Below are positions 1 to 64,000 of a stretch of DNA of 64,000 nucleotides, one piece after another. The position numbers and the translations under genes were made by a program. Source of the stretch: Archangium gephyra (lineage in GTDB: Bacteria; Myxococcota; Myxococcia; Myxococcales; Myxococcaceae). Position 1 is the first letter of the stretch. Each line of letters opens with the position of its first letter. The DNA lies in the NCBI RefSeq assembly GCF_001027285.1, contig NZ_CP011509.1:1558501-1622500 (forward strand). Reading direction: 5' to 3'. The notes under the pieces are model-generated. The model was not told the origin of the DNA. It ran no database searches and saw only the letters and a program-made list of their open reading frames with translations.

Positions 1-907
1 TCCGCCCGCCGAGCGCCGCGTCCACCTCCGCGTGCAGCGTGGCCTCGACCTCCGGGTGCCGGGCCAGCAGGTGGAACGTCCACGCCAGCGACGTCGCCGT
101 CGTCTCGTGGCCGGCCAGCAGCAGCGTCATCACCTCGTCGCGCAGCTGCGCGTCGTTGAAGGTGTCTCCGGTGTCCGCGTCGCTCGCGGCCATGAGCATG
201 CCGAGCAGATCCTCCGCCTGCGTCCCGGCCGCGCGGCGCTGGGCGATGAGGCCGCGCACCATCCCATCCAGCGTGTCCACCGCCTGGCGGAAGGCGCGGT
301 TGCTCCGCGTGGGCAGCCGGTAGAGCCAGGGCAGGTAGGGCAGGGGGGAGATGATGCGCTCGTTGGTGACCTCGAGCGCGGTGGTGAAGGCCTTGCCCAT
401 GGTGGTGGTGTGGGGGGCCACGTCCACGCCGAAGAGGGCGCGCACCACCACGGTGAGGGTGAGCCGCATCAGCTCCTGGAACACCGGCAGCGGCGTGCCC
501 CCGTCCGCCGCGCGCTCCCAGGCGGGCAGCAGCTCGGCGACGGTGTCCGTCATGCGCGTGCCGAGCGCCGCCAGCCGCTCGCGGTGGAAGGCGGGCTGGG
601 CGAGCCGGCGCTGGCGCTTCCAGAAGTCCCCCTCGGCGGTGAGCAGGCCGTTGCCCACCAGGGGACGTGTCTTGTCGAAGACGGTGCCCTTCGTGTAGCG
701 GGCGCTCGCGTCGGCGAGCACGTGTTTGACGTGATCCGGGTGCGTGAGCTGCTCCACGTGGATGTAGCCCATGCGGTAGCGCACCACGTCCCCCAGCCGC
801 CGCTGGCTGTCGAGGTACAGGCCGAGCGGGTTGCTCGCGCGCTCGGGCAGGTGGCCCCAGAGCCAGTGGCCCGGGGGCATGGGAGGCAGCGGTGCGGAGG
901 GAGTCAT
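1..907 (-). CDS. Cytochrome P450, C-terminal part beyond window edge
   Basis: Heme-thiolate monooxygenase. About 302 N-terminal codons are visible before the gene runs off the left edge, so the heme-binding cysteine loop is not seen. The protein starts MTPSAPLPPMPPGHW and reads as a soluble bacterial P450: a proline-rich start, a C-helix WKRQRR motif, and an I-helix oxygen-binding motif AGHETTA near residue 268. No membrane anchor is visible. The substrate cannot be inferred. It is divergent from the LOG-family gene, with about 130 bp between them. The start at 907 is the first ATG of the frame; a second in-frame ATG nine codons on (MPPGHW) is also possible. Confidence 0.93.
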   Translation of the reverse strand, partial: MTPSAPLPPMPPGHWLWGHLPERASNPLGLYLDSQRRLGDVVRYRMGYIHVEQLTHPDHVKHVLADASARYTKGTVFDKTRPLVGNGLLTAEGDFWKRQRRLAQPAFHRERLAALGTRMTDTVAELLPAWERAADGGTPLPVFQELMRLTLTVVVRALFGVDVAPHTTTMGKAFTTALEVTNERIISPLPYLPWLYRLPTRSNRAFRQAVDTLDGMVRGLIAQRRAAGTQAEDLLGMLMAASDADTGDTFNDAQLRDEVMTLLLAGHETTATSLAWTFHLLARHPEVEATLHAEVDAALGGR

Positions 908-1038
908 GAGGGACGGGCCGTTTCGAGGAAGAGGCGGGATTGTGTCCGCCGTGGAGTGGTGGAACCAGCATCCACGGGGAGACTGACGAAGCCTGACGAG
1001 TCCCCTCTTCCCCTGGGAGAGGGCCAGGGAGCGAAGCC

Positions 1039-1566
1039 ATGTATACCCGGCGTGAAGTCATCGGTGTCCTGGGCTCGGGGAAGGAGGAGCACCGGGCCTG
1101 GGTGGAGCCGCTCGCGCGGTGGATCGCCACGCGGGGCTTCCACCTGCTGACGGGGGCGGGAGGCGGGGTGATGGGCGCGGCGGCGGAGGCCTTCGTGGCG
1201 GTGGAGGGGCGTGCGGGACTGTCGCTCGGCATCGTGCCGGGGGCGGTGGTGGACGGCACGTGGCGGCCCAAGCCGGGCTACCCCCATGCGGCCGTGGAGC
1301 TGCCCATCCACACGCACCTGCCGTTGAGCGGAGAACAGGGCACGGAGCCGATGAGCCGCAACCACCTCAACGTGCTCACCGCGCGGGCGTTGGTGGCGCT
1401 GCCCGGAGGCGCGGGCACGGTGTCCGAGGCGGTGCTCGCGCTGCGCTACGGCAGGCCCCTCATCCTCTTCGGCCCGCGCGAGGCCTTCCATGCCTTCCCC
1501 GCGGAGCTGGAGCGCACGGAGTCGCTGGAGCGGGTGTGCGCCTTCCTGGCGGAGGCGGTGCGCTGA
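1039..1566 (+). CDS. LOG-family / TIGR00725-type nucleotide-binding protein
   Basis: A 175-aa Rossmann-like protein of the LOG (formerly 'lysine decarboxylase-like') superfamily. It has an N-terminal GVLGSGK strand-loop, a glycine-rich TGAGGGVMGA loop near residue 38, and the family signature PGGAGTVSEA near residue 121. True LOG enzymes are cytokinin-riboside phosphoribohydrolases. This shorter TIGR00725-like branch has no settled function and some members are annotated as molybdenum cofactor carriers. The ATG follows a purine-rich GGGAGAGGGCCAGGGAG stretch. It stands alone between a divergent P450 and a convergent protease. Confidence 0.85.
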   Translation: MYTRREVIGVLGSGKEEHRAWVEPLARWIATRGFHLLTGAGGGVMGAAAEAFVAVEGRAGLSLGIVPGAVVDGTWRPKPGYPHAAVELPIHTHLPLSGEQGTEPMSRNHLNVLTARALVALPGGAGTVSEAVLALRYGRPLILFGPREAFHAFPAELERTESLERVCAFLAEAVR

Positions 1567-1577
1567 CGGCCGGTGGG

Positions 1578-1627
1578 AAGAAAAAAAGCCCCCGGCACCG
1601 GGGAGTGAGGGTCCCGGTGCCAGGGGC
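1578..1627 (-). terminator. Rho-independent terminator of the S8 protease gene
   Basis: A long GC-rich hairpin has left arm 1588-1602 and right arm ending at 1627, with one mismatch. On the minus strand it is followed by a run of seven T (1587-1581, seen as A on plus). It lies 30 bases past the protease stop codon, where a minus-strand terminator is expected. Confidence 0.85.
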
Positions 1628-1656
1628 GGGTGGCGCGCTGGGAATGGGAGCGCGCG

Positions 1657-3573
1657 CTACTGCGTCACGGGGACGAGCGTGTCCACCTGGGCGGTGCCCG
1701 TGTAGCTGGTGGGCGTGTTGAGGAAGCCCTTGAGCTGCACGCGCCAGGTGCCCGCGGCCGGGCGGGGAATGGACACCGACTCACCGGTGGAGGTGCCGTT
1801 GGCGCTGCTGGCCACCAGGTTGCCGCTCGGGTCGTAGACGAAGAGGTCCAGGTCGAGCGCCGGGTTGCCCCAGTCCGTGGTGATGCGCAGGGCGTTGGCG
1901 CCGGCGGGCACCGCCAGGTTGTGCGTGTGCGAGGCCTCCACCAGGGTGACGTCCAGCACCGGCAGCTTCACCGTCAGGCCCACGTTGCCGCTCCAGCCCG
2001 GCAGGGCCGTGGTGACGGTGGTGGTGCGGGTGCCGGCCGACTCGGTGGCCTTGCGCACGGCGGCGTAGGCATCCGCGTAGCCCGCGCCCGCCTCCCACAG
2101 CGCCAGCTGCCGCGTGGTGCCGGTGGTGGCGTCCTGCACGAACATGGGCTTCGCTGTGGAGGTGATGGCCGCCAGCACGCCGTCCAGGTTGAGCGCCGGG
2201 TTGACCTCCAGCATCAGCGCGATCAGGCCGCTCAGGTGCGGGGTGGCCATGGAGGTGCCGTCGATCGCCGCGTAGAAGGGCTCCGGGTGCAGGCCGTCCA
2301 GGCCCAGGTATGGCTGCGCGATGGTGGCCGTGGTGGCGCGCGCCGCGACGATGGCCACGCCCGGCAGGGTGATGTCCGGGTGGTGGAGCGCGTCGCCCGG
2401 GATGCCGCGGCTGGAGAAGCTGGCCAGCTCGCCCGGCAGGCCCGGGGTGATGAGCGGGTTGGTGGCCGTGCTCGTGTCCTTGGCCGCGCCCGCCGCCACC
2501 GAGATGACACACGGCGAGGCGCTGTACGGGTTGAGCGTGTCCGCCCCGGGGCCGTCGTTGCCCGCCGCGAAGGCCACCACCACGCCCTCGTCATAGGCGC
2601 GCTTGGAGGCGATGCTCACCGGATCGAACGGAGCGAAGTGGCTGCCGCTGCTGCCCCACGAGTTGGAGATGACGCGGAGGTTGTAGGTCTCGCGGAGGTC
2701 CGGATCCATCAGGAAGTCGAAGCCCTCCAGCGAGTAGAGGATGCTGATGGCCTCGCCCGTGCCCACGGCGATGAGGTTGGCGCCTGGGGCCACGCCCTTG
2801 TACTTGCCGCCGGACTTCGCGCCGGAGCCGCCGATGGTGCTGGCCACGTGCGTGCCATGGCCGCTGGTGAGGTCGCTGTTGGGCACGTCGAGGTAGAGCG
2901 CGCCGCCCACGCCCGCCTCGACGATGGGGGCCACCACCTTCACGTTCTTCACCAGGTTGGGGAAGTCGCCGTGCGTGCCGTCCACGCCCGAGTCGATGAT
3001 GCCCACGCCCACGCCCGCGCCCGTGGTGTTGTAGGCCGTGCGCGCGGTGTCCGCGCCGATGTAGGCCACGCTCTGGTCCAGGAAGTAGTGCAGCGGCCGG
3101 TCCTGGTAGATGGAGAGCAGGCCGAGCGGCTGCAGCACGGTGCGCAGCGTGCCCATGAGCACGGGGGTGACGGGCACCTTGAGCGCCACCATGGGCAGCG
3201 CCTTGAACGCGCCCAGGTTGTCCCCCAGCGACAGGCCCAGCGTGCTCTGCAGCAGATCCACCGCGGGCGCCACCGCCTCCTGCGTGTTGAAGGAGAGGAT
3301 GAGCGTCTTCACCAGTCCGTCCGCCGCCAGCGACGGGTCCACCACCGCCTGGGTGAGCGCCGCCTGCGCCTGCGGGCTGGAGTAGAGCGCGGTGCAGGCG
3401 CTCGGGGCCGTGGTGGTGGGCTCCACCACGGGCTTCTTGTTGCCACCCTGGAGCGCGCGGCCCGCCTTCGCGAGGGGCTCCCGCGCGTTCCCGGCCTCCG
3501 GCGCGGAGGCGCCGCAACCGGCGAGGAAGGCGGTGGTGGTGAGGGTGAGGCCCAGCGTCTTGAAGGATTTCAT
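1657..3573 (-). CDS. Subtilisin-like (S8) serine protease, secreted lipoprotein
   Basis: A 638-aa exported protease. The start at MKSFKTLGLT is preferred over the ATG 27 bases upstream because it gives a clean lipoprotein signal with lipobox LAGC. The catalytic triad is intact: Asp194 in IIDSGVDGTHGD, His242 in GHGTHVAS, Ser441 in GTSMATPHLSG. The first roughly 150 residues form an inhibitor-like prodomain. The C-terminal 100 residues (ALDLDLFVYDPSG, GTWRVQL) resemble a bacterial pre-peptidase C-terminal (PPC) beta domain. A strong terminator follows the gene. A role in degrading prey or matrix protein at the surface is inference from the lipid anchor. Confidence 0.95.
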   Translation of the reverse strand: MKSFKTLGLTLTTTAFLAGCGASAPEAGNAREPLAKAGRALQGGNKKPVVEPTTTAPSACTALYSSPQAQAALTQAVVDPSLAADGLVKTLILSFNTQEAVAPAVDLLQSTLGLSLGDNLGAFKALPMVALKVPVTPVLMGTLRTVLQPLGLLSIYQDRPLHYFLDQSVAYIGADTARTAYNTTGAGVGVGIIDSGVDGTHGDFPNLVKNVKVVAPIVEAGVGGALYLDVPNSDLTSGHGTHVASTIGGSGAKSGGKYKGVAPGANLIAVGTGEAISILYSLEGFDFLMDPDLRETYNLRVISNSWGSSGSHFAPFDPVSIASKRAYDEGVVVAFAAGNDGPGADTLNPYSASPCVISVAAGAAKDTSTATNPLITPGLPGELASFSSRGIPGDALHHPDITLPGVAIVAARATTATIAQPYLGLDGLHPEPFYAAIDGTSMATPHLSGLIALMLEVNPALNLDGVLAAITSTAKPMFVQDATTGTTRQLALWEAGAGYADAYAAVRKATESAGTRTTTVTTALPGWSGNVGLTVKLPVLDVTLVEASHTHNLAVPAGANALRITTDWGNPALDLDLFVYDPSGNLVASSANGTSTGESVSIPRPAAGTWRVQLKGFLNTPTSYTGTAQVDTLVPVTQ

Positions 3574-3672
3574 GCGTGCTCCCAGGAGAAGACGGGGCAC
3601 CCGCGGCCGAGGACCACGGGCGCTCTATTCCGTGTTGCGGCGGGAGTTCCGGTTTGGATCCGGGCGCGAAAT

Positions 3673-4227
3673 TTATTTTCCGGGTGTCGCGCCGGTCCGG
3701 TCCTGGAGCGGGGGGCGATAGCGGGCCGTCGTCACGCTGCCGCCGAGGTCGACGGTGATGACCGGCTCGGCGATGTCCCCCTCGGGGAGGGCGGCGGCGA
3801 GCCCTGGCTGCGGGAGGACGAGAAGCCTGCCCTCCTCGAGGGTCAGGACGTGGCCCTCCCGGGTCACCGGCGTGCTCGACAGGTGGAGCGTGATGGAGGT
3901 GGCCTCCACGAGCGTGTCCGGGTTCTCGAACATCGGCGCGGAGACATGCACGGGGCGGGCGGGAACACTCACGCCCTCGCTGGAGCACGTCCAGGATGTC
4001 CCCTCGCTCCGGGGCGGCGGGGAGGCCTCTTCCCCCGGCGCGACGAAGACGACGCGGGCGGGAGTGGCCACGGGGCTCGAGTCCGCCTGGCTCAACAGGT
4101 AGGCGCAGGGCGGTTCGGCGGGGGTGAGGCTCCAGACCAGCAGTCCCGCGAGCGGCACACCACAGAACAGTGGCAGCCACTGGCGGAAGGTCGCTCGCTG
4201 CTTCTCACTCGGACCGGAAGGGCGCAC
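3673..4227 (-). CDS. Hypothetical membrane-anchored protein
   Basis: A 184-aa protein that I do not recognise. It has a short cytoplasmic start, one hydrophobic segment near residues 16-32 (WLPLFCGVPLAGLLVWSL), then an extracytoplasmic part with no known motif. The start is GTG, 46 bases downstream of the Ig-like lipoprotein stop on the same strand. It may be the last gene of the caspase operon, though spacing is wider than among the other members. Two cysteines in the exported part could form a disulfide. Confidence 0.6.
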   Translation of the reverse strand: MRPSGPSEKQRATFRQWLPLFCGVPLAGLLVWSLTPAEPPCAYLLSQADSSPVATPARVVFVAPGEEASPPPRSEGTSWTCSSEGVSVPARPVHVSAPMFENPDTLVEATSITLHLSSTPVTREGHVLTLEEGRLLVLPQPGLAAALPEGDIAEPVITVDLGGSVTTARYRPPLQDRTGATPGK

Positions 4228-4272
4228 CTGTCCAGGTATTGAGGCCAGGACAGCGGATTGGATCTCCCGCGC

Positions 4273-5361
4273 TCAATACACCGTCAGCCGCACGGTGAGC
4301 GTCGAGGGCGAGGGGGGCAACAGGCCTCCGGCCGTGGCGGTGACGTTGAATTCGTACAGTCCCGCCTGGGTGGGCGTGCCGGAGAGGACGCCCGTTTCGG
4401 CATTCAAGGCGAGGCCCGGCGGCAGGGTGGCGCTCACCCGCTTCCAGGTCCAGGTGACGGAGGTGGGGGTGCTCTGGAGGGAATGGGTATACGCCGAGCC
4501 CACGCGTGCATCCGGGAGGGCGCTGCTCTTGATGCAGACCTCGGAGCCCGAGCAGGCGATGGAGGTGAGCTGGAGGCGGCGCACTCGGCTCTGCGGAGGC
4601 TCGTCGGAGTCGGTGACGCGGACCTCGAAGGGCGGAGTGCCCGTGCCCGCGTAGGCCGCGCCGTCGAGCTTGCCGTTGCCACGCAGGACGATGCCCGGGG
4701 GCAGGGCGCCACTGGAGAGCTCGAAGGTGTAGGGCGGCTTGCCTCCGGTGGCGGAGAGCGTCTCCACGTAGTCCTTGCCGCTCTCGAAGTACGCGAGGAC
4801 GTCCGGCCCGGCCAGGTGCAGCACGGGCCGGATGCGCACGGAGAATTGTTGGCTGGAGCGCTGGGGCTCGGCGCCCTGGTCCACCACCTCGACGGTGAAG
4901 CTGGAGTCGCCAGCGGTGAGCGGCTTGCCGGAGAGCTCCCCGCGCTGGGTGTCGAAGGACAGGCCCGGGGGCAGCTCGCCCGTGGTGGAGAAGGTGTACG
5001 GAGGCGTCCCGCCGTTGACCTGGAAGCGGTGGAAGTAGCTCACCGTCTCCGTGCCGGGCCCGGGGCCGTCCGGTATGAGCACGAGCTGCGCCGGGCCCGC
5101 GTCGGGGTCGCCGCCATCCGCGCCCGTGCCTCCGTCCGTGCCCATGCCCGAGGGCTCCTCGCCGGTGCAGGGCCCACGCTCGCCGCAGTCCGGGAGGCAG
5201 ACGCCCTCGGCGGCCAGGCACGTCCAGCCCGAGGCACAGGCCCCCTGCGCATCACACGCGGGGAAGCGGGAGAGGTTGGGTTGGAAGGTGCAGGCCCCCC
5301 CGGTGCAGGTCACCACTCCGAGGAGCACGGCCAGTCCCAGCCACGTCAGCCCCTGTCTCAT
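4273..5361 (-). CDS. Lipoprotein with tandem putative-Ig (He_PIG) domains
   Basis: A 362-aa exported lipoprotein. The N-terminus has a hydrophobic signal ending near VTCTGGAC. A short cysteine-rich segment follows (CDAQGACASGWTC, CLPDCGERGPC), typical of myxobacterial surface proteins, then a DGGTGADGGDPDAG linker. After that come three cadherin/Ig-like repeats recognised by GGTPPYTF...LPPGLSFD...GELSGKP, GGKPPYTF...LPPGIVL and LPPGLALNAETGVLSGTP. Such domains usually bind carbohydrate or protein at the surface. Its start overlaps the upstream stop as ATGA, so it is translationally coupled to the 251-aa gene before it. Confidence 0.87.
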   Translation of the reverse strand: MRQGLTWLGLAVLLGVVTCTGGACTFQPNLSRFPACDAQGACASGWTCLAAEGVCLPDCGERGPCTGEEPSGMGTDGGTGADGGDPDAGPAQLVLIPDGPGPGTETVSYFHRFQVNGGTPPYTFSTTGELPPGLSFDTQRGELSGKPLTAGDSSFTVEVVDQGAEPQRSSQQFSVRIRPVLHLAGPDVLAYFESGKDYVETLSATGGKPPYTFELSSGALPPGIVLRGNGKLDGAAYAGTGTPPFEVRVTDSDEPPQSRVRRLQLTSIACSGSEVCIKSSALPDARVGSAYTHSLQSTPTSVTWTWKRVSATLPPGLALNAETGVLSGTPTQAGLYEFNVTATAGGLLPPSPSTLTVRLTVY

Positions 5362-6113
5362 GGCAGCTCCCAGACGAAGAAGACGGCTCCCCCCGCCCCC
5401 AGCAGCGCGCCCGTCCCCATCAGCACGTTGGCCGTGCGCGCCTGCCGCTGGCCCTCCCGCAGGCGCCCGGTGAAGCAGGTGCGGAAGGCCTCGCCCTCGC
5501 CCGAGCAGCCCGCGTTGCCCTGGGAGAGCACCGCCTCCGTGTTGCGCGCCGCCAGCCCGAAACCCACTCCGGCCGCGAGCGCCACGCCGCCCGCCGCCAG
5601 CAGCACCGTGGGCCACACCTTGCCCGGGCTCTTCACCGCGCTGGCGGACAGGCGCGTCTTCCACAGCGTCTGGAAGGCCTCCTGGGCTCGCGCCTCCTCC
5701 TGGCCGGGCGGCAGTCCCTCTCCGGAGAGCTCGACGAGGGCGTGGGACTCGAGGCCCTCGCGGTCCACCAGCGAGAGCGCCACGCTGCGCCCTCCGCCCA
5801 CGCCGAGCGCGACGCCGCGCACCAGCCGCTGCGCGCCGAGCGCCTTCGCCTGCGCCCCCCGGCACGCCGCGTCCCCACAGCCGGGGAGCCGTCCACCCTG
5901 GGCTCGCACCTTGGCCACCGTGTCCGCGCGCGGCTCCAGGCACACGCCGGAGGTGCGCTCCGCCGCCCGGCGCACGGCGTCCTCCACCTGCCGGGCCTCG
6001 GCCGTGGACAGCGCCACCGGTTGCAAGGGGAGGAGCACCCACCGCTCGCCGCTCCTGCACGGGGCTGGGGCCTGCGCCAGCGACAGCGCCAGCGCGAAGG
6101 AGAGGAGACTCAT
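5358..6113 (-). CDS. Exported protein with C-terminal membrane helices, caspase-operon partner
   Basis: A 251-aa protein with signal peptide MSLLSFALALSLAQA. A globular domain of about 140 residues follows (ERWVLLPLQPVALSTAEARQVEDAVRRA), with a disulfide-rich CGDAACRG motif. It resembles the periplasmic CsgG/TolB-N-like domains common in myxobacteria, but this is a weak match by eye. Two hydrophobic segments near residues 178-200 and 226-248 probably anchor it. It is coupled by ATGA overlaps to both the caspase-like gene upstream and the Ig-like lipoprotein downstream, so the three products should be made together. Confidence 0.75.
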   Translation of the reverse strand: MSLLSFALALSLAQAPAPCRSGERWVLLPLQPVALSTAEARQVEDAVRRAAERTSGVCLEPRADTVAKVRAQGGRLPGCGDAACRGAQAKALGAQRLVRGVALGVGGGRSVALSLVDREGLESHALVELSGEGLPPGQEEARAQEAFQTLWKTRLSASAVKSPGKVWPTVLLAAGGVALAAGVGFGLAARNTEAVLSQGNAGCSGEGEAFRTCFTGRLREGQRQARTANVLMGTGALLGAGGAVFFVWELP

Positions 6114-7372
6114 GGCGAGAGGTCGGGCTGTTGCTCGGGCGCCACGGGCGTCTGCCCGAGGCTGGCCATGTACCCGGTGTAGAAGCGCGGGCCGAAGGGC
6201 ACGGAGAAGAGCCTGTCCCGCAGGGCGTCGTCCATCGCCCCCCGCGAGGCCAGGGCGTTGTCGCGCCACGAGAGGCCGGAGCCATCCACCACCGCGCCCG
6301 CGCGGGCGAAGCGGAAGGCGGCCTCGCGCCCCGCGCCTCGCAGGAAGTAGCCCTGCGAGGGAGGCAGTCCCAGCACCACCGAGCGCTCGCGCTCCTTGTG
6401 GAGCTCGGCCACCCGCAGGCCGCGCGCGTCCTCCACCCACAGCCGGCCCTCCAGGCCCGCCGGCAGCAGGAGGAAGCCCAGGCGCGCCTTGTCCCCCAGG
6501 TCCACCAGCGCCGCCGCCCGGTCGAGCGCGGGCGGTTGGATGGACACCTCGAGCCGGCCGCGCACGTCCTCCACGCCCTGGTTGGCGGCGGCGACGAAGG
6601 CGCTCAGCTCCGAGTACTCCACCCGCCCGTCCGCGTTGACATCCGCGGCGCCGGAGAGCGCGGAGAGCACCTGGTGGCTGAAGACGCCCGAGCGGATGGC
6701 GCTCCACTCGTGGCTCTCCTGCTCGCGGGTGGTGGAGAGCACGGCGCCCACGTTGGGGTAGCGCGTCAGCTCGCGCGTGGCGAGCAGTCCCTTCACCGCC
6801 TGCACCTGGGCGGGCGCCACCGGCAGCGCGCCGCGCGAGTTGACGAAGAAGTACGAGTCACACGCGTCCACGATGAGGTGGACGAAGGAGGCGGTGCTGG
6901 AGGCGATGACCTGGGAGTAGAGGTCCGTGCGGGTGAAGGGCCCGTCCAGCAGGCTCACCGAGCCCTCACCGGCGGGCCCGCGCTTGCCGTGGCCGGTGAA
7001 GACGAAATACAGCACGGGCGAGTCGCCCCGGGCCTTGTCCTCGGCCATGCGCGCGTTGAGCTGGCGGAGCGCCTCCTTGAGGGCGGCCCGGGTGGGCGGG
7101 CGCGTGCGGGCGGCGAGCCCCGGGTGGAGCGCCTGCGTGTCCGCGTCCAGCACGGAGAGGAACACCGTCTCCTGGGTGCGCGAGGAGAACAGCTCGAAGT
7201 AGCGCGCGCCGTCGTCATCGGCGTAGCGCAGGGGCGCCTGCTTGGGTTCGGTGCCGGTGTTGTTGGCGATGATGAGCGCGTAGGCGACCCGTGCGGGAGC
7301 GGCGCTCGCGGCGGAGCCAGCGAGGAGCGCGAGCCACAGCAGGGCTGCCGGAGCGCATCGGAGCGGTCGCAT
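6110..7372 (-). CDS. Secreted caspase-family (C14) protein with EF-hand-like motif
   Basis: A 420-aa protein starting MRPLRCAPAALLW with a Sec signal peptide cut after about residue 24. The caspase-like p20 fold is recognised by the dyad His128 in FTGHGKRG and Cys171 in VDACDSYFF, so catalysis is plausible. An EF-hand-type calcium loop, DVNADGRVEYSE, follows near residue 236. The C-terminal 150 residues form an unassigned beta-rich domain. Most bacterial metacaspase-like proteins are cytoplasmic, so the signal peptide makes this one unusual. It is first in an operon whose three genes overlap by ATGA. Confidence 0.9.
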   Translation of the reverse strand: MRPLRCAPAALLWLALLAGSAASAAPARVAYALIIANNTGTEPKQAPLRYADDDGARYFELFSSRTQETVFLSVLDADTQALHPGLAARTRPPTRAALKEALRQLNARMAEDKARGDSPVLYFVFTGHGKRGPAGEGSVSLLDGPFTRTDLYSQVIASSTASFVHLIVDACDSYFFVNSRGALPVAPAQVQAVKGLLATRELTRYPNVGAVLSTTREQESHEWSAIRSGVFSHQVLSALSGAADVNADGRVEYSELSAFVAAANQGVEDVRGRLEVSIQPPALDRAAALVDLGDKARLGFLLLPAGLEGRLWVEDARGLRVAELHKERERSVVLGLPPSQGYFLRGAGREAAFRFARAGAVVDGSGLSWRDNALASRGAMDDALRDRLFSVPFGPRFYTGYMASLGQTPVAPEQQPDLSP

Positions 7373-7639
7373 GCGCGGGGGGTCTCCGGGGGGGACAACG
7401 AGGGCGCTCAAGGTGCCACGGTTGCGTGTGGGGAATCCACCCGCCCCCTGGCGGGGCTCGGACCCGACAGGGGGTGTGTTGCTCAGACGACCCTGGACGT
7501 GCGGTCGGATGACCTGGGCGGGTGTGGCGGAATCGGGTCCATTCCACCCCATTTCCGCACTGCATGGGCACGGATGCGCTATGGCTTTCAAACCGTCTCT
7601 GCCGCGGCCGCATGGCTGCTCTCCTCGGAGCGTTCGGAC

Positions 7640-9595
7640 ATGCGGGCTTCCTCCTTTTTCGTCGTGATGCTTCTGGTGATGACGGCATGCCGAAGCCATT
7701 TGGAGGGTGGCGCGGGCTGCGAGACGCGCATGGACACCCCACTCCCGATACGCCCAGCCGGGGAGTTGGAAGGGGCGGAGGCGGTACGTGCCCAGGCCTG
7801 GGCGGCAGCGCGCGGGCTGAAATTCAAGGGAGCGTGGCTGACGCTGGGGTTGCGCGTGGAGGGCGAACGGGTCCAGCTGCTCGGCTTGAGCAAGCACGAG
7901 GGAATGGGTGCCGAGGCGAGCGCGGAAGAAGCCGGGAGCTTCCGCTCCCTGATGGATTGGGCGCTGTCCCGGTACGCACGGGGACAGCAGGGCGAGGTGG
8001 TGCTGACGCTGCGGAGGGGCGAGGGGAGGTGGAGGGAGGAGGTGGAGTCCACCGGCCTGGTGCTCTCGGCCACTCTGCCCGAGGCACCCTATGAGGCCTT
8101 CCTGCGCCACCAGCGCGAGAAGTTGTTGGCCCCTGTTCTCTCCGAGGAGGAGCGCGACGAGGGACTGACCGTGCTCAAGAGGTTGGAGCAGTGGCTGTTG
8201 CTGCAACCGCAGGGGGCATGGGAGCAGGCCCCTTCACCTCTGGAGAAGTACGTGACGCTGCTGGAGGAGGAGCGGCAGCGCGAGGTGCGCTGGCAGGCCG
8301 TGCAGCGCAAGCTGAGGGAGTACGAGGAATGGGGGCGTCAGCTGCTGGCCACCTACGTCCCGCCTCCCCGCCGCCTGGCACCGGGCTACCTGCTGAGCGA
8401 GTCGCCCCTGCGCGAGCAGTCGCTGCGGGCCCTGGGCAGTGCCACGCTGGCCTGGGCCTACGCGCATACAGAGGACCCGGACTTCCTGAAGCGCACACCC
8501 GATGAGGTAGCGCTCTACCTGCTGGCGAGCCGCTCGGCCCTGGCGAGCGCGGTGCGGTTGGGCCGGCTGGCACCGGTGCAACTGGACTACAACGAGGCTT
8601 TCGACTCGGAGGTGTACAAGCCCGAGGAGCTGTTGGTGGAAGTGCTGGTGGGCCTGACACCGGGCGCGGGCGAGGTGGCCGACGCACGGGCGGCCGTCAC
8701 CGGCAGGAGCATCACCGAGCACCGGCTCACGCGCACCGAGCGCGTGGTGTGTGCGCTGGCGGTGCTGTTGCCCTTCGTGGCCGGTGCGGTGCTGATTCGC
8801 GGCGGAGACGAGGGCGCGGATCAACTGGCGCTACTCACCGGCCGCAGCCTGGACGAGGTGCGGGTGCTCTCGCGGGTGGCCTCGCACCTCTCGCCGGCAG
8901 ACGCGAAGGAGATTGAGCGTCTGATGGCGGCGGCCTCTCGAGGCCACACCTTCACCGAGGAGGAGTGGCAATTCCTCCAGCGGGTGGCGCGTGGGCTGGA
9001 GGCTCCGTTGCGCGAGGCAGCCGGAGCACTGAAGGCGGGTCAGAAGGTGCCGCTGCTGGGGGCCCGCCTGCTGCCGGACGGGAGCCGGATGTTACCCGGT
9101 ACGCCCGCTCACAAGGCGCAGCGCTGGGTGGACTATCAGTTCCGCCACCCGGAGAAGTACCGCCGCTTTTCCTTCCAGCCGGACTCTGGCTGGGAGCGCA
9201 TGTACGCGTCCATCCTCGACAACCGGCAGGCGGGCAATGCCTTCGAGGACGCCATCCTCCAGACAGGGAGATACGAGCGCAACACCGCGATGATGATGCC
9301 TCCACCGGGCAGCCACGCGCGCGGCTTCATCCCCGACTCCGTCAAGGGCAACCCGGCGGAACTGGTGTGGGGCCAGCCCTACTCCTTCGTCGAGGCCAAG
9401 GCTCGCCAGAAGCTGCCCCTCACCGGCAATCTCGAGGCCATGATTGACTACGTCGATGAGTACGGTGGTCACATCGAGGTATGGATCCGCTCCATCCGGC
9501 ATGCCGATGGTCCTACGAGTCTTTCAGGACCACTGCTCCAGCGGTTGAATCGCTTGCAGCGGTTTGGCAAGGCAAGCGTAAGGCCTTACCCATGA
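7640..9595 (+). CDS. Lipoprotein polymorphic toxin with pre-toxin TG-like region and PD-(D/E)XK-like nuclease C-terminus
   Basis: A 651-aa protein starting MRASSFFVVMLLVMTAC with lipobox MTAC. A long helical N-terminal region of unknown fold is followed near residues 338-388 by a segment resembling pre-toxin TG domains (LTPGAGEVADARAAVTGR, then hydrophobic ALAVLLPFVAGAVLI). The last 125 residues carry GNAFEDAIL, then Asp566 in FIPDSV and Glu585-x-Lys587 in FVEAKAR, the spacing of a PD-(D/E)XK nuclease site. Outer-membrane lipoprotein toxins transferred between cells by contact are known in myxobacteria as SitA. This one looks like an independent version. The next gene probably encodes immunity. 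Confidence 0.8.
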   Translation: MRASSFFVVMLLVMTACRSHLEGGAGCETRMDTPLPIRPAGELEGAEAVRAQAWAAARGLKFKGAWLTLGLRVEGERVQLLGLSKHEGMGAEASAEEAGSFRSLMDWALSRYARGQQGEVVLTLRRGEGRWREEVESTGLVLSATLPEAPYEAFLRHQREKLLAPVLSEEERDEGLTVLKRLEQWLLLQPQGAWEQAPSPLEKYVTLLEEERQREVRWQAVQRKLREYEEWGRQLLATYVPPPRRLAPGYLLSESPLREQSLRALGSATLAWAYAHTEDPDFLKRTPDEVALYLLASRSALASAVRLGRLAPVQLDYNEAFDSEVYKPEELLVEVLVGLTPGAGEVADARAAVTGRSITEHRLTRTERVVCALAVLLPFVAGAVLIRGGDEGADQLALLTGRSLDEVRVLSRVASHLSPADAKEIERLMAAASRGHTFTEEEWQFLQRVARGLEAPLREAAGALKAGQKVPLLGARLLPDGSRMLPGTPAHKAQRWVDYQFRHPEKYRRFSFQPDSGWERMYASILDNRQAGNAFEDAILQTGRYERNTAMMMPPPGSHARGFIPDSVKGNPAELVWGQPYSFVEAKARQKLPLTGNLEAMIDYVDEYGGHIEVWIRSIRHADGPTSLSGPLLQRLNRLQRFGKASVRPYP

Positions 9596-9655
9596 GGCAC
9601 TCCTGACCCACAAGCCCACGCTCGCCTCTCCGTACCTTTCGAGGTCCGCCCGGCA

Positions 9656-10459
9656 ATGCCCATCAAGTCCGTTGAAACCCAGATAAGCCTTCCTCCGGGC
9701 CGCCTTTCGGGCGAATGCGTGAGGGAGTTCCTCGAGCTCGCTCTTCGCGGGTATGGGTGGTTCGAGCCGAGACGCTACGGCTCCGCGTCCCTGGGGAAAA
9801 CCATTGAGCCGGGCCGGCTCGACCTCGCGCCACTCGTTGCTCACTACGAGGAACGCAAGAGCCTGTGTATCGCCGCCAGGACAGACCGGGATTTCATCTG
9901 GTTCTCGCCATCCCCGGCCGATGCTCCACCTCACGCGGGTGACATCTCCTGGATCACCTCCGCCCGCTCGGCCTCCAACGCATCCTGGCGTGCCGCCCAT
10001 GCGCAACAAGTGCTCGAGCTGATGCGCCTCGTGCAATCACCGTTGGCGCTGTCGGGCCTGGAGACGGATCTCCACGCGAAGCAATGGCGGCTCGTTCACA
10101 AGAGCATTCCCACGGAAGACGAAAAGGAGTTCACCTTCTCGGAACGGGAGTTCACCGTCCGCGACTACAGCCAGGGGCTTGCGGGCCTCGTCTGGCGCAA
10201 CTTCTTCGGGCCTCCCTTCCTGCGCATGTTCGGCCAGCGTCTCGGCACACTGCCCGTGGGATGCCGCGAGTCGCTCGGAGAGGACGTCGTCCTCGTCCAG
10301 CCCTACGTGCTGCCCACCGAGGCCGGCACCGAGGCTGGCGTGGCCCGCGAGCGCGAGCTCATGTCCCTGCTCGGCTCCGAGTGCTTCTACGACCACGAGC
10401 GTCACACCCTTCCCACCCGTCGCCCTGTTCTTGACGCACTCGGTCATCCCCTGCACTGA
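9656..10459 (+). CDS. Probable immunity protein for the upstream toxin
   Basis: A 267-aa soluble protein, no signal peptide or membrane segment, starting MPIKSVETQISLPPGRL 60 bases after the toxin stop. I recognise no specific domain. Size, cytoplasmic location and its place directly after a toxin gene fit the large Imm families found beside myxobacterial polymorphic toxins. WFEPRRYG near the N-terminus and ECFYDHERH near the C-terminus are possible family signatures. The role is inference from position only. Confidence 0.6.
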   Translation: MPIKSVETQISLPPGRLSGECVREFLELALRGYGWFEPRRYGSASLGKTIEPGRLDLAPLVAHYEERKSLCIAARTDRDFIWFSPSPADAPPHAGDISWITSARSASNASWRAAHAQQVLELMRLVQSPLALSGLETDLHAKQWRLVHKSIPTEDEKEFTFSEREFTVRDYSQGLAGLVWRNFFGPPFLRMFGQRLGTLPVGCRESLGEDVVLVQPYVLPTEAGTEAGVARERELMSLLGSECFYDHERHTLPTRRPVLDALGHPLH

Positions 10460-10590
10460 GCGCTTCCAGTCGCCACCGGCTCCAGTCGGCCCATCCCACA
10501 GCCCCCCACCCCGCCGGGCCAGCGGGCGGCCGGGGCCCTCGTGGTGACGATTGTCGAACCCTGGGGATCCAACCCGGCGGTCAAATCGCA

Positions 10591-11283
10591 ATGACAGCAA
10601 GAGCGATGGGTGACGGGGACGGGCGGGGCACGGTAAGTCGCCGAGGGATGGAGTGGGATGCGCGGACATTGCAACGCTTCCGGGACGGTGAGCCGGAGAC
10701 CCTGGGACGGGTGTACCGGGCGCACGCGGAGACGTTGGCACGGATGCTGCGGGCCATGGCGTGGCGGGGGCGGGGCTTCGGGCAGATGAGGGGCGCGCTG
10801 GAGCTGGAGAACACGGTGCTGGAGACGTTCGCCCGGGCCTTCGAGCCGCGGGCGAGGGCGGCGTACGACGGGGTGCGGCCGTACGGGCACTTCCTGGTGG
10901 GCATCGCGCGCAACGTGCTGTTGGAGCAGACGCGGCAGCGCGAGGTGGCGGTGGGGCTGGAGCCCTTCGAGGAGACGGGCGGGGTGCCCGAGGAGGGCGA
11001 GGGCCTGGCGCAGACCTTGGAGGACCGGGAGGTGGAGGGGTTGCTGGCGGTCTTCAAGGGCGGGCTGTCGGAGGAGGAGCGGCGGCTGTTCGAGCTGCGC
11101 TTCGGCGAGGACGGGCTGGCGCAGGAGAGCGCGGCGGAGCAGCTGGGGCTGACGCGCATCCAGGTGCGGCGGCGGGAGCTGGGGTTGAAGACGCGGCTGC
11201 TCGAGTTCCTGCAGGCGCGGGGGTACCTGGAAGGGATGGAAGTGAAGGGGTGGAGCTTCTTCAAGCGGCGAGGCCAGTCATGA
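10591..11283 (+). CDS. RNA polymerase sigma-70 family factor, ECF-like
   Basis: A 230-aa ECF-like sigma factor. Region 2 covers about residues 25-95 (FRDGEPETLGRVYRAHAETL to YGHFLVGIARNVLLEQ). Region 4 is a helix-turn-helix near residues 165-205 (LSEEERRLFELRF, AAEQLGLTRIQVRRRELGLKTRL). The start could also be the ATG at 10648 (MEWDARTLQRF); the annotated start has no clear ribosome site. The stop overlaps the next start as ATGA, the classical arrangement of a sigma factor with its regulator. Confidence 0.88.
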   Translation: MTARAMGDGDGRGTVSRRGMEWDARTLQRFRDGEPETLGRVYRAHAETLARMLRAMAWRGRGFGQMRGALELENTVLETFARAFEPRARAAYDGVRPYGHFLVGIARNVLLEQTRQREVAVGLEPFEETGGVPEEGEGLAQTLEDREVEGLLAVFKGGLSEEERRLFELRFGEDGLAQESAAEQLGLTRIQVRRRELGLKTRLLEFLQARGYLEGMEVKGWSFFKRRGQS

Positions 11284-12035
11284 CGAGGTGTGGGGACCGG
11301 CAGGCGAAGCAGGCGCTGGAGGCGCTCTTCCGGGGCGAGCTGGACGGGGAGGGCTTCCACCGTTTGCGCGCGCACGCCGCGGGGTGTGACGAGTGCCACG
11401 AGGCCTACGACAAGCTGGGCCGGGTGGAGTCGGCGCTGGAGCAGCGTGCGTTGCCCGCGAGCCGGGAGGCGCTGCTGGAGAAGGAGCTGATGGCACGGCT
11501 GGGCGCCGCCGCGACGCCGGCCCGGGCACCGGTGCGGACCGAGCGCGCGAGTTTCTTCCCGCGCTTCCTGGTGCCGGCGATGGCGGGGCTGGCGATGGCG
11601 GGGCTGGCGCTGCTGGTGGTGGTGCCGCAGCTGCGGACGCGCGAGTCGGAGTGGCAGTCGCGTGGCGGAGAGAAGGGCACGGCGGCCTGGGGCATCCGGG
11701 TGTTCTGCGTGGGCGCGGACGGACAGGTGCGGGGCGAGGCGAGGCCGGGCGGCAGGCTGGTGTGCGGAGAGGGGAGCGCGGTGCAGTTCAGCTACACGGC
11801 GCCGGAGGCGGCGAGGCTGACGGTGGAGGCGACCTCGCCCGAGGGGGAGCCGCTGCGCTTCTTCCCGCCGGAGGGCACGGTACAGGTGGTGGAGGCGGGA
11901 GTGGACGTCCTCCTGCCGCTGAGCACGCCGGTGCAGGAGGGCTGGCTCGCCGGGCCGCTGGAAGTGCGAGCAACCTTCGAGGATGCCCAGGGCCGCGCGC
12001 TTTCCAGGACGCACCTGACGCTGACCCCTCGGTAA
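11280..12035 (+). CDS. Putative membrane anti-sigma factor with zinc-finger motif
   Basis: A 251-aa single-pass membrane protein, translationally coupled to the sigma factor. The N-terminal 55 residues hold a ZAS-type motif, HAAGCDECHEAYDKL (H-x3-C-x2-C), the usual sigma-binding zinc domain. One transmembrane helix lies near residues 97-117 (FLVPAMAGLAMAGLALLVVV). The periplasmic part is a small beta domain with two cysteines (IRVFCVGADG, GRLVCGEG) that could form a disulfide. Anti-sigma role is inferred from context and motif; the signal it senses is unknown. Confidence 0.78.
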   Translation: MTRCGDRQAKQALEALFRGELDGEGFHRLRAHAAGCDECHEAYDKLGRVESALEQRALPASREALLEKELMARLGAAATPARAPVRTERASFFPRFLVPAMAGLAMAGLALLVVVPQLRTRESEWQSRGGEKGTAAWGIRVFCVGADGQVRGEARPGGRLVCGEGSAVQFSYTAPEAARLTVEATSPEGEPLRFFPPEGTVQVVEAGVDVLLPLSTPVQEGWLAGPLEVRATFEDAQGRALSRTHLTLTPR

Positions 12036-12117
12036 CGCCGCTGACCGGCCTGGGAAGCAATCGAATCCACCCGGCCCCTTGGCGTGCGGCGGTTGCCCCC
12101 CCACCGTCAGTCGCGCC

Positions 12118-12603
12118 ATGAGCCCCCAGCCTGTCGTCCGAGTCCTCTTCCTGAGCATGGGCAACGCGGCCCGGAGCATCATGGCCGAGTACCTGCTGCG
12201 CCGGCTGGGCCACGAGCGCTTCGAGACCTTCAGCGCGGGTGTGCTGCCGAGGGGAGAGGTGCACCCGCTGGCGCTCAAGGTGCTGCGAGAACGCTTCCGT
12301 CTCGAGCCCACCGGTGCACGCAGCAAGTCCTGGGAGGAACTGCAAGGCGAGCACTTCGACCTGGTCATCACGCTGTGCGACAAGGCGCACGAGGCCTGGG
12401 CGGTGTGGCCGGGACGGCCGCGGGCGGCGTACTGGGACGAGCCGGACCCGGTGGCCTTCGAGGGGAGCGAAGCAGCGCGCGAGCAGCTCTTCCTCCAGGT
12501 GGGGCGGGAGCTGTCCCAGCGCCTGGATCTGCTGTGCGCGCTGCCGGTGGAGAAGCTGCTGCACCTGCCGCACGGTGACGAGCGGGTGGCGGCACCGCTG
12601 TAG
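12118..12603 (+). CDS. ArsC/low-molecular-weight phosphatase homologue lacking the catalytic cysteine
   Basis: A 161-aa protein of the LMW phosphotyrosine phosphatase / thioredoxin-type arsenate reductase fold. The P-loop, normally C-x5-R-S after a hydrophobic strand, reads FLSMGNAARSIMAE, with Ser13 where the nucleophilic cysteine should be. The aspartate-containing WDEPDPVAF loop near residue 106 is kept, as is LVITLCDKAHE. Without the cysteine, normal arsenate reductase or phosphatase chemistry is not expected, so a binding or regulatory role is possible. I chose the ATG at 12118; a TTG at 12079 is a weaker upstream option. It has no arsenic-resistance neighbours. Confidence 0.8.
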   Translation: MSPQPVVRVLFLSMGNAARSIMAEYLLRRLGHERFETFSAGVLPRGEVHPLALKVLRERFRLEPTGARSKSWEELQGEHFDLVITLCDKAHEAWAVWPGRPRAAYWDEPDPVAFEGSEAAREQLFLQVGRELSQRLDLLCALPVEKLLHLPHGDERVAAPL

Positions 12604-12719
12604 CGGTTTCGATTCCCACGCGGACACCTCCAGGTGCCGGAGCGGAGAATCACGGGACACGTGTGCGCTCGGCTGGACGCCTGCCCCGGTGAGGGGCGTT
12701 TCCCTACCCAGGAACGAAC

Positions 12720-15700
12720 GTGAAGGCTCCTCGGGTTGGGTCAACGCCAAACCTCAGAACTGGAGCAGGCCCTTTGAATCGTCGCACCAGCCCATCCAGC
12801 CGTACCCAGACTGGGAAGAAGACCCGCAAGCCGACCACGCTCGCCCGCCACGCGCACGCCCGTCCCCGGCGGATCGCGACCGTCGAGGCGCTCGAGACAC
12901 TGCTGGAGTCCCTGCGCGCCGTCACCCACGGAGACTTCTCCGTGCGGCTTCCGCCCGAGGCACAGCCCCAGGCGATGGAGGACATCGCCCACGCCTTCAA
13001 CGCGATGGTGGCGATGAACCAGCGGATGCAGGACGAGCTGGTGCGCGTGGAGCGCGTGGTGGGCCGCGAGGGGCAGATGGCGGAGCGCGCGTCGCTCGGC
13101 CCGGTGAGTGGCGGCTGGGCCTCGAGCATCGGCTCCATCAACTCGCTCATCGCGGACCTGGTGCAGCCCACCACCGAGGTGGCGCGCGTGCTGGGCGCGG
13201 TGGCCCGCGGTGACCTGACGCAGAAGATGGCGCTGGACCTCCCGGGGCAGCCGGTGAAGGGCGAGTTCCTTCGCATCGGCACCACGGTGAACGCGATGGT
13301 GGATCAGCTCAGCTCCTTCGCCGCCGAAGTGACGCGCGTCGCGCGCGAAGTCGGTACGGAAGGAAAGCTGGGAGGCCAGGCGCGCGTGCCCGGGGTGGCC
13401 GGGACGTGGAAGGACCTCACCGACAGCGTGAACCAGCTGGCCAACAACCTCACCGCCCAGGTGCGTAACATCGCCGAGGTGACCACCTCCGTGGCCCGCG
13501 GTGACCTGTCGCGCAAGATTACGGTCGACGCGCGCGGCGAGGTGCTCGAGCTGAAGAACACCGTCAACACGATGGTGGATCAGCTCCGCTCGTTCGCGGG
13601 CGAAGTGACGCGCGTCGCGAAGGAAGTCGGTACCGAGGGCAAGCTGGGTGGCCAGGCCGACGTGCCCGGCGTCTCCGGCGTGTGGAAGGACCTCACCGAC
13701 AACGTGAACCTGATGGCCTCCAACCTCACCACCCAGGTGCGAGGCATCGTCAAGGTCGTGACGGCGGTCGCCAACGGGGACTTGTCCCAGCGCCTCGTCG
13801 TCGATGCCAAGGGCGAGGTGGCCGCGCTGGCCGACACGCTCAACAGCATGACGAAGACACTGGGCATCTTCGCCGACCAGGTGACCAGCGTCGCCAAGAC
13901 GGTGGGCGTGGAAGGCAAGCTGGGCGCCCAGGCGGATGTGCCCGGTGTGGCCGGTACGTGGAAGGACCTCACGGACAACGTGAACCTGCTGGCCAACAAC
14001 CTCACCGCCCAGGTGCGCAACATCGCCGAGGTGAGCACGGCCGTTGCCCGCGGTGACCTGTCCAAGAAGATCACCGTGGACGCGCGGGGCGAGGTGCTCG
14101 AGCTGAAGAACACCATCAACACGATGGTGGAGCAGCTCCGCTCGTTCGCCGGTGAGGTGACCCGCGTCGCGAAGGAAGTCGGTACGGAAGGAAAGCTGGG
14201 TGGCCAGGCCGACGTGCCCGGCGTCTCCGGTACCTGGAAGGACCTCACCGACAACGTGAACTTCATGGCCTCCAACCTGACCGCCCAGGTGCGCAACATC
14301 GCCCTGGTGACCACGGCGGTGGCCAATGGAGATCTGTCCAAGAAGATCACCGTGGACGTGAAGGGTGAGATCCTCGAGCTGAAGAACACCATCAACACGA
14401 TGGTGGACCAGCTCCGCTCGTTCGCCGCCGAAGTGACGCGCGTCGCGAAGGAAGTGGGTACGGAAGGAAAGCTGGGCGGCCAGGCCGAGGTGCAGGGCGT
14501 GTCGGGCGTCTGGAAGGACCTGACCGACAGCGTGAACTCGATGGCCTCCAACCTCACCAACCAGGTGCGCAACATCGCCAAGGTGACGACGGCGGTGGCC
14601 AATGGAGATCTGTCCAAGAAGATCACCGTCGACGCGAAGGGTGAAATCCTCGAGCTGAAGGACACCATCAACACGATGGTGGATCAGCTCAACGCGTTCG
14701 CTTCCGAGGTGACCCGCGTCGCGCGCGAGGTCGGTACCGAGGGCAAGCTGGGTGGCCAGGCGCGTGTGCCCGGGGTCGCCGGCACGTGGAAGGACCTCAC
14801 CGACAACGTGAACCTGATGGCCCGCAACCTGACCACGCAGGTGCGCGGCATCGTCAAGGTGGTGACCGCGGTCGCCAACGGCGACCTGACCCAGAAGCTC
14901 GTCGTCGACGCCAAGGGCGAGGTGGCCGCGCTGGCGGACACCATCAACAGCATGACGGACACGCTGGGCACCTTCGCGCAGCAGGTGTCCACGGTGGCCC
15001 GTGAGGTGGGTATCGAGGGCAAGCTGGGTGGCCAGGCCAAGGTGCCCGGTGCCCGCGGGGCCTGGAGGCAGCTGACCGACAACGTGAATCAGCTCGCCGG
15101 CAACCTGACGTCCCAGGTGCGCGCCATCTCCGAGGTGGCCACCGCCGTGACGAAGGGTGACCTGACGCGGTTCATCTCGGTGGATGCGGGCGGCGAGCTG
15201 GCCGCCCTGAAGGACAACATCAACCAGATGATCGTCAACCTCAAGGAGACGACCCAGAAGAACACCGAGCAGGACTGGCTCAAGACGAACCTGGCCAAGT
15301 TCTCCGGCATGATGCAGGGACAGAAGAACCTGGAGGCCGTCTCCCGGCTCATCATGTCCGAGCTGACGCCCCTGGTCTCCGCCCACCACGGTGCCTTCTT
15401 CCTCATGGACTCCGAGGAAGGCCACCCCGTGGCCAAGCTCACCTCCAGCTACGCCTACCGCGAGCGCAAGAACGTGGGCAACCGCTTCCGCCTCGGCGAG
15501 GGCGTGGTGGGCCAGTGCGCCCTGGAGAAGAAGACCATCCTCCTCACCCACGTGCCGGCGGACTACATCCGCATCACCTCCGGCCTGGGCGAGGCCAGCC
15601 CCCTCAATGTCATCGTCCTGCCCGTCCTCTTCGAGGGCGAGGTGAAGGCCGTCATCGAGCTGGCCTCCTTCCACCCGTTCAGCGCCATCCACCAGATCTT

Positions 15701-18053
15701 CCTGGACCAGCTCACCGAGAGCATCGGCGTGGTGCTCAACATGATCATGGCCAACATGCGCACCGAGGAGCTGCTGCGTCAGTCGCAGAGCCTCGCCAAC
15801 GAGCTGCAGAGCCAGTCGCGCGAGCTCACCCAGCAGCAGGAGGAGCTCAAGCGCTCCAACTCGGCGCTGGAGGCCCAGGCCCTCGAGCTGGAGGAGAAGG
15901 CCAAGCTGCTCGAGCAGCAGAACATCAAGGTGGAGGAGAAGAACCGCGAAGTGGAGCAGGCGCGCTCCTCCCTGGAGGAGAAGGCCGAGCAGCTCTCGCT
16001 CATCTCCAAGTACAAGAGCGAGTTCCTCGCCAACATGTCCCACGAGCTGCGCACGCCGCTCAACAGCATGCTGGTGCTCGCCAAGCTGCTCGCGGACAAC
16101 TCCGACGGCTCGCTGGGCCGCAAGCAGGTGGAGTACGCGGAGACCATCTACTCCTCGGGTGGGGATCTGCTGTCCCTCATCAACGAGATCCTCGACCTGT
16201 CCAAGGTGGAGGCCGGGAAGATGCAGGTGGAGCCGCGCGACTCCGCCGTGGCGGAGCTGGTGGAGTTCGCCCGCCGCACCTTCGGCCCCGTGGCCGAGCA
16301 GAAGCACCTGGGCTTCCTCACCGAGGTGGGCTCGGAAGTGCCCGCCACCGTCTTCACGGACCCCAAGCGGTTGCAGCAGATTTTGAAGAACCTGCTGTCC
16401 AACGCCTTCAAGTTCACCAGCACGGGCCAGGTGACGCTGCGCATCCGCATGGCGGACACCGAGGAGCGCTTCGCCGCGCCGGAGCTGGTGGAGGCCGACC
16501 AGGTGCTCGCCTTCTCCGTCATCGACACGGGCATCGGCATCCCCGAGGACAAGCAGAAGCTCATCTTCGAGGCCTTCCAGCAGGCGGATGGCACCACCAG
16601 CCGCAAGTACGGCGGCACCGGCCTGGGCCTCTCCATCAGCCGCGAGCTGGCGCGTCTGCTCGGCGGGGAAATCCGCGTGCGCAGCTCGCGCGGGGCCGGC
16701 AGCACCTTCACCCTTTACCTGCCGCGCAGCTACAGCGGCCCCGAGCGGGGCGGCGAGCCGGCCAGCGACTCGGACGTGGGCTACACCCCCATGCTGCGCG
16801 AGCTGCTGCCGCGCGACGAGGTGCACGGCACCGCGGCCCCCCACCCGCTGGTGGATGACCGCGATGACCTCGGCCCGGATGACCGCGTGCTGCTCGTCGC
16901 GGTGGATGACCTGGAGTTCGCCCGGGGCCTGGTGGCCACGGCCCACCAGAGCGGCCTCAAGGCCCTGGTGGCCACGCGCGGCGACGTGGCGCTCTCCCTC
17001 GCCCAGCGGCTCAAGCCGTACGCCATCGTCCTGCAGCTGGGCCTGCCCGTCATCGACGGCTGGAGCGTGTTGGATCAGCTCAAGCGCGACACGCGCACCC
17101 GCCGCATCCCCGTCCAGGTGGTGAGCGTGGACCGGCTGCGCGGCGCCTCGTGCGGCGGCGGCTTCGTCTACCTCGACCGGCCCTTCACCGCCGAGGCCAT
17201 CCAGGGCGCCTTCAGCCACCTGGAGCTCAAGGCCAACGGCCACCCGCGCAAGCTGCTGCTGGTGGACCCCAAGCCCGAGCTGCGTGACTGCGTGCAGCAG
17301 CTCATCGACATGGGCGAGTCCCTGGAGATGCGCCAGCTCGAGTCCAGCCGGGCCGTGGAGGCCCTGGACCGCGGCGAGGTGGACGCGCTCGCCCTGGACC
17401 TGGCCTCGCCCGGTGGACGGGGAATGAAGCTGCTGGTGGAGCTGGTGCGCCGGCCCGCCCGCCTGCCCCCCGTGCTCCTCTATAGCGGCTCGCAGCTCCT
17501 CCCGGATGACGAGCGGCGGCTGCGGCGCTCGGCCGAGGCCGTGCTGCTCGAGGCGGCCGCCCGCTCGCCCGAGGCCGTGCTCGGCGAGGTGGGCCGCTTC
17601 CTCCGCCGCGTGGGGGACCAGTCCCGCGCCTCCGCCGAGGAGTTGAAGGAGCTCTCCCGCTCGCTCACCGGCCGCAAGGTTCTTCTGGTGGACGATGACG
17701 CTCGTAACATCTTCGCTCTCACCAGCGTCCTGGAGAACCATGGCATGCAGGTGACGTTCGCCCAGGACGGACGGGCGGCCATGGACCTCATGGAGAAGAA
17801 TCCGGAACTGGATGTGGTTCTGTTGGACGTGATGATGCCGGAGATGGACGGCTACCAGGCGATGCGCGCCATCCGCGCGGATTCCCGGTGGGCGTCGCTG
17901 CCGGTCATCGCCATCACCGCGCGGGCGTTGAAGGACGACCGCGAGAAGTGCCTGGAAGCAGGCGCGTCCGATTATTTGTCCAAGCCGGTCGACACCGAGC
18001 GGCTTCTGGAGTTGATTCGCCGGTGGGTGGAGCCTTGCGCGGGAGCGAGATGA
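12720..18053 (+). CDS. Soluble hybrid histidine kinase with tandem HAMP array, GAF and three receiver domains
   Basis: A 1777-aa signalling protein, GTG start, no transmembrane segment. Residues 1-60 are basic. Residues about 60-830 form a HAMP array: a divergent first unit, then repeats of 92 aa with [15 protein letters not shown] and [12 protein letters not shown] signatures. Next are GAF (865-1010), a coiled coil, HisKA with His1108 in MSHELRTP, and HATPase (1215-1330). Then come two degenerate receivers (the first reads VLQLGLP where the phospho-acceptor Asp should be) and a complete receiver with Asp1703 in [12 protein letters not shown]. The architecture is like fungal group III (Nik1/Os-1) osmosensor kinases. 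The stop overlaps the next kinase gene as ATGA. Confidence 0.95.
13185..15210 (+). repeat. Tandem 276-bp repeats encoding HAMP units
   Basis: Seven successive units of about 276 bp (92 codons) inside the hybrid kinase gene. They can be followed by the recurring GGTACGGAAGGAAAGCTGGG-type segment near 13356, 13630, 13900, 14182, 14457, 14733 and 15010, with a final shorter unit near 15150. Units alternate between two subtypes: one with [15 protein letters not shown], the other with [14 protein letters not shown]. Copies keep long identical stretches at the DNA level, consistent with duplication or gene conversion. Confidence 0.9.
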
Positions 18054-19615
18054 CAGCGATGACGTGGTCCGAGGGGGGTAACAGTGGCAGCCTGCCGGTT
18101 CAACCGGAGCTGCCGCGGGCACGCATCCTGGTCGTCGATGATCACGCTCCCAACCTCCTCACCCTGGAAGCCACGCTCGGCGACCTGGGTGAGGTGGTGA
18201 AGGCGCACTCGGGGGAAGAGGCCCTGCTGCACCTGCTGCGCGAGGACTTCGCCCTCATCCTGCTGGACGTGCAGATGCCGGGACTGGACGGCTTCGAGAC
18301 GGCCCGGCTCATCAAGGAGCGCGAGCGCTCGCGCTTCATCCCCATCATCTTCCTCACCGCGCGCAGCCGGGACGCCTCGCACGTGTTCCGCGGCTACGCC
18401 CAGGGCGCGGTGGACTACGTGCTCAAGCCCTTCGCGCCGGAAATCCTCCGCTCGAAGGTGTCCGTCTTCGTGGAGCTCTTCCTCAAGGAGGAGCAGCTCA
18501 AGCGGCAGGAGGCGCTGCTGCGCCAGCGCGAGCGCCAGGCCATGGAGCGCGAGAGCGCCTACCGCTACCGCCTGCTGGGCGACGCCATGCCCCTGTGCGT
18601 GTTCGCCGCCAGTCCGGATGGCCGGCTGCGTTACGGCAACCGCACCTGGACGGAGCTGTCCGGCCTGGCCTCCGAGGCGGTGGAGGACTTATGGCGCTCG
18701 GAGGTGGTGCACCCGGAGGACCGGGAGGGCGTGCACGCCGCCTGGTGCCTGTCGGTGGGCACGGGCCAGCCCTTCGAGGTGCAATTCCGGCTGCGCTGCC
18801 AGCGCACCCAGGCGTTCCGCTGGCACCTGGGCCGGGCGGTGCCGGAGCGCAATGAGCGCGGCCGCATCACCGGGTGGATCATCACCGCCACGGACATCGA
18901 CAACCAGAAGCGGGCCGAGGAGGAGCTGGCCCGGGCGAGCGTGGCGAAGGACGCCTTCCTGGCCGCGGCCTCGCACGAGCTGCGCACGCCGCTGGCCGCG
19001 GCGAAGATGCAGGTGCAGCTGGCCCAGCGCAAGTTCGGCGCCGAGCTGGCGGACGGCCCGCGCCGGGCGCTCGAGGGGCTGGACCGGCAGGTGGACCGGA
19101 TGACCAAGCTGGTGTCGGACCTGCTGGACGTGAGCCGGCTGCTCACCGGGCGGCTGTCGCTGGAGGTGGAGGAGTTCGACCTGGTGCCCCTGCTGCGCAC
19201 CACCTGCGAGCGGCTGCAGGCACTCTCCAGCGAGCACCGGCTGCGGCTGGAGACGCCCGAGACGCTGCCCATGCGGGGAGACCCGGGGCGCATCGAGCAG
19301 GTGGTGACCAACCTGGTGGCCAATGCCATCCGCTACTCGCCCCAGGGCGGCGCGGTGGAGCTGCGGGCGTGGTCCGAGGAGGGCAACGTCGTGCTGCAGG
19401 TGCGCGACCAGGGCATTGGCATCCCGGCTGAAAAACTTCCCGTCATCTTCGAACGCTTCGGTCAGGCGCACGGGGCGCGGTATGGTGGCCTCGGCCTGGG
19501 GTTGACCATCTCCCAGGGCATCATCGAGCAGCACGGCGGGCGCATCTGGGCGGAATCGCGGGGCGTCGAGGGCGAGGGCAGTACCTTCCACGTGTGCATG
19601 CCGCTGCAGTCCTAG
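18050..19615 (+). CDS. Hybrid histidine kinase, REC-PAS-HisKA-HATPase
   Basis: A 521-aa soluble kinase, translationally coupled (ATGA) to the HAMP-array kinase. An N-terminal receiver (residues 22-140) has Asp73 in LLDVQMPGLDG. A coiled linker leads to a PAS/PAC domain (about 172-295, ending ITGWIITATDIDNQK). HisKA has His309 in ASHELRTPL, and the HATPase domain has N, G1 and G2 boxes (NLVANAIRYSP, DQGIGIP, GGLGLGLTI). The receiver is well placed to accept phosphate from the upstream kinase, making a probable phosphorelay pair; that link is inference from coupling. Confidence 0.94.
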   Translation: MTAMTWSEGGNSGSLPVQPELPRARILVVDDHAPNLLTLEATLGDLGEVVKAHSGEEALLHLLREDFALILLDVQMPGLDGFETARLIKERERSRFIPIIFLTARSRDASHVFRGYAQGAVDYVLKPFAPEILRSKVSVFVELFLKEEQLKRQEALLRQRERQAMERESAYRYRLLGDAMPLCVFAASPDGRLRYGNRTWTELSGLASEAVEDLWRSEVVHPEDREGVHAAWCLSVGTGQPFEVQFRLRCQRTQAFRWHLGRAVPERNERGRITGWIITATDIDNQKRAEEELARASVAKDAFLAAASHELRTPLAAAKMQVQLAQRKFGAELADGPRRALEGLDRQVDRMTKLVSDLLDVSRLLTGRLSLEVEEFDLVPLLRTTCERLQALSSEHRLRLETPETLPMRGDPGRIEQVVTNLVANAIRYSPQGGAVELRAWSEEGNVVLQVRDQGIGIPAEKLPVIFERFGQAHGARYGGLGLGLTISQGIIEQHGGRIWAESRGVEGEGSTFHVCMPLQS

Positions 19616-19682
19616 CTTCCAGAGCGGGTCCTTCCGTCGTAGAAGGAGCCGTTTTTCCGAGGTGGGGAGAAAGGGATGACGT

Positions 19683-20087
19683 TTGCGCGCGGGCGATCTT
19701 CCCGAAGCAGTGCGTCGGCTCATTGCCGACTACATTGATTCGGTCGAGCAGCTGGAGATCCTCTTGCTGCTGCATCAGTACCCGGAGCGTTCCTGGACCG
19801 CGGAGTCCGTGGCCCGGGAGCTGCGGGTTTCACCGATGTCGGCCGGTGACCGGCTGAAGGACATGGCGCGCGCCGCGATCCTGTCCAAGGTCAAGGGCAG
19901 CGAGGTGGAGTACCGCTATGCGCCGGAGAGTCCTCAGATGGGGGAGGCGGTGTCCGGGCTCGCCGCGGCGTACGCGGAGCGCCGGGTGACGGTCATCAAC
20001 CTCATCTTCTCCAAACCCGTCGACAAGATCCGGACTTTCGCCGACGCCTTCCGGCTCCGAAAGGACGATGACGATGACAATGGCTGA
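19683..20087 (+). CDS. Winged-helix DNA-binding-like protein
   Basis: A 134-aa protein with a MarR/PadR-like winged helix near residues 20-75 (VEQLEILLLLHQYPERSWTAESVARELRVSPMSA) and an acidic tail (RKDDDDDNG). The likely start is TTG at 19683, preceded seven bases upstream by AAGGG; a GTG at 19710 is possible. The distal 20 bases overlap the next membrane-protein gene. This suggests a small transcription unit running on from the kinase pair. Confidence 0.72.
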   Translation: MRAGDLPEAVRRLIADYIDSVEQLEILLLLHQYPERSWTAESVARELRVSPMSAGDRLKDMARAAILSKVKGSEVEYRYAPESPQMGEAVSGLAAAYAERRVTVINLIFSKPVDKIRTFADAFRLRKDDDDDNG

Positions 20088-20337
20088 CGCGGTCTTCCTG
20101 CTGTGTGCGGTGACCAGCCTCGCCTGCGCGGTGCTGCTTCTGCGCGGGTATGCGCAGAACCGGGTGCCCCTGCTGCTGTGGAGCAGCCTGTGCTTCGTGG
20201 GGCTGGCGGTGAACAACATGCTGCTGGTGGCGGACCTGATTGTGTTCCCCGGCCGGGATCTGTTGCTGTTCCGCAACCTGTCCGGGTTCCTGTCGATGGC
20301 GCTGCTGGTCTTCGGACTGGTGTGGGATTCCGAATGA
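20068..20337 (+). CDS. Small DUF5985-like membrane protein, first copy
   Basis: An 89-aa protein with three hydrophobic helices (ADAVFLLCAVTSLACAVLLL, LLLWSSLCFVGLAVNNMLLV, NLSGFLSMALLVFGLVW). It resembles the DUF5985 family, whose function is unknown, from the pattern of short paired membrane proteins. It overlaps the preceding winged-helix gene by 20 bases and the following paralogue by ATGA, so all three are co-translated. Confidence 0.75.
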   Translation: MTMTMADAVFLLCAVTSLACAVLLLRGYAQNRVPLLLWSSLCFVGLAVNNMLLVADLIVFPGRDLLLFRNLSGFLSMALLVFGLVWDSE

Positions 20338-20597
20338 ACGAGTTCCTCTCCGGCATGGCGGCGGCCCTGTGCCTGGTCGCCGGGCTGTTCTTCCTCCGGT
20401 TCTGGAAGAAGACGCGGGATCGGTTCTTCGCGTTCTTCGCCGCCTCGTTCTGGCTGATGGCGCTGCACCGCATGGTGAACCTGTACATGCGGGACAACAA
20501 CGAGAACCTCGTGGGCGTGTACGCCATCCGGCTGGTCGCCTTCGTGCTCATCCTGGTGGCCATCATCGACAAGAACCGGGCGGCGCCTCGCAAGTAG
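20334..20597 (+). CDS. Small DUF5985-like membrane protein, second copy
   Basis: An 87-aa protein with three hydrophobic segments (EFLSGMAAALCLVAGLFFL, FFAFFAASFWLMALHRMVN, YAIRLVAFVLILVAIID). It is partly similar to the 89-aa product upstream and coupled to it by ATGA, so the two may form a heteromeric membrane complex. A hairpin lies seven bases past its stop, marking the likely end of the unit that begins at the HAMP kinase. Confidence 0.75.
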   Translation: MNEFLSGMAAALCLVAGLFFLRFWKKTRDRFFAFFAASFWLMALHRMVNLYMRDNNENLVGVYAIRLVAFVLILVAIIDKNRAAPRK

Positions 20598-20604
20598 TTT
20601 GCAC

Positions 20605-20630
20605 ACCGGGGGCAGGAGACTGCTCCCGGT
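20605..20630 (+). terminator. Hairpin downstream of the DUF5985 pair
   Basis: Inverted arms ACCGGG...CCCGGT enclose a second paired segment GCAG/CTGC. It follows the stop codon closely but has no T tract, so it is only a possible terminator or RNA-stabilising hairpin. Confidence 0.45.
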
Positions 20631-20762
20631 GACGACCTGAGTACCCACCCGGTGTCCGGTGGACGTGCCCGGCATGCCCTGGGGCATGGCACTCCGCTTG
20701 CGATGCTTCCGTCTGGCACTGGACGGAGTGTCCGGCGGCGGTCGGTGGAGGCGTACCAGGGT

Positions 20763-22409
20763 ATGAACGGGCGGCGTTGGTGGACGTGGGGCGTGGCGGG
20801 GCTGTTGGCGGCGGCACTGGCATGTGGCGGCCAGCCGGACAGCGGAGAGTCTCCCGCACGAGAGCAGGATGAACAGGGACAGGGGACCTCGGACGCGGGC
20901 ACGGTCGACCCGCCGCCGCCTCCTCCTCCCGTGGATGCGGGGACCTCCCGGCCCGATGCGGGCACGGTCGAGCCGCCGCCTCCGCCACCACCACCTCCTC
21001 CTCCGCCTCCTCCCGTGGACGCCGGCACGGTGGAGCCCGATGCGGGCACGGTCGAGCCGCCGCCGCCTCCGGTGGATGCGGGGACTCCCGATGCGGGCAC
21101 GGTGGAGCCGCCGCCTCCGGTGGATGCGGGGACGCCCGATGCGGGCACGGTCGTCTATCCCGATGCCACGGGGTGGACTTTCTTCGGTCCCGAGCACGGT
21201 GCGCCGCACGAGGTGCTCGGCGTCACGGAGGACGAGGGGGGCAATCTCTGGGTGGCGGGTGGCGAGGAAGGTCTGTTCCTCCTGCGTCCGGGGGCGAGCA
21301 CCTTCGAGCGCTTCACGATGGACGATGGCCTGCGTCCCTATGGCTACCTGAAGGACGGGAGCGCGCCGGTGGGGCCGAAGTATCTCAAGGTGCTCTCGGT
21401 GGCGGGAGGCCCGGCGGGGACGGTGTTCGTGGGCTACCAGGGCGCGCCGGATTGCGAGAGCAACTACTACACGCCGGGCGAGAAGAACCCGAACAGCTAC
21501 AAGAGTGGTGACGCGGACAAGGTGACGCTGACGGCGACGGGCATCGAGGTCGTCCACTACGACATCTCGTCCGGCCCGGGGGTGATTGGCGAGGAGTCGG
21601 GTGGGCGCGAGAAGCTCTGCTCCATCCTCCGCATCGTCTGGGACAAGCCGCACGGCAACCTGTGGTTCGGCGCGAACCATGGTTTTGCCTGGGGCGACCC
21701 GGACTACACGGGCAACCCCACGTGCAACGGCCAGCGGGAGTGCTCGGGCGTGAAGGAGCACGCGCACCCGCACATCAACGCGAAGACCGCCGACGGGCAC
21801 GTCTTCCGGCTCACGGATGCGTATTACGGCGTCGCGGTGCGGCCGGATGGAGACGTGTGGTTCGGCGGGGCCAACCGCTCCACGCGCTTCCGCTACATGA
21901 CCATCAAGACCCCGAGGGACTTCGAGACGGCGCGCAAGCAGACGGAGAACGCCTCGGCCATCAAGAACCGCATCGACGTGTGGCCAGACCTGGTGGACGA
22001 GGTGGGGATTCCGGGCCCGACGGACCGGGTGGATGATCTGGTGTCGGGTATGGCGTTGATGCCGGATGGCTCGGTGTGGGTGAGCTCCTTCGCCCGGGGC
22101 CTGGCCCGCATGGACGCGACGGGCGTGGTGACGCAGTACGCGCTCGGCACGGGAGCGGACCGCTACGTCTCCGCGCTGACGAAGGATGGAGCCGATGACA
22201 GCGTCTGGGCCGGCCACCGTTGGGGCGGCGGGCTCACGCGGCTGAAGGCGGACACGGTGATGCGCTACAGCCAGGCGCTCGGGGCGCTCTCGTACCACCC
22301 TGTCTGGGACATCCAGTCCGTGGGCAGTGGGCCGGAGCGCCGGCTGCTGGTGGCCTTCGGCAGCGAGAGTGGCCGTCCGGGGGCCATCGGTATCTACCGC
22401 GGCGAGTAG
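20763..22409 (+). CDS. Lipoprotein with two-component-regulator-like beta propeller
   Basis: A 548-aa lipoprotein. The start MNGRRWWTWGVAG gives a signal ending in lipobox LACG; in-frame codons upstream lack signal character. Residues 25-135 are a low-complexity spacer of VDAGT, PDAGTVEP and polyproline runs. The rest is a seven-bladed-propeller-like domain with blades such as EDEGGNLWVAGGEEGLFL, KPHGNLWFGANHGF, RPDGDVWFGG, MPDGSVWVSSFARGLARM and ADDSVWAGHRWGGGL. Similar periplasmic propellers occur as sensor domains of kinases, but here the propeller is free and lipid-anchored. Ligand unknown. It is convergent with the next kinase. Confidence 0.85.
   Translation: MNGRRWWTWGVAGLLAAALACGGQPDSGESPAREQDEQGQGTSDAGTVDPPPPPPPVDAGTSRPDAGTVEPPPPPPPPPPPPPPVDAGTVEPDAGTVEPPPPPVDAGTPDAGTVEPPPPVDAGTPDAGTVVYPDATGWTFFGPEHGAPHEVLGVTEDEGGNLWVAGGEEGLFLLRPGASTFERFTMDDGLRPYGYLKDGSAPVGPKYLKVLSVAGGPAGTVFVGYQGAPDCESNYYTPGEKNPNSYKSGDADKVTLTATGIEVVHYDISSGPGVIGEESGGREKLCSILRIVWDKPHGNLWFGANHGFAWGDPDYTGNPTCNGQRECSGVKEHAHPHINAKTADGHVFRLTDAYYGVAVRPDGDVWFGGANRSTRFRYMTIKTPRDFETARKQTENASAIKNRIDVWPDLVDEVGIPGPTDRVDDLVSGMALMPDGSVWVSSFARGLARMDATGVVTQYALGTGADRYVSALTKDGADDSVWAGHRWGGGLTRLKADTVMRYSQALGALSYHPVWDIQSVGSGPERRLLVAFGSESGRPGAIGIYRGE
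20904..21165 (+). repeat. In-frame Pro / Asp-Ala-Gly low-complexity repeat
   Basis: Imperfect tandem units encode VDAGT(P)DAGTVEPPPP, with one run of about 14 prolines near 20980-21015. It probably keeps the propeller away from the membrane. The stretch is of the kind that varies in length between strains by slippage. Confidence 0.85.
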
Positions 22410-22471
22410 CGGGGGACGCGCCGGGCCGCGTACCTGGACGAGGAGGGTCCAGGACGCGGCTCGGAGCCGCC

Positions 22472-22493
22472 AGGGCGACGTGCCGCTCGCCCT
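22472..22493. terminator. Hairpin between convergent genes
   Basis: Perfect 7-bp arms AGGGCGA/TCGCCCT with an 8-base loop lie between the propeller lipoprotein stop and the stop of the minus-strand kinase. There is no clear T run, so termination in either direction is only likely. Confidence 0.4.
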
Positions 22494-22498
22494 GAGCG

Positions 22499-24508
<2,010 letters not shown>

Positions 24509-24656
24509 GGCATTCCTCCCCCTCGCCGCGCTTGGGACTCGTCCGGCGACAAGGTGGGTTGACGCACCACATCATACCCGGCTGAAGCTGGCCACCCCCG
24601 GTTGACTCCCGGTGCGGGTCCGGGGGCGAGGGGGCGGACTGGGGGTATTGGAATGC

Positions 24657-25442
24657 TCAGGATTCGACGGAGACGGAGAGCTCGCCGAGGCCCTCGACGG
24701 TGAGGCGGACACTGTCCCCGGCCCGGAGCGGGTGAGCGGCGGTGGCGGCCCCGGAGAGCACGATGCTGCCAGCGGGCAGCGACTCCCCGCGCTGCTCGAG
24801 CAGCTCGCACAGCTGGAGGATGGACACCACGGGGTCTCCCGAGATGGCGTCCGAGCGCGCCGCCTGGACGCGCTCGCCATTCACCTCCATCACCATCTGG
24901 AGGTGGGGCAGATCCAACTCGCGCGGCGGGCGCTCCAGGGGGCTGAGGACGTAGCGCGAGGCGGAGGTGTTGTCCGCCACCACGTCGGGCAGGGAGAAGT
25001 ATTTGAAGTCGATGAAGCGCGAGTCGAGGAGCTCCATGGCCGCGAAGACGGTGGCGCAGGCGTCGAGGGCCTCTTCGCGGGTGATGCGGCCGCGCAGCTC
25101 GCGCGAGGTGCGGAAGGCGATCTCCGGCTCGATGCGGGGGTGGATGGAGCCCTGCATCCGGAGCGTGCCACCGGCGGGCACCGCCATGCGGTCGGTGATG
25201 AAGCCGTAGATGGGCAGATCCAGGTTCATCTGCTTGCGCTTGGCCTCGGAGGTGAAGCCCATCTTCAGGCCCACCACGCGCTCGCCGCGAGCGGTGCGCA
25301 GGCGGCGGCCCTCGGCCTGGATGGCATAGGCGTCCGGGAGCGAGAGGTTGGGGTGGGCCCGGGTGAGGGGAGGAACCGCGCGAGCCTCCAGCCGTGCCTC
25401 ATCCAACAGCCGGGCCAGCTCCTCGTGCATGCGTGTGCTCAT
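24657..25442 (-). CDS. 4-oxalocrotonate (2-oxo-3-hexenedioate) decarboxylase
   Basis: A 261-aa enzyme of the fumarylacetoacetase/hydratase fold. GLKMGFTSEAKRKQM and IYGFITDRM near residue 60, with HPRIEPEIAF (metal-binding Glu) near residue 105, fit the decarboxylase branch (XylI/NahK/AmnE type) rather than the hydratase branch. It would convert 2-oxo-3-hexenedioate, made from 2-aminomuconate by the deaminase in the opposite operon, to 2-oxopent-4-enoate plus CO2. The ATG at 25442 is chosen because GGAG lies six bases upstream; the ATG at 25448 directly abuts it. It is divergent from the DUF1579 gene. Confidence 0.85.
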   Translation of the reverse strand: MSTRMHEELARLLDEARLEARAVPPLTRAHPNLSLPDAYAIQAEGRRLRTARGERVVGLKMGFTSEAKRKQMNLDLPIYGFITDRMAVPAGGTLRMQGSIHPRIEPEIAFRTSRELRGRITREEALDACATVFAAMELLDSRFIDFKYFSLPDVVADNTSASRYVLSPLERPPRELDLPHLQMVMEVNGERVQAARSDAISGDPVVSILQLCELLEQRGESLPAGSIVLSGAATAAHPLRAGDSVRLTVEGLGELSVSVES

Positions 25443-25562
25443 CGCCATCTCCGAAGTGGGGAACGGGCCCCTTTTGCGATGCCGCCGCCGCGAGCGCAAG
25501 CGGCCTTTCTGGCGCGGTCCGGTGAAAGACGCCAAGGTCCCGCTTGCACAGGAGGCTCACGC

Positions 25563-26060
25563 ATGACGAAGCGGACGTTCGACGAGTCCAGCAAGGAAGG
25601 CGGACTGCACCACCGGTTGGGGCAGCTCGCGGGGGAGTGGGAGGGGACGACGAAGACGTGGTTCGAGCCGGACAAGCTCGCGGACGAGTCACCCTGGCGA
25701 GGGACGATCCGCCTCGTGGCGGGAGGACGGTTCGTGCTGCACGAGTACGAAGGGGCGATGCAGGGCAAGCCGCTCTCCGGGGTGGCCCTGTATGGCTACC
25801 ACCTGGACCCGGACCGCTTCGAGATGGCCTGGGCCGATAGCTTCCACACCGGCACGAGCATCATGTCTTTCAAGGGGGCGAACGAGGGCCGGGGCTTCAA
25901 CGTCCTGGGCAGCTACGACGCTCCCTCCGGACCGCCGTGGGGCTGGCGCATGGAGATTCAACAGCCCGAGGCGGACCGGCTGATCATCACCCACTACAAC
26001 ATCCCGCCCGACAGCCAGGAGGCCAAGGCGGTGGAGACGGTGTACCGGCGCAAGCGCTGA
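25563..26060 (+). CDS. DUF1579 family protein
   Basis: A 165-aa soluble beta-barrel-like protein recognised by LGQLAGEWEGTTKTWFEP, GGRFVLHEYEGAMQGKPLSG and LYGYHLDPDRFEMAWADSFHTG, the pattern of DUF1579. The function of the family is unknown. A good ribosome site (CAGGAGG) precedes the ATG. It sits between the decarboxylase and the kynurenine operon. A hairpin after it separates it from the operon, so co-transcription is uncertain. Confidence 0.85.
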   Translation: MTKRTFDESSKEGGLHHRLGQLAGEWEGTTKTWFEPDKLADESPWRGTIRLVAGGRFVLHEYEGAMQGKPLSGVALYGYHLDPDRFEMAWADSFHTGTSIMSFKGANEGRGFNVLGSYDAPSGPPWGWRMEIQQPEADRLIITHYNIPPDSQEAKAVETVYRRKR

Positions 26061-26135
26061 GCCGCGGTTGTTCTCCTCACAAGGGCTGCTGTCGGACGGA
26101 ACGCCCTGGCGCCGCCGCCCGGGTAGCCGGGGTGT

Positions 26136-26159
26136 GGGGCCCGTGGTATTCCGGGCCCC
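26136..26159 (+). promoter_or_regulatory. Perfect hairpin in front of the kynurenine operon
   Basis: GGGGCCCG and CGGGCCCC form a perfect 8-bp stem with an 8-base loop. It ends nine bases before the GAGGAGG ribosome site and 24 bases before the first ATG. It could end the DUF1579 transcript, act as an operator palindrome, or shape the operon leader. Which one cannot be told from sequence. Confidence 0.4.
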
Positions 26160-26183
26160 GGCTTGCCCGAGGAGGATTCGCGC

Positions 26184-27626
26184 ATGGAGAAGGTCCTCAA
26201 CTACATCGGCGGAGAGCTGGTCTCCCCGAGCTCCCAGGTCTGGTTCGACAAGCCGGACCCCTCCACCGGAGAGCCTTCCGTTCAGGTGCCGGACTCGGAC
26301 GAGAAGGACATCCAGCGCGCCGTGGAGGCCGCCCGGAACGCGTTTCCGGCCTGGGCCGCCACCCCGGCCACCGAGCGGGCGCGATTGCTGCGCCGCGTCG
26401 CGGAGGCCATCCGCACCCGGCTGGACGCCTTCGCCCGCGCCGAGGCCATCGACACCGGCAAGCCGCTGAAGCTGGCCTCCACGATGGACATTCCGCGGAG
26501 CATCCAGAACTTCGAGTTCTTCGCGGACGCGGTGACGCAGTTCTCCACCGAGGCCCACGTCATGGACGGCGGGGCGCTCAACTACACGCTGCGCTCGCCG
26601 CTGGGCGTGGTGGGCTGCATCTCGCCGTGGAACCTGCCCCTCTACCTGCTCACCTGGAAGCTCGCGCCCGCGCTGGCCATCGGTAACTGCGTGGTGGCCA
26701 AGCCCTCCGAGGTGACGCCCATGACGGCGTACCTGCTCGCCCAGGTGTGCCGCGAGGTGGGCCTGCCTCCGGGCGTGCTCAACCTCGTCCACGGCTACGG
26801 CGCCAAGGTGGGCTCCGCGATGAGCCGCCACCCGGACATCAGCGCCATCTCCTTCACCGGAAGCACGCGCACGGGCGCGGAGATCGCCCGCACCGCCGCG
26901 CCGCTCTTCAAGAAGCTCTCGCTGGAGATGGGCGGCAAGAACCCCAACGTCATCTTCGCCGACTGCGACTTCGACGAGGCCCTGGCCACCACGGTGCGCT
27001 CGTCCTTCTCCAACCAGGGTCAAATCTGTCTCTGTGGCTCGCGCATCTTCGTGCAGGCCCCCATCTACGAGCGCTTCAAGGCGGCGCTGGTGGAGCGCAC
27101 GAAGGCGTTGAAGGTGGGGGATCCGCTGGAGCCCTCGACGGACCAGGGCGCGCTGGTGTCTCCGCAGCACTTCGAGAAGGTGATGGGCTGCATCGAGGTG
27201 GCGCGCAAGGAAGGCGGCCGCGTCCTCACCGGAGGCAAGCGCGCCGAGGTGCCGGGCCGCTGCCGCAACGGCTGGTTCGTGGAGCCCACGCTCATCGAGG
27301 GCCTGGGCCACGCGTGCGCGACCAACCAGGAGGAGATTTTCGGCCCGGTGGCCACCATCACCCCCTTCGAGAAGGAGGAGGAGGTGCTCGCCTGGGCCAA
27401 CAGCACGCGCTACGGGCTGGCGGCGAGCGTGTGGACGCGCGACGTCACCCGGGCGCACCGCTTCGCCGCGAAGCTGGAGAGCGGCATCGTCTGGGTGAAC
27501 TGCTGGATGCTGCGTGACCTGCGCACGCCGTTCGGCGGCGTGAAGGAGTCGGGCGTGGGACGCGAGGGCGGCTGGGACGCGCTGCGCTTCTTCACCGAGC
27601 CCAAGAACGTGTGCGTGAAGCTATGA
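26184..27626 (+). CDS. 2-aminomuconic semialdehyde dehydrogenase
   Basis: A 480-aa NAD-dependent aldehyde dehydrogenase of normal length. The general-base Glu is in LSLEMGGKNP (about residue 252). The nucleophilic Cys is in NQGQICLCGSR (about 286); the QICLC form is typical of the hydroxymuconic/aminomuconic semialdehyde group (AmnC, NbaE, DmpC). It oxidises 2-aminomuconate-6-semialdehyde to 2-aminomuconate. First gene of the operon, with a strong GAGGAGG site. The stop overlaps the next start as ATGA. Assignment to the aminomuconate rather than hydroxymuconate substrate rests on the operon. Confidence 0.9.
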   Translation: MEKVLNYIGGELVSPSSQVWFDKPDPSTGEPSVQVPDSDEKDIQRAVEAARNAFPAWAATPATERARLLRRVAEAIRTRLDAFARAEAIDTGKPLKLASTMDIPRSIQNFEFFADAVTQFSTEAHVMDGGALNYTLRSPLGVVGCISPWNLPLYLLTWKLAPALAIGNCVVAKPSEVTPMTAYLLAQVCREVGLPPGVLNLVHGYGAKVGSAMSRHPDISAISFTGSTRTGAEIARTAAPLFKKLSLEMGGKNPNVIFADCDFDEALATTVRSSFSNQGQICLCGSRIFVQAPIYERFKAALVERTKALKVGDPLEPSTDQGALVSPQHFEKVMGCIEVARKEGGRVLTGGKRAEVPGRCRNGWFVEPTLIEGLGHACATNQEEIFGPVATITPFEKEEEVLAWANSTRYGLAASVWTRDVTRAHRFAAKLESGIVWVNCWMLRDLRTPFGGVKESGVGREGGWDALRFFTEPKNVCVKL

Positions 27627-28054
27627 GCAACTCCGATCGAGTCGATTCCCAGAAGGCCCCGGAGCCGGTGGGCCTCTATCCCCACGCCCGGCGCGTGGGC
27701 AACCTGCTCTTCCTCTCGGGCGTGGGTCCGCGCGAGCGTGGGAGCAAGAAGATCCCCGGCGTCGAGCTGGATGCCCAGGGCAACATCGTCTCCTACGACA
27801 TCGAGACGCAGACGCACTCGGTGTTCCGCAACGTGCGCTACATCCTGGAGGAGGCGGGCTCCTCGTGGGATCGGCTCGTGGACGTGACGGTGTACCTCAC
27901 GGACATGAAGAAGGACTTCCCCACGTACAACCGCCTGTGGGCCGAGTACTTCAAGGACGTGCCCACCCCGCCGTGCCGGACGACGCTCGGCATCACCGCG
28001 TTGCCCACCCCCATCGCCATCGAGCTGAAGTGCCTCGCGACCATCGGAGACTGA
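27623..28054 (+). CDS. 2-aminomuconate deaminase, RidA family
   Basis: A 143-aa RidA/YjgF-family protein with [34 protein letters not shown] and PPCRTTLGI, the last holding the conserved arginine. The segment [26 protein letters not shown] is the extension seen in AmnD/NbaF-type deaminases rather than generic RidA. It converts 2-aminomuconate to 4-oxalocrotonate with release of ammonia. Coupled by ATGA to the dehydrogenase and one base from the next gene. Confidence 0.9.
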
Positions 28055-28055
28055 G

Positions 28056-28580
28056 ATGAGCCGGCTGCAGCCCCTCAACTTCAAGAAGTGGATTGACGAG
28101 CATCGCCACCTGCTCAAGCCCCCCGTGGGCAACCAGATGGTGTGGCAGGACCGGGACTTCATCGTGATGGTGGTGGGCGGGCCCAACTCGCGCACCGACT
28201 ATCACATCGACGCGAGCGAGGAGTTCTTCTACCAGCTGGAGGGGGACATCACCCTGCGCGTCATGGAGGATGGCAAGCCGCAGGACATCCCCATCCGCGA
28301 GGGGGAGATCTTCCTCTTGCCCCCCAACGTGCCGCACTCGCCGCAGCGCCCCGCGGGCACGGTGGGCCTGGTCATCGAGCGCAAGCGCCGCGAGGGCGAG
28401 CTGGACGGCTTCGCGTGGTTCTGCCCCCAGTGCAACACCAAGCTGTATGACGAGTACCTCCAGGTGACCAACATCGTCACCCAGCTGCCGCCCATCTTCG
28501 AGCGCTTCTACGGCAACCCGGAGCACTGCACCTGCAAGCAGTGCGGCTTCAAGCTGACCCGAGAGCAGCGCAAGGCATGA
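28056..28580 (+). CDS. nbaC: 3-hydroxyanthranilate 3,4-dioxygenase
   Basis: A 174-aa cupin dioxygenase. Iron ligands appear as His50 (TDYHID), Glu56 (SEEFFYQ) and His94 (NVPHSP), one residue off the numbering of the Cupriavidus enzyme. Substrate-binding arginines are Arg46 and Arg98. The C-terminal CPQC and CKQC pairs form the second, rubredoxin-like iron site of bacterial enzymes. It opens 3-hydroxyanthranilate to 2-amino-3-carboxymuconate semialdehyde. The stop overlaps the decarboxylase start as ATGA. Confidence 0.96.
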
Positions 28581-29590
28581 AGATCGACATCCACACGCAC
28601 CTGCTGCCGCCCGAGATGCCGCGCTTCGCCGAGCGCTATGGCTACGGCGGCTTCATGACGCTGGAGCACCACGCCCCGTGCCGGGCGCGCATGGTGCGCG
28701 ATGACGGGAAGTTCTTCCGGGAGGTTGAGAGCAACTGCTGGGATCCGGTGAAGCGCATCGAGGAGTGTGATGCGCACGGCGTCAGCGTGCAGGTGCTGTC
28801 CACGGTGCCGGTGATGTTCGGCTACTGGGCGAAGCCGGAGCACGGGTTGGACCTGTCGCGCTTCCTCAATGATCAGCTGGCCTCGGTGGTGCGAGCGCAC
28901 CCCAGGCGCTTCGTGGGCCTGGGCACGGTGCCCTTGCAGTCCCCCGAGCTGGCCGTGCGCGAGCTGGAGCGCTGCATGCGCGAGCTGGGGATGGCGGGCG
29001 TGCAGGTGGGCTCGCACGTCAACGGGCTCAACCTGGGCGAGCCGGAGCTGTTCCCCTTCTTCGAGGCCGCGGCCGAGCTGGGCGCCGCCATCTTCGTCCA
29101 CCCCTGGGACATGCTGGGCGAGGCGCGGATGAAGAAGTACTGGATGCCCTGGCTGGTGGGCATGCCCGCCGAGGTCGCGCTGGCCATCTGCTCGCTGCTC
29201 TTCGCGGGCACGCTGGAGAAGCTGCCCAAGCTGCGGCTCGCCTTCGCGCACGGCGGCGGCGCCTTCCCGGGCACCTTCGGCCGCATCGAGCACGGCTTCC
29301 AGGTGCGGCCGGACCTCGTCGCGGTGGACAACCCCGTGCCGCCCCGCGAGTACCTGGGCCGCTTCTGGGTGGACTCGCTGGTGCACGACCCGGACATGCT
29401 GCGCTTCATCGTGAAGCTGTTCGGCCCGGACAAGGTGGCCCTGGGCAGTGACTATCCCTTCCCCCTCGGCGAGGACCGGCCGGGCACGTTGGTGGAGTCC
29501 CTCGCGGAGTTCGACGCCACCACCCGGGAGAAGCTGTTGTGCCGCAACGCGCTCGCGTGGCTCGGGCGCTCGTATGAGGAGTTCAAGTAG
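28577..29590 (+). CDS. nbaD: 2-amino-3-carboxymuconate-6-semialdehyde decarboxylase (ACMSD)
   Basis: A 337-aa amidohydrolase-superfamily zinc enzyme. Metal ligands are His6 and His8 in [12 protein letters not shown], a central His in IFVHPWDM (about residue 174) and an Asp in [12 protein letters not shown] near 295. [12 protein letters not shown] holds the catalytic histidine. By decarboxylating ACMS it steers the pathway away from quinolinate and NAD and toward 2-aminomuconate, so the operon is catabolic. The next ATG follows its stop with no gap. Confidence 0.96.
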
Positions 29591-30871
29591 ATGAGCGGTG
29601 AAGCGGTGCGGTACGAGGCCAGTGAGGCGTTCGCCCGGCGGATGGACGCGGAGGATCCGCTCCGCCACTTCCGCGACGAGTTCCACTTTCCCCGCCACCA
29701 CGGCGAGCCCGTCATCTACCTCGTGGGCAACTCGCTGGGGCTCCAGCCGCGCAAGGCGAAGCCCTATGTGCTGGAGGCGCTGGAGGACTGGGAGACGCAC
29801 GGCGTGGAGGGCCACTTCCGCGGCTCGCACCCGTGGATGCCCTACCACGAGCTGCTCACCGAGCAGACCGCGCGGCTGGTGGGCGCCCACCCGCTCGAGG
29901 TGGTGGTGATGAACACCCTCTCGGTGAACCTGCACCTGATGCTGGTGTCCTTCTACCGGCCCTCGGGAGATCGCCGGAAGATCCTCATCGAGGCCGGTGC
30001 GTTCCCCTCGGACCAGTACGCGGTGGCCTCGCAGGTGCGCTTCCACGGGTACTCGCCGGAGGAGGCCGTGCTCCAGCTCTCCCCGCGCCCCGGCGAGGAG
30101 ACGCTGCGCACCGAGGACATCCTCGAGACGATCGAGCGGCACGGGAAGGAAATCGCCCTGGTGCTGCTGGGCAACGTGAACTACCTCACCGGCCAGGCCT
30201 TCGACATGGCCGCCATCACCCGCGCCGCGCACCGGCAGGGCTGCAGGGTGGGCTTCGACCTGGCGCACGCGGCGGGCAACCTCCAGCTGTCGCTGCACGA
30301 TGACGGGCCGGACTTCGCCGTGTGGTGCTCGTACAAGTACCTCAACGGCGGCCCGGGCACGCTGGGCGGTGTCTTCGTCCACGAGCGCCACGCGCGCGAC
30401 AAGACGCTGCCCCGCTTCCAGGGGTGGTGGGGCCACGACAAGCAGACGCGCTTCCAGATGGGGCCCGACTTCGAGCCCATTCCGGGCGCCGAGGGCTGGC
30501 AGCTGTCCAACCCGCCCATCCTCCAGATGGCGGCGCTGCGCGCGTCCATGGAGATCTTCGATCGCGCCACCATGCCGGCCCTGCGCCGCAAGAGCGAGCG
30601 TCTCACCGGCTACCTGGAGTTCCTCCTGGAGCAGCTCCCGCCCGGCTTCGTGCGCATCACCACGCCGAGGGATCCCCAGCAGCGCGGTGCCCACCTGTCG
30701 CTGCGTTTCAGCAAGGAGCCGCGCAAGCTGCTCGAGAAGCTCACGGCGCAGGGAGTCCTCTGCGACTTCCGTTCACCGGACATCATCCGCGCCGCGCCGG
30801 CTCCGCTCTATGTCAGCTTCCTTGACGTCTACCGCTTCGCGGGAGTGCTCGAACGGCATGCACGAGATTGA
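29591..30871 (+). CDS. kynU: Kynureninase
   Basis: A 426-aa fold-type I PLP enzyme. VGNSLGLQPRKAKPYV near the N-terminus, FRGSHPWMPYHELL, FDLAHAAGNLQLSLHDDGPDFAVW and the cofactor lysine in CSYKYLNGGPG are kynureninase signatures. It cleaves 3-hydroxykynurenine to 3-hydroxyanthranilate and alanine. Length is normal. It overlaps the start of the kynurenine monooxygenase by 14 bases. Confidence 0.96.
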   Translation: MSGEAVRYEASEAFARRMDAEDPLRHFRDEFHFPRHHGEPVIYLVGNSLGLQPRKAKPYVLEALEDWETHGVEGHFRGSHPWMPYHELLTEQTARLVGAHPLEVVVMNTLSVNLHLMLVSFYRPSGDRRKILIEAGAFPSDQYAVASQVRFHGYSPEEAVLQLSPRPGEETLRTEDILETIERHGKEIALVLLGNVNYLTGQAFDMAAITRAAHRQGCRVGFDLAHAAGNLQLSLHDDGPDFAVWCSYKYLNGGPGTLGGVFVHERHARDKTLPRFQGWWGHDKQTRFQMGPDFEPIPGAEGWQLSNPPILQMAALRASMEIFDRATMPALRRKSERLTGYLEFLLEQLPPGFVRITTPRDPQQRGAHLSLRFSKEPRKLLEKLTAQGVLCDFRSPDIIRAAPAPLYVSFLDVYRFAGVLERHARD

Positions 30872-32255
30872 GCAGACACAACGTGTGACGGTGGTGGGGG
30901 CGGGGCTGGTGGGCTCGCTCCTGTCGATGTACCTGGCGCGGCGCGGCTTCCAGGTGGACGTCCTGGAGTGGCGCCCGGACATGCGGCGTGAGGAGATTGG
31001 AGCGGGGCGCTCCATCAACCTCGCCATCTCCGCTCGCGGGCTGTACGCACTGCGGCAGGTGGGGCTGGAGGAGGAGGCGCTGCGCCATGCCATCCCCATG
31101 CGCGGCCGGATGATCCACTCCGTCTCCGGCGCGCTGGCCTACCAGGCCTACGGCAAGGACGAGTCCCAGCACATCAACAGCATCTCGCGCGCGTGGCTGA
31201 ACAAGTTCCTGATGACCCACGCGGAAGCGACGGGCCGGGTGCGCATCCAGTTCGAGCAGCGCGTGCAGCACGTGGACTTCCAGAAGGGCGTGCTCGACAT
31301 CGTGGACAGAGCGGGCGGCGCCTCGCGCGAGGTGCACACGCCGGTGGTGCTCGGCACGGACGGCTCGGGCTCGGCGGTGCGGCGCGAGATGGCGTTGGCG
31401 CCGGAGTACCGCGCGGCGCAGGAGCAGCTGAGCCACGGGTACAAGGAGCTGACGATTCCCCCGGGCCCGGGCGGCGCCTTCCAGATGGAGAAGCACGCGC
31501 TGCACATCTGGCCGCGCGGCTCGTACATGCTGATTGCCCTGCCCAACCTGGATGGCAGCTTCACCTGCACGCTCTTCCTGCCCTTCGAGGGCCCGGTGAG
31601 CTTCGAGTCGCTGGGGACGCCGGCGCAGCTGGTGGCCTTCTTCGAGGAGCAGTTCCCGGACGCGCTGGCGCTGATGCCCGGCCTGACGCACGACTTCTTC
31701 CACAACCCCACCGGGACGATGGTGACGGTGAAGAGCGAGCCGTGGCATGTGGGCGGCAAGGCGCTGCTGCTCGGGGACGCGGCGCACGCCATCGTGCCCT
31801 TCTTCGGGCAGGGGATGAACTGCGGCTTCGAGGACTGCGTGGCGCTGGATGCGTGCCTCGGGCGGCACACGCGGTGGGAGGACGCCTTCGTGGAGTTCTT
31901 CCGGCTGCGCAAGCCGAACGCGGATGCCATCGCGGACATGGCGGTGGAGAACTTCGTGGAGATGCGGGACAAGACGGCGGACCCGCGCTTCCTCTTGGAG
32001 AAGGCGGTGGAGAAGGAGCTGCTCAAGGCCTTCCCGGGCGAGTTCCTGAGCCGCTACACGCTGGTGAGCTTCAGCCTGACGCCGTACCGTCTGGCGTACG
32101 AGGTGGGCGCCATCGCGGGCGGCATCGTCGCCGAGCTGAGCGAGGGCCTCACGCGGGCGGAAGACGTGGACCTGGACAGGGCGCGCACGCTCATTCGCGA
32201 GCGGCTGGTGCCCTTCGTGAAGGAGCATTCGGATGGATTTGGGACTGCGAGGTAG
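30858..32255 (+). CDS. kmo: Kynurenine 3-monooxygenase
   Basis: A 465-aa FAD-dependent aromatic hydroxylase. The FAD dinucleotide fold is VTVVGAGLVGSLLSMYLARRG at the N-terminus. The second FAD motif is GDAAHAIVPFFGQGMNCGFED near residue 305. GAGRSINLAISARGLYAL and the Met/Trp-rich LHIWPRGSYML segment are typical of KMO. It hydroxylates L-kynurenine with NADPH and O2. Many KMOs have a C-terminal membrane helix; only a mildly hydrophobic segment is seen here. It overlaps the SDR gene by 23 bases. Confidence 0.95.
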   Translation: MHEIEQTQRVTVVGAGLVGSLLSMYLARRGFQVDVLEWRPDMRREEIGAGRSINLAISARGLYALRQVGLEEEALRHAIPMRGRMIHSVSGALAYQAYGKDESQHINSISRAWLNKFLMTHAEATGRVRIQFEQRVQHVDFQKGVLDIVDRAGGASREVHTPVVLGTDGSGSAVRREMALAPEYRAAQEQLSHGYKELTIPPGPGGAFQMEKHALHIWPRGSYMLIALPNLDGSFTCTLFLPFEGPVSFESLGTPAQLVAFFEEQFPDALALMPGLTHDFFHNPTGTMVTVKSEPWHVGGKALLLGDAAHAIVPFFGQGMNCGFEDCVALDACLGRHTRWEDAFVEFFRLRKPNADAIADMAVENFVEMRDKTADPRFLLEKAVEKELLKAFPGEFLSRYTLVSFSLTPYRLAYEVGAIAGGIVAELSEGLTRAEDVDLDRARTLIRERLVPFVKEHSDGFGTAR

Positions 32256-32970
32256 GAGGGCGCTGGTGCTGGGCGCCTCGGCTGGACTGGGGTACGCCAT
32301 TGGCGCGCAGCTGGTGAAGGAGGGCGCGCGGGTGGCCATCTGCTCGCGCGACGAGGCGCGCATCCGGGACGCCGCTCGGCGCATGGGCGCGGAGCTCGGT
32401 GTGACGGCGGACCTGACGAAGCCGGGCACGACGAAGGAGCTGGTGGAGCAGGTGATTGGAGCGATGGGGGGCGTGGACGTGCTCGTGGCGAACACGGGCG
32501 GGCCGCCCAAGGGGAGCATCGAGAAGCTCACCGCCGAGCAGTGGCAGGAGGGCTTCCAGAGCCTGTGGATGAGCGTGGTGGAGGGCCTGCAGGCGGCGCT
32601 GCCGGGGATGAAGGAGCGGCGCTGGGGCCGCATCATCCTGGTGACGTCGGTGGCGGGGCGCGAGGCGATGCCGCTGTTGACCATCTCCAACGGACTGCGC
32701 TCGGGGCTGATGGGGCTGGTGAAGACGGTGAGCAACGAGGTGGCCGAGCACGGCATCACCATCAACGGCGTGCAGCCGGGCTACCACGCGACGGAGCGGC
32801 TCAAGGAGCTGGGCGTGCCCGAGGATAAAATCACCTCGGCGATTCCGGCGCGCCGCCTGGGCAAGCCCGAGGAATTGGGGGCACTGGTGACGTTCCTCGC
32901 CTCGGAGCAGGCGGGCTACATCACCGGCCAGTCGCTCGTCATCGACGGCGGCTGGATGCGCGGTTTCTGA
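32233..32970 (+). CDS. SDR-family protein without the canonical Tyr-Lys pair
   Basis: A 245-aa short-chain dehydrogenase fold protein with cofactor loop GASAGLGYAIG and NAG-equivalent VANTGG. The catalytic Ser is present (VTSVAG), but the usual Y-x3-K, 13 residues on, reads S-N-G-L-R (Tyr to Ser, Lys to Arg). A subgroup of SDRs shares this change, so the gene is probably intact but mechanistically different. Last gene of the kynurenine operon; its pathway role is unclear. Its 3' end overlaps the convergent MYXO-CTERM gene by 32 bases. Confidence 0.85.
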   Translation: MDLGLRGRRALVLGASAGLGYAIGAQLVKEGARVAICSRDEARIRDAARRMGAELGVTADLTKPGTTKELVEQVIGAMGGVDVLVANTGGPPKGSIEKLTAEQWQEGFQSLWMSVVEGLQAALPGMKERRWGRIILVTSVAGREAMPLLTISNGLRSGLMGLVKTVSNEVAEHGITINGVQPGYHATERLKELGVPEDKITSAIPARRLGKPEELGALVTFLASEQAGYITGQSLVIDGGWMRGF

Positions 32971-34672
32971 CGGTCAAGCCGAGCGCCGAGAGCAGCAGCA
33001 GGGCCGTCGTGGGCCCTCCGCCGTCCGGGCCCGCGGCGCAGCCTTTGTCCGGAAGCGGCGTCACCGTCCTGTTGGTCACGTTCACGCTGACGGTGTCCTC
33101 GCTGCTCTCCTCCTCGTCGTCCGTCACCTTCAGCTTGAAGGTGAGCACCGTCTCCTCGTCCACCTCGGGCGCGTTGAACAGGGCCCTCGGGCCCGCCGGC
33201 AGGAGGCGCACGGTGGGGCCGCCCACCTGCGTCCAGGTGTAGCTCAGCTCGCGTCCCTCCGGATCCTTCGACTCCGAGCCGTTGAGCGTCACCCCACTGC
33301 CCTCGGGGACGATCTGGTCCGGACCCGCCTTGGCCAGGGGCAGCTTGTTGGGCACGTTCTTGACGAGCACGCTCACCGTCACCGGCTCGCTCTCCAGCTT
33401 CCCATCGCTCACGACGAGCTGGAAGGTCAGCGTCGTATCCGCGTCCACCATGGGCGCGGTGAAGGTGGTGGTGGCCGAGGCGCTGTCGCTCAGGGTGACT
33501 TCAGGGCCGGACACCTGCTTCCACGTGTAGACGAACGTGGTGCCCGGATTCATATCCGTGGCGCTGCCCTGGAGCGTCACGCGGGTGCCCTCGTTCACCG
33601 CGGCCACCGGCTTCACCGTGGCCACCGGTGCCCGGTTGAGGCACTTGCCCTGGTGGTTCGTCACCGCCGTGAAGGGCTTGTTCACCACCCCCTCGAGCTG
33701 GATGTCATCCAGGTCCCAGCCCGTGTCGCCCGTGCTCTCGTCCGTGCCGATGCGGAAGCGGATGCGCACCGTCTTCCCCGCGTAGGTGGTACCGAGGCTC
33801 GCGGTGGCCTTGATGAACGCGGGGTACAAGCTGCTCTGGCCTCCATACGCCCGCGGGCCCTCGAGCGGGTTCCCCCGGTCCGAGTTGATGGTCGCGTTGT
33901 AGGTGGGGTTCACCGAGGCGCCGATGTCCTTCCAGGTCGTCCCATCATCCTCGCTCAGCTCGATGACCGCGCCGTCGTAGGTGGTGTCCGCAGTGGGGGC
34001 CTCGAAGTCGTAGCGGTGCTGGAAGATGACGCGGAACGCCGCCGTGCTCGACACCTGGAGGGGCGGCGAGACGAGCGCGAGGTCCGAGATCGTCCCGTTG
34101 GCCGGTCCGTGGAAGAACCCGTTCGCGCCCGTCGAATCGGTCTGGCGCGTCCACGGGGAAACGCTCGCCGAGCTGGCCGTGAAGGTCCACGGGGAGCGGA
34201 GCGCGTCCACCGTCTCGATGGCGCTCGTTTCCGGCAGCTCGTCCGTGTTCACCCGGTACGTCACCGTGTGGGTCTTGTCTTCGGTCGTCTCGTCTCCGTA
34301 GGCGATGCTCAGGGCGAGCTCGCGCCGGGTGGCGAGGCCCTTGAGTGTCACCTTCAGCTCCGCGGTGACGGACTGGCCCGGCTCCGAGGGAGCAAAGGGC
34401 ACCGCCGGTCCATCGGGGAAGGACAGGTCCGTGTCCTTGCTGGAGAGCGTCATGCTCGTCTGTTCGAGCCGCTCGGTGCCACTGTTGCGCAGGATGACGC
34501 GCACGAGCGCGGTCTCGCCCGTGTCGAGCACTCCGTCATCGTCACAGGAGGACGCGGTCCCCGTGAGCTCCACCAGCTCCACGCTGGCGAGCTCCACATC
34601 CTTGCCGGCGGCCAGGGCTACCACCGGCGCGAGCAGCACGAGACCCATCCATGCGGCGAGGTATCGCTTCAC
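32939..34672 (-). CDS. Surface protein with PKD/Ig-like domains and MYXO-CTERM-type tail
   Basis: A 577-aa exported protein with Sec signal MKRYLAAWMGLVLLAPVVALA. A CARDB-like domain comes first (DTGETALVRVILRNSG), then a jelly-roll-like domain (residues about 150-330), then two PKD-like repeats (VNEGTRVTLQGSATDMNPGTTFVYTWKQVSGP and VPEGSGVTLNGSESKDPEGRELSYTW). The C-terminus has a cysteine in KGCAAGPDGGG, a hydrophobic helix and an arginine-rich end, the form of MYXO-CTERM sorting signals. The protein should be exported, processed and anchored at the cell surface. It overlaps the SDR 3' end in antisense. Confidence 0.9.
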   Translation of the reverse strand: MKRYLAAWMGLVLLAPVVALAAGKDVELASVELVELTGTASSCDDDGVLDTGETALVRVILRNSGTERLEQTSMTLSSKDTDLSFPDGPAVPFAPSEPGQSVTAELKVTLKGLATRRELALSIAYGDETTEDKTHTVTYRVNTDELPETSAIETVDALRSPWTFTASSASVSPWTRQTDSTGANGFFHGPANGTISDLALVSPPLQVSSTAAFRVIFQHRYDFEAPTADTTYDGAVIELSEDDGTTWKDIGASVNPTYNATINSDRGNPLEGPRAYGGQSSLYPAFIKATASLGTTYAGKTVRIRFRIGTDESTGDTGWDLDDIQLEGVVNKPFTAVTNHQGKCLNRAPVATVKPVAAVNEGTRVTLQGSATDMNPGTTFVYTWKQVSGPEVTLSDSASATTTFTAPMVDADTTLTFQLVVSDGKLESEPVTVSVLVKNVPNKLPLAKAGPDQIVPEGSGVTLNGSESKDPEGRELSYTWTQVGGPTVRLLPAGPRALFNAPEVDEETVLTFKLKVTDDEEESSEDTVSVNVTNRTVTPLPDKGCAAGPDGGGPTTALLLLSALGLTVRNRASSRRR

Positions 34673-34914
34673 AGTACGGCCTCCAGGGTTCAGGGAAGAA
34701 CCCCTGGATTCTAGCGCAGTACCGCACGAAGCATGATCTCACCGAGGAGGCACTGGCCGAGCAGTTGGGCTGCACCGTGGAGACGCTCCGCTACCTGTGC
34801 CTCTGTCGCCGCCCGGAAGGGCCCAAGCTCGAGCAGCAGCTCCTCGCCATCGCTGAGCGCTTCCCCGTGTCAGCGGAGAAGCTCGATGCGATTCTCAGAG
34901 AGGTTTCTGGCTGA
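34651..34914 (+). CDS. Small helix-turn-helix-like protein
   Basis: Up to 87 aa. The convincing part begins near WILAQYRTKHDL and contains an XRE-like helix-turn-helix (LTEEALAEQLGCTVETLRYLCLCRRP), followed by a helical tail (LEQQLLAIAERFPVSAEKLDAIL). The nominal ATG lies inside the divergent gene and its first 18 codons cross a hairpin, so the true start is probably later and non-ATG, or this is the 3' remnant of a longer gene. A strong plus-strand terminator 165 bases on supports transcription. Function unknown. Confidence 0.5.
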   Translation: MRRGIASQYGLQGSGKNPWILAQYRTKHDLTEEALAEQLGCTVETLRYLCLCRRPEGPKLEQQLLAIAERFPVSAEKLDAILREVSG

Positions 34915-35078
34915 GCCTTCGCGGGTCGGTGACCCTGGCACTCCCCCGTTGGAGGGAGAGGGACGGTCAGCCAATGGCGAGCAGCACCAGACGGCTCAAG
35001 GCTGCCCAACAGGCACCGCGTAAGCGGCCCTCGGGCCTTGACCCGTCTGAGGACGGTCGGCATGGAGCAGTGAGCCTG

Positions 35079-35116
35079 CCCCGGCTCCGAGGTCTCCTCG
35101 GGCCGGGGTTTTCTTT
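35079..35116 (+). terminator. Strong rho-independent terminator
   Basis: The hairpin has arms 35079-35092 (CCCCGGC plus CCGAGG) and 35096-35108 (CCTCGG plus GCCGGGG), followed by TTTTCTTTC. It is oriented for plus-strand transcripts and so ends transcription from the small helix-turn-helix gene. It also lies just past the stop of the minus-strand immunity gene. Confidence 0.85.
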
Positions 35117-35143
35117 CTCCCGGAGCTGCGCCAGCGCCCCGCC

Positions 35144-35758
35144 CTACATGAAGATCCCCGGCGCCCTCTCCAGGGCTGCGCGCAGTTCCTCGACTGTCGT
35201 GTCCATCTTCTCAGCCACGGTCGGTGCGTGCCAGGTCACCGCGACTGTGCCGACAGGCGACTCGCAGACAGCCTCGACGGTGGCTCTGCCGACCAGTCCG
35301 GGCCAAGCGTGCTGGCGCAGCTCCGCCGCGTGCCCGAGTGGGTCCAAGAAGGTGAAGCACGGCCAGCGGGGCAAGCCGATGGTGTTCATGTCGCAGTTGA
35401 AGAACCGGCACCCGTTGAGTCGGGCCTCTGAGAAGTCGCAGCCCTCAATTCCTCCGAGCGCCCGTCTCTCGTCCAGGTCCTCGCGGAACCCGAAGTCGTT
35501 GCCGGTAAACCGGCCCGTGAACCGGCACCCCTTGAGGCTGATCGGTGCCCAGCGCACGGTCTTCAACTCGCCCTTTGCCTGGATGCTGCAATTGATGAAC
35601 TGTCCCGACATAGGAACCAACGAACGCCCTGCCGCGCTGACGATGACGGTCGAGTCGCGCAGCGTGAGGTCCGGACCGAGCCAGTAGATTGGCCCCTTCT
35701 TCAGCTCCAGTCGCTCGCCGACAATCTCTCGCTTCTCGTAATGGATGTTGGGAGTCAC
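35144..35758 (-). CDS. Pentapeptide-repeat-like immunity protein (SitI-type) for the upstream toxin
   Basis: A 204-aa soluble protein, GTG start, eight bases after the toxin stop. The centre has pentapeptide-like coils (SGQFINCSIQ, LKGCRFTGRFTGNDFG, IEGCDFSEARLNGCRFFNCDM), suggesting a short right-handed beta helix. The C-terminal 70 residues form a separate helical part. In myxobacteria each SitA lipoprotein toxin is followed by its cognate SitI immunity protein, and this gene holds that position. Immunity is inferred from context. Confidence 0.7.
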   Translation of the reverse strand: MTPNIHYEKREIVGERLELKKGPIYWLGPDLTLRDSTVIVSAAGRSLVPMSGQFINCSIQAKGELKTVRWAPISLKGCRFTGRFTGNDFGFREDLDERRALGGIEGCDFSEARLNGCRFFNCDMNTIGLPRWPCFTFLDPLGHAAELRQHAWPGLVGRATVEAVCESPVGTVAVTWHAPTVAEKMDTTVEELRAALERAPGIFM

Positions 35759-35765
35759 GCGGGCC

Positions 35766-37409
35766 TCAGAAGAAGATCATGCGGAAGAAGGTGCTCGCCA
35801 TCCGTCGCCCGTGCAGCGCGAAGTTCGACTCCGTGCCGGACAGGATCTCGTAATGGTAACTCTGCCCGCCTGGCCCCGTAATATCGACACCTCGGCTGTT
35901 CCAGGATAGCCCTGGGAACCGCTCCTTCATCTGCGTCTCTACCCACCGCCCTTTCGCCTGCCGCTCCAGAAGATTCGCGCGGTAGTCCTTGCCGGCTGCT
36001 CGCATCCTCTTGATCGCCGCCAGCTCATCGACTGACAGCTCGGCCTGGGACCACTTCGCCGCCACCTCTTTCACCGCCGCCTGCAGCTCGTCGCCGAGAC
36101 GGTCCTCCCCCGGAATGTCCCTGTAGCTCTTGCCTCGCGGGAGGTGCCACCGCTCGCCGTTGCTGAGGATGACCTGCTTGTTGCCGCCGCGGTGCTGGAT
36201 GGCCACGGTGCCCGAGTGCCCTCCACCAGCTCCCGAGCTTCCGCTCCTGGCCAGGACGTTGATGGCCACCGGAGCCTGCGGGGACGTGAGGACGACCAGG
36301 GCGCGGCTGTGCTCCACCACCACCTCTACTGCGGCGGCCTCCTCCATGGCCACCGCCACCGAGCCCTCCATGCCCTGAGCCGCCCACTGCGCCTGCACCT
36401 GGTTGAACCTCGGCATCGAGCGCAGGTGCGTGGCCATCTCGCCGAGAGTCCGCCCGGTGAGGGTGGCCACCGAGAGAATGAGGGCTCGGGCCGCGTCCGT
36501 GCCTATCCGCTTGCCGAAGGCCTCGCCAGCGCCGCGCAGCTCCTCGAACGTGGTGGCCTCGTGCGCCGCGTGCGCCATGCTGGCCCACCCGTCCATGAGG
36601 CCCCACATTGCATCCACCCCCAACCAGGCCAGCATCACCACCGACAGCGCGGCCGCCGCTGCCTTTGTGCTCGGCTCCGGAAGTAGCCACAGCGCCAGGT
36701 ACAGGCCCGCGGCCCATACCAGGGAGGAGAGCACCGCCTGGGGGCTGAGCTCGCGCCCGAGCGCCGCGCATGTCTCGTCCAGCACGCCTCCGAAGGCCAG
36801 CGCCAGCGCCAGGGTGCGCCTGTCGTCCGTGCGCAGGTAGGGCCCATCCGTGAAGAGGCCCAGGCAGTCGCCCCCGCCCCTTGGCTGGCACCACCGGAGG
36901 TACTTCGCCTTGAGCGCGGCCTCGGCCTCGGGAACGAGGGTTCCCTTGTCGCTGAGCGGCACCAGCGTGAGGACCCTGTCACGGTACACCTCGGCAAGTA
37001 GCTCCTCCTCGGGCATGGCCTGGAGCAGCCCCTGGGCGGCCTCCTGGGGCGTCCCCTGTACCCGGTGGTGCTGGAGCAGTTGCGCCACCGCGCGCTGGTA
37101 CTCCTCCTGGCTGACGGCCACCACCCGTGTCTTCCCCTCCGCCTCAACGTGGCCTGCGTAGACGACAACCACCGGCAGCAGCTCCCTCGGCGCCGCCCGC
37201 GCCTCGCTCTCCGCTGCCTCCTTCCAGCCGCGGCCACCCCCCTCCCCCTGCCTCTCCGCCGGTACCTGCGTTGCGCACGCCGCGTGGAGGAAGAGGACGA
37301 TGAGCCAGAGCGCCCCAGCGGGCGCCCAGCGTGGCGGGCCTCGCCGCCGAGCCTCGAACTGCGTGCCGCCGCCCTCCCCCACAACGCGACTCCGGTGCTT
37401 CTTCGACAT
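35766..37409 (-). CDS. SitA5-like lipoprotein polymorphic toxin
   Basis: A 547-aa protein with a basic 30-residue start, a hydrophobic stretch and lipobox LHAAC (Cys45). A helical region with hydrophobic segments near 220-270 follows. The extreme C-terminus (KGRWVETQMKERFPGLSW, RGVDITGPGGQSYHYEILSG, then FALHGRRMASTFFRMIFF) resembles SitA5-type toxin domains and has the D-x(n)-Y-E arrangement of a nuclease-like fold. SitA proteins pass between kin by outer-membrane exchange (TraAB) and kill cells lacking the matching SitI. The immunity gene follows directly. No sitB is adjacent. Confidence 0.78.
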   Translation of the reverse strand: MSKKHRSRVVGEGGGTQFEARRRGPPRWAPAGALWLIVLFLHAACATQVPAERQGEGGGRGWKEAAESEARAAPRELLPVVVVYAGHVEAEGKTRVVAVSQEEYQRAVAQLLQHHRVQGTPQEAAQGLLQAMPEEELLAEVYRDRVLTLVPLSDKGTLVPEAEAALKAKYLRWCQPRGGGDCLGLFTDGPYLRTDDRRTLALALAFGGVLDETCAALGRELSPQAVLSSLVWAAGLYLALWLLPEPSTKAAAAALSVVMLAWLGVDAMWGLMDGWASMAHAAHEATTFEELRGAGEAFGKRIGTDAARALILSVATLTGRTLGEMATHLRSMPRFNQVQAQWAAQGMEGSVAVAMEEAAAVEVVVEHSRALVVLTSPQAPVAINVLARSGSSGAGGGHSGTVAIQHRGGNKQVILSNGERWHLPRGKSYRDIPGEDRLGDELQAAVKEVAAKWSQAELSVDELAAIKRMRAAGKDYRANLLERQAKGRWVETQMKERFPGLSWNSRGVDITGPGGQSYHYEILSGTESNFALHGRRMASTFFRMIFF

Positions 37410-37715
37410 GGCGCAGGCCTCCCCAGGGGTAGCAGCCCTGAAGGATAGGATGCGAGATGGACAACCCTACAGGGGGGGCGGTCACGCAGATGCCCGGAGG
37501 CTCAACTGCCTCTACCGCCCGCCCTCGGAAACGTCGCTGGCCCGAGGAGCGCGACCACTCGCAAAGCCTGGAAAGGCCTGAACAGGCGTGCAGAATTCGC
37601 GGTTGACGCTGGTGGAGCCTCTCACTAAATCGAGAGCAGGCGGTGCCAGAGGGGCCCTGTCGAATCAGCTCACAGGCGGTGCGGACTGCATCGCCGATGC
37701 GAAAGGTGCAACACC
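37410..37715 (+). other. Intergenic region between divergent SitA5-like and Cas2-like genes
   Basis: About 306 bases with no convincing gene. It must hold the promoter of the toxin gene on the minus strand. On the plus strand it holds the recognisable promoter listed at 37603-37631 for the small downstream gene. Confidence 0.6.
37603..37631 (+). promoter_or_regulatory. Sigma-70-like promoter of the Cas2-like gene
   Basis: The -35 TTGACG and -10 TAAATC are separated by exactly 17 bases, about 85 bases before the GTG start of the small gene. Such a close match is notable in this GC-rich genome. Confidence 0.5.
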
Positions 37716-38018
37716 GTGCCCAAGGGAGCAGTCATCTCGTTCGATTTGAAGCCCCAAGGCAGCGAGGACTACAAGACCGCCTACAGCATTCTGGGGAATG
37801 CGGGCTTCACCGTCACGACGCCGAACATGACCATCTTCCTCCCCAACACCACGGTCGTGGGAACCATCCCTGACGACTGGACGGCGGAAAGGCTCAGGGA
37901 TGCGGTCATATTTGAGTTCAGGAATGCCGGCCTGAACCTGACTTCCATCCTCTGCGGCGTCATTACTGACTGGGCAGTGCTGGGAGACAGGGTGGACTAC
38001 AAGACGCTTGCGCGGTGA
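37716..38018 (+). CDS. Small Cas2/VapD-like (SinR-like) ferredoxin-fold protein
   Basis: A 100-aa protein, GTG start. The N-terminal strand AVISFDLKPQG, then DYKTAYSILGNAGF, a central strand ending in TIFLPNTT, WTAERLRDAV, and the last strand CGVITDWAVLG match the layout of small Cas2/VapD/SinR-like ferredoxin-fold proteins (ISYDL... to ITGDWAGWG). This is a resemblance by eye, not a confident family call. It is monocistronic, with its own promoter and a perfect terminator, next to the SitA5-like toxin. No CRISPR array or cas genes are nearby, so an RNase-toxin or unrelated role is more likely. Confidence 0.6.
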   Translation: MPKGAVISFDLKPQGSEDYKTAYSILGNAGFTVTTPNMTIFLPNTTVVGTIPDDWTAERLRDAVIFEFRNAGLNLTSILCGVITDWAVLGDRVDYKTLAR

Positions 38019-38042
38019 TGGCCGGCGCATGCGCTGGCGACC

Positions 38043-38083
38043 AGAGAGCGGCAGAGACACGTCTCTGCCGCTCTCTCCGTTTT
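38043..38083 (+). terminator. Rho-independent terminator of the Cas2-like gene
   Basis: Perfect 16-bp arms 38043-38058 and 38061-38076 (AGAGAGCGGCAGAGAC and its complement) are followed by CCGTTTTCC. It lies 25 bases past the stop codon. The hairpin is near perfect and symmetric, so it may also act on the opposite strand. Confidence 0.88.
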
Positions 38084-38168
38084 CCGGCATAGCAGGTCAG
38101 GCGTGAGGCCTACCGAAACCGCCTGTAAACCCGGGCCCAACACCGCTGTCCCTGGTGGAGAAGCCACG

Positions 38169-38450
38169 ATGAAGATGGAGAAGTCGCGTTCGAGCCTCGT
38201 TGTCCTGCTGGCCCTGCTGCTGACGAACTGCTCCTCGAGCACCGCGGAGGTGACTGTCGAGCTTCGCCCCGGGGCGCCTTCCGCCAACATCGCTAAGGTG
38301 GAGGTGAAAGTGACTACTCCCGGCGCGGAGCCGGAGACCACCACGCTCTCAGGCAAGACGCGCCCGTGGACGGACAGCATGCTGACGCTCATACCCGCCA
38401 CTACTGCTTCTTTCGCCTCCGGGCCTTCGGTCTCGGCCCGGGCGCGATGA
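38169..38450 (+). pseudogene. Probably truncated small lipoprotein
   Basis: A 93-aa reading frame starting MKMEKSRSSLVVLLALLLTNC with a clear lipobox (LTNC), then EVTVELRPGAPSANIAKVEVKVTTPG, which reads as the first beta strands of a larger domain. After about residue 78 the sequence turns into low-quality Ser/Ala/Arg codons where the local base composition changes, and it ends after 15 more codons. I think the gene was cut by an insertion or deletion near 38400. A genuinely short lipoprotein is possible. Confidence 0.45.
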
Positions 38451-38589
38451 CTTTTTGTTCCCAGGCGCGCAGGGTCATTTTGAGGAACGCTAAGTACGAC
38501 ACCACAACAAGGAATGTGTTCACCATAGCGGGGTCATTGAGGCCCTCGACGATGGACAATGCGCTACCGATGACATCAGTTGTGCCCAT
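38401..38589 (-). CDS. Small single-pass membrane protein, hypothetical
   Basis: A 62-aa frame with MGTTDVIGSALSIVEGL, one hydrophobic helix (MVNTFLVVVSYLAFLKM) and a strongly basic end (RPKARRRKKQ). It has a good ribosome site (GTGAGG, five bases before ATG) and sits in an AT-richer patch than its neighbours, suggesting recent arrival. Size, single helix and basic tail recall phage holin-like or small toxin peptides, but no family can be named. It overlaps the end of the truncated lipoprotein in antisense. Confidence 0.5.
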   Translation of the reverse strand: MGTTDVIGSALSIVEGLNDPAMVNTFLVVVSYLAFLKMTLRAWEQKVIAPGPRPKARRRKKQ

Positions 38590-38827
38590 AACAACCTCAC
38601 TGAATATGCCTGTTGTGGCAGAAGGTGCGGCGCACTCGGCAAAGGGGGCCCGGCACCTTCTGTGCCTCTACAAGTACCAGCCTCGACGTAGCCTCCCGGA
38701 GCAACGTCACGGGAGATAGTGCCGCCTTCGCAGCCGCCGCACGAGTGGCGGAGACTCCGTCTACGGCCTCCGGGGTGCTTGTTCGCTACCCGGCGGCCGA
38801 AATCGCCTTCACGGGCACAGACGGCCG

Positions 38828-39730
38828 TTATTCGAAGCGCATCCCGCGCCGGAGCGTCTCTGACTCCACTTCCGTTCGGTTCCCGAGGATTTCGAGCGTG
38901 AGCTCTCGCGCCGTCGAGCGATTCAGCTTCTGGATTAGGCGCTCTCCCTTAAGTCGGTTGAGACCGGCCGTCTCCAGTACGGCATTCACCTTGTCGCGCA
39001 GTGCCGCTCTCCACGCTCGATCCTTGTACGGTTTCCCTCCCTGTACCCGCGCTTCGGCACGAGCCGCGTCGAGAACCGCTACCAGAGCGCCCTGTGCTCC
39101 TTTGGCACGCTCGTACTCCGTGGACTTCTGCACCCATTGCTCATAGCGCTTGTGCCGGCCATCCTGTGCTCGGGACCAAGCAAGAAAAGGCTGGAGCAGG
39201 TGACGCGCTGCGCGCCTTCGCAACGCGCCACCAAATTCACCTTTGGCCGGCTTCAGCACCTCTCGGACGCTGGATTCAAGGCGTGCGACTCCCGCGAGCA
39301 CGTTGAGCACGAGCTGCCGCATCTCAGGAGGAGCATCGGTCCATTCCTGAGTGTCGACGGAAAGCGCCTGAAGCCGGGCGAGGTCGCCTGGGTTCAACTG
39401 CTGCAGGTGATCGTCTCCTTCGCGTGCTCTATTCTGCTGGGCGCGCTGTCTCGGTGATGGCTCATTGAGTTCAATGGTGACAGTTCCCTGCCGGCTGCGG
39501 CCCCCTCCGCGTGGATCTGGAGCGTCGCGGAAGTACCGGTAGGCGGCTTGGCGATCGTAGTAGACATACTCGCGGCGCAACTGCGCCTTCCCAAAAAGGT
39601 CGAGCAGGTGCGTGCGAGCAGTGCGCTCGCTCACCCCAAGGCGCTGGGCCACCTCGTAGCTTACGAGCCCCTCGGTGCACTGCTCGATTAACGCGAGGAT
39701 TCTGGCTGGCAGGTCGGTTGTGCGGGGCAT
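38828..39730 (-). CDS. Uncharacterised winged-helix protein
   Basis: A 300-aa protein starting MPRTTDLPARIL. Residues 5-60 form a winged helix (ALIEQCTEGLVSYEVAQRLGVSERTARTHLLDLFGKAQLRREYVYYD). The rest is charged and helical with no known motif; QKSTEYERAKGAQGALVAVLDAARAEARVQGGKPYKDRAW suggests a coiled or nucleic-acid-binding surface. No membrane segment. Its start codon lies only 30 bases from the terminal repeat of the IS630-family element, so its promoter may have been replaced or modified by that insertion. Function unknown. Confidence 0.7.
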   Translation of the reverse strand: MPRTTDLPARILALIEQCTEGLVSYEVAQRLGVSERTARTHLLDLFGKAQLRREYVYYDRQAAYRYFRDAPDPRGGGRSRQGTVTIELNEPSPRQRAQQNRAREGDDHLQQLNPGDLARLQALSVDTQEWTDAPPEMRQLVLNVLAGVARLESSVREVLKPAKGEFGGALRRRAARHLLQPFLAWSRAQDGRHKRYEQWVQKSTEYERAKGAQGALVAVLDAARAEARVQGGKPYKDRAWRAALRDKVNAVLETAGLNRLKGERLIQKLNRSTARELTLEILGNRTEVESETLRRGMRFE

Positions 39731-39760
39731 GCACACCACATGATGCCACCCCTCTGGCAA

Positions 39761-39789
39761 AGCCAGTTGGAGTAAGTCCTGTCAGGGGG
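39761..39789 (+). repeat. Left terminal inverted repeat of the IS630-family element
   Basis: 29 bases identical to the reverse complement of 40538-40566. Confidence 0.93.
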
Positions 39790-39808
39790 GGAGCATCGCC
39801 GCTTGCCC

Positions 39809-40354
39809 ATGTGGGTGGGGAGGAGCGGCGATGTGGGTCCTGAGCGACAGAGCCTCACCCTGACACGCTCCGAGCGCAGGCGCCTCCAGCGTGCACTGCA
39901 TCAGCAGAAGCACGCGGGGGTGGCCTTGCGAGCCGCCATCGTGCTGTGGAATGCCCAGGGGCAGAGCGCTACCAGCATCGCGCGCACCTTGGGCGTGACT
40001 CCGCGCACCGTGCACCGCTGTCGGCAACGCTGGCGGAGTATGGGGATGGAGGGGCTGGCCGACTCGCCTCGCTCTGGTCGTCCTCCTCGCGTCAGCCCCG
40101 CCTACCTCGAGCTTCTGCTGCGCACGGTGGAAACAGACCCCAGACAGTTGGGCTTCGTCTTCTCTCGCTGGACGTGTGCACGCCTGGCCTCCTACTTGGA
40201 GCAACGTACCCAGGTGGCCATCAGTCCCTGGTGGGTCAACGAGTTGCTGCACTGCCACGGTTTCGCCTGGCGCCGCACCAAACTCACCACCCAGCATCTA
40301 GCGGGCGAGGGGAAAAAAGCACGCGCCGCTCGGCGCCTGCGCTCTCTGAAGTAG
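39809..40354 (+). pseudogene. IS630-family transposase, truncated
   Basis: 181 codons remain. The DNA-binding part is intact: helix-turn-helix SATSIARTLGVTPRTVHRCRQRW and the linker GMEGLADSPRSGRPPRVS, with the second helical domain (WTCARLASYLEQRTQVAISPWWVNELL). An in-frame TAG stops it after RRLRSLK. Beyond the stop the same frame continues ARFELWYADATRFDLLPVTRSIW, the start of the DDE domain with ADE changed to ADA, then stops again. The remaining catalytic domain is deleted. The product could still bind the element ends and act as a repressor. Confidence 0.85.
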
Positions 40355-40537
40355 GCTGCGGTACGCCCAGGGGCGAGGTTCGAACTGTGGTACGCGGACG
40401 CCACGCGCTTCGACCTGCTGCCAGTGACACGCTCCATTTGGTGACCCAGGAGCGCGAGGCCTTCTATCCTGATGCTGTCCGCCTGCTGGGCCGTTTGCGC
40501 CATTCAGGGCAGCTCACAGGGCTCGCTCTGCGCGAGA

Positions 40538-40566
40538 CCCCCTGACAGGACTTACTCCAACTGGCT
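40538..40566 (-). repeat. Right terminal inverted repeat of the IS630-family element
   Basis: Perfect reverse complement of 39761-39789; it lies 22 bases past the stop codon of the alpha/beta hydrolase gene, which is left intact. Confidence 0.93.
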
Positions 40567-40587
40567 TAGCTCCCTGGCTCGTGAACT

Positions 40588-41394
40588 TCACAGCAGCGAG
40601 GCCACCGCCTCGATGACCCGGGGCCACTCCTTCGCGCGCGGGTCGATGACCTCGAAGTGCGCCGCGCCCGGCAGGCTCACGAGCTTCACGCTGTCCCCGA
40701 GCTTCGTGGCACGCGTGTGGTACTCGGTGCTCACCAGGAGCGGGACGATGGTGTCCTCGGCCCCGTGCACCAGCACCTGCTTCACCCCGAGCGGCAACAG
40801 CGCCGCCGGAGACGCAAACTTGTAGCGCTCCGGTACTTGCGCGGGCGTGCCTCCCAGCAGCGACTCGACGATGCCGTCCCCCAGACGCAGCTGGAAGGCC
40901 CGCTCCAGGTCCACCACGCCCGCCAGCGACACCGCGCCCCTGGGCTGGAAGGGTTTCTCGGTGTGCAGCGGCTGTCCCGGCTTCAGCCGCCCTCGCCCCG
41001 CGAGCCACAGCGCCAGGTGGCCTCCGGCCGAGTGTCCCAGGATGACCACGCGCTCCAGGTTCAACGGGTAGCGCGTCGCCAGCGTGCGCAGGTAGTCCGT
41101 CCCCTGGGCCACGTCCTCGAAGGTGCCCGTCCAGCCACCGTCCGGGTGGCCTACCCGCCGGTACTCGAGGCTCCAGGTGGCGTAGCCCCGCTGCGTGAGG
41201 TCCGCGCACAGGTGGCCCACGTGCTCCAGGTCGTACCGGGCTCGCCAGAAGCCGCCGTGCACCACCACCACCACCGGGTGCGGACCCTCGCCCCGAGGCA
41301 GTCGCAGGTCACCGAACTGGTGGGTGCGCTCTCCGTAGGGAATCCGCGCGTCGGCCTGCGGCGCGGGCGTCTCGAGCATCCAGGGCTGGCTCAT
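40588..41394 (-). CDS. Alpha/beta hydrolase, possible kynurenine formamidase
   Basis: A 268-aa soluble hydrolase. The oxyanion segment VVVVHGGFWRARYD has the HGG-x-W motif of the AFMID/BNA7 kynurenine formamidase and hormone-sensitive-lipase group. The nucleophile elbow is GHSAGGHLALWLAG near residue 137. The acid and histidine are probably Asp in HGAEDTIVP and His in PGAAHFEVID. Kynurenine formamidase is the step missing from the operon 8 kb away, so this is a candidate. The same motif occurs in other esterases, so the assignment is tentative. Confidence 0.82.
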   Translation of the reverse strand: MSQPWMLETPAPQADARIPYGERTHQFGDLRLPRGEGPHPVVVVVHGGFWRARYDLEHVGHLCADLTQRGYATWSLEYRRVGHPDGGWTGTFEDVAQGTDYLRTLATRYPLNLERVVILGHSAGGHLALWLAGRGRLKPGQPLHTEKPFQPRGAVSLAGVVDLERAFQLRLGDGIVESLLGGTPAQVPERYKFASPAALLPLGVKQVLVHGAEDTIVPLLVSTEYHTRATKLGDSVKLVSLPGAAHFEVIDPRAKEWPRVIEAVASLL

Positions 41395-41539
41395 GGAGCG
41401 CGATGATGGGACAGAGCCGGCGCGTCTATCAAGCAGGCGGCCTCATCGAGCGATGACGACCGGACTGGGGGCCACGAGCCCCGCGCCGCTCGCCGCCCGG
41501 GCGATGGGGCGGCGGGGCGAGGCTCGGGCAGGTGCGCCG

Positions 41540-42106
41540 TTAGAGCAGGATGATGACCACCACGACGACGACGATGATGAGCCCGCACAGCCACCAGCGC
41601 CCATGGCAGTTGATGGCGAGTCCCCGCGCCTGCTCGGAGGCCGTGGACACCTGCCTGGCGTACTCGGCGTCGCAGGCCACCCGCGCCTTCGTGCGCTCCA
41701 GCAGCGTGCTGAAGTACTCCGGATTCATCTTCTCCACGTTCACCGGCGCCGACAGCCCCTTGGCCAGCGCCTCCTCGGACGGCGGCCCGGCCCGCATCTC
41801 GAAGAGCCGCTGCGCCTCCAGGTAGAGCGCGCCCTGCAGGAGACGGTCATCCTCCGAGTCCACCTCCGCGGGATAGGTGCTCTTGAGCAGGTTCTCCACA
41901 TCCCTCAGGCCCGCGGCCTCCGGGTTGGCGTCCATGAACCGGGTGAGCGAGTCGGCCGTCGCCTTGATGAGCTCGTCCTCGCGACCGCTCGAGCCCCCGA
42001 AGCACGCCTCGGCGGCCCCAGCCGGCCCGGTGACGGTCAGCCCCGCGGCCAGTGTCGCGGCGCCAATGACTCCCGAACCCATGAAGAACCTTCGCGACAT
42101 CGTCAT
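41540..42106 (-). CDS. Exported protein with Tat-like signal and C-terminal membrane tail
   Basis: A 188-aa protein with start MTMSRRFFMGSGVIGAATLAAG, a twin-arginine-like signal (SRRFFMG). A helical middle (EDELIKATADSLTRFMDANPEA) follows, then a very hydrophobic C-terminus (WWLCGLIIVVVVVVIILL) that would anchor it. The valine/isoleucine run is encoded by a GAC/GAT-rich repeat on the plus strand. I do not recognise a family. A plausible promoter lies 55-83 bases upstream. It may be linked in function to the CglB-like gene upstream on the same strand, but nothing shows this. Confidence 0.65.
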   Translation of the reverse strand: MTMSRRFFMGSGVIGAATLAAGLTVTGPAGAAEACFGGSSGREDELIKATADSLTRFMDANPEAAGLRDVENLLKSTYPAEVDSEDDRLLQGALYLEAQRLFEMRAGPPSEEALAKGLSAPVNVEKMNPEYFSTLLERTKARVACDAEYARQVSTASEQARGLAINCHGRWWLCGLIIVVVVVVIILL

Positions 42107-42160
42107 CGGAATGACTCCCAGTCTGCTGTGAGCGGTGGAGACGCGTTGAACTCGTTAAGC

Positions 42161-42189
42161 AGACTAAAGGACGTTTTCCGGAAATTCAA
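42161..42189 (-). promoter_or_regulatory. Possible sigma-70-like promoter
   Basis: On the minus strand TTGAAT (42189-42184) and TAGTCT (42166-42161) are 17 bases apart, upstream of the Tat-like exported protein, in an unusually AT-rich stretch. Agreement at -10 is only partial. Confidence 0.3.
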
Positions 42190-42234
42190 GCAGGTGTGGA
42201 TTTTTATGGATGTGGTGAATTCACGCTTGACCCC

Positions 42235-43461
42235 TTACCGGGGGATGACGACCCGGACCTCGACGCGCGCGGGGTGGGCGGGCGAGGAGCCCTGGACGCG
42301 AGCACACAGCGAGCCCAGCAGCTCCACGCCCACCTTGTCCTTCAACCGCCACGTGTCGTCCCCATCGCCGAAGCTCTCCCCATTCACCAGCACCCGGGCC
42401 AGCCTCGGTGACGGAGGGAACTGGTCGGGGGCGAGCTCGATGAGGCACGGGTCTCCCTCGAAGCGCTCGCTGATCTGCCGCAGGGCGTGGGTGAGCTCGT
42501 CCTGGTTGGCCGCCTGGTAGTAGCGGCGCTGGCAGAGCCCGGCCTCCAGGTCGCAGGCGTCCCCCGCGCCGCAGTCGGCGTTCGTCTGACACTTGCGCGC
42601 GAAACCACCGGCCTCGGCCATGGCGTTGAGCACCGCCGGCCCGTTGCCCGAGGCCGTCTCCGCGCCGAAGCCGATGACGATGGTCTGGATGTCCCGGCCT
42701 CGCAGGGCCTTCACCGCGCTCACCGAGCCGTCCTGGTCCAGGCAGCCCAGCCGCTCGAAGGTGCCGCTGCAGTCGCTCAGGGTGCAGCGGCACGCCAGCG
42801 AGGCGCCGGACGCGGCATGGTTCTCGTTGCAGTTGGGCAGGCCGTCGGTGAGCAGCAGCACGAAGTCGCCGCGCTCGTCCGTCTGCAGCTGCGGCAGGGT
42901 GCCCACGTACTGGAGGCTCGCGCCGGTGGGCGTGCCTCCCGTGGGTCCACTCCGGGTGTTGTTGGGAATCGCGCGCAGCCGCGCGTTGATCTCCAGCGCA
43001 TGGGCCTGAAGGGCGCCGGGGCTGTCCTCGGCGGGCAGGCCCATCGTGAGCGAGTCCGAGCCGCCGCACTGCTCGCCCAGGACGAGCTGCTTGCCCGGGT
43101 AGAGCGTGAGCCCCATGCGCGCGAACGCGCCGCTGGCGCTCAGGAAGGAGTCCATGGCGCCCTGGAGTGCGCTCCAGCGCGTGGGGCAGCTGGCGGGACA
43201 CCCCTCCCCGCGGCAGAGCACACCCGTGGTGGGGGAGCGGCACAGGGCGCTGGAGGGATTCATCGGCTCGAGCATCGAGCCGGACGTGTCCACCAGCAGC
43301 ATCAGGTTGGGCGTACTGCCCCGGGCGGCGATCGTCTTCTCCACCGAGGGGACGGAGAGGGCGGCGGGCTCGACGGGCTCGAAGTCATACGTCTGACAGC
43401 CGGCGGCGAGCGCGGCGCAGACGAGGGGGAGGGCCACGGAGGGGTGCAACCGGGTGGGCAT
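42235..43461 (-). CDS. cglB: VWA-domain lipoprotein, CglB-like gliding-motility adhesin
   Basis: A 408-aa outer-membrane lipoprotein. The start MPTRLHPSVALP gives lipobox LAAGC. A von Willebrand A domain carries the MIDAS motif DTSGSM near residue 60, with GGTPTGASL and LLTDGLPNC completing the metal site. Many paired cysteines (CRGEGCPASC, CRCTLSDCSG, CQTNADCGAGDACDLEAGLC) imply a disulfide-stabilised exported protein. CglB of Myxococcus xanthus (about 416 aa) has the same order and is the integrin-like adhesin of gliding focal adhesions. Other myxobacterial VWA lipoproteins share features, so the symbol is likely, not certain. Confidence 0.75.
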   Translation of the reverse strand: MPTRLHPSVALPLVCAALAAGCQTYDFEPVEPAALSVPSVEKTIAARGSTPNLMLLVDTSGSMLEPMNPSSALCRSPTTGVLCRGEGCPASCPTRWSALQGAMDSFLSASGAFARMGLTLYPGKQLVLGEQCGGSDSLTMGLPAEDSPGALQAHALEINARLRAIPNNTRSGPTGGTPTGASLQYVGTLPQLQTDERGDFVLLLTDGLPNCNENHAASGASLACRCTLSDCSGTFERLGCLDQDGSVSAVKALRGRDIQTIVIGFGAETASGNGPAVLNAMAEAGGFARKCQTNADCGAGDACDLEAGLCQRRYYQAANQDELTHALRQISERFEGDPCLIELAPDQFPPSPRLARVLVNGESFGDGDDTWRLKDKVGVELLGSLCARVQGSSPAHPARVEVRVVIPR

Positions 43462-43691
43462 GGGTGCTCCTGGGGAGGGGCTTGGCGAGGGCCGGCCCAC
43501 CAGGGAGCGCACCCGGAAGGGCCCGCGCCTCGGACGGGAGTGCCGGTTGCGTGGCGCTCAACGCTCGGGGGAGCCCGGGTGTTCAGTGTCAGGCCCCGGG
43601 CGTGGCGCGCATCAAACCCATTCCCCCGCACCGGCCATGGCGGTAGGAACGGGCGGAACGAAACCCGGGATTCGAAGCCGAGGGAGATGCG

Positions 43692-45281
43692 ATGACCGAG
43701 CGTCAATTGTGGGAGCGCTACAAGAAGTATCTGTGCGGGGTGGAGTCGGTGGGGCTGACGCTCGACGTGTCCCGCATGAACTTCGCCGAGGACTTCCTCG
43801 AGCGGATGCGCGGCCCCATGGAGAAGGCCTTCGACGCCATGGCGGCGCTGGAGAAGGGCGCCATCTCCAATCCGGACGAGAAGCGCAGGGTGGGGCACTA
43901 CTGGCTGCGCGCCCCCGAGCTCGCTCCCGAGCCGGCCCTCACGAAGGAGATTCAAGACACGGTGGCCGCCGTCCGCGCCTTCTCGGAGGACGTGCACGCC
44001 GGCCGCGTGAAGCCTCCCAAGGCGGACCGCTTCACCCGCGTGCTGCTGGTGGGCATCGGCGGCTCGGCGCTGGGGCCGCAACTGGTGGCGGACGCGCTCG
44101 GCACGGCGGTGGACCGCATGCAGGTGTTCTTCTTCGACAACACCGACCCGGATGGAATGGACCGCGTGCTGGCGCAGCTGGGCGGCACGCTCGCCGAGAC
44201 GCTCACCGTGGTCATCAGCAAGTCGGGCGGCACGAAGGAGACGCGCAACGGCATGGTGGAGGCCGAGCGCGCCTACCAGCAGAAGGGCCTGGAGTTCGGC
44301 CGGCACGCGGTGGCGGTGACGGGTGAAGGCAGCGAGCTGGACCGCTACGCCAAGAAGGGCAACTGGCTGCGGACGTTCCCCATGTGGGACTGGGTTGGCG
44401 GGCGCACCTCGGTGCTGTCGGCGGTGGGCCTGCTGCCGGCGCGGCTGCAGGGGCTGGACATCGACGGGATGCTGGCGGGCGCCCGGGACATGGACGTGGC
44501 GACGCGCGAGCGCGACATGCTGCGCAACCCGGCCGCGATGATGGCGCTCATGTGGTTCCACGCGGGCAACGGGCGCGGCCAGAAGGACCTCGTCATCCTC
44601 CCGTACAAGGACCGGCTGCTGCTGCTCTCCCGCTACCTCCAGCAGCTGGTGATGGAGTCGCTGGGCAAGGAGAAGGACCTGGAGGGCAAGGTGGTGAACC
44701 AGGGCCTCGCCGTCTACGGCAACAAGGGCTCCACGGACCAGCACGCGTACGTGCAGCAGCTGCGCGAGGGCGTGAGCAACTTCTTCGCCACCTTCGTGGA
44801 GGTGCTGAAGGACCGCGAGGGGACGTCCATGCGCGTGGAGGAGGACTTCACCAGCGGCGACTACCTGCTGGGCTTCTTCCTGGGCACGCGGCGGGCGCTC
44901 TTCGAGAAGGGCCGCGAGTCGATGACGCTCACGGTGCCGGACGTGAGCGCGCGGACGCTGGGCGCCCTCATCGCCCTCCATGAGCGGGCGGTGGGCCTGT
45001 ACGCGTCGCTGGTGAACATCAACGCCTACCACCAGCCGGGTGTGGAGGCGGGGAAGAAGGCCGCGGGCGCGGTGCTGGAGCTGCAGCGCAAGGTGCTGGC
45101 GAAGCTGCGCGGGGACAAGGCGAAGGGCCACACCGCGGAGGAGCTGGCCACGGCGGTGGGCTCGCCGGACGAGGTGGAGACGGTGTTCAAGGTGCTGGAG
45201 CACCTGGCGGCCAACGCGGACCAGGGGGTGAAGCGCGAGCCAGGGGCCAACCGTTTCGACACGCGCTTCCGCGCGGGCTGA
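43692..45281 (+). CDS. pgi: Glucose-6-phosphate isomerase
   Basis: A 529-aa glycolytic isomerase (glucose-6-phosphate to fructose-6-phosphate), cytoplasmic. The first SIS domain shows [14 protein letters not shown] and [15 protein letters not shown]. The catalytic Glu/Lys region includes [22 protein letters not shown] near residue 340 and [15 protein letters not shown] near 440. The ATG follows a GGGAGATGCG ribosome site. The C-terminal helical extension (residues 455-529) is longer than in E. coli Pgi but usual in the short-subunit bacterial group. Confidence 0.96.
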
Positions 45282-45314
45282 GCGCGGCGGGAGAAGCCTG
45301 GGGGCCACGGTGCG

Positions 45315-46796
45315 TCAGTGCACGGGCCCCCGCTCCGCCTCGCGGGCGTGGGCCTCGAGGAAGCGCGTGGAGTCCTCGTCCATCTGGTCCGCGTAACGGA
45401 CGGCGAACTCGGCCACGGCCTCGTCGAAGCAGTCGCTGCCGCCCAGGTAGCCGGCGATGGTGGCCGCATCCCCGGTGCGCGCGTGCGCCCGGGCCAGCGT
45501 GGCGCCACAGGCGTCCGCGTAGTCCAGGAAGGCGCCCGCCGTCATCTTCTCCACGTCCAGCGAGCCCTTCATGTCGCGCAGCTGCCGGACGTAGAAGGCC
45601 CCCATCCCCTCCACCTCCGTCCACCCGAGGAACAGGTCCGAGAAGGCCTGCATCCGCCGCTGGCCCACCACCACGCGCTCGCCCGCGCTCCGCGTGCTGC
45701 TCGGCCCCAGGTAGGGCTCCAGCACCGACGCCTGCGCCTCCTTCACCTGCAGCACCAGCGGATCCCTCGCGCCGTTGCCCTGGCACAGCACCACGTAGGC
45801 CTGCATCCCCACGCTCCCCACGCCCACCACCTTGAAGCCCCACTCCAGCCGCTTGTAGCGCAGGCACAGGTCGCGCACCGCCCCGTCCAACGAGGCCAGG
45901 TAGCCCGCCGTCAGCCGCTTCATCCTCCGGTGCAGCTCCCCCCGGGAGATGCCCAGCTTCACCGCCGACAGCGGGAAGAGCAGGGGCGGTTGGTACGCCA
46001 GGTGGCGCCGTCCATCGTGTTCCTCGGTGAGCTTCTCCACCGCGTGGGCGCTGGTGTGGCGCCGCGCCTTCTCCGCGGCCTCGGCCGCCACCGGTGCCGT
46101 CCGGCGCGAGGCGTGCGCCAGCTCCGCCGCCTCCACGCGCAGCGACCACACCTCCAGCAGCCCCGCTCCCGCCAGCCGCCGCATCATCCGCCGGTAGGCC
46201 TTCACCGCCCGCCGCGCCGCCTTCCTCGCGCAGCCCGGGCCGAAGCCGTTGCACCTCGCCGCCACCACGCAGCTGGCCGCCAGGCGCTTCACGTCCCACT
46301 CGAAGGGCCCCGGCAGCGTCTCGTCGAAGTCGTTGAGGTCGAAGATGAGGTGGCGCTCCGGCGTGGCGAACAGCCCGAAGTTGCCCAGGTGCGCGTCCCC
46401 GCTCAGCTGGCAGCGCAAGCCACTCACCGGCGTGTGCGACAAGTCCCCCGCCATCACGAAGGGCGTGCCGCGCAGGAAGGCGAAGCTCGACTCCGCCATC
46501 CGCTCGTGGCGCACCGGCACCAGCCAGGGCAGCCGCGTGGCATCCGAGCGCTTCAGCTGCGCGAGCGGGTCTCTCCCCCGGAAGGGCTTCCACCGGGCAT
46601 GGACACTCCGGGGACAGCGCTTGCGCAGGGCCCTGCCGGCCTCCAGGCGCTCGTCGATGCTCCGGGAGTCCGGCCTGGGCAGCCGCGAGGGCGGACGCGT
46701 CCGGGGCGTCCGGCGCACCCGCTGCTGGGGCTCGGCCGAGACGAGGGGCACCTTCGTGGCCCCCAGGTCTTCCAAGGCTGTGTCCTCCCGCTCCAT
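45315..46796 (-). CDS. DUF2252 family protein
   Basis: A 493-aa protein with the features of DUF2252, a family with a distant kinase-like fold and no known substrate: LSGDAHLGNFGLF, LIFDLNDFDETLPGPFEWDVKRLAAS (about residues 120-160), VVGVGSVGMQAYVVLCQG and the late YVRQLRDMKGSLDVEKM and DYADACGATLARAHART. The start at MEREDTALEDLG is chosen over upstream ATGs because homologous sequence begins shortly after (PRSVHARWKPFRGRDPLA). It is convergent with pgi. Confidence 0.9.
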   Translation of the reverse strand: MEREDTALEDLGATKVPLVSAEPQQRVRRTPRTRPPSRLPRPDSRSIDERLEAGRALRKRCPRSVHARWKPFRGRDPLAQLKRSDATRLPWLVPVRHERMAESSFAFLRGTPFVMAGDLSHTPVSGLRCQLSGDAHLGNFGLFATPERHLIFDLNDFDETLPGPFEWDVKRLAASCVVAARCNGFGPGCARKAARRAVKAYRRMMRRLAGAGLLEVWSLRVEAAELAHASRRTAPVAAEAAEKARRHTSAHAVEKLTEEHDGRRHLAYQPPLLFPLSAVKLGISRGELHRRMKRLTAGYLASLDGAVRDLCLRYKRLEWGFKVVGVGSVGMQAYVVLCQGNGARDPLVLQVKEAQASVLEPYLGPSSTRSAGERVVVGQRRMQAFSDLFLGWTEVEGMGAFYVRQLRDMKGSLDVEKMTAGAFLDYADACGATLARAHARTGDAATIAGYLGGSDCFDEAVAEFAVRYADQMDEDSTRFLEAHAREAERGPVH

Positions 46797-47065
46797 GCGC
46801 CTCCCGCTCCTGAAGAGCAACGGTGCGGCGGGGAGGGGGGACACGGAAGCCCCCATGCGAGGCGCTGCCTGCCTGTCTGCCCGGCCCGGCTCCCCCACCC
46901 CTCGCCACGGGCCAGGGAGTGCCTCCTCCACGAAAATCAAGCCAGAGCTGTTTGTCCGCGAGCAGGGGAGAGGTCCTTCCCGTGGCGCACTTGGGAACAC
47001 TCCTGGCGTGGTGCTCCGCTTCTTCACTACAAACGCGGCGAACTGGCGCAGCGGAGGACCCTCAC

Positions 47066-47725
47066 ATGGCAACCCTTGGAATCATTGGCGCGGGACACAT
47101 CGGCAGCACCCTGGCGAAGCTGGCGATCGCCGCGGGGTACGACGTGGTGCTGAGCAACTCTCGAGGCCCGGAGACCCTCTCCAGCCTCATCGCCGAGCTC
47201 GGCCCCAAGGCCCGCGCGGCGACGACCCAGCAGGCTGCGGCGGCGGGTGAGCTCGTCGTGGTGACCATTCCCCTGAAGGCCTACAAGTCCGTCCCCGTCG
47301 AGCCGCTCGTGGGCAAGCTCGTCATCGACACCAACAACTACTACCCCGGCCGCGACGGCCGCATCCCCGAGCTCGACGCGGAGACCACCACCAGCAGCGA
47401 GTTGCTCCAGGCGCACCTGCCCCGCTCCAAGGTGGTCAAGGCCTTCAACGTCATCTACTTCAAGCACCTCGAGGAGCACGCGCACCCCGCCGGCTCGAAG
47501 GAGCGCCGCGCGCTGCCCATCGCCGGTGACGACGCCCAGGCCAAGAAGACCGTGGCCGCGTTGATCGACACCTTCGGCTTCGACGTGGTCGACGTGGGCC
47601 CGCTCTCCGAGGGCTGGCGCTTCCAGCCCGACCTGCCGGCCTACTACCACCGCCACAACGCCGAGGAGCTGAAGGCCGCCCTCGCCAAGGCCCGGCGCTA
47701 CGCCGAGCTCAAGCAGCGCGACTGA
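47066..47725 (+). CDS. NADPH:F420 oxidoreductase-like dinucleotide-binding protein
   Basis: A 219-aa Rossmann protein. LGIIGAGHIGSTLAKLAIAAGYDVVLSNSRGPE is the NADP loop; VVTIPLKAYKSVP, VIDTNNYYPGRDG and VKAFNVIYFKHLEEHA are typical of the F420_oxidored family, many members of which lack real F420 activity. Good ribosome site (GCGGAGGA, nine bases before ATG). Monocistronic. The physiological substrate is unknown; a small NADP-dependent reductase is the safest description. Confidence 0.87.
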   Translation: MATLGIIGAGHIGSTLAKLAIAAGYDVVLSNSRGPETLSSLIAELGPKARAATTQQAAAAGELVVVTIPLKAYKSVPVEPLVGKLVIDTNNYYPGRDGRIPELDAETTTSSELLQAHLPRSKVVKAFNVIYFKHLEEHAHPAGSKERRALPIAGDDAQAKKTVAALIDTFGFDVVDVGPLSEGWRFQPDLPAYYHRHNAEELKAALAKARRYAELKQRD

Positions 47726-47919
47726 GCCACCTCACCCGGCGCGGGAGGGAGGTCCATCCCCCACCCGTGCGGGAGACAACGTCTGGGTTATCGGTTGATG
47801 CACAGCAGCCCCCCGGCACTGTTCATTCCTCGCCTTCACACCGGCTCTCGGGAACTGAGACTGGCGCAACGAAGGGAAACACGGAATGGAATGAATCCAG
47901 GTAAGTCGCGGGGGTTCTC

Positions 47920-48324
47920 GTGAAGCACACCGTTCTGCTCGTGGAAGACAGCCACACCATCCGGCACATCCTCAAAATCTATCTGCTCAAGCTCGACCTG
48001 GAATTCCTCGACGCGAGCGGGGCCGAGCAGGGCTTGAGGTTGCTGGAGACGCACCGGGTGGACCTGGTCATCGCGGACGTCAACATGCCGGGCGGAATGG
48101 ATGGGCTGGAGTTCGTGCGCCGGGCCCGCGCGAGCGAGCGGGAGCAGATGCGCCAGGTGCCCATCGTGCTGCTCACCGGCGGGAAGGCGCCGGATCTCGA
48201 GGCCCGGGGCCTGCGGGCCGGAGCCTCCGAGTTCGTGCGCAAGCCCGTCTCCATCGACGCGCTCGGCACCGTGGTGCGCCGCCACCTGCCCCTGGCCGAG
48301 ACCGTGGAGCACCTTGTCGCCTGA
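47920..48324 (+). CDS. Single-domain response regulator, first copy
   Basis: A 134-aa stand-alone receiver domain, GTG start. Acidic pocket and phospho-acceptor are LLVEDSHTIRH and VIADVNMPGGMDG (Asp about 52); the conserved Thr and Lys are in VLLTGGKAPD and FVRKPVS. There is no output domain, so it is likely a phosphorelay shuttle or a protein-interaction regulator. It is a close paralogue of the receiver gene that follows 92 bases later. Confidence 0.92.
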   Translation: MKHTVLLVEDSHTIRHILKIYLLKLDLEFLDASGAEQGLRLLETHRVDLVIADVNMPGGMDGLEFVRRARASEREQMRQVPIVLLTGGKAPDLEARGLRAGASEFVRKPVSIDALGTVVRRHLPLAETVEHLVA

Positions 48325-48416
48325 GGTACTCCGGGGCCGTCGCTTGCTGAACACCGCCGCGTGCCCCCGGTTCGACACACGTGGGCTCCTGGCGTCAGGG
48401 TTTCGTGGGGGACTCC

Positions 48417-48818
48417 ATGAATCGCACCGTGCTCATCGTCGACGACAGCGACACCATCCGGCACATCCTCAAGGTCTACCTGTCGAAGCTGAAGCTGGAC
48501 TTCCTCGACGCGGACCGGGGCGACCGGGGACTGCGGCTGCTGGGCTCGAGCCCCGTGGACCTGGTCATCGCGGACTTCAACATGCCGGGGATGAGCGGCC
48601 TGGACTTCGTGCGCCAGGTGCGCGCCGACACGCGGCCCGAGGTGAGCCGCGTTCCCCTCCTGCTGCTCACCGGCGGCAAGGCGCCGGACCTCGAGCAGCG
48701 GGCGCTGCAGGCGGGCGCCTCCGAATTCGTGCGCAAGCCCATCTCCAGCTCGGCGCTCTCGGCCGTGGTGCGCCGCCACCTGTCGCTGCCCGAGGACCTG
48801 GACGGCCTCGTCGCCTGA
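48417..48818 (+). CDS. Single-domain response regulator, second copy
   Basis: A 133-aa receiver, start MNRTVLIVDDSDTIRH. Phospho-acceptor Asp is in VIADFNMPGMSG, switch Thr/Lys in LLLTGGKAPDLEQRAL and FVRKPIS. It shares TIRHILK-YLSKL, LRLL, DLVIAD and GGKAPDLE-RAL-AGASEFVRKP with the preceding gene, showing tandem duplication followed by divergence. No kinase is adjacent. The kinases at 12.7-24.5 kb are far away, so no partner is claimed. Confidence 0.92.
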   Translation: MNRTVLIVDDSDTIRHILKVYLSKLKLDFLDADRGDRGLRLLGSSPVDLVIADFNMPGMSGLDFVRQVRADTRPEVSRVPLLLLTGGKAPDLEQRALQAGASEFVRKPISSSALSAVVRRHLSLPEDLDGLVA

Positions 48819-48852
48819 GTCTCCCTCTCCCAGGCGGGGTGGGGGTTCTGGC

Positions 48853-50199
48853 TCAGGGCAGGGCGTAGACGCTGTCCGCGTGGTTCTGGGTGAAGCGGTT
48901 GCCGGCCTCGTCGGTGATGGGCTGTCCGGCCGCGTCCAGGGCGGTGGTGCACGGGTAGCTGGCCGTCTGCTGGGCGCGAGGCAGGACGAACATGGGCTGC
49001 ACCAGCCACGAGCCCTGGTGGTTCGCATACGCGTTGCACATGAGCTGCACCTTGTTGCGGTTGATGGCCAGCTTGAGGTGCGTCGCGTCCTGCACGAAGG
49101 CCAGGTCCGTGTCCGAGTCCCCCGCCGCGAAGACCTGGCGCGCGCTCGCGTCCGCCTGGCGCGTCAACTGCCGCTCCGCCGGCTGGCGGAAGATGAGCTT
49201 GTTGATCCAGCAGCGCTTGCCCTGGTCATAGGTGATGAGGGTGTCCTCGCCATCGGCCACGGTGCCGCAGCCCTGGAAGTGGGCCGTCACGCGGCCCTGG
49301 GCGTCCGTCATGCTCCGGATGCCAATCACCCGGTTGGGCTTGATGCCGGTGAGCTCCTCGGAGACGGCGTCGATGACGAACTGGGGCGAGGCGGTGGCCA
49401 CCCAGACGTCGAAGCCGTTGGCCTGCAGCGTCTCGATGAGGTCCACCATCTCCTCGTACACCTGCACGTGGTAGGCGAGCCCCGTCGTGGTGCCCACCGT
49501 CTGCGTGGTGCCCGGCGGGTTGAAGGCGTTCTCCGCGTAGGCCGAGCGGGCGAAGCCGCGGACCTCCTCGGGGGTGTAGCCGGCCTGCAGCTGCGCCACC
49601 CAGGCGTACGCGGTGTTGAGCGTCAGGGTGATGGGGGTGGTCCACGCGGCCTGGCCCGCGCGCGTCTTGCCCTGGTTGTAGATGCTGACGAGCTCGTCCG
49701 CGCAGCCGGGGGTGGTGCTCGTCGGGAGGGGCTCGCCCGGCCTGGCGGCGGTGTCACACGCGTCGTTGAGGGCCGTGCGGGCCTCGAGGGTGAGGTGACG
49801 GCTGGTGGTGCTCCAGTCCTTGTCCGCGGGCTGGCGCACCTTGTCGTGCTTGAGCATCCAGAAGAAAGTGGCGTCACCCAGGTCGTTCTTCACGACGGTG
49901 TTGTCCCAGTCGAACACGGCCACGGGGCGGTTCTTCGGATCGAACGTGGGGCTGGCGATGCCCAGGGTGGAGATCATCCCGTTGATGCGGGTGCGGTTCT
50001 CCGGGAGCCAGCGCCCAACCTTGTCGTCCAGCAGGCGCACGGGCGTGGGAACACCGTCCTTGCCCGGAGTGCCCTGGGGGCCGGCGGCGCCCTCGGGGCC
50101 CTGGGGGCCCGAGCAGGCGAGGACACCACTGGCGACACATCCGGCCAGGGCGAGCGTGGAGAGGCGGAAACCTGCGAGGCGTTTGGGGAAGGACGGCAT
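48853..50199 (-). CDS. HAD-superfamily phosphatase-like lipoprotein with collagen-like linker
   Basis: A 448-aa exported protein. The start at MPSFPKRLAGFRL gives a lipoprotein signal with lipobox LACS. Just after it are six Gly-X-Y triplets (GPQGPEGAAGPQGTPGKDG). The HAD core has motif I VFDWDNTVVKND (about residue 100), motif II ATASPQ (about 275) and motif III GDSDTDLAFVQD (about 380). A helical cap lies between I and II. It resembles secreted phosphoserine-phosphatase-like HADs; the substrate is unknown. It is divergent from the CHAT-nSTAND gene. Confidence 0.88.
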   Translation of the reverse strand: MPSFPKRLAGFRLSTLALAGCVASGVLACSGPQGPEGAAGPQGTPGKDGVPTPVRLLDDKVGRWLPENRTRINGMISTLGIASPTFDPKNRPVAVFDWDNTVVKNDLGDATFFWMLKHDKVRQPADKDWSTTSRHLTLEARTALNDACDTAARPGEPLPTSTTPGCADELVSIYNQGKTRAGQAAWTTPITLTLNTAYAWVAQLQAGYTPEEVRGFARSAYAENAFNPPGTTQTVGTTTGLAYHVQVYEEMVDLIETLQANGFDVWVATASPQFVIDAVSEELTGIKPNRVIGIRSMTDAQGRVTAHFQGCGTVADGEDTLITYDQGKRCWINKLIFRQPAERQLTRQADASARQVFAAGDSDTDLAFVQDATHLKLAINRNKVQLMCNAYANHQGSWLVQPMFVLPRAQQTASYPCTTALDAAGQPITDEAGNRFTQNHADSVYALP

Positions 50200-50398
50200 G
50201 GGGTGGCTCCTGTGCTGGAGGGCCGCGGCGGAGGTCGGGCTCCGAGGCATCAGGACCCGCGGCGGGCGGATGATAGAGGAGGCCCCGAAGCCCCGTGAAA
50301 TGGGCTGGAACTGCTCTGTGCTCCAAGCGCTCCGGGTGAGGAGGATTCTCCCCGAGGTGCGTTATCCTTCGAGCATTCGCGGGAATCCCGAGGGGGCG

Positions 50399-53300
50399 AT
50401 GGCTTCGAGCAAGAACCCGTATGAGCTGGTGCTGGAGTTCTCTCGGGCCCGGGAGGCGGGAGACCCGTACGCGTTCCAGTTCGAGGAGCAGGAGTACCAG
50501 CTGAGGCTGGAGGGAGGTGTGTTCCAGAGCGCGCCGTTCCCGTGGAATCCACGGGTGCTGGCGGACCTGGGAGAGCTGGAGAAGCCCGCGCCGGAGCGCG
50601 GCGCCGTGCAGCGGCTGGGCAACCACCTGCGCGCCTTCCTGGGACAGCTGGAGTGGGCGAGGCACGAGGCCGCCATCGAGCAGGCACTGGCGGAGGGACG
50701 GGAGGTGCAGCTGTGCATCCGCTCGGCGGCGGCGGAGCTGTATGCCCTGCCGTGGGAGTTGCTGACGCTCAAGGGCTCGGGGCAGCACCTGGGGGAGATG
50801 GCCGGGTGCACCCTGCGCTACGAGTGGCCCAGGCCGGAGGCTCCGCCGCGGGTTGCGGCACCCGCGGAAGGTGGGCGCATCCTCTTCGCGTGGTCCACGG
50901 CGGGAGGCGAGGTCGGGGCCGCCGAGCACCTGCGAGCCATCGAGCAGGCCTGTGAGCAGGGGGACGTGCCGTTCGACGCGCGCCGGGACGTGCTGGGAGA
51001 CGTGTCGCTCCGGGGGCTGGCCGAAGCGCTGGAGACGGCGCACGAGCCTGTCTCGGTGCTCCACATCCTCTGCCACGGAGGGCGCGCGGGGGCTCAGGGT
51101 TATGGGCTCGTGTGGAACGCCTCGCGCGAGGGCGGAGCGCCCGAGGTGGTGGATGGCGCGAGGCTGCGTCAGGTGTTGGCTCCGTACGCGGCCACCCTGC
51201 GCCTGGTCGTCCTGAGCGCCTGCCGCAGTGGCGCGGGGGAGCTGGGAAGCCACCTGGGCAGCGTCGCGCAGGAGCTGCACCGGGTGGGGATTGGCGCGGT
51301 GGTGGCCTCGCGGCTACCGCTGTCGGTGGCGGGTGCCATCCGGCTCACGCAGGTGCTCTACGCGGAAATGCTCGGAGTGCCGTGCTCGCTGGAGCGGGCG
51401 TTGAGCGAGGCCCGGAAGCAGCTCGCGCTGGACGGCCGCCACCTGGACTGGGCGTCGCTGCAACTCTATGCCCGCGTCGATGAAGGGCCGGACCTACGGC
51501 CGGTGGCACTGCGTCCGTACCGGGGCCTGCTGGCCTTCGAGGCGAAGCACCGGCGCTTCTTCTTCGGACGGGACAAGCTCGCGAGGACGTTGCTGGAGCG
51601 GGTGCAGCAGGCGGTGGAGGGCAAGCTGCCGCGCTTCCAGGTGGTGGCGGGAGCGTCGGGCGCGGGCAAGTCCTCGGTGGTGATGGCGGGGCTGGTGCCA
51701 CTGCTGCCGGCGGACGAGTGGGACGTGCGGGTGGTGCGGCCCGGCGAGCTGGTGGCGGAAGGCGGAGCCTCGGACGGGAGGTTCGCCTCGCTGCGGGGGC
51801 TGAGCAGGCGGCTGCGTGCGCTGGCCTCCACCGAGCCCCTCGCCGAAGGAGCGGGGTTCGCCGAGGCCGAGGTGCTCGAGGAGGCGCGGCGGCTGCGTCA
51901 GCGGAGACCCGGGCGCAAGCTGCTGCTGGTGGTGGACCAGCTCGAGGAGGTGTTCACCCAGCTGGGCAGTGTGGAGGAGCGCGGCGCGCTGATGCGGGTG
52001 TTGTGGTCGCTCGGGGGGCAGGAGGAGCGGGCGTGTGTGGTGCTTTGCACCATCCGGGTGGACCACTTCGAGCGCTGTGGAGAAGTGGCGTTGGACGAGC
52101 GGACGCGGTTGGACACCGTCGTGTACTCGGAAGCGCACCGCGTCTTCGTGGCGCACATGGAGGCGGAGGAGCTGGCACAGGCCATCGAGCGTCCAGCGGA
52201 GGTGGTGGGCCTGGAGCTGGAGGCGGGACTGGTGGAGCAGGTGTGCCAGGAGGTGGGCCAGGAGCCCGGAGCCCTTCCGCTGCTGGAGTACGCGTTGGAT
52301 CTGCTCTGGCAGAGACGGGAGGGGAGAAGGCTGACGAATCTGGCCTACGAGCGGATGGGCGGGGTGACGGGAGCGCTGACGCAGACGGCGGACCAGCTGT
52401 ACGCGGGACTGTCGGAAGCCCAGAGACGTCAGGCGAGGCGGTTGTTGGTGCGGCTGGTGGACTTCCGGGACGCGGCGAGCCCACAGACGCGGCGGCGGGT
52501 GCGGGTGGAGGAGGTATGGCCGGCGGAGGACGAGGCACGCAAGGCGTTGGAGCAGGTGCTGGAGAAGCTGGTGGGCAGCCGGCTGCTGGTGAAGGGGCGG
52601 GAGGAGGGGCCCGAGGGAGGCGGGACGTGGGTGCAGTTCGCGCACGAGGCGCTCATCCGGCGGTGGACCTCCCTGCAGACGTGGGTGAAGGAGGACTGGG
52701 AGCGGGAGCAACAGCTGCGGGAGGTCGACGCGTGGGCGGAGGCGTGGGTGGCGCACCAGGGAGGCGCGGACCAGGGCGCGTCGTACCTGCTGACGGGAGA
52801 CCGGTTGGGCTACGGCCGCAGTGTGCGGGACCGATTCCCTGGTGAGCTGTCACCGAGGAGCCTGGCGCTCATCGCGGAGTCGGAAGCGGCCGAGGCGCGA
52901 AGCCAGGAAGAGGAGCGGGCGAGCCAGGAGCGGACGCTGGCCGCCGCACGCGCGCTCGCCGAGGCCCGGGAGCGCGAGCTCGCGTCGGCGCGGGAGCTCG
53001 CCACGACGCAGAGACGCGAAGCCCGGAGGTTGAGGATCGGGCTCGCCGCACTGGCCGGACTCGTGCTGCTGGCGCTGGGAACCGCGGCCGTGGCGGTCTC
53101 CCTGCGCGGGGAGGCTGAACATCAACGGACCTCGGCCCTGGATGCTTCGCGGGTCATCGAGGCCAGGCATCTCCATGGACAATCGCCCACCCTGGCCGCC
53201 CTCGTGTTGCGAGAGGTGGTGCACCGCGAGCAGACGCCGGAGTGGATGCAGACGGCCGTGGAGTTGCTCCAGACGCCCTTGAGCACCGCTGTCCTGGCGG

Positions 53301-55459
53301 ATCATCGGGACGGAGTGGTGGACGCCTCCTTCAGTCCGGACGGCCAGTGGGTGGTGACGGCGTCTCACGACAAGACGGCGAGGGTGTGGAGGGCGGATGG
53401 GAAGGGGGCGCCGGTGGTGCTCCGGGGCCATACGGAGGCGCTGGTGTCCGCGGCCTTCAGCCCGGACGGCAAACAGGTGGTGACGGCGTCTCACGACAAG
53501 ACGGCGAGGGTGTGGCGGGTGGATGGGATGGGCGAGCCGGTGGTGCTCCGGGGCCATACGGAGGCGCTGGTGTCCGCGGCCTTCAGCCCGGACGGCAAAC
53601 AGATGGTGACGGCGTCTCACGACAAGACGGCGAGGGTGTGGCGGGTGGATGGGACGGGCGAGCCCGTGGTGCTCCGGGGCCATCAATCGTTGGTGAAATC
53701 CGTGGCCTTCAGCCCGGACGGGACACAGGTGGTGACGGCGTCGGAGGACACGACAGCGCGGGTGTGGCGGGCGGATGGGACGGGCGAGCCCGTGGTGCTC
53801 CGGGGCCATACGGAGGCGCTGTTGTCCGCGGCCTTCAGCCCGGACGGGACACAGGTGGTGACGGCGTCGGGAGACAAGACGGCGCGGGTGTGGCGGGCGG
53901 ATGGGAAGGGCGAGCCCGTGATGCTGCGGAGCCATCAGAGTTGGGTGTTGGCCGCGGCGTTCAGCCCGGACGGGAAACAGGTGGTGACGGCGTCGGGAGA
54001 CAAGACGGCGCGGGTGTGGCGGGTGGATGGAACGGGCGAGCCCGTGGTGCTGCGCGGCCATGAGTGGGATGTGCGTTTCGCGACCTTCAGCCCAGACGGC
54101 CAATCGGTGGTGACGGCGTCCATGGACAAGACGGCGCGGGTGTGGAGGGCGGATGGGACGGGCGAGCCCAGGGTGCTGCGCGGCCACGTGGAGTCCGTGG
54201 TGTCCGCGGCTTTCAGCCTGGACAGCCAGTGGGTGGTGACGGCGTCCATGGACAAGACGGCGCGGGTGTGGAGGACGCATGGGATGGGCGAGCCCGTGGT
54301 GCTCCACAGCCAACATGCACTCGTGAGGTCCGTGGACTTCAGCCCGGATGGCAGGTCGGTGGTGACGGTGTCCGGGGAGAATACGGTGCGGGTGTGGAGG
54401 GCGGAGGGGACGGGCGCGCCGGTGGTACTGCGTGGCCATCAGGATTGGGTGTTGTCCGTGGCCTTCAGTCCGGACAGCCAGTGGGTGGTGACGGCGTCCG
54501 CGGACAAGACGGCGCGGGTGTGGAAGGCGGATGGGACGGGCGAGCCCGTGGTGCTGCGCGCCCATGATGGAGCGGTGTGGTCCGCGGTCTTCAGCCCGGA
54601 CGGCCAGCGGGTGCTGACGGCGTCCGCGGACAAGACGGCACGGGTGTGGCGGGCGGATGGGACGGGCGAGCCCGTGGTGCTGCGGGGCCATGGGGGCACG
54701 GTGTCCTCGGCGGCCTTCAGCCCGGACGGCAAGTGGGTGGTGACGGCCTCCGTGGACACGACAGCACGGGTGTGGCGGGCGGATTGGAAGGGCGAGCCCG
54801 TGGTGCTGCGCGGCCATGGGGGAGCGGTGTCCTCGGCGGCCTTCAGCCCGGACGGCAAGTGGGTGGTGACGACGTCCAGGGAGAATTCGGCCTGGGTGTG
54901 GAGGGCGGATGGCCAGGGCGAGCTGGTGGTGCTGCGGGGCCACGCGGGAACGGTGTCTTCGGCCGCCTTCAGCCTGGATGGGAAGTGGGTGGTGACGGCG
55001 TCCCAGGACAGGACGGCGTGGGTGTGGAGGGCGGATGGAACGGGCGAGCCCGTGGCGCTCCGGGGCCACGACGCGCTCGTGAGCTCCGCGGCCTTCAGCC
55101 CGGATGGGAAGTGGGTGGTGACGGCGTCCGCGGACAAGACGGTGCGGGTGTGGAAGGCGGATGGACAGAGTGCGCCCGTGGTGCTGCGGGGCCATGGAAA
55201 CGAGGTGGCTTCCGCGGTCTTCAGCCTGGACGGCAGCCGGGTGTTGTCGGTGGCCCAGGATACGACGGCACGCATCTGGACGGTGGGCTCCGCGAGGCTT
55301 CAGGAACTGCTCCTCACGAGCACCACGGCCTGCCTGCTGCCCGAGGAGCGCCAGCGCTTCCTGTTGGAAACAGCCGACCAGGCACGGCCGGCCCATGAGC
55401 AGTGCGAGCGCGCGTATGGCCGGAAGCCGCTCGAGACTTCATCCATGAGGGGGGAGTGA
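50399..55459 (+). CDS. CHAT protease - nSTAND ATPase - transmembrane helix - WD40 (16 repeats) protein
   Basis: A 1686-aa signalling or defence-type protein. Residues 1-140 are an unassigned N-terminal domain. Residues about 150-345 form a CHAT (caspase-like) domain with the dyad His226 (LCHGGRAG) and Cys275 (SACRSGAG). An nSTAND ATPase follows, with Walker A GASGAGKS (418-425) and Walker [11 protein letters not shown] (Asp513); the winged-helix region ends near [12 protein letters not shown]. After a charged coiled coil, one transmembrane helix (about 881-903) leads to 16 WD40 repeats (961-1637). STAND ATPases sense a ligand through C-terminal repeats and then activate the N-terminal effector. 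The downstream metallophosphoesterase starts one base after the stop. Defence or cell-death role is inference. Confidence 0.93.
53280..55315 (+). repeat. Sixteen tandem 126-bp WD40-encoding repeats
   Basis: Each unit encodes 42 aa of the form [42 protein letters not shown] in shorter or altered versions. Units 2 and 3 are almost identical at DNA level, as are 4-6 and 10-13. Units 8, 9 and 16 diverge most. Sixteen blades would make two propellers of seven or eight blades. The high identity points to recent expansion or ongoing conversion. Confidence 0.92.
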
Positions 55460-55460
55460 C

Positions 55461-56834
55461 ATGCGTACCGTCATCGTGAGTGATCTGCACCTGGGCAATG
55501 GCCAGGGTTACGACATCTTCGCGGGCGCCGAGGCGCTGCCCGCCTTCCTGGAGCAGTTCACCCGCGAGCCCACCCGCGTGGTGTTCAACGGCGACTCGGT
55601 AGACTTCCTCATGAACGAGGATCCGCTGGAGCTGACGGTGGAGCGGGCCGTGGCGCAGGCCCGGGCGATGGTGGACTCGGCGCCCACGTCCCAGGTGTTC
55701 CTCGCACTGGGGCGGGTGCTGGCCGCCGGAGGCGAGGGGGTGGTGCGCCTGGGCAACCATGACGTGGAACTGGCGCTGCCCGAGGTGCGGGAGGTGTTCC
55801 GCCAGGCGCTTGGCCAGCCTCCCGAGGTGGCGCGGCGTCTGGTGTTCGAGTCCGGGGACGCGCCCCGGGTGCTCGAGGTGGGCGGCGCGCGCGTGCTGCT
55901 GGCGCACGGCGAGCAGAACGACGCCTGGAACAAGGTGGACTACGCGCGGCTGCCCGGACCGGGCATCACGGACGCGTCCGGCTTCACCTACGCCGCCGGC
56001 TCGCTGCTGGTGAAGAAGCTGCTCAATCCACTCAAGCGCGAGTACGGCATGCGCTTCGCGGATCTGCTCGTGCCGGACATGCGGGGCGCGGTGATGGCCG
56101 CGCTCGCCGTCAACCCGGGCGCGGTGAAGCTCGTGTTCCAGCGCTCCTCGCTGAACCTCCTGTGGCAGCTCTTGCGCCGGGGCATGGCGCCCGTGACGTT
56201 CAACCCGGACGAGGAGCCGGCCGAGCCGGAGCTGGGCCTGGCCGAGCAGGTGAAGGCCGCGGGCCTCACGGAGCAGGAAGAGCTGGCGCTGGAGGAGCTG
56301 CTGTCGGACGGGCCGCTGAGCTTCGGCGGGGACGAGTCCGCCCAGGAGAGCGCCCGGACGAAGCTGGGCCTCCACGCGCTGCGCGCCTACGCGCGGCTGC
56401 ACCGGGAGCTCGCGGGGGCTCAGGGCGAGCGGTATTTCGACCTGGCACCCACGGACCCGGAGCTGGAGGAGGCGCGCCGGCTGGCGAGGAAGTACACGGC
56501 GGGCGCCGTCATCTTCGGCCACACCCACGCGGCGCGCTGGCAGCAGGCCGGGGACGTGCTGTACGCGAACTCGGGCACGTGGATCTGGCTGATGCGGCTG
56601 CCGCCGGCCGACGCCCCCGAGTCGGTGTGGACGGCGTTCCTCCAGGAGCTGCGGGACAACCCCGGGCTGGACGCCGGGAAGCAGGTGCTGGCGCGGCTGG
56701 AGTCGCGCTTCAACGCGGTGCTGTGTGGCCCGCATGCGGCGGGCGGCGCCGAGGTGTCGCTGGTGGAGTGGAAGCCGGAGGCGGGGATGCAGGTGGTGCG
56801 CTCGGCCCGCGTGGCGCCCACCCGGGTGCTTTGA
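55461..56834 (+). CDS. Metallophosphoesterase coupled to the CHAT-nSTAND protein
   Basis: A 457-aa calcineurin-like phosphoesterase. Metal motifs are all present: Asp8-x-His10 (SDLHLG), Gly44-Asp45 (FNGDSVDF), Gly98-Asn99-His100-Asp101 (LGNHD), a central His in LLAHGEQND (about 152) and GHTHAA near residue 353. Between the third and last motifs sits an insert of about 190 residues, mostly helical (residues 190-330), with mildly hydrophobic stretches. It starts one base after the upstream stop, so the two genes form an operon. Nucleotide, phospholipid or nucleic-acid phosphodiesters are possible substrates; the sequence does not decide. Confidence 0.9.
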   Translation: MRTVIVSDLHLGNGQGYDIFAGAEALPAFLEQFTREPTRVVFNGDSVDFLMNEDPLELTVERAVAQARAMVDSAPTSQVFLALGRVLAAGGEGVVRLGNHDVELALPEVREVFRQALGQPPEVARRLVFESGDAPRVLEVGGARVLLAHGEQNDAWNKVDYARLPGPGITDASGFTYAAGSLLVKKLLNPLKREYGMRFADLLVPDMRGAVMAALAVNPGAVKLVFQRSSLNLLWQLLRRGMAPVTFNPDEEPAEPELGLAEQVKAAGLTEQEELALEELLSDGPLSFGGDESAQESARTKLGLHALRAYARLHRELAGAQGERYFDLAPTDPELEEARRLARKYTAGAVIFGHTHAARWQQAGDVLYANSGTWIWLMRLPPADAPESVWTAFLQELRDNPGLDAGKQVLARLESRFNAVLCGPHAAGGAEVSLVEWKPEAGMQVVRSARVAPTRVL

Positions 56835-56860
56835 CCCGGTGCGTCACGGGGCGGACAGCG

Positions 56861-57541
56861 CTACCCGAGCGGTGCTTCGCCGACGCTCGGGGAGGCCTGC
56901 GCGAGGAGGAAGTCGAGCAGGAGGCGGTTGAAGTCCTCGGGGCGCTCGCGGTTGGGCAGGTATCCCACGCCGGGGAGGGTGACGCGGGTGAGGGCGGGCA
57001 CGTGCCGCGCGAGCAGCTCCGCGTTGCTCAGCAGGACGGGGCTCTCCCTGTCCCCCACCACGACGAGCGTGGGCACGAGGAGCTGCTCCAGCCGGGTGAG
57101 GGCCGAGGGCTCCAGGAAACGGGGGTGGTGGACGTCCGCCAGGCCTCGCATGTGGTCGAGCGTCCATTCGGGCGCCACGAGGACGAGACAGGACACGCGC
57201 TCGGGAAACGCCAGGGCGAAGTCGAGCGCGACGCGTCCGCCGAACGACAGGCCGACGACATGGGCCCGGTCCATCGAGAAGTGGTCCAGCAGGGCGCGCA
57301 GATCCTCATGGGGCGCGTAGGGCTGTCCCTCGGGAGCCACGGTCCTGCCGAAGCCCCGCTGGTCGTAGCGCAGGGTGGTGAAGTGTTGGGCGAGCGGCCC
57401 CACCTGCGTGTCCCACAGGCGCAGATCGAGCAGGCCGCCGTGGAGCAACACGACCGGGAAGCCATCGCCCTGGAGTTCGTAGTGCAGGCGTGCCCCGTTC
57501 ACCGGAGCGAAATCCCGGACGGGCGGAGGTGGAGTGGTCAT
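56861..57541 (-). CDS. Alpha/beta hydrolase lacking the catalytic histidine
   Basis: A 226-aa member of the pimeloyl-ester-hydrolase-like group. VVLLHGGLLDLRLWD (oxyanion), LRYDQRGFGRT, the nucleophile elbow GLSFGG (Ser99) and the acid in VVVGDRESP are present. At the position of the catalytic His (usually GxGHxPxxExP) the sequence is GVGYLPNRERPEDF, so Tyr194 replaces it. The frame is otherwise intact and well conserved. The protein may be inactive as a hydrolase, use another base, or act as a binding protein. It is convergent with the metallophosphoesterase. Confidence 0.85.
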   Translation of the reverse strand: MTTPPPPVRDFAPVNGARLHYELQGDGFPVVLLHGGLLDLRLWDTQVGPLAQHFTTLRYDQRGFGRTVAPEGQPYAPHEDLRALLDHFSMDRAHVVGLSFGGRVALDFALAFPERVSCLVLVAPEWTLDHMRGLADVHHPRFLEPSALTRLEQLLVPTLVVVGDRESPVLLSNAELLARHVPALTRVTLPGVGYLPNRERPEDFNRLLLDFLLAQASPSVGEAPLG

Positions 57542-57632
57542 GCCCGGTAGATGGTATGCACGGGCCACCGCGGGTGGCGGATGTCCCCGGGTGCCAACCC
57601 ATGCCGCCCGCTGAACGTTTCCCGGAGCCTCC

Positions 57633-59747
57633 ATGAAAGCCCTCTTCCTGGCGGCGGCGCTCGCCGCCAACCCGCAGCCCGCACCGACTCCCGCCCCGAG
57701 CACGCCTCCCGCCGGGGCCGCCCAGCCCTTCCTGGTGGAGCGGCTCGGCCATGACGCCATCGTCCGCATGTACGCGCCGGGGGTGGCCGAGCTCTCCCGC
57801 GGCGACAAGCGCGTGGCCTGGTACCTGTCGCTCGCGGCGCACGCGGGCGAGGAGATCGCCTATGACCAGCTCGGCTGGGACATGGTGGCCCTCAAGCGGC
57901 TGCTGGAGTCCGTGTACCTCTTCGGCCGCGAGGGGCATGCGGAGCCGGGCTCGTTCGACGCGAAGCTCGCGGACTACCTGGCGCGCTTCTACGGCCAGAC
58001 GGGCAACCATGATCAGACGACGGGCCAGAAGTTCGTCCCCGCCTTCACCCCGGCCGAGCTGGAGGCCGCGGCGCTGCGGGCGCTGAAGGCCGGAGCGCCC
58101 CTGGGCGTGAAGGACGAGGCGGCGCTGAAGACGTGGCTGGGAGGACTGAGGCCCTCGCTCTTCGACGCGGGCTTCGAGCCGCAGCTCACCTCGAAGGCGC
58201 CTCCGCCGGGGCAGGACATCCTCACGGCGTCGGCGAACACGGCGTATGGCCGGGGCGTGACGCTCAAGGACCTGGAGGGCTTCCAGGAGAAGAACCCGCT
58301 CAACTCGCGCGTGGTGAAGGTGGACGGGACGCTGGTGGAGCAGGTGTTCCGCACCGGGACGCCCGATGGGAAGGTGCCGCGAGGGCTGTACGCGGCGGAG
58401 CTCTCGCGCGTCAGCGCCCACCTGCGCGAGGCGGCGAAGTCCGCGCCCAAGGAGCAGAAGGCGGCGCTCGAGAAGCTGGTGCGCTACTTCGAGACGGGGG
58501 ACCTGAAGGACTGGGACGCGTACAACATCGCCTGGCTGAAGGCGAACCCCACGGTGGACGCCAACCTCGGCTTCATCGAGACGTACGTGGACGCGCGCGG
58601 CCAGAAGGGCCAGTGGGAGGCGCTCATCAACTACCGCGATGCGCGGGAGAACCAGGTGATGGAGCTCATCGCCCGGCGGGCACAGGCCTTCGAGAACGGG
58701 ATGCCCTGGCCGGACAAGTACAAGCGCAAGAAGGTGGCGACACCGGTGGCCAAGGCCATCAACCTGGTGACGAGCCTTCCGACGCCGCCCGCGGGCATCA
58801 ACCTGCCCAACGAGCAGCACATCCGCGAGAAGTACGGCAGCAAGAGCGTGCTGGTGGCCAATGTGATGGAGGCCGCGGCGGCGATGAAGCGGCTGCCGCT
58901 GGCCATCGAGTTCTCCCGGACGCCCGAGGACGCGGCGAAGTCGCGCCAGTACACCGTCACGGCGCGCAAGTGGCTGGTGGCGTTCCACGAGGTGATGGGA
59001 CACGCCTCGGGGCAGGTGGATCCGAAGCTGGAGGGAGGCCCCTCGCGCTACCTGAAGGAGTACGACAACACGCTGGAGGAGGCGCGCGCGGACCTGGTGG
59101 CGCTGTGGCACGCGTTCGATCCGTCGCTGGCCACGCTGTCGCCGGAGCACGAGCGCATCGCGGAGCAGATGTACCGGGACTACCTGGTCGAGGGGCTCAC
59201 CAACCTCAACCAGGTGCCAGAGGGAGACGTCTTCGAGGAGGACCACCAGCGAGGCCACCACATGACGGTGAACTTCCTGATGGAGAAGGGGGCGGTGAAG
59301 CAGGTGGTGGAGGGAGGCGGGGAGGGGAAGCCGGGGCGCACGTACTGGGCGGTGGAGGACTACGGGAAGATGCGCACGGCGGTGGGCGAGCTGCTCTCGA
59401 AGCTGATGGTCATCAAGGCGACGGGGGACTACGAGGGCATCCGGAAGCTGGTGCAGGAGACGGGAATCCGGTTCGACCCGAAGCTGCGCGACGAGGTGGT
59501 GGCGCGGGTGCGTGCGGTGGAGGTGCCGGCGGATGTGCTGCTCATCTCCCCGAGGCTGGTGCCGGTGGTGGACGGGAAGGGGCAGCTGGTGGACGTGAAG
59601 GTGCGGCATGACCAGGGCTTCATCGAGCAGCACCTGGAGCGGAGCGTGCTGGGCAGGCTCGCTCCGGCCGAGGCCACCCGGGTGGCGGCGAGGCTCGCGG
59701 AGACCCCGGCGGCGCTCGCGGAGGAGTACCGGAAGCTGGCTCCATGA
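57633..59747 (+). CDS. Dipeptidyl-peptidase III-like zinc metallopeptidase (M49)
   Basis: A 704-aa peptidase. The zinc site is HEVMGH (452-457; the family motif is HELLGH) with the second motif LEEARAD near residue 482. PFLVERLGHDAIVRMYAPG, ANTAYGRGVTLKDLEGF and FIETYVDARGQKGQWEALI are M49 features. The first 30 residues (MKALFLAAALAANPQPAPTPAPSTPP) form a short signal peptide and proline spacer, so it is probably periplasmic or secreted, removing dipeptides from oligopeptides. This fits nutrition from prey or protein. It is divergent from the hydrolase, about 90 bases away. Confidence 0.92.
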   Translation: MKALFLAAALAANPQPAPTPAPSTPPAGAAQPFLVERLGHDAIVRMYAPGVAELSRGDKRVAWYLSLAAHAGEEIAYDQLGWDMVALKRLLESVYLFGREGHAEPGSFDAKLADYLARFYGQTGNHDQTTGQKFVPAFTPAELEAAALRALKAGAPLGVKDEAALKTWLGGLRPSLFDAGFEPQLTSKAPPPGQDILTASANTAYGRGVTLKDLEGFQEKNPLNSRVVKVDGTLVEQVFRTGTPDGKVPRGLYAAELSRVSAHLREAAKSAPKEQKAALEKLVRYFETGDLKDWDAYNIAWLKANPTVDANLGFIETYVDARGQKGQWEALINYRDARENQVMELIARRAQAFENGMPWPDKYKRKKVATPVAKAINLVTSLPTPPAGINLPNEQHIREKYGSKSVLVANVMEAAAAMKRLPLAIEFSRTPEDAAKSRQYTVTARKWLVAFHEVMGHASGQVDPKLEGGPSRYLKEYDNTLEEARADLVALWHAFDPSLATLSPEHERIAEQMYRDYLVEGLTNLNQVPEGDVFEEDHQRGHHMTVNFLMEKGAVKQVVEGGGEGKPGRTYWAVEDYGKMRTAVGELLSKLMVIKATGDYEGIRKLVQETGIRFDPKLRDEVVARVRAVEVPADVLLISPRLVPVVDGKGQLVDVKVRHDQGFIEQHLERSVLGRLAPAEATRVAARLAETPAALAEEYRKLAP

Positions 59748-59816
59748 CTCCTTGACGCAACTTCTGGCGAGGGAGTCCGATAATCTCCCTCGTCGAGCAT
59801 CCCGAGGTCACCCACC

Positions 59817-60035
59817 ATGAGCGTCAGCGCACTCCCCGAGAGCGTCACCACCGCCTTGTCCAGGCTCTCCAAGGCGCAGCAGGACGTCCTGGCCTCGGCG
59901 CCGGCCGAGATGAAGCCGTTCCTCGAGGCGCAGTTCAAGATGTCGCAGGAGCAGCAGCTCGGGGAGTGGATCACCAAGATGATGAAGGGTGACCACGAGC
60001 AGGCCACGAGTGTCCTGCGCAACATTGGTGGCTGA
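59817..60035 (+). CDS. Small hypothetical protein
   Basis: A 72-aa soluble, helical protein (LPESVTTALSRLSKAQQDVLASAP, EAQFKMSQEQQLGEWITKMMKGDHE). No known domain. It lies between the peptidase and the 304-aa gene on the same strand. Codon use is typical of the genome and an ATG start is used, so it is probably expressed. Function unknown. Confidence 0.65.
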   Translation: MSVSALPESVTTALSRLSKAQQDVLASAPAEMKPFLEAQFKMSQEQQLGEWITKMMKGDHEQATSVLRNIGG

Positions 60036-60099
60036 GCCGGCCACACCTCCTGGACTCCTGGCCCCGGGGCGGTAGTTTCCTCCACAGAGGAAACGACCC

Positions 60100-61014
60100 A
60101 TGCCCTTCTCCGTCTGGTTGACGTCGCACCGCCGCATCGAGGACGTCCAGGCCGGTGCGCCGGACCGGCTCACCCTCGAGGACCTGCGTGCCTGCCTGGA
60201 GCTGCTCGCGCGCTCGCGCCCCACGCGAGCGGCGCTGCGGCCCGATGGCTCCACCTGGGTGTTTCGCGCGGGAGAGACGCTCGCGTTGGCACCCCTGCTG
60301 TGGGCGGGTCTGCGGCCTAACAATGGCCCCCAGGCGGGAACCATTCAGCTCTCGGTGAGCGCCGCCAGTCCCTTCTTCATGGCCAACGTCTTCGAGCTGC
60401 TCTCCCTGGCGGCCCTCGTCAACGAGGAGCTGGGACTGCATGCCTTCGAGGGGGTACAGGGCCGTGAGGTGACGGTGGAGTCCCATCGCGAGCTGCTGGA
60501 TGTGCAGGGCGCGTACTCGCGGGAGCTGGCGCGCGCATGGCAACAGAACCGCGAGCAGCTCCATACCCACCTCCGGATGCCGCTCGAGTTCCCCGCGGGC
60601 CAGCAGGACGAGGCCCCCAACATGCTGATGTTGCGGCTCGAGCACCCGAAGCCACCTCCCCTGGCGCAGTTGCTGGCGGAGCCACCGGAAGGCCAGGACG
60701 TGGAGATACGTGGGCCGCAGGCGGTCTGGTTCGATCGCGCCACGCAGGAACCGGTGACGTGGTTCCTCCTCAACAACCCGCAAGAGGTGCTCATCTGGCC
60801 GCAATGGCGAGAGGCCCCCTTCGCACAGACAGCGCACAGCATCTTCGAGGTGGCCGTGCGGCTGCGCGCGCGCGCCGGGGGGCAGTTGATCTGGAACGGA
60901 GATCCCGTCACCCCGGAGCGGACCGCCTGGTTGCAGCGCTACCCGGAGTTGCTCGGCGTCGAGCTCCTCCAGCTCGTCCTGAACGGCTGGGAGCCCGTCA
61001 CCGTCCGGGTGTAG
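60100..61014 (+). CDS. Hypothetical protein
   Basis: A 304-aa soluble protein starting MPFSVWLTSHRRIEDVQ after a good GAGGAAACG ribosome site. No signal peptide, membrane helix or motif that I recognise. It reads as two alpha/beta parts (LEDLRACLELLARSRPTRAALR; EVTVESHRELLDVQGAYSRELARAW) and a C-terminal segment (FLLNNPQEVLIWPQW). The length, codon bias and clear start support a real gene of unknown role. Confidence 0.75.
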   Translation: MPFSVWLTSHRRIEDVQAGAPDRLTLEDLRACLELLARSRPTRAALRPDGSTWVFRAGETLALAPLLWAGLRPNNGPQAGTIQLSVSAASPFFMANVFELLSLAALVNEELGLHAFEGVQGREVTVESHRELLDVQGAYSRELARAWQQNREQLHTHLRMPLEFPAGQQDEAPNMLMLRLEHPKPPPLAQLLAEPPEGQDVEIRGPQAVWFDRATQEPVTWFLLNNPQEVLIWPQWREAPFAQTAHSIFEVAVRLRARAGGQLIWNGDPVTPERTAWLQRYPELLGVELLQLVLNGWEPVTVRV

Positions 61015-61316
61015 CAGTAGGTGAAGGGCAGCTCGTCGATGGGGGCTCGCGCCCGGACGTAGGGCTCGTCCTCGGTACAGCCTGTTTCCAGTACCGGCGA
61101 GCCCCAGCACCAGCGGCAGCACGAGCAGGCGAAGCCAATACAGGCCGTCCAGCTTCCTCCGCCGGGAGTGTGAGCGGATATGTCGGACCGGCGCCCACCC
61201 GCGAAAGCGGAGGCGGTGGATCCAATCCGGAGTCCTTCCGTCAAACAGAGCCAGAGCGCGCTTCCGGTACCTGGCCGGATGGCCGGAGGTGGCGCCTTGT
61301 GCGTGAGGAGACGACC
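61015..61316. other. Intergenic stretch with a possible minus-strand relic
   Basis: About 302 bases with no intact gene. On the minus strand one frame reads like protein (DWIHRLRFRGWAPVRHI, then LDGLYWLRLLVLPLVLGLAG, a membrane-type helix). A second frame continues plausibly after it (CTEDEPYVRARAPIDELPF), as if a small membrane or lipoprotein gene had been frameshifted near 61090. There is no convincing start codon. The TTG start and GTGAGGAG ribosome site of the next gene lie at the right end. Confidence 0.35.
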
Positions 61317-62708
61317 TTGAAGACGACGACGCTTCGCAATCTCTGGGCCGCGCTGGTGGTGCTGGGACTGGGCACGGGGTGTGGAAATACGGTGCAGGTG
61401 AAGGGACGCGTGACGGACGGTGAGGGGACGCAGCCCCAGGCGATCCTGGCCGGGGCGGCTTCGCTCGGAGGCTCGGGCACGGTGGCGGCGACGACGCAGG
61501 TGCGCGCCAGCTCCGTGGGGCCGGACGGCACGCTGACGGTGCTGGCCGAGGGCAAGCTGGAGGCCCGGGGGTACTACACGCTGGACGTCCCCGCGGGTGA
61601 GGAGCGCCTGGTGCTGGAGGCGGTGGATGCCTCGGGCCAGGTGGTGGCCTCGGCGCTGCTCGAGGCGACCGCCGAGGGCAAGGACGTGGTGGCCGCGCCC
61701 ATGGACTCGGAGACCTCGCTGGAGGCCGAGGTCTTCCTGCGGATGATGGCGGACAAGTCGCAGGCGGAGACGGTGGACATGGTGGACGTGCGCGCCCGCA
61801 TCAACGCCAACATGGCGGCGGCGGCGCGGCAGGGCGCCTCCACCACCGACGCCTTCCGCTCCCGGGTGAGGGCGCTGGCGGACGCGGTGCGCGCGGCGCA
61901 GCAGGCCGAGCTGGAGATGTACGCCAAGGCCGGCGTGCAGACGAGCCAGACGGCGCTCTTCGAGCAGGAGCTCGCGGCGGCGGCGGCGCTGAGCGCGGGG
62001 CTGGAGGGCGGCGGCCCGGTGAATGAGATCTACGACGCGTTCCACGCGGAGCTGCGCGCGGCGGCCGAGCGGCTGGGCGCGAAGGTGGAGCAGCAGGCGC
62101 AGGCCGAGCGCGCGGCGAGCGCTTCCTTCCGGGCCACCGTGAAGGCGCGGCTGTCGGCCGAGGACGCGCGGCCGCTGGTGGACGCGGCGCTGCGGGCCTC
62201 GGCGGGCGTGGAGGCGCGGGCCTCGGGCGCGGCGCTGTCGGCCCTCCTCTCGGCGGGCGGCGCGGCGGATGACGTGAAGCAGCAGGCGGTGACGGCGAGC
62301 ACCACGCTGCGCACCCAGGTGCGTGCGTCCACGAGCGCGGCCATGGCGGCCAATGCCTTCGCGAGCTTCGAGTCGAGCGTGTCCGGGAGCGCCGACCTGC
62401 AGGCCTCGGTGCTGGGCCGCTACCTCGGGGTGAATGCGTCCAACCAGCTCACGCTGGGCCTGGCGGTGCAGGCCACGGTGACGGCGGCGGCGGTGCTGGA
62501 CACCACGCTGGACGCGGCGAGCTCCTCGGCGGTGTCGGCGGACGCGGTGAACGTCTCGCTGCTGGCCACGAAGACGGCCGAGGCCTACCAGGCCTATGCG
62601 ACGGCGGTGCGGGCGCAGGCCACCGCGCTGTCCGTGTTCGGCGCCAAGGCGACGCCCGCGGTGGAGGTGCTGCTGGTGGCCGAGGGCTCCTTCCAGATGG
62701 GCCAGTAG
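61317..62708 (+). CDS. Alanine-rich lipoprotein of unknown function
   Basis: A 463-aa lipoprotein with a TTG start, chosen because GTGAGGAG lies eight bases upstream and the resulting signal ends in lipobox GTGC. Residues 25-130 form a beta sandwich-like part (VQVKGRVTDGEGTQPQAIL, GYYTLDVPAGEERLVLEAVDASG) resembling carboxypeptidase-regulatory-like repeats. Residues 130-440 are almost wholly helical and Ala/Ser-rich (QAETVDMVDVRARINANMAAAARQ, AAAERLGAKVEQQAQAERAASASF). This is probably a long coiled rod on the cell surface. No family is recognised. Confidence 0.82.
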   Translation: MKTTTLRNLWAALVVLGLGTGCGNTVQVKGRVTDGEGTQPQAILAGAASLGGSGTVAATTQVRASSVGPDGTLTVLAEGKLEARGYYTLDVPAGEERLVLEAVDASGQVVASALLEATAEGKDVVAAPMDSETSLEAEVFLRMMADKSQAETVDMVDVRARINANMAAAARQGASTTDAFRSRVRALADAVRAAQQAELEMYAKAGVQTSQTALFEQELAAAAALSAGLEGGGPVNEIYDAFHAELRAAAERLGAKVEQQAQAERAASASFRATVKARLSAEDARPLVDAALRASAGVEARASGAALSALLSAGGAADDVKQQAVTASTTLRTQVRASTSAAMAANAFASFESSVSGSADLQASVLGRYLGVNASNQLTLGLAVQATVTAAAVLDTTLDAASSSAVSADAVNVSLLATKTAEAYQAYATAVRAQATALSVFGAKATPAVEVLLVAEGSFQMGQ

Positions 62709-62737
62709 CACCCACCTGTCGAGTTTCAACCCATGGA

Positions 62738-62782
62738 CCCCCTCTCCTCCCGGTACCCACCGGGAGCGGCAGGGGGTTCTGT
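62738..62782 (+). terminator. Rho-independent-type terminator after the Ala-rich lipoprotein
   Basis: A two-part hairpin has outer arms CCCCCT (62738-62743) and AGGGGG (62771-62776) and inner arms CTCCCGG and CCGGGAG (62747-62753, 62760-62766), followed by TTCTGTCTT. It separates the two lipoprotein genes. Confidence 0.7.
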
Positions 62783-62803
62783 CTTGATGCAAGGAATGAC
62801 CCG

Positions 62804-63757
62804 ATGAAGACCCGTCTGCTGCTGTTGTCCGCCTCCGCCTCGCTCGTGTCGGGGTGCTTCTACGGAGGGGACTGCGATCCGGAGCCGGACATCACCGTCA
62901 AGCTGGAGGCCGCGTCGGAGGACGTGCGGTCGCTGCCCGTGCTCGCCAGTGGCAAGCTGTCGCTGCTCGGCCTCAACGTTCCCGATGCGCACGGTGACGT
63001 GAAGGTCAACCTGCGGATGACGAACGCGAGCAGCGTGGATGTCACCGGGCTGCGCTTCGAGGAAGTGGTGGATGGCACCCCGCGGACCCTCGAAGTCCTC
63101 GCCCAGCAGCACAACGGCTCCACGGTGAACAACGGGGGCTCGGTGGTGGACAAGGGCCAGCTGCGCTTCGCCTGGCGGGCGAAGAACCTGAGCGAGCTGC
63201 GCCTCCCCGCCGCGAAGGCCCACACCGGCCGCGTCACCCTCAATTGGAAGTACGAGGGCTGCCGAACCCAGACGGGCTCGGCCACCCTGGACGTTCCCGG
63301 CTTCGTGAAGGCGGTCGTCTCGACGGGCAACCTGCGGCTGGTCTCCGCCGAGGCCGCGGCGCCGGATCTGGTGAAGGGCGCCAAGGTGAAGATGGCGGTG
63401 GAGAGCGCGGTGGGCGACGCGGTGGTGAATCTGAAGGACGCGAAGTTCACGGTGACGTACTTCGGCGACGGTCTGATTCCGGGTGTGGGATTGGGACTCG
63501 TGCAGGCGAGCCAGGTGGCCCTGCGGTCCGGAGGCACGGCGCGCACGCAGGTGGCCGTGGGCGAGACGCTCGAGGTCTTCACCTCGCAGGAGCCCGGGGC
63601 GAGCTCCCCCGTCTTCGAGCCCTCGGGCCTGGCGGCCGCGGTGGGCAGCATCAGCGGTGGCAAGGCGCTCGTCACCCTCAACCTCACCTCCGAGAAGCAG
63701 AGCCAGCCCGGCGTGCCCGTGGTGGACACGGTGACCGAGCTGGTCGACCTGCCCTGA
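62804..63757 (+). CDS. Hypothetical lipoprotein
   Basis: A 317-aa exported lipoprotein. The signal MKTRLLLLSASASLVSGC has lipobox VSGC and is followed by a short cysteine-containing segment (FYGGDCDPEPDITV). The remainder is beta-rich with two similar halves (GDVKVNLRMTNASSVDVTGLRF; AVVNLKDAKFTVTYFGDGLIPGVGLG), suggesting paired immunoglobulin-like folds. Function unknown. The preceding terminator shows it has its own promoter. Confidence 0.82.
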   Translation: MKTRLLLLSASASLVSGCFYGGDCDPEPDITVKLEAASEDVRSLPVLASGKLSLLGLNVPDAHGDVKVNLRMTNASSVDVTGLRFEEVVDGTPRTLEVLAQQHNGSTVNNGGSVVDKGQLRFAWRAKNLSELRLPAAKAHTGRVTLNWKYEGCRTQTGSATLDVPGFVKAVVSTGNLRLVSAEAAAPDLVKGAKVKMAVESAVGDAVVNLKDAKFTVTYFGDGLIPGVGLGLVQASQVALRSGGTARTQVAVGETLEVFTSQEPGASSPVFEPSGLAAAVGSISGGKALVTLNLTSEKQSQPGVPVVDTVTELVDLP

Positions 63758-63901
63758 CAGTCTGTCCCGCGTCCCGGGACGTCTCGCGGTCGGTCTGTCG
63801 CTGTCGCGCGCCACGCGCCGCTCGTGCACCCGAGCAGGCAAGCGTGGCGCGTGCGTTGCACGGGGCCCCGTCCATTGCGCGAGCGCGCGGAGGGGGAACC
63901 C

Positions 63902-64000
63902 ATGCGTGGATGGAAGAGGCTGTGCTGGATGGCGTTGGCCGTGGTGGCGGTGCTGGGCGCTGGCTGTGGTGGCGGCGGGCTCACGCCCGAGGAGCAGGAG
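63902..64000 (+). CDS. Start of a lipoprotein gene, cut by window end
   Basis: The first 33 codons: MRGWKRLCWMALAVVAVLGAGC gives a textbook lipoprotein signal with lipobox GAGC, then GGGGLTPEEQE. A GGAGGGGGAA ribosome site precedes the ATG. The rest lies outside the window, so no product can be named. Confidence 0.75.
   Translation, partial: MRGWKRLCWMALAVVAVLGAGCGGGGLTPEEQE

Follow-up and report, generated by a model that had tools for sequence, protein, structure and literature searches.

The role of bacterial caspases is a long-standing question. Myxobacteria are predatory soil bacteria, and a locus in one of them, Archangium gephyra, raises the question anew: with which partner, and on which substrate, would an exported caspase-like protease act? 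The locus lies in a stretch of 64,000 nucleotides (the window; contig NZ_CP011509.1, positions 1,558,501 to 1,622,500), and the initial annotation read the protease and its two neighbours as a calcium-regulated assembly of the cell envelope. We computed directly the gene set around this caspase, its linkage, the catalytic residues, the fold, a linker motif and the agreement of arginine and lysine (R/K) between two sites. One large family of bacterial caspases thereby gains a concrete candidate partner, substrate and cut site.

The predicted exported caspase-like protease P0001 (6110..7372, minus strand; 420 amino acids) is followed on the same strand by protein 2 (5358..6113; 251 amino acids), in which we noted by eye a signal-peptide-like start and, towards the C-terminal end, two hydrophobic stretches, and by protein 3 (4273..5361; 362 amino acids). 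ATGA stop/start overlaps join the three open reading frames at 6110-6113 (caspase/protein 2) and 5358-5361 (protein 2/protein 3), which bears out the annotated three-gene operon with translational coupling. Protein 3 belongs to an Ig-repeat (He_PIG) lipoprotein family that is kept together with protein 2. Its Ig-like nature, as annotated, was confirmed by three stretches of He_PIG repeats in Pfam (E 2.4e-29), but its own lipobox is imperfect, and better lipoboxes occur in several orthologues (by eye). When partners were matched using blastp (E up to 1e-3), proteins 2 and 3 followed the caspase in 15/15 loci of one set (L055-L069) and 21/21 of another (L104-L124); five records are common to both sets, and the trio is therefore conserved in 31 distinct relatives. 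Beyond these two sets, no blastp match to both proteins followed the caspase, which limits the trio to the caspase subfamily that includes P0001. Further, the best other match to protein 2 in the genome had an E-value of 0.0015, indicating that protein 2 is not a constant part of the module described below. In NCBIfam the trio had no usable match, with a weak match only for protein 3. The idea that the trio is an anti-phage defence system was rejected, because PADLOC gave no match for it.

P0001 scored 29.8 bits against Pfam Peptidase_C14 (cut-off 21.4), and the His/Cys dyad, annotated as intact, was indeed present in 50/50 aligned relatives. The catalytic residues His128 (codon 6989..6991, minus strand) and Cys171 (codon 6860..6862, minus strand) were invariant in 34/34 aligned sequences, as was Asp169, two residues ahead of the cysteine. 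The Asp of this D-x-C signature, which was found in 49 of the 50 aligned caspases, has a role in the S1 pocket. A PDB sequence search with P0001 returned EF-hand proteins only (E at least 0.12), and a fold comparison was therefore needed. The AF2 model of P0001 has the caspase (clan CD) fold, matching metacaspase 9 (Z 18.7, rmsd 3.3, 231 aligned), the legumain-type structure 6l4v (Z 18.7), GSU0716 (Z 17.0) and MALT1 (Z 15.9); legumain is Asn-specific, which speaks against a basic specificity of the caspase. In Foldseek, MALT1 came first by E-value with a TM-score of only 0.36, a likeness at the level of the fold.

An EF-hand-like loop of 12 residues (D244-E255, D-V-N-A-D-G-R-V-E-Y-S-E; 6608..6643, minus strand) keeps D244, D248 and E255 in 34/34 aligned sequences, but the EF-hand score of P0001 in Pfam (13.3) is below the cut-off (25.9); the calcium-loop motif noted earlier thus stands as a conserved pattern and falls short as a Pfam domain. 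A signal peptide was recognized in 101 of 114 caspases, several of the 13 failures being visibly short start calls, so that the annotated export signal is probable to the extent that the simple heuristic used here is reliable. Narrow regular expressions over 114 caspases found the H box in at least 95, D-x-C in at least 102 and the EF loop in at least 106; as the patterns are narrow, these counts are lower bounds, and the alignments were used instead. An envelope location, a probable basic specificity and the conserved calcium-type loop of the caspase agree with the sequence evidence. To this extent the envelope protease assembly proposed earlier fits, but it does not stand alone, because a sigma factor and an anti-sigma persist most widely beside the caspase.

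These two genes lie about 3.3 kb from the trio and are divergent from it. A toxin-like gene pair, for which PHROGs gave nothing, is inserted here between the trio side and the sigma/anti-sigma pair, and these two unrelated genes made the pair hard for the initial annotation to see; in L058-L062 the sigma gene is next to the caspase. The ECF-like sigma factor P0004 (10648..11283, plus strand) matched Sigma70_r4 in region 4 (28.1 bits, cut-off 24.1); no Pfam match to sigma region 2 was obtained, and the TIGR02937 score (E 1.7e-8, 34.3 bits) was below the cut-off of 42.9. The anti-sigma P0005 (11280..12035, plus strand) carries a zinc motif, HxxxCxxC, then one transmembrane helix by hydropathy and a predicted periplasmic beta-sandwich, with strands at 138-249 in the AF2 model; its zf-HC2 match (E 0.0036, 17.8 bits) is below the cut-off of 22.2. 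H32, C36 and C39 were invariant in 27/27 sequences of alignment A3; several other anti-sigmas, among them L016, L021, L073, L074 and L086, gave no match to the zinc motif. Further, the genome encodes a site-2 protease homologue (TIGR00054, over the cut-off).

A sigma-like gene was located within five genes of the caspase in 49 of 50 loci (the miss is L015); in a set of 76 named loci, 67 had one no more than four genes away. Of the nine misses among the latter, five are no further than 0.6 kb from the end of a contig, and L105 comes from the same record as L056, in which the sigma gene is the fifth gene from the caspase. In L018, a sigma region is found inside the caspase open reading frame. 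Scoring of 150 among 272 first-look candidates gave at least 64 Sigma70_r4_2 matches in 12.49 Mb, eight of them within 1.2 kb of one of the 11 caspase genes. The anti-sigma and caspase genes overlap by 4 bp in 27 of 45 co-directional loci. Caspase and anti-sigma distances correlated across 92 loci (r 0.93), and the nearest neighbours of the two proteins agreed in only 47 of the 92. Gene order varies while linkage stays in L016, L322 and L324. The sigma/anti-sigma/caspase set is nearly constant among this caspase's relatives in Myxococcota, and it is near certain that the window holds one copy of this myxobacterial module. The sigma part was already noticed in 2012: four of five Myxococcus xanthus metacaspases share an operon with a sigma-70 gene, and such operons also occur in Anaeromyxobacter, Haliangium, Sorangium, Ralstonia and Fibrobacter (Asplund-Samuelsson et al., 2012; PMC3501461). 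The main text of that paper does not contain the word anti-sigma, and in the text consulted we found no model of cleavage, no motif and no site of maturation.

Most caspase-linked anti-sigmas share a linker motif, [FWL]-x-[APSTV]-[RK]-[GS], about 13 residues outside the membrane. In the window's anti-sigma it reads WQSR/GG, and cleavage is predicted at W125-Q-S-R128/G129 (11652..11666, plus strand), in the linker adjoining the membrane, with the basic residue R128 near-invariant in A3. The strict motif was present in 76 of 92 caspase-linked anti-sigmas, compared with 1 of 27 other anti-sigmas (the window's own, L223, left out; linkage judged inside loci of about 3 kb) and a mean of 3.0 in shuffles; the figure of 76/92 overstates independence, because the motif was defined after the sequences had been seen and the anti-sigmas are homologous. 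Counted by cluster majority, the motif was found in 39/53 clusters at 60% identity, 28/40 at 45% and 10/21 at 35%. The pLDDT of P0005 is below 50 at residues 111-134 (AF2), which shows disorder of the linker weakly, since the low values cover the membrane helix too. This motif of caspase-linked anti-sigmas is new here and, as a sequence pattern, is close to the consensus of the MALT1 paracaspase, S/P-R/G/A with the cut after R and substrates such as LQPR/G and FMSR/G (PMC6237847).

A putative self-processing site, V177-N-S-R180/G181 (6830..6844, minus strand), lies in the caspase nine residues after Cys171. The residue at Cys+9 is R or K in 126/126 aligned caspases, and among the 102 caspases scored by pattern, 97 had Gly after this basic residue; the site adjoins a low-confidence loop (mean pLDDT 51 at residues 181-190 and 57 at 191-200; AF2). 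The R/K states of the caspase and anti-sigma sites agreed in 124 of 126 pairs (R/R 86, K/K 38, R/K 2, K/R 0), an agreement that only about two independent switches underlie: on the tree, both caspase-side changes were matched, and two anti-sigma changes (L068 and L149) were unmatched. The pairs leave out L161, L319, L083, L163 and L139, whose genes are mis-called or truncated, and for L312 and L329 the anti-sigma state was assigned manually from the linker sequence.

These sequence patterns suggest that the caspase switches the sigma factor on by cutting the anti-sigma just outside the membrane. We infer from them the export and activity of the caspase, both cuts, sigma release, promoter use and the signal, as follows. 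The ECF-like sigma would be held at the inner membrane by the one-helix anti-sigma, with its periplasmic domain on the far side, and the caspase would be exported to the compartment of that domain. The caspase would mature by cutting itself after R180 in response to an envelope signal, possibly calcium and possibly received via the Ig lipoprotein and protein 2, and would then cut the anti-sigma linker after R128. Site-2 and cytosolic proteases would finish the anti-sigma, and the freed sigma would activate transcription of the caspase trio, and perhaps of its own operon, in a positive loop. We give an even chance to the caspase being the Arg/Lys-specific site-1 protease of its anti-sigma. More tentatively, and at slightly under even chances, we propose that myxobacteria have expanded a new type of transmembrane signalling, in which exported caspases are dedicated Arg/Lys-specific site-1 proteases of one-helix anti-sigmas and the maturation and anti-sigma sites evolve to the same residue. 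Roughly ten paralogous modules in one genome could then stay apart partly by cleavage specificity. If true, a caspase at the bacterial envelope releases a transcription factor by cleaving an inhibitor. This would parallel both the CRISPR-associated Craspase and the immune-signalling protease MALT1, the recognition motif being MALT1-like.

The caspase might instead be an output, an envelope or predation protease under the control of a sigma that is activated otherwise; the linker motif would then have a structural role, leading into the periplasmic domain. A promoter-like site is conserved before divergent caspases, as this account would have it: GGATY-N14-16-TGGCA is found upstream of 24 of 36 (a pattern chosen after reading these same sequences), and the candidate promoter of the trio, GGATT-N15-TGGCA (7414..7438, minus strand), occurs once in the window, where 0.17 occurrences would be expected. 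A similar site precedes the sigma gene in the window's genus, where the candidate promoter of the sigma operon is GGATC-N16-TCGCAA (10565..10591, plus strand; matched once in the window against 0.06 expected); of 36 regions upstream of sigma genes, only 7 had such a pattern. Further, L308 has two secreted metalloproteases in the caspase slot (the second by eye), and homologous anti-sigmas without a caspase keep K-G (LGVKG in L308, TVKGS in L314), so that in this distant class the basic-Gly pair may be structural. In the window's class, however, the motif sits in a linker of variable length and low model confidence, and the 4-bp overlaps, the R/K agreement and the persistence of linkage through changes of gene order also speak against this account. 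We consider the output account possible but doubtful.

Translational coupling and the similar pattern in the anti-sigma linker and caspase loop would also suit an anti-sigma that inhibits the caspase by binding to it, the motif being a pseudo-substrate and protease and sigma being restrained together; this is improbable, since P1' is mostly Gly or Ser, with no feature resisting cleavage, and a free linker would be a poor inhibitor. The original reading, a calcium-regulated three-gene protease assembly unrelated to sigma, draws on the trio kept in 31 relatives and the invariant EF-like loop, and is very improbable, as conservation of the sigma and anti-sigma reaches far beyond that of proteins 2 and 3.

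Cleavage of the anti-sigma by the caspase would have several known counterparts. In the regulated intramembrane proteolysis of DegS/RseA, a one-helix anti-sigma receives its site-1 cut in the periplasm; here, in contrast, the site-1 protease would be a clan CD cysteine peptidase encoded with its anti-sigma. In the Craspase/CASP system of type III-E CRISPR, an ECF-like sigma is freed from inhibition when its inhibitor, Csx30, is cut by the caspase-like Csx29, and CASP-sigma motifs occur within its own Craspase locus (PMC10028731). That protease is an RNA-activated TPR-CHAT protein, whereas P0001, for which Pfam gives only C14 and a weak EF hand, is a predicted exported C14 protein paired with a transmembrane zinc-finger anti-sigma. 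The EACC2-caspase conflict systems likewise combine a caspase domain and an ECF sigma in one neighbourhood, with DUF1822 TPR genes and a proposed transcriptional response, but in them the caspase is fused to EACC2 and to variable sensor domains, and their account in the text consulted describes no exported caspase or membrane anti-sigma (PMC8195603). ECF54 has a caspase-superfamily (CHAT) neighbour and proposed proteolysis, but is regulated without an anti-sigma (PMC8999054). MALT1 resembles the present system in fold and recognition motif (PMC6237847, PMC12953060) and differs in being a human cytosolic signalling protease. Bacterial orthocaspases have basic specificity, and one bacterial relative, MaOC1, is described as Ca-independent in autocatalysis (PMC8283722); the available part of the MaOC1 paper PMC7935541 yielded no cleavage-site consensus. 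Among the literature matches listed, from a search with subscription papers mostly outside it, there was no proposal of an exported caspase cutting an anti-sigma.

A sigma-54-type promoter for the caspase was also considered and dropped, as its spacing was wrong (by eye). Downstream of the trio, a fourth gene encodes a small protein (3673..4227, minus strand) and is an uncertain member of the group; it lies beside protein 3 in L055-L061, and a similar-looking gene is found downstream in the nearest relatives only (both by eye).

The initial annotation had claimed a translationally coupled three-gene operon with an exported caspase-like protein, and this trio was borne out. The ORFs of the caspase (7372-6110), protein 2 (membrane protein; 6113-5358) and protein 3 (Ig-repeat lipoprotein; 5361-4273) lay on the minus strand where it had placed them, with ATGA overlaps between the genes. 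The caspase passed the Pfam C14 cut-off, and its AF2 model (mean pLDDT 84.7) was that of a clan CD peptidase. The top Foldseek E-value matches of the model were MALT1 (TM-score 0.36), plant metacaspase 9 and GSU0716; a second aligner gave metacaspase 9 (Z 18.7), a legumain-type enzyme (Z 18.7), GSU0716 (17.0) and MALT1 (15.9). The calcium-type loop, the calcium role of which is putative, was kept in 34 of 34 aligned sequences.

The annotation had overlooked the partners of the trio, an ECF-like sigma factor and an anti-sigma (10648-12035, plus strand), the latter with an HxxxCxxC motif, a single TM helix and a periplasmic beta-sandwich. In the window, a toxin-like gene (7640-9595; PT-TG pre-toxin domain, Pfam 26.1 bits vs cut-off 23.5; lipoprotein-like start) and its partner (9656-10459; no family matches) sit between caspase and sigma (7640-10459). 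In the loci L058-L062, the sigma/anti-sigma pair directly adjoins the caspase in divergent orientation, and the toxin-like pair was absent from the same place in L058-L060.

The host genome (12.49 Mb) contained 11 matches to the caspase, the window's own included. A Sigma70_r4_2 match was found within 1.2 kb of eight of these 11 genes, where simple arithmetic predicts about 0.02 per gene; genome-wide there were at least 64 such matches (150 of 272 first-look candidates scored). Among named relatives in the scan, Archangium violaceum came closest (caspase identity 96%). A sigma-like gene lay within five genes of the caspase in 49 of 50 loci (sole exception L015; L094, which gave no caspase call, was omitted). 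For the named loci, of which 76 remained after four of 80 gave no caspase call, such a gene was at most four genes away in 67. The nine exceptions were L105, L136, L144 and L183, plus L152, L153, L156, L162 and L164 at contig ends; L105 is the same record as L056, and the sigma is five genes off there. Gene order varied (sigma-anti-sigma-caspase, caspase-sigma-anti-sigma or divergent) and linkage was kept, with a 4-bp anti-sigma/caspase overlap in 27 of 45 co-directional loci. Distances of caspase and anti-sigma were correlated (r 0.93); nearest neighbours were the same for caspase and anti-sigma in just 47 of the 92 loci compared, and for caspase and sigma in 60. Sigma-70 genes had already been described in 2012 for four M. 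xanthus metacaspase operons, and for further genera, in a survey whose main text never uses the word "anti-sigma" (PMC3501461); ECF sigma genes adjoin other caspase-bearing conflict systems according to a 2021 paper (PMC8195603).

In the reverse direction, 35 matches to the anti-sigma profile were fetched; the caspase matches listed had placed none beside 28 of them and one beside the other seven. On inspection of these 35 loci, 24 of the 28 did have a caspase beside the anti-sigma, as did all seven. The remaining four were L333 and L334, in which the sequence stops shortly past the anti-sigma, L314, in which a search found no caspase, and L308. At L308 (2891-6664), the same kind of sigma/anti-sigma is followed by two secreted metalloproteases where the caspase would be; the first resembles NCBIfam MXAN_2677/MXAN_2678 below its cut-off and the second was recognized by eye.

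In an alignment of 27 anti-sigma sequences, H32, C36 and C39 were invariant and L29, Y43, R128, P175, A231 and G238 near-invariant; among the latter, only R128 falls in the juxtamembrane linker. The pLDDT was <50 for this linker stretch and also for part of the membrane helix. A strict linker motif, [FWL]-x-[APSTV]-[RK]-[GS], defined after reading the same sequences and scored within 32 residues of the helix, was present in 76 of the 92 caspase-linked anti-sigmas that passed filters (out of 100 distinct); shuffled linkers gave 3.0 on average and a maximum of 9 in 500 shuffles. Further zinc-finger anti-sigmas from the host genome and its relatives served as controls (44, reduced to 28 without near-duplicates and to 27 without the window's own, L223); only one of the 27 had the motif (Fisher p 3e-14, not corrected for common descent). 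When the caspase-linked anti-sigmas were clustered and each cluster scored by the majority of its members, the motif was present in 39 of 53 clusters (60% identity), 28 of 40 (45%) and 10 of 21 (35%). Its P1 residue, 6-21 residues past the helix (median 13), was R in 72 and K in 4. On reading, most of the 16 anti-sigmas failing the motif had K-G, R-A, R-T, R-K or other basic variants. The motif resembles the consensus given for MALT1, S/P-R|G/A with a mostly hydrophobic P4 (PMC6237847).

The caspase has a matching site. The column of R180, a putative self-processing site, was R or K in 126 of 126 aligned caspases, nine residues past the catalytic Cys in most, with Gly following in 97 of 102 scored by pattern. 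R180 stands at the beginning of a low-confidence loop in the model; human caspase-3 matures at a site 12 residues past its Cys. Caspase and anti-sigma sites shared R/K identity in 124 of 126 pairs (86 R/R, 38 K/K, 2 R/K). When the sites were mapped on the caspase tree, that of the caspase had changed twice (at the split of two classes and in L179), each time matched by the anti-sigma; the anti-sigma site changed twice more unaccompanied (L068, L149). L097, a caspase encoded in the host genome without a sigma match nearby, was inspected by eye as a single case (n = 1); it lacked an evident signal peptide, the loop motif and the basic-Gly pair.

The best reading of this analysis is that the exported caspase would cut its own anti-sigma as the site-1 step. 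One analogy for such proteolysis is DegS/RseA. Another is Craspase, for a caspase-like protease cutting a sigma inhibitor (PMC10028731). Alternatively, the linker motif may be structural in the distant anti-sigma class, in which it abuts the periplasmic domain (over the DUF4384 cut-off in L016 and L018 of three scanned, below it in L013). L308 and L314, which belong to this distant class, retain K-G though the caspase is absent, which counts against site-1 cleavage. For the window's anti-sigma class, there was no caspase-free example among the loci examined.

Upstream of divergent caspases, GGATY-N14-16-TGGCA, a pattern picked after reading part of the same sequences, occurred in 24 of 36 loci (0.02 in mononucleotide shuffles) and in 22 of 32 once four twice-present records were removed. 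One such candidate promoter precedes the window's caspase (7414-7438), and a similar candidate, GGATC-N16-TCGCAA, precedes its sigma (10565-10591). The sigma-side pattern was found in only seven of 36 loci (the window, L055, L056, L057, L060, L104 and L105, of which L104 and L105 repeat L055 and L056). These counts suggest that the sigma controls the caspase trio, and only weakly suggest autoregulation.

In L018 (4492-6372; own genome, C1:12352491 region), a signal-peptide-like start, caspase, TPR and sigma factor occupy a single ORF. Caspase and sigma are separate genes in the seemingly orthologous L322 and L324, and the fusion is therefore possibly due to a lost stop or an assembly error. 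By eye, the L012 caspase (3985-5685) and similar subfamily-B caspases carry about 150 extra C-terminal residues resembling an outer-membrane beta-barrel; if these are barrel strands, the caspases that carry them would be outer-membrane anchored. Directly behind the paralogous L012 caspase lies the gene for a large protein (5821-9483) that has a lipoprotein-like start as well as fn3 and FG-GAP repeats, and lipoprotein-like genes were repeatedly seen by eye downstream of caspases paralogous or related to that of the window. Elsewhere in the window, we noted by eye a very large histidine kinase with many HAMP-like repeat units (12774-18053) and a gene run resembling a kynurenine/tryptophan breakdown operon (26184-32255).
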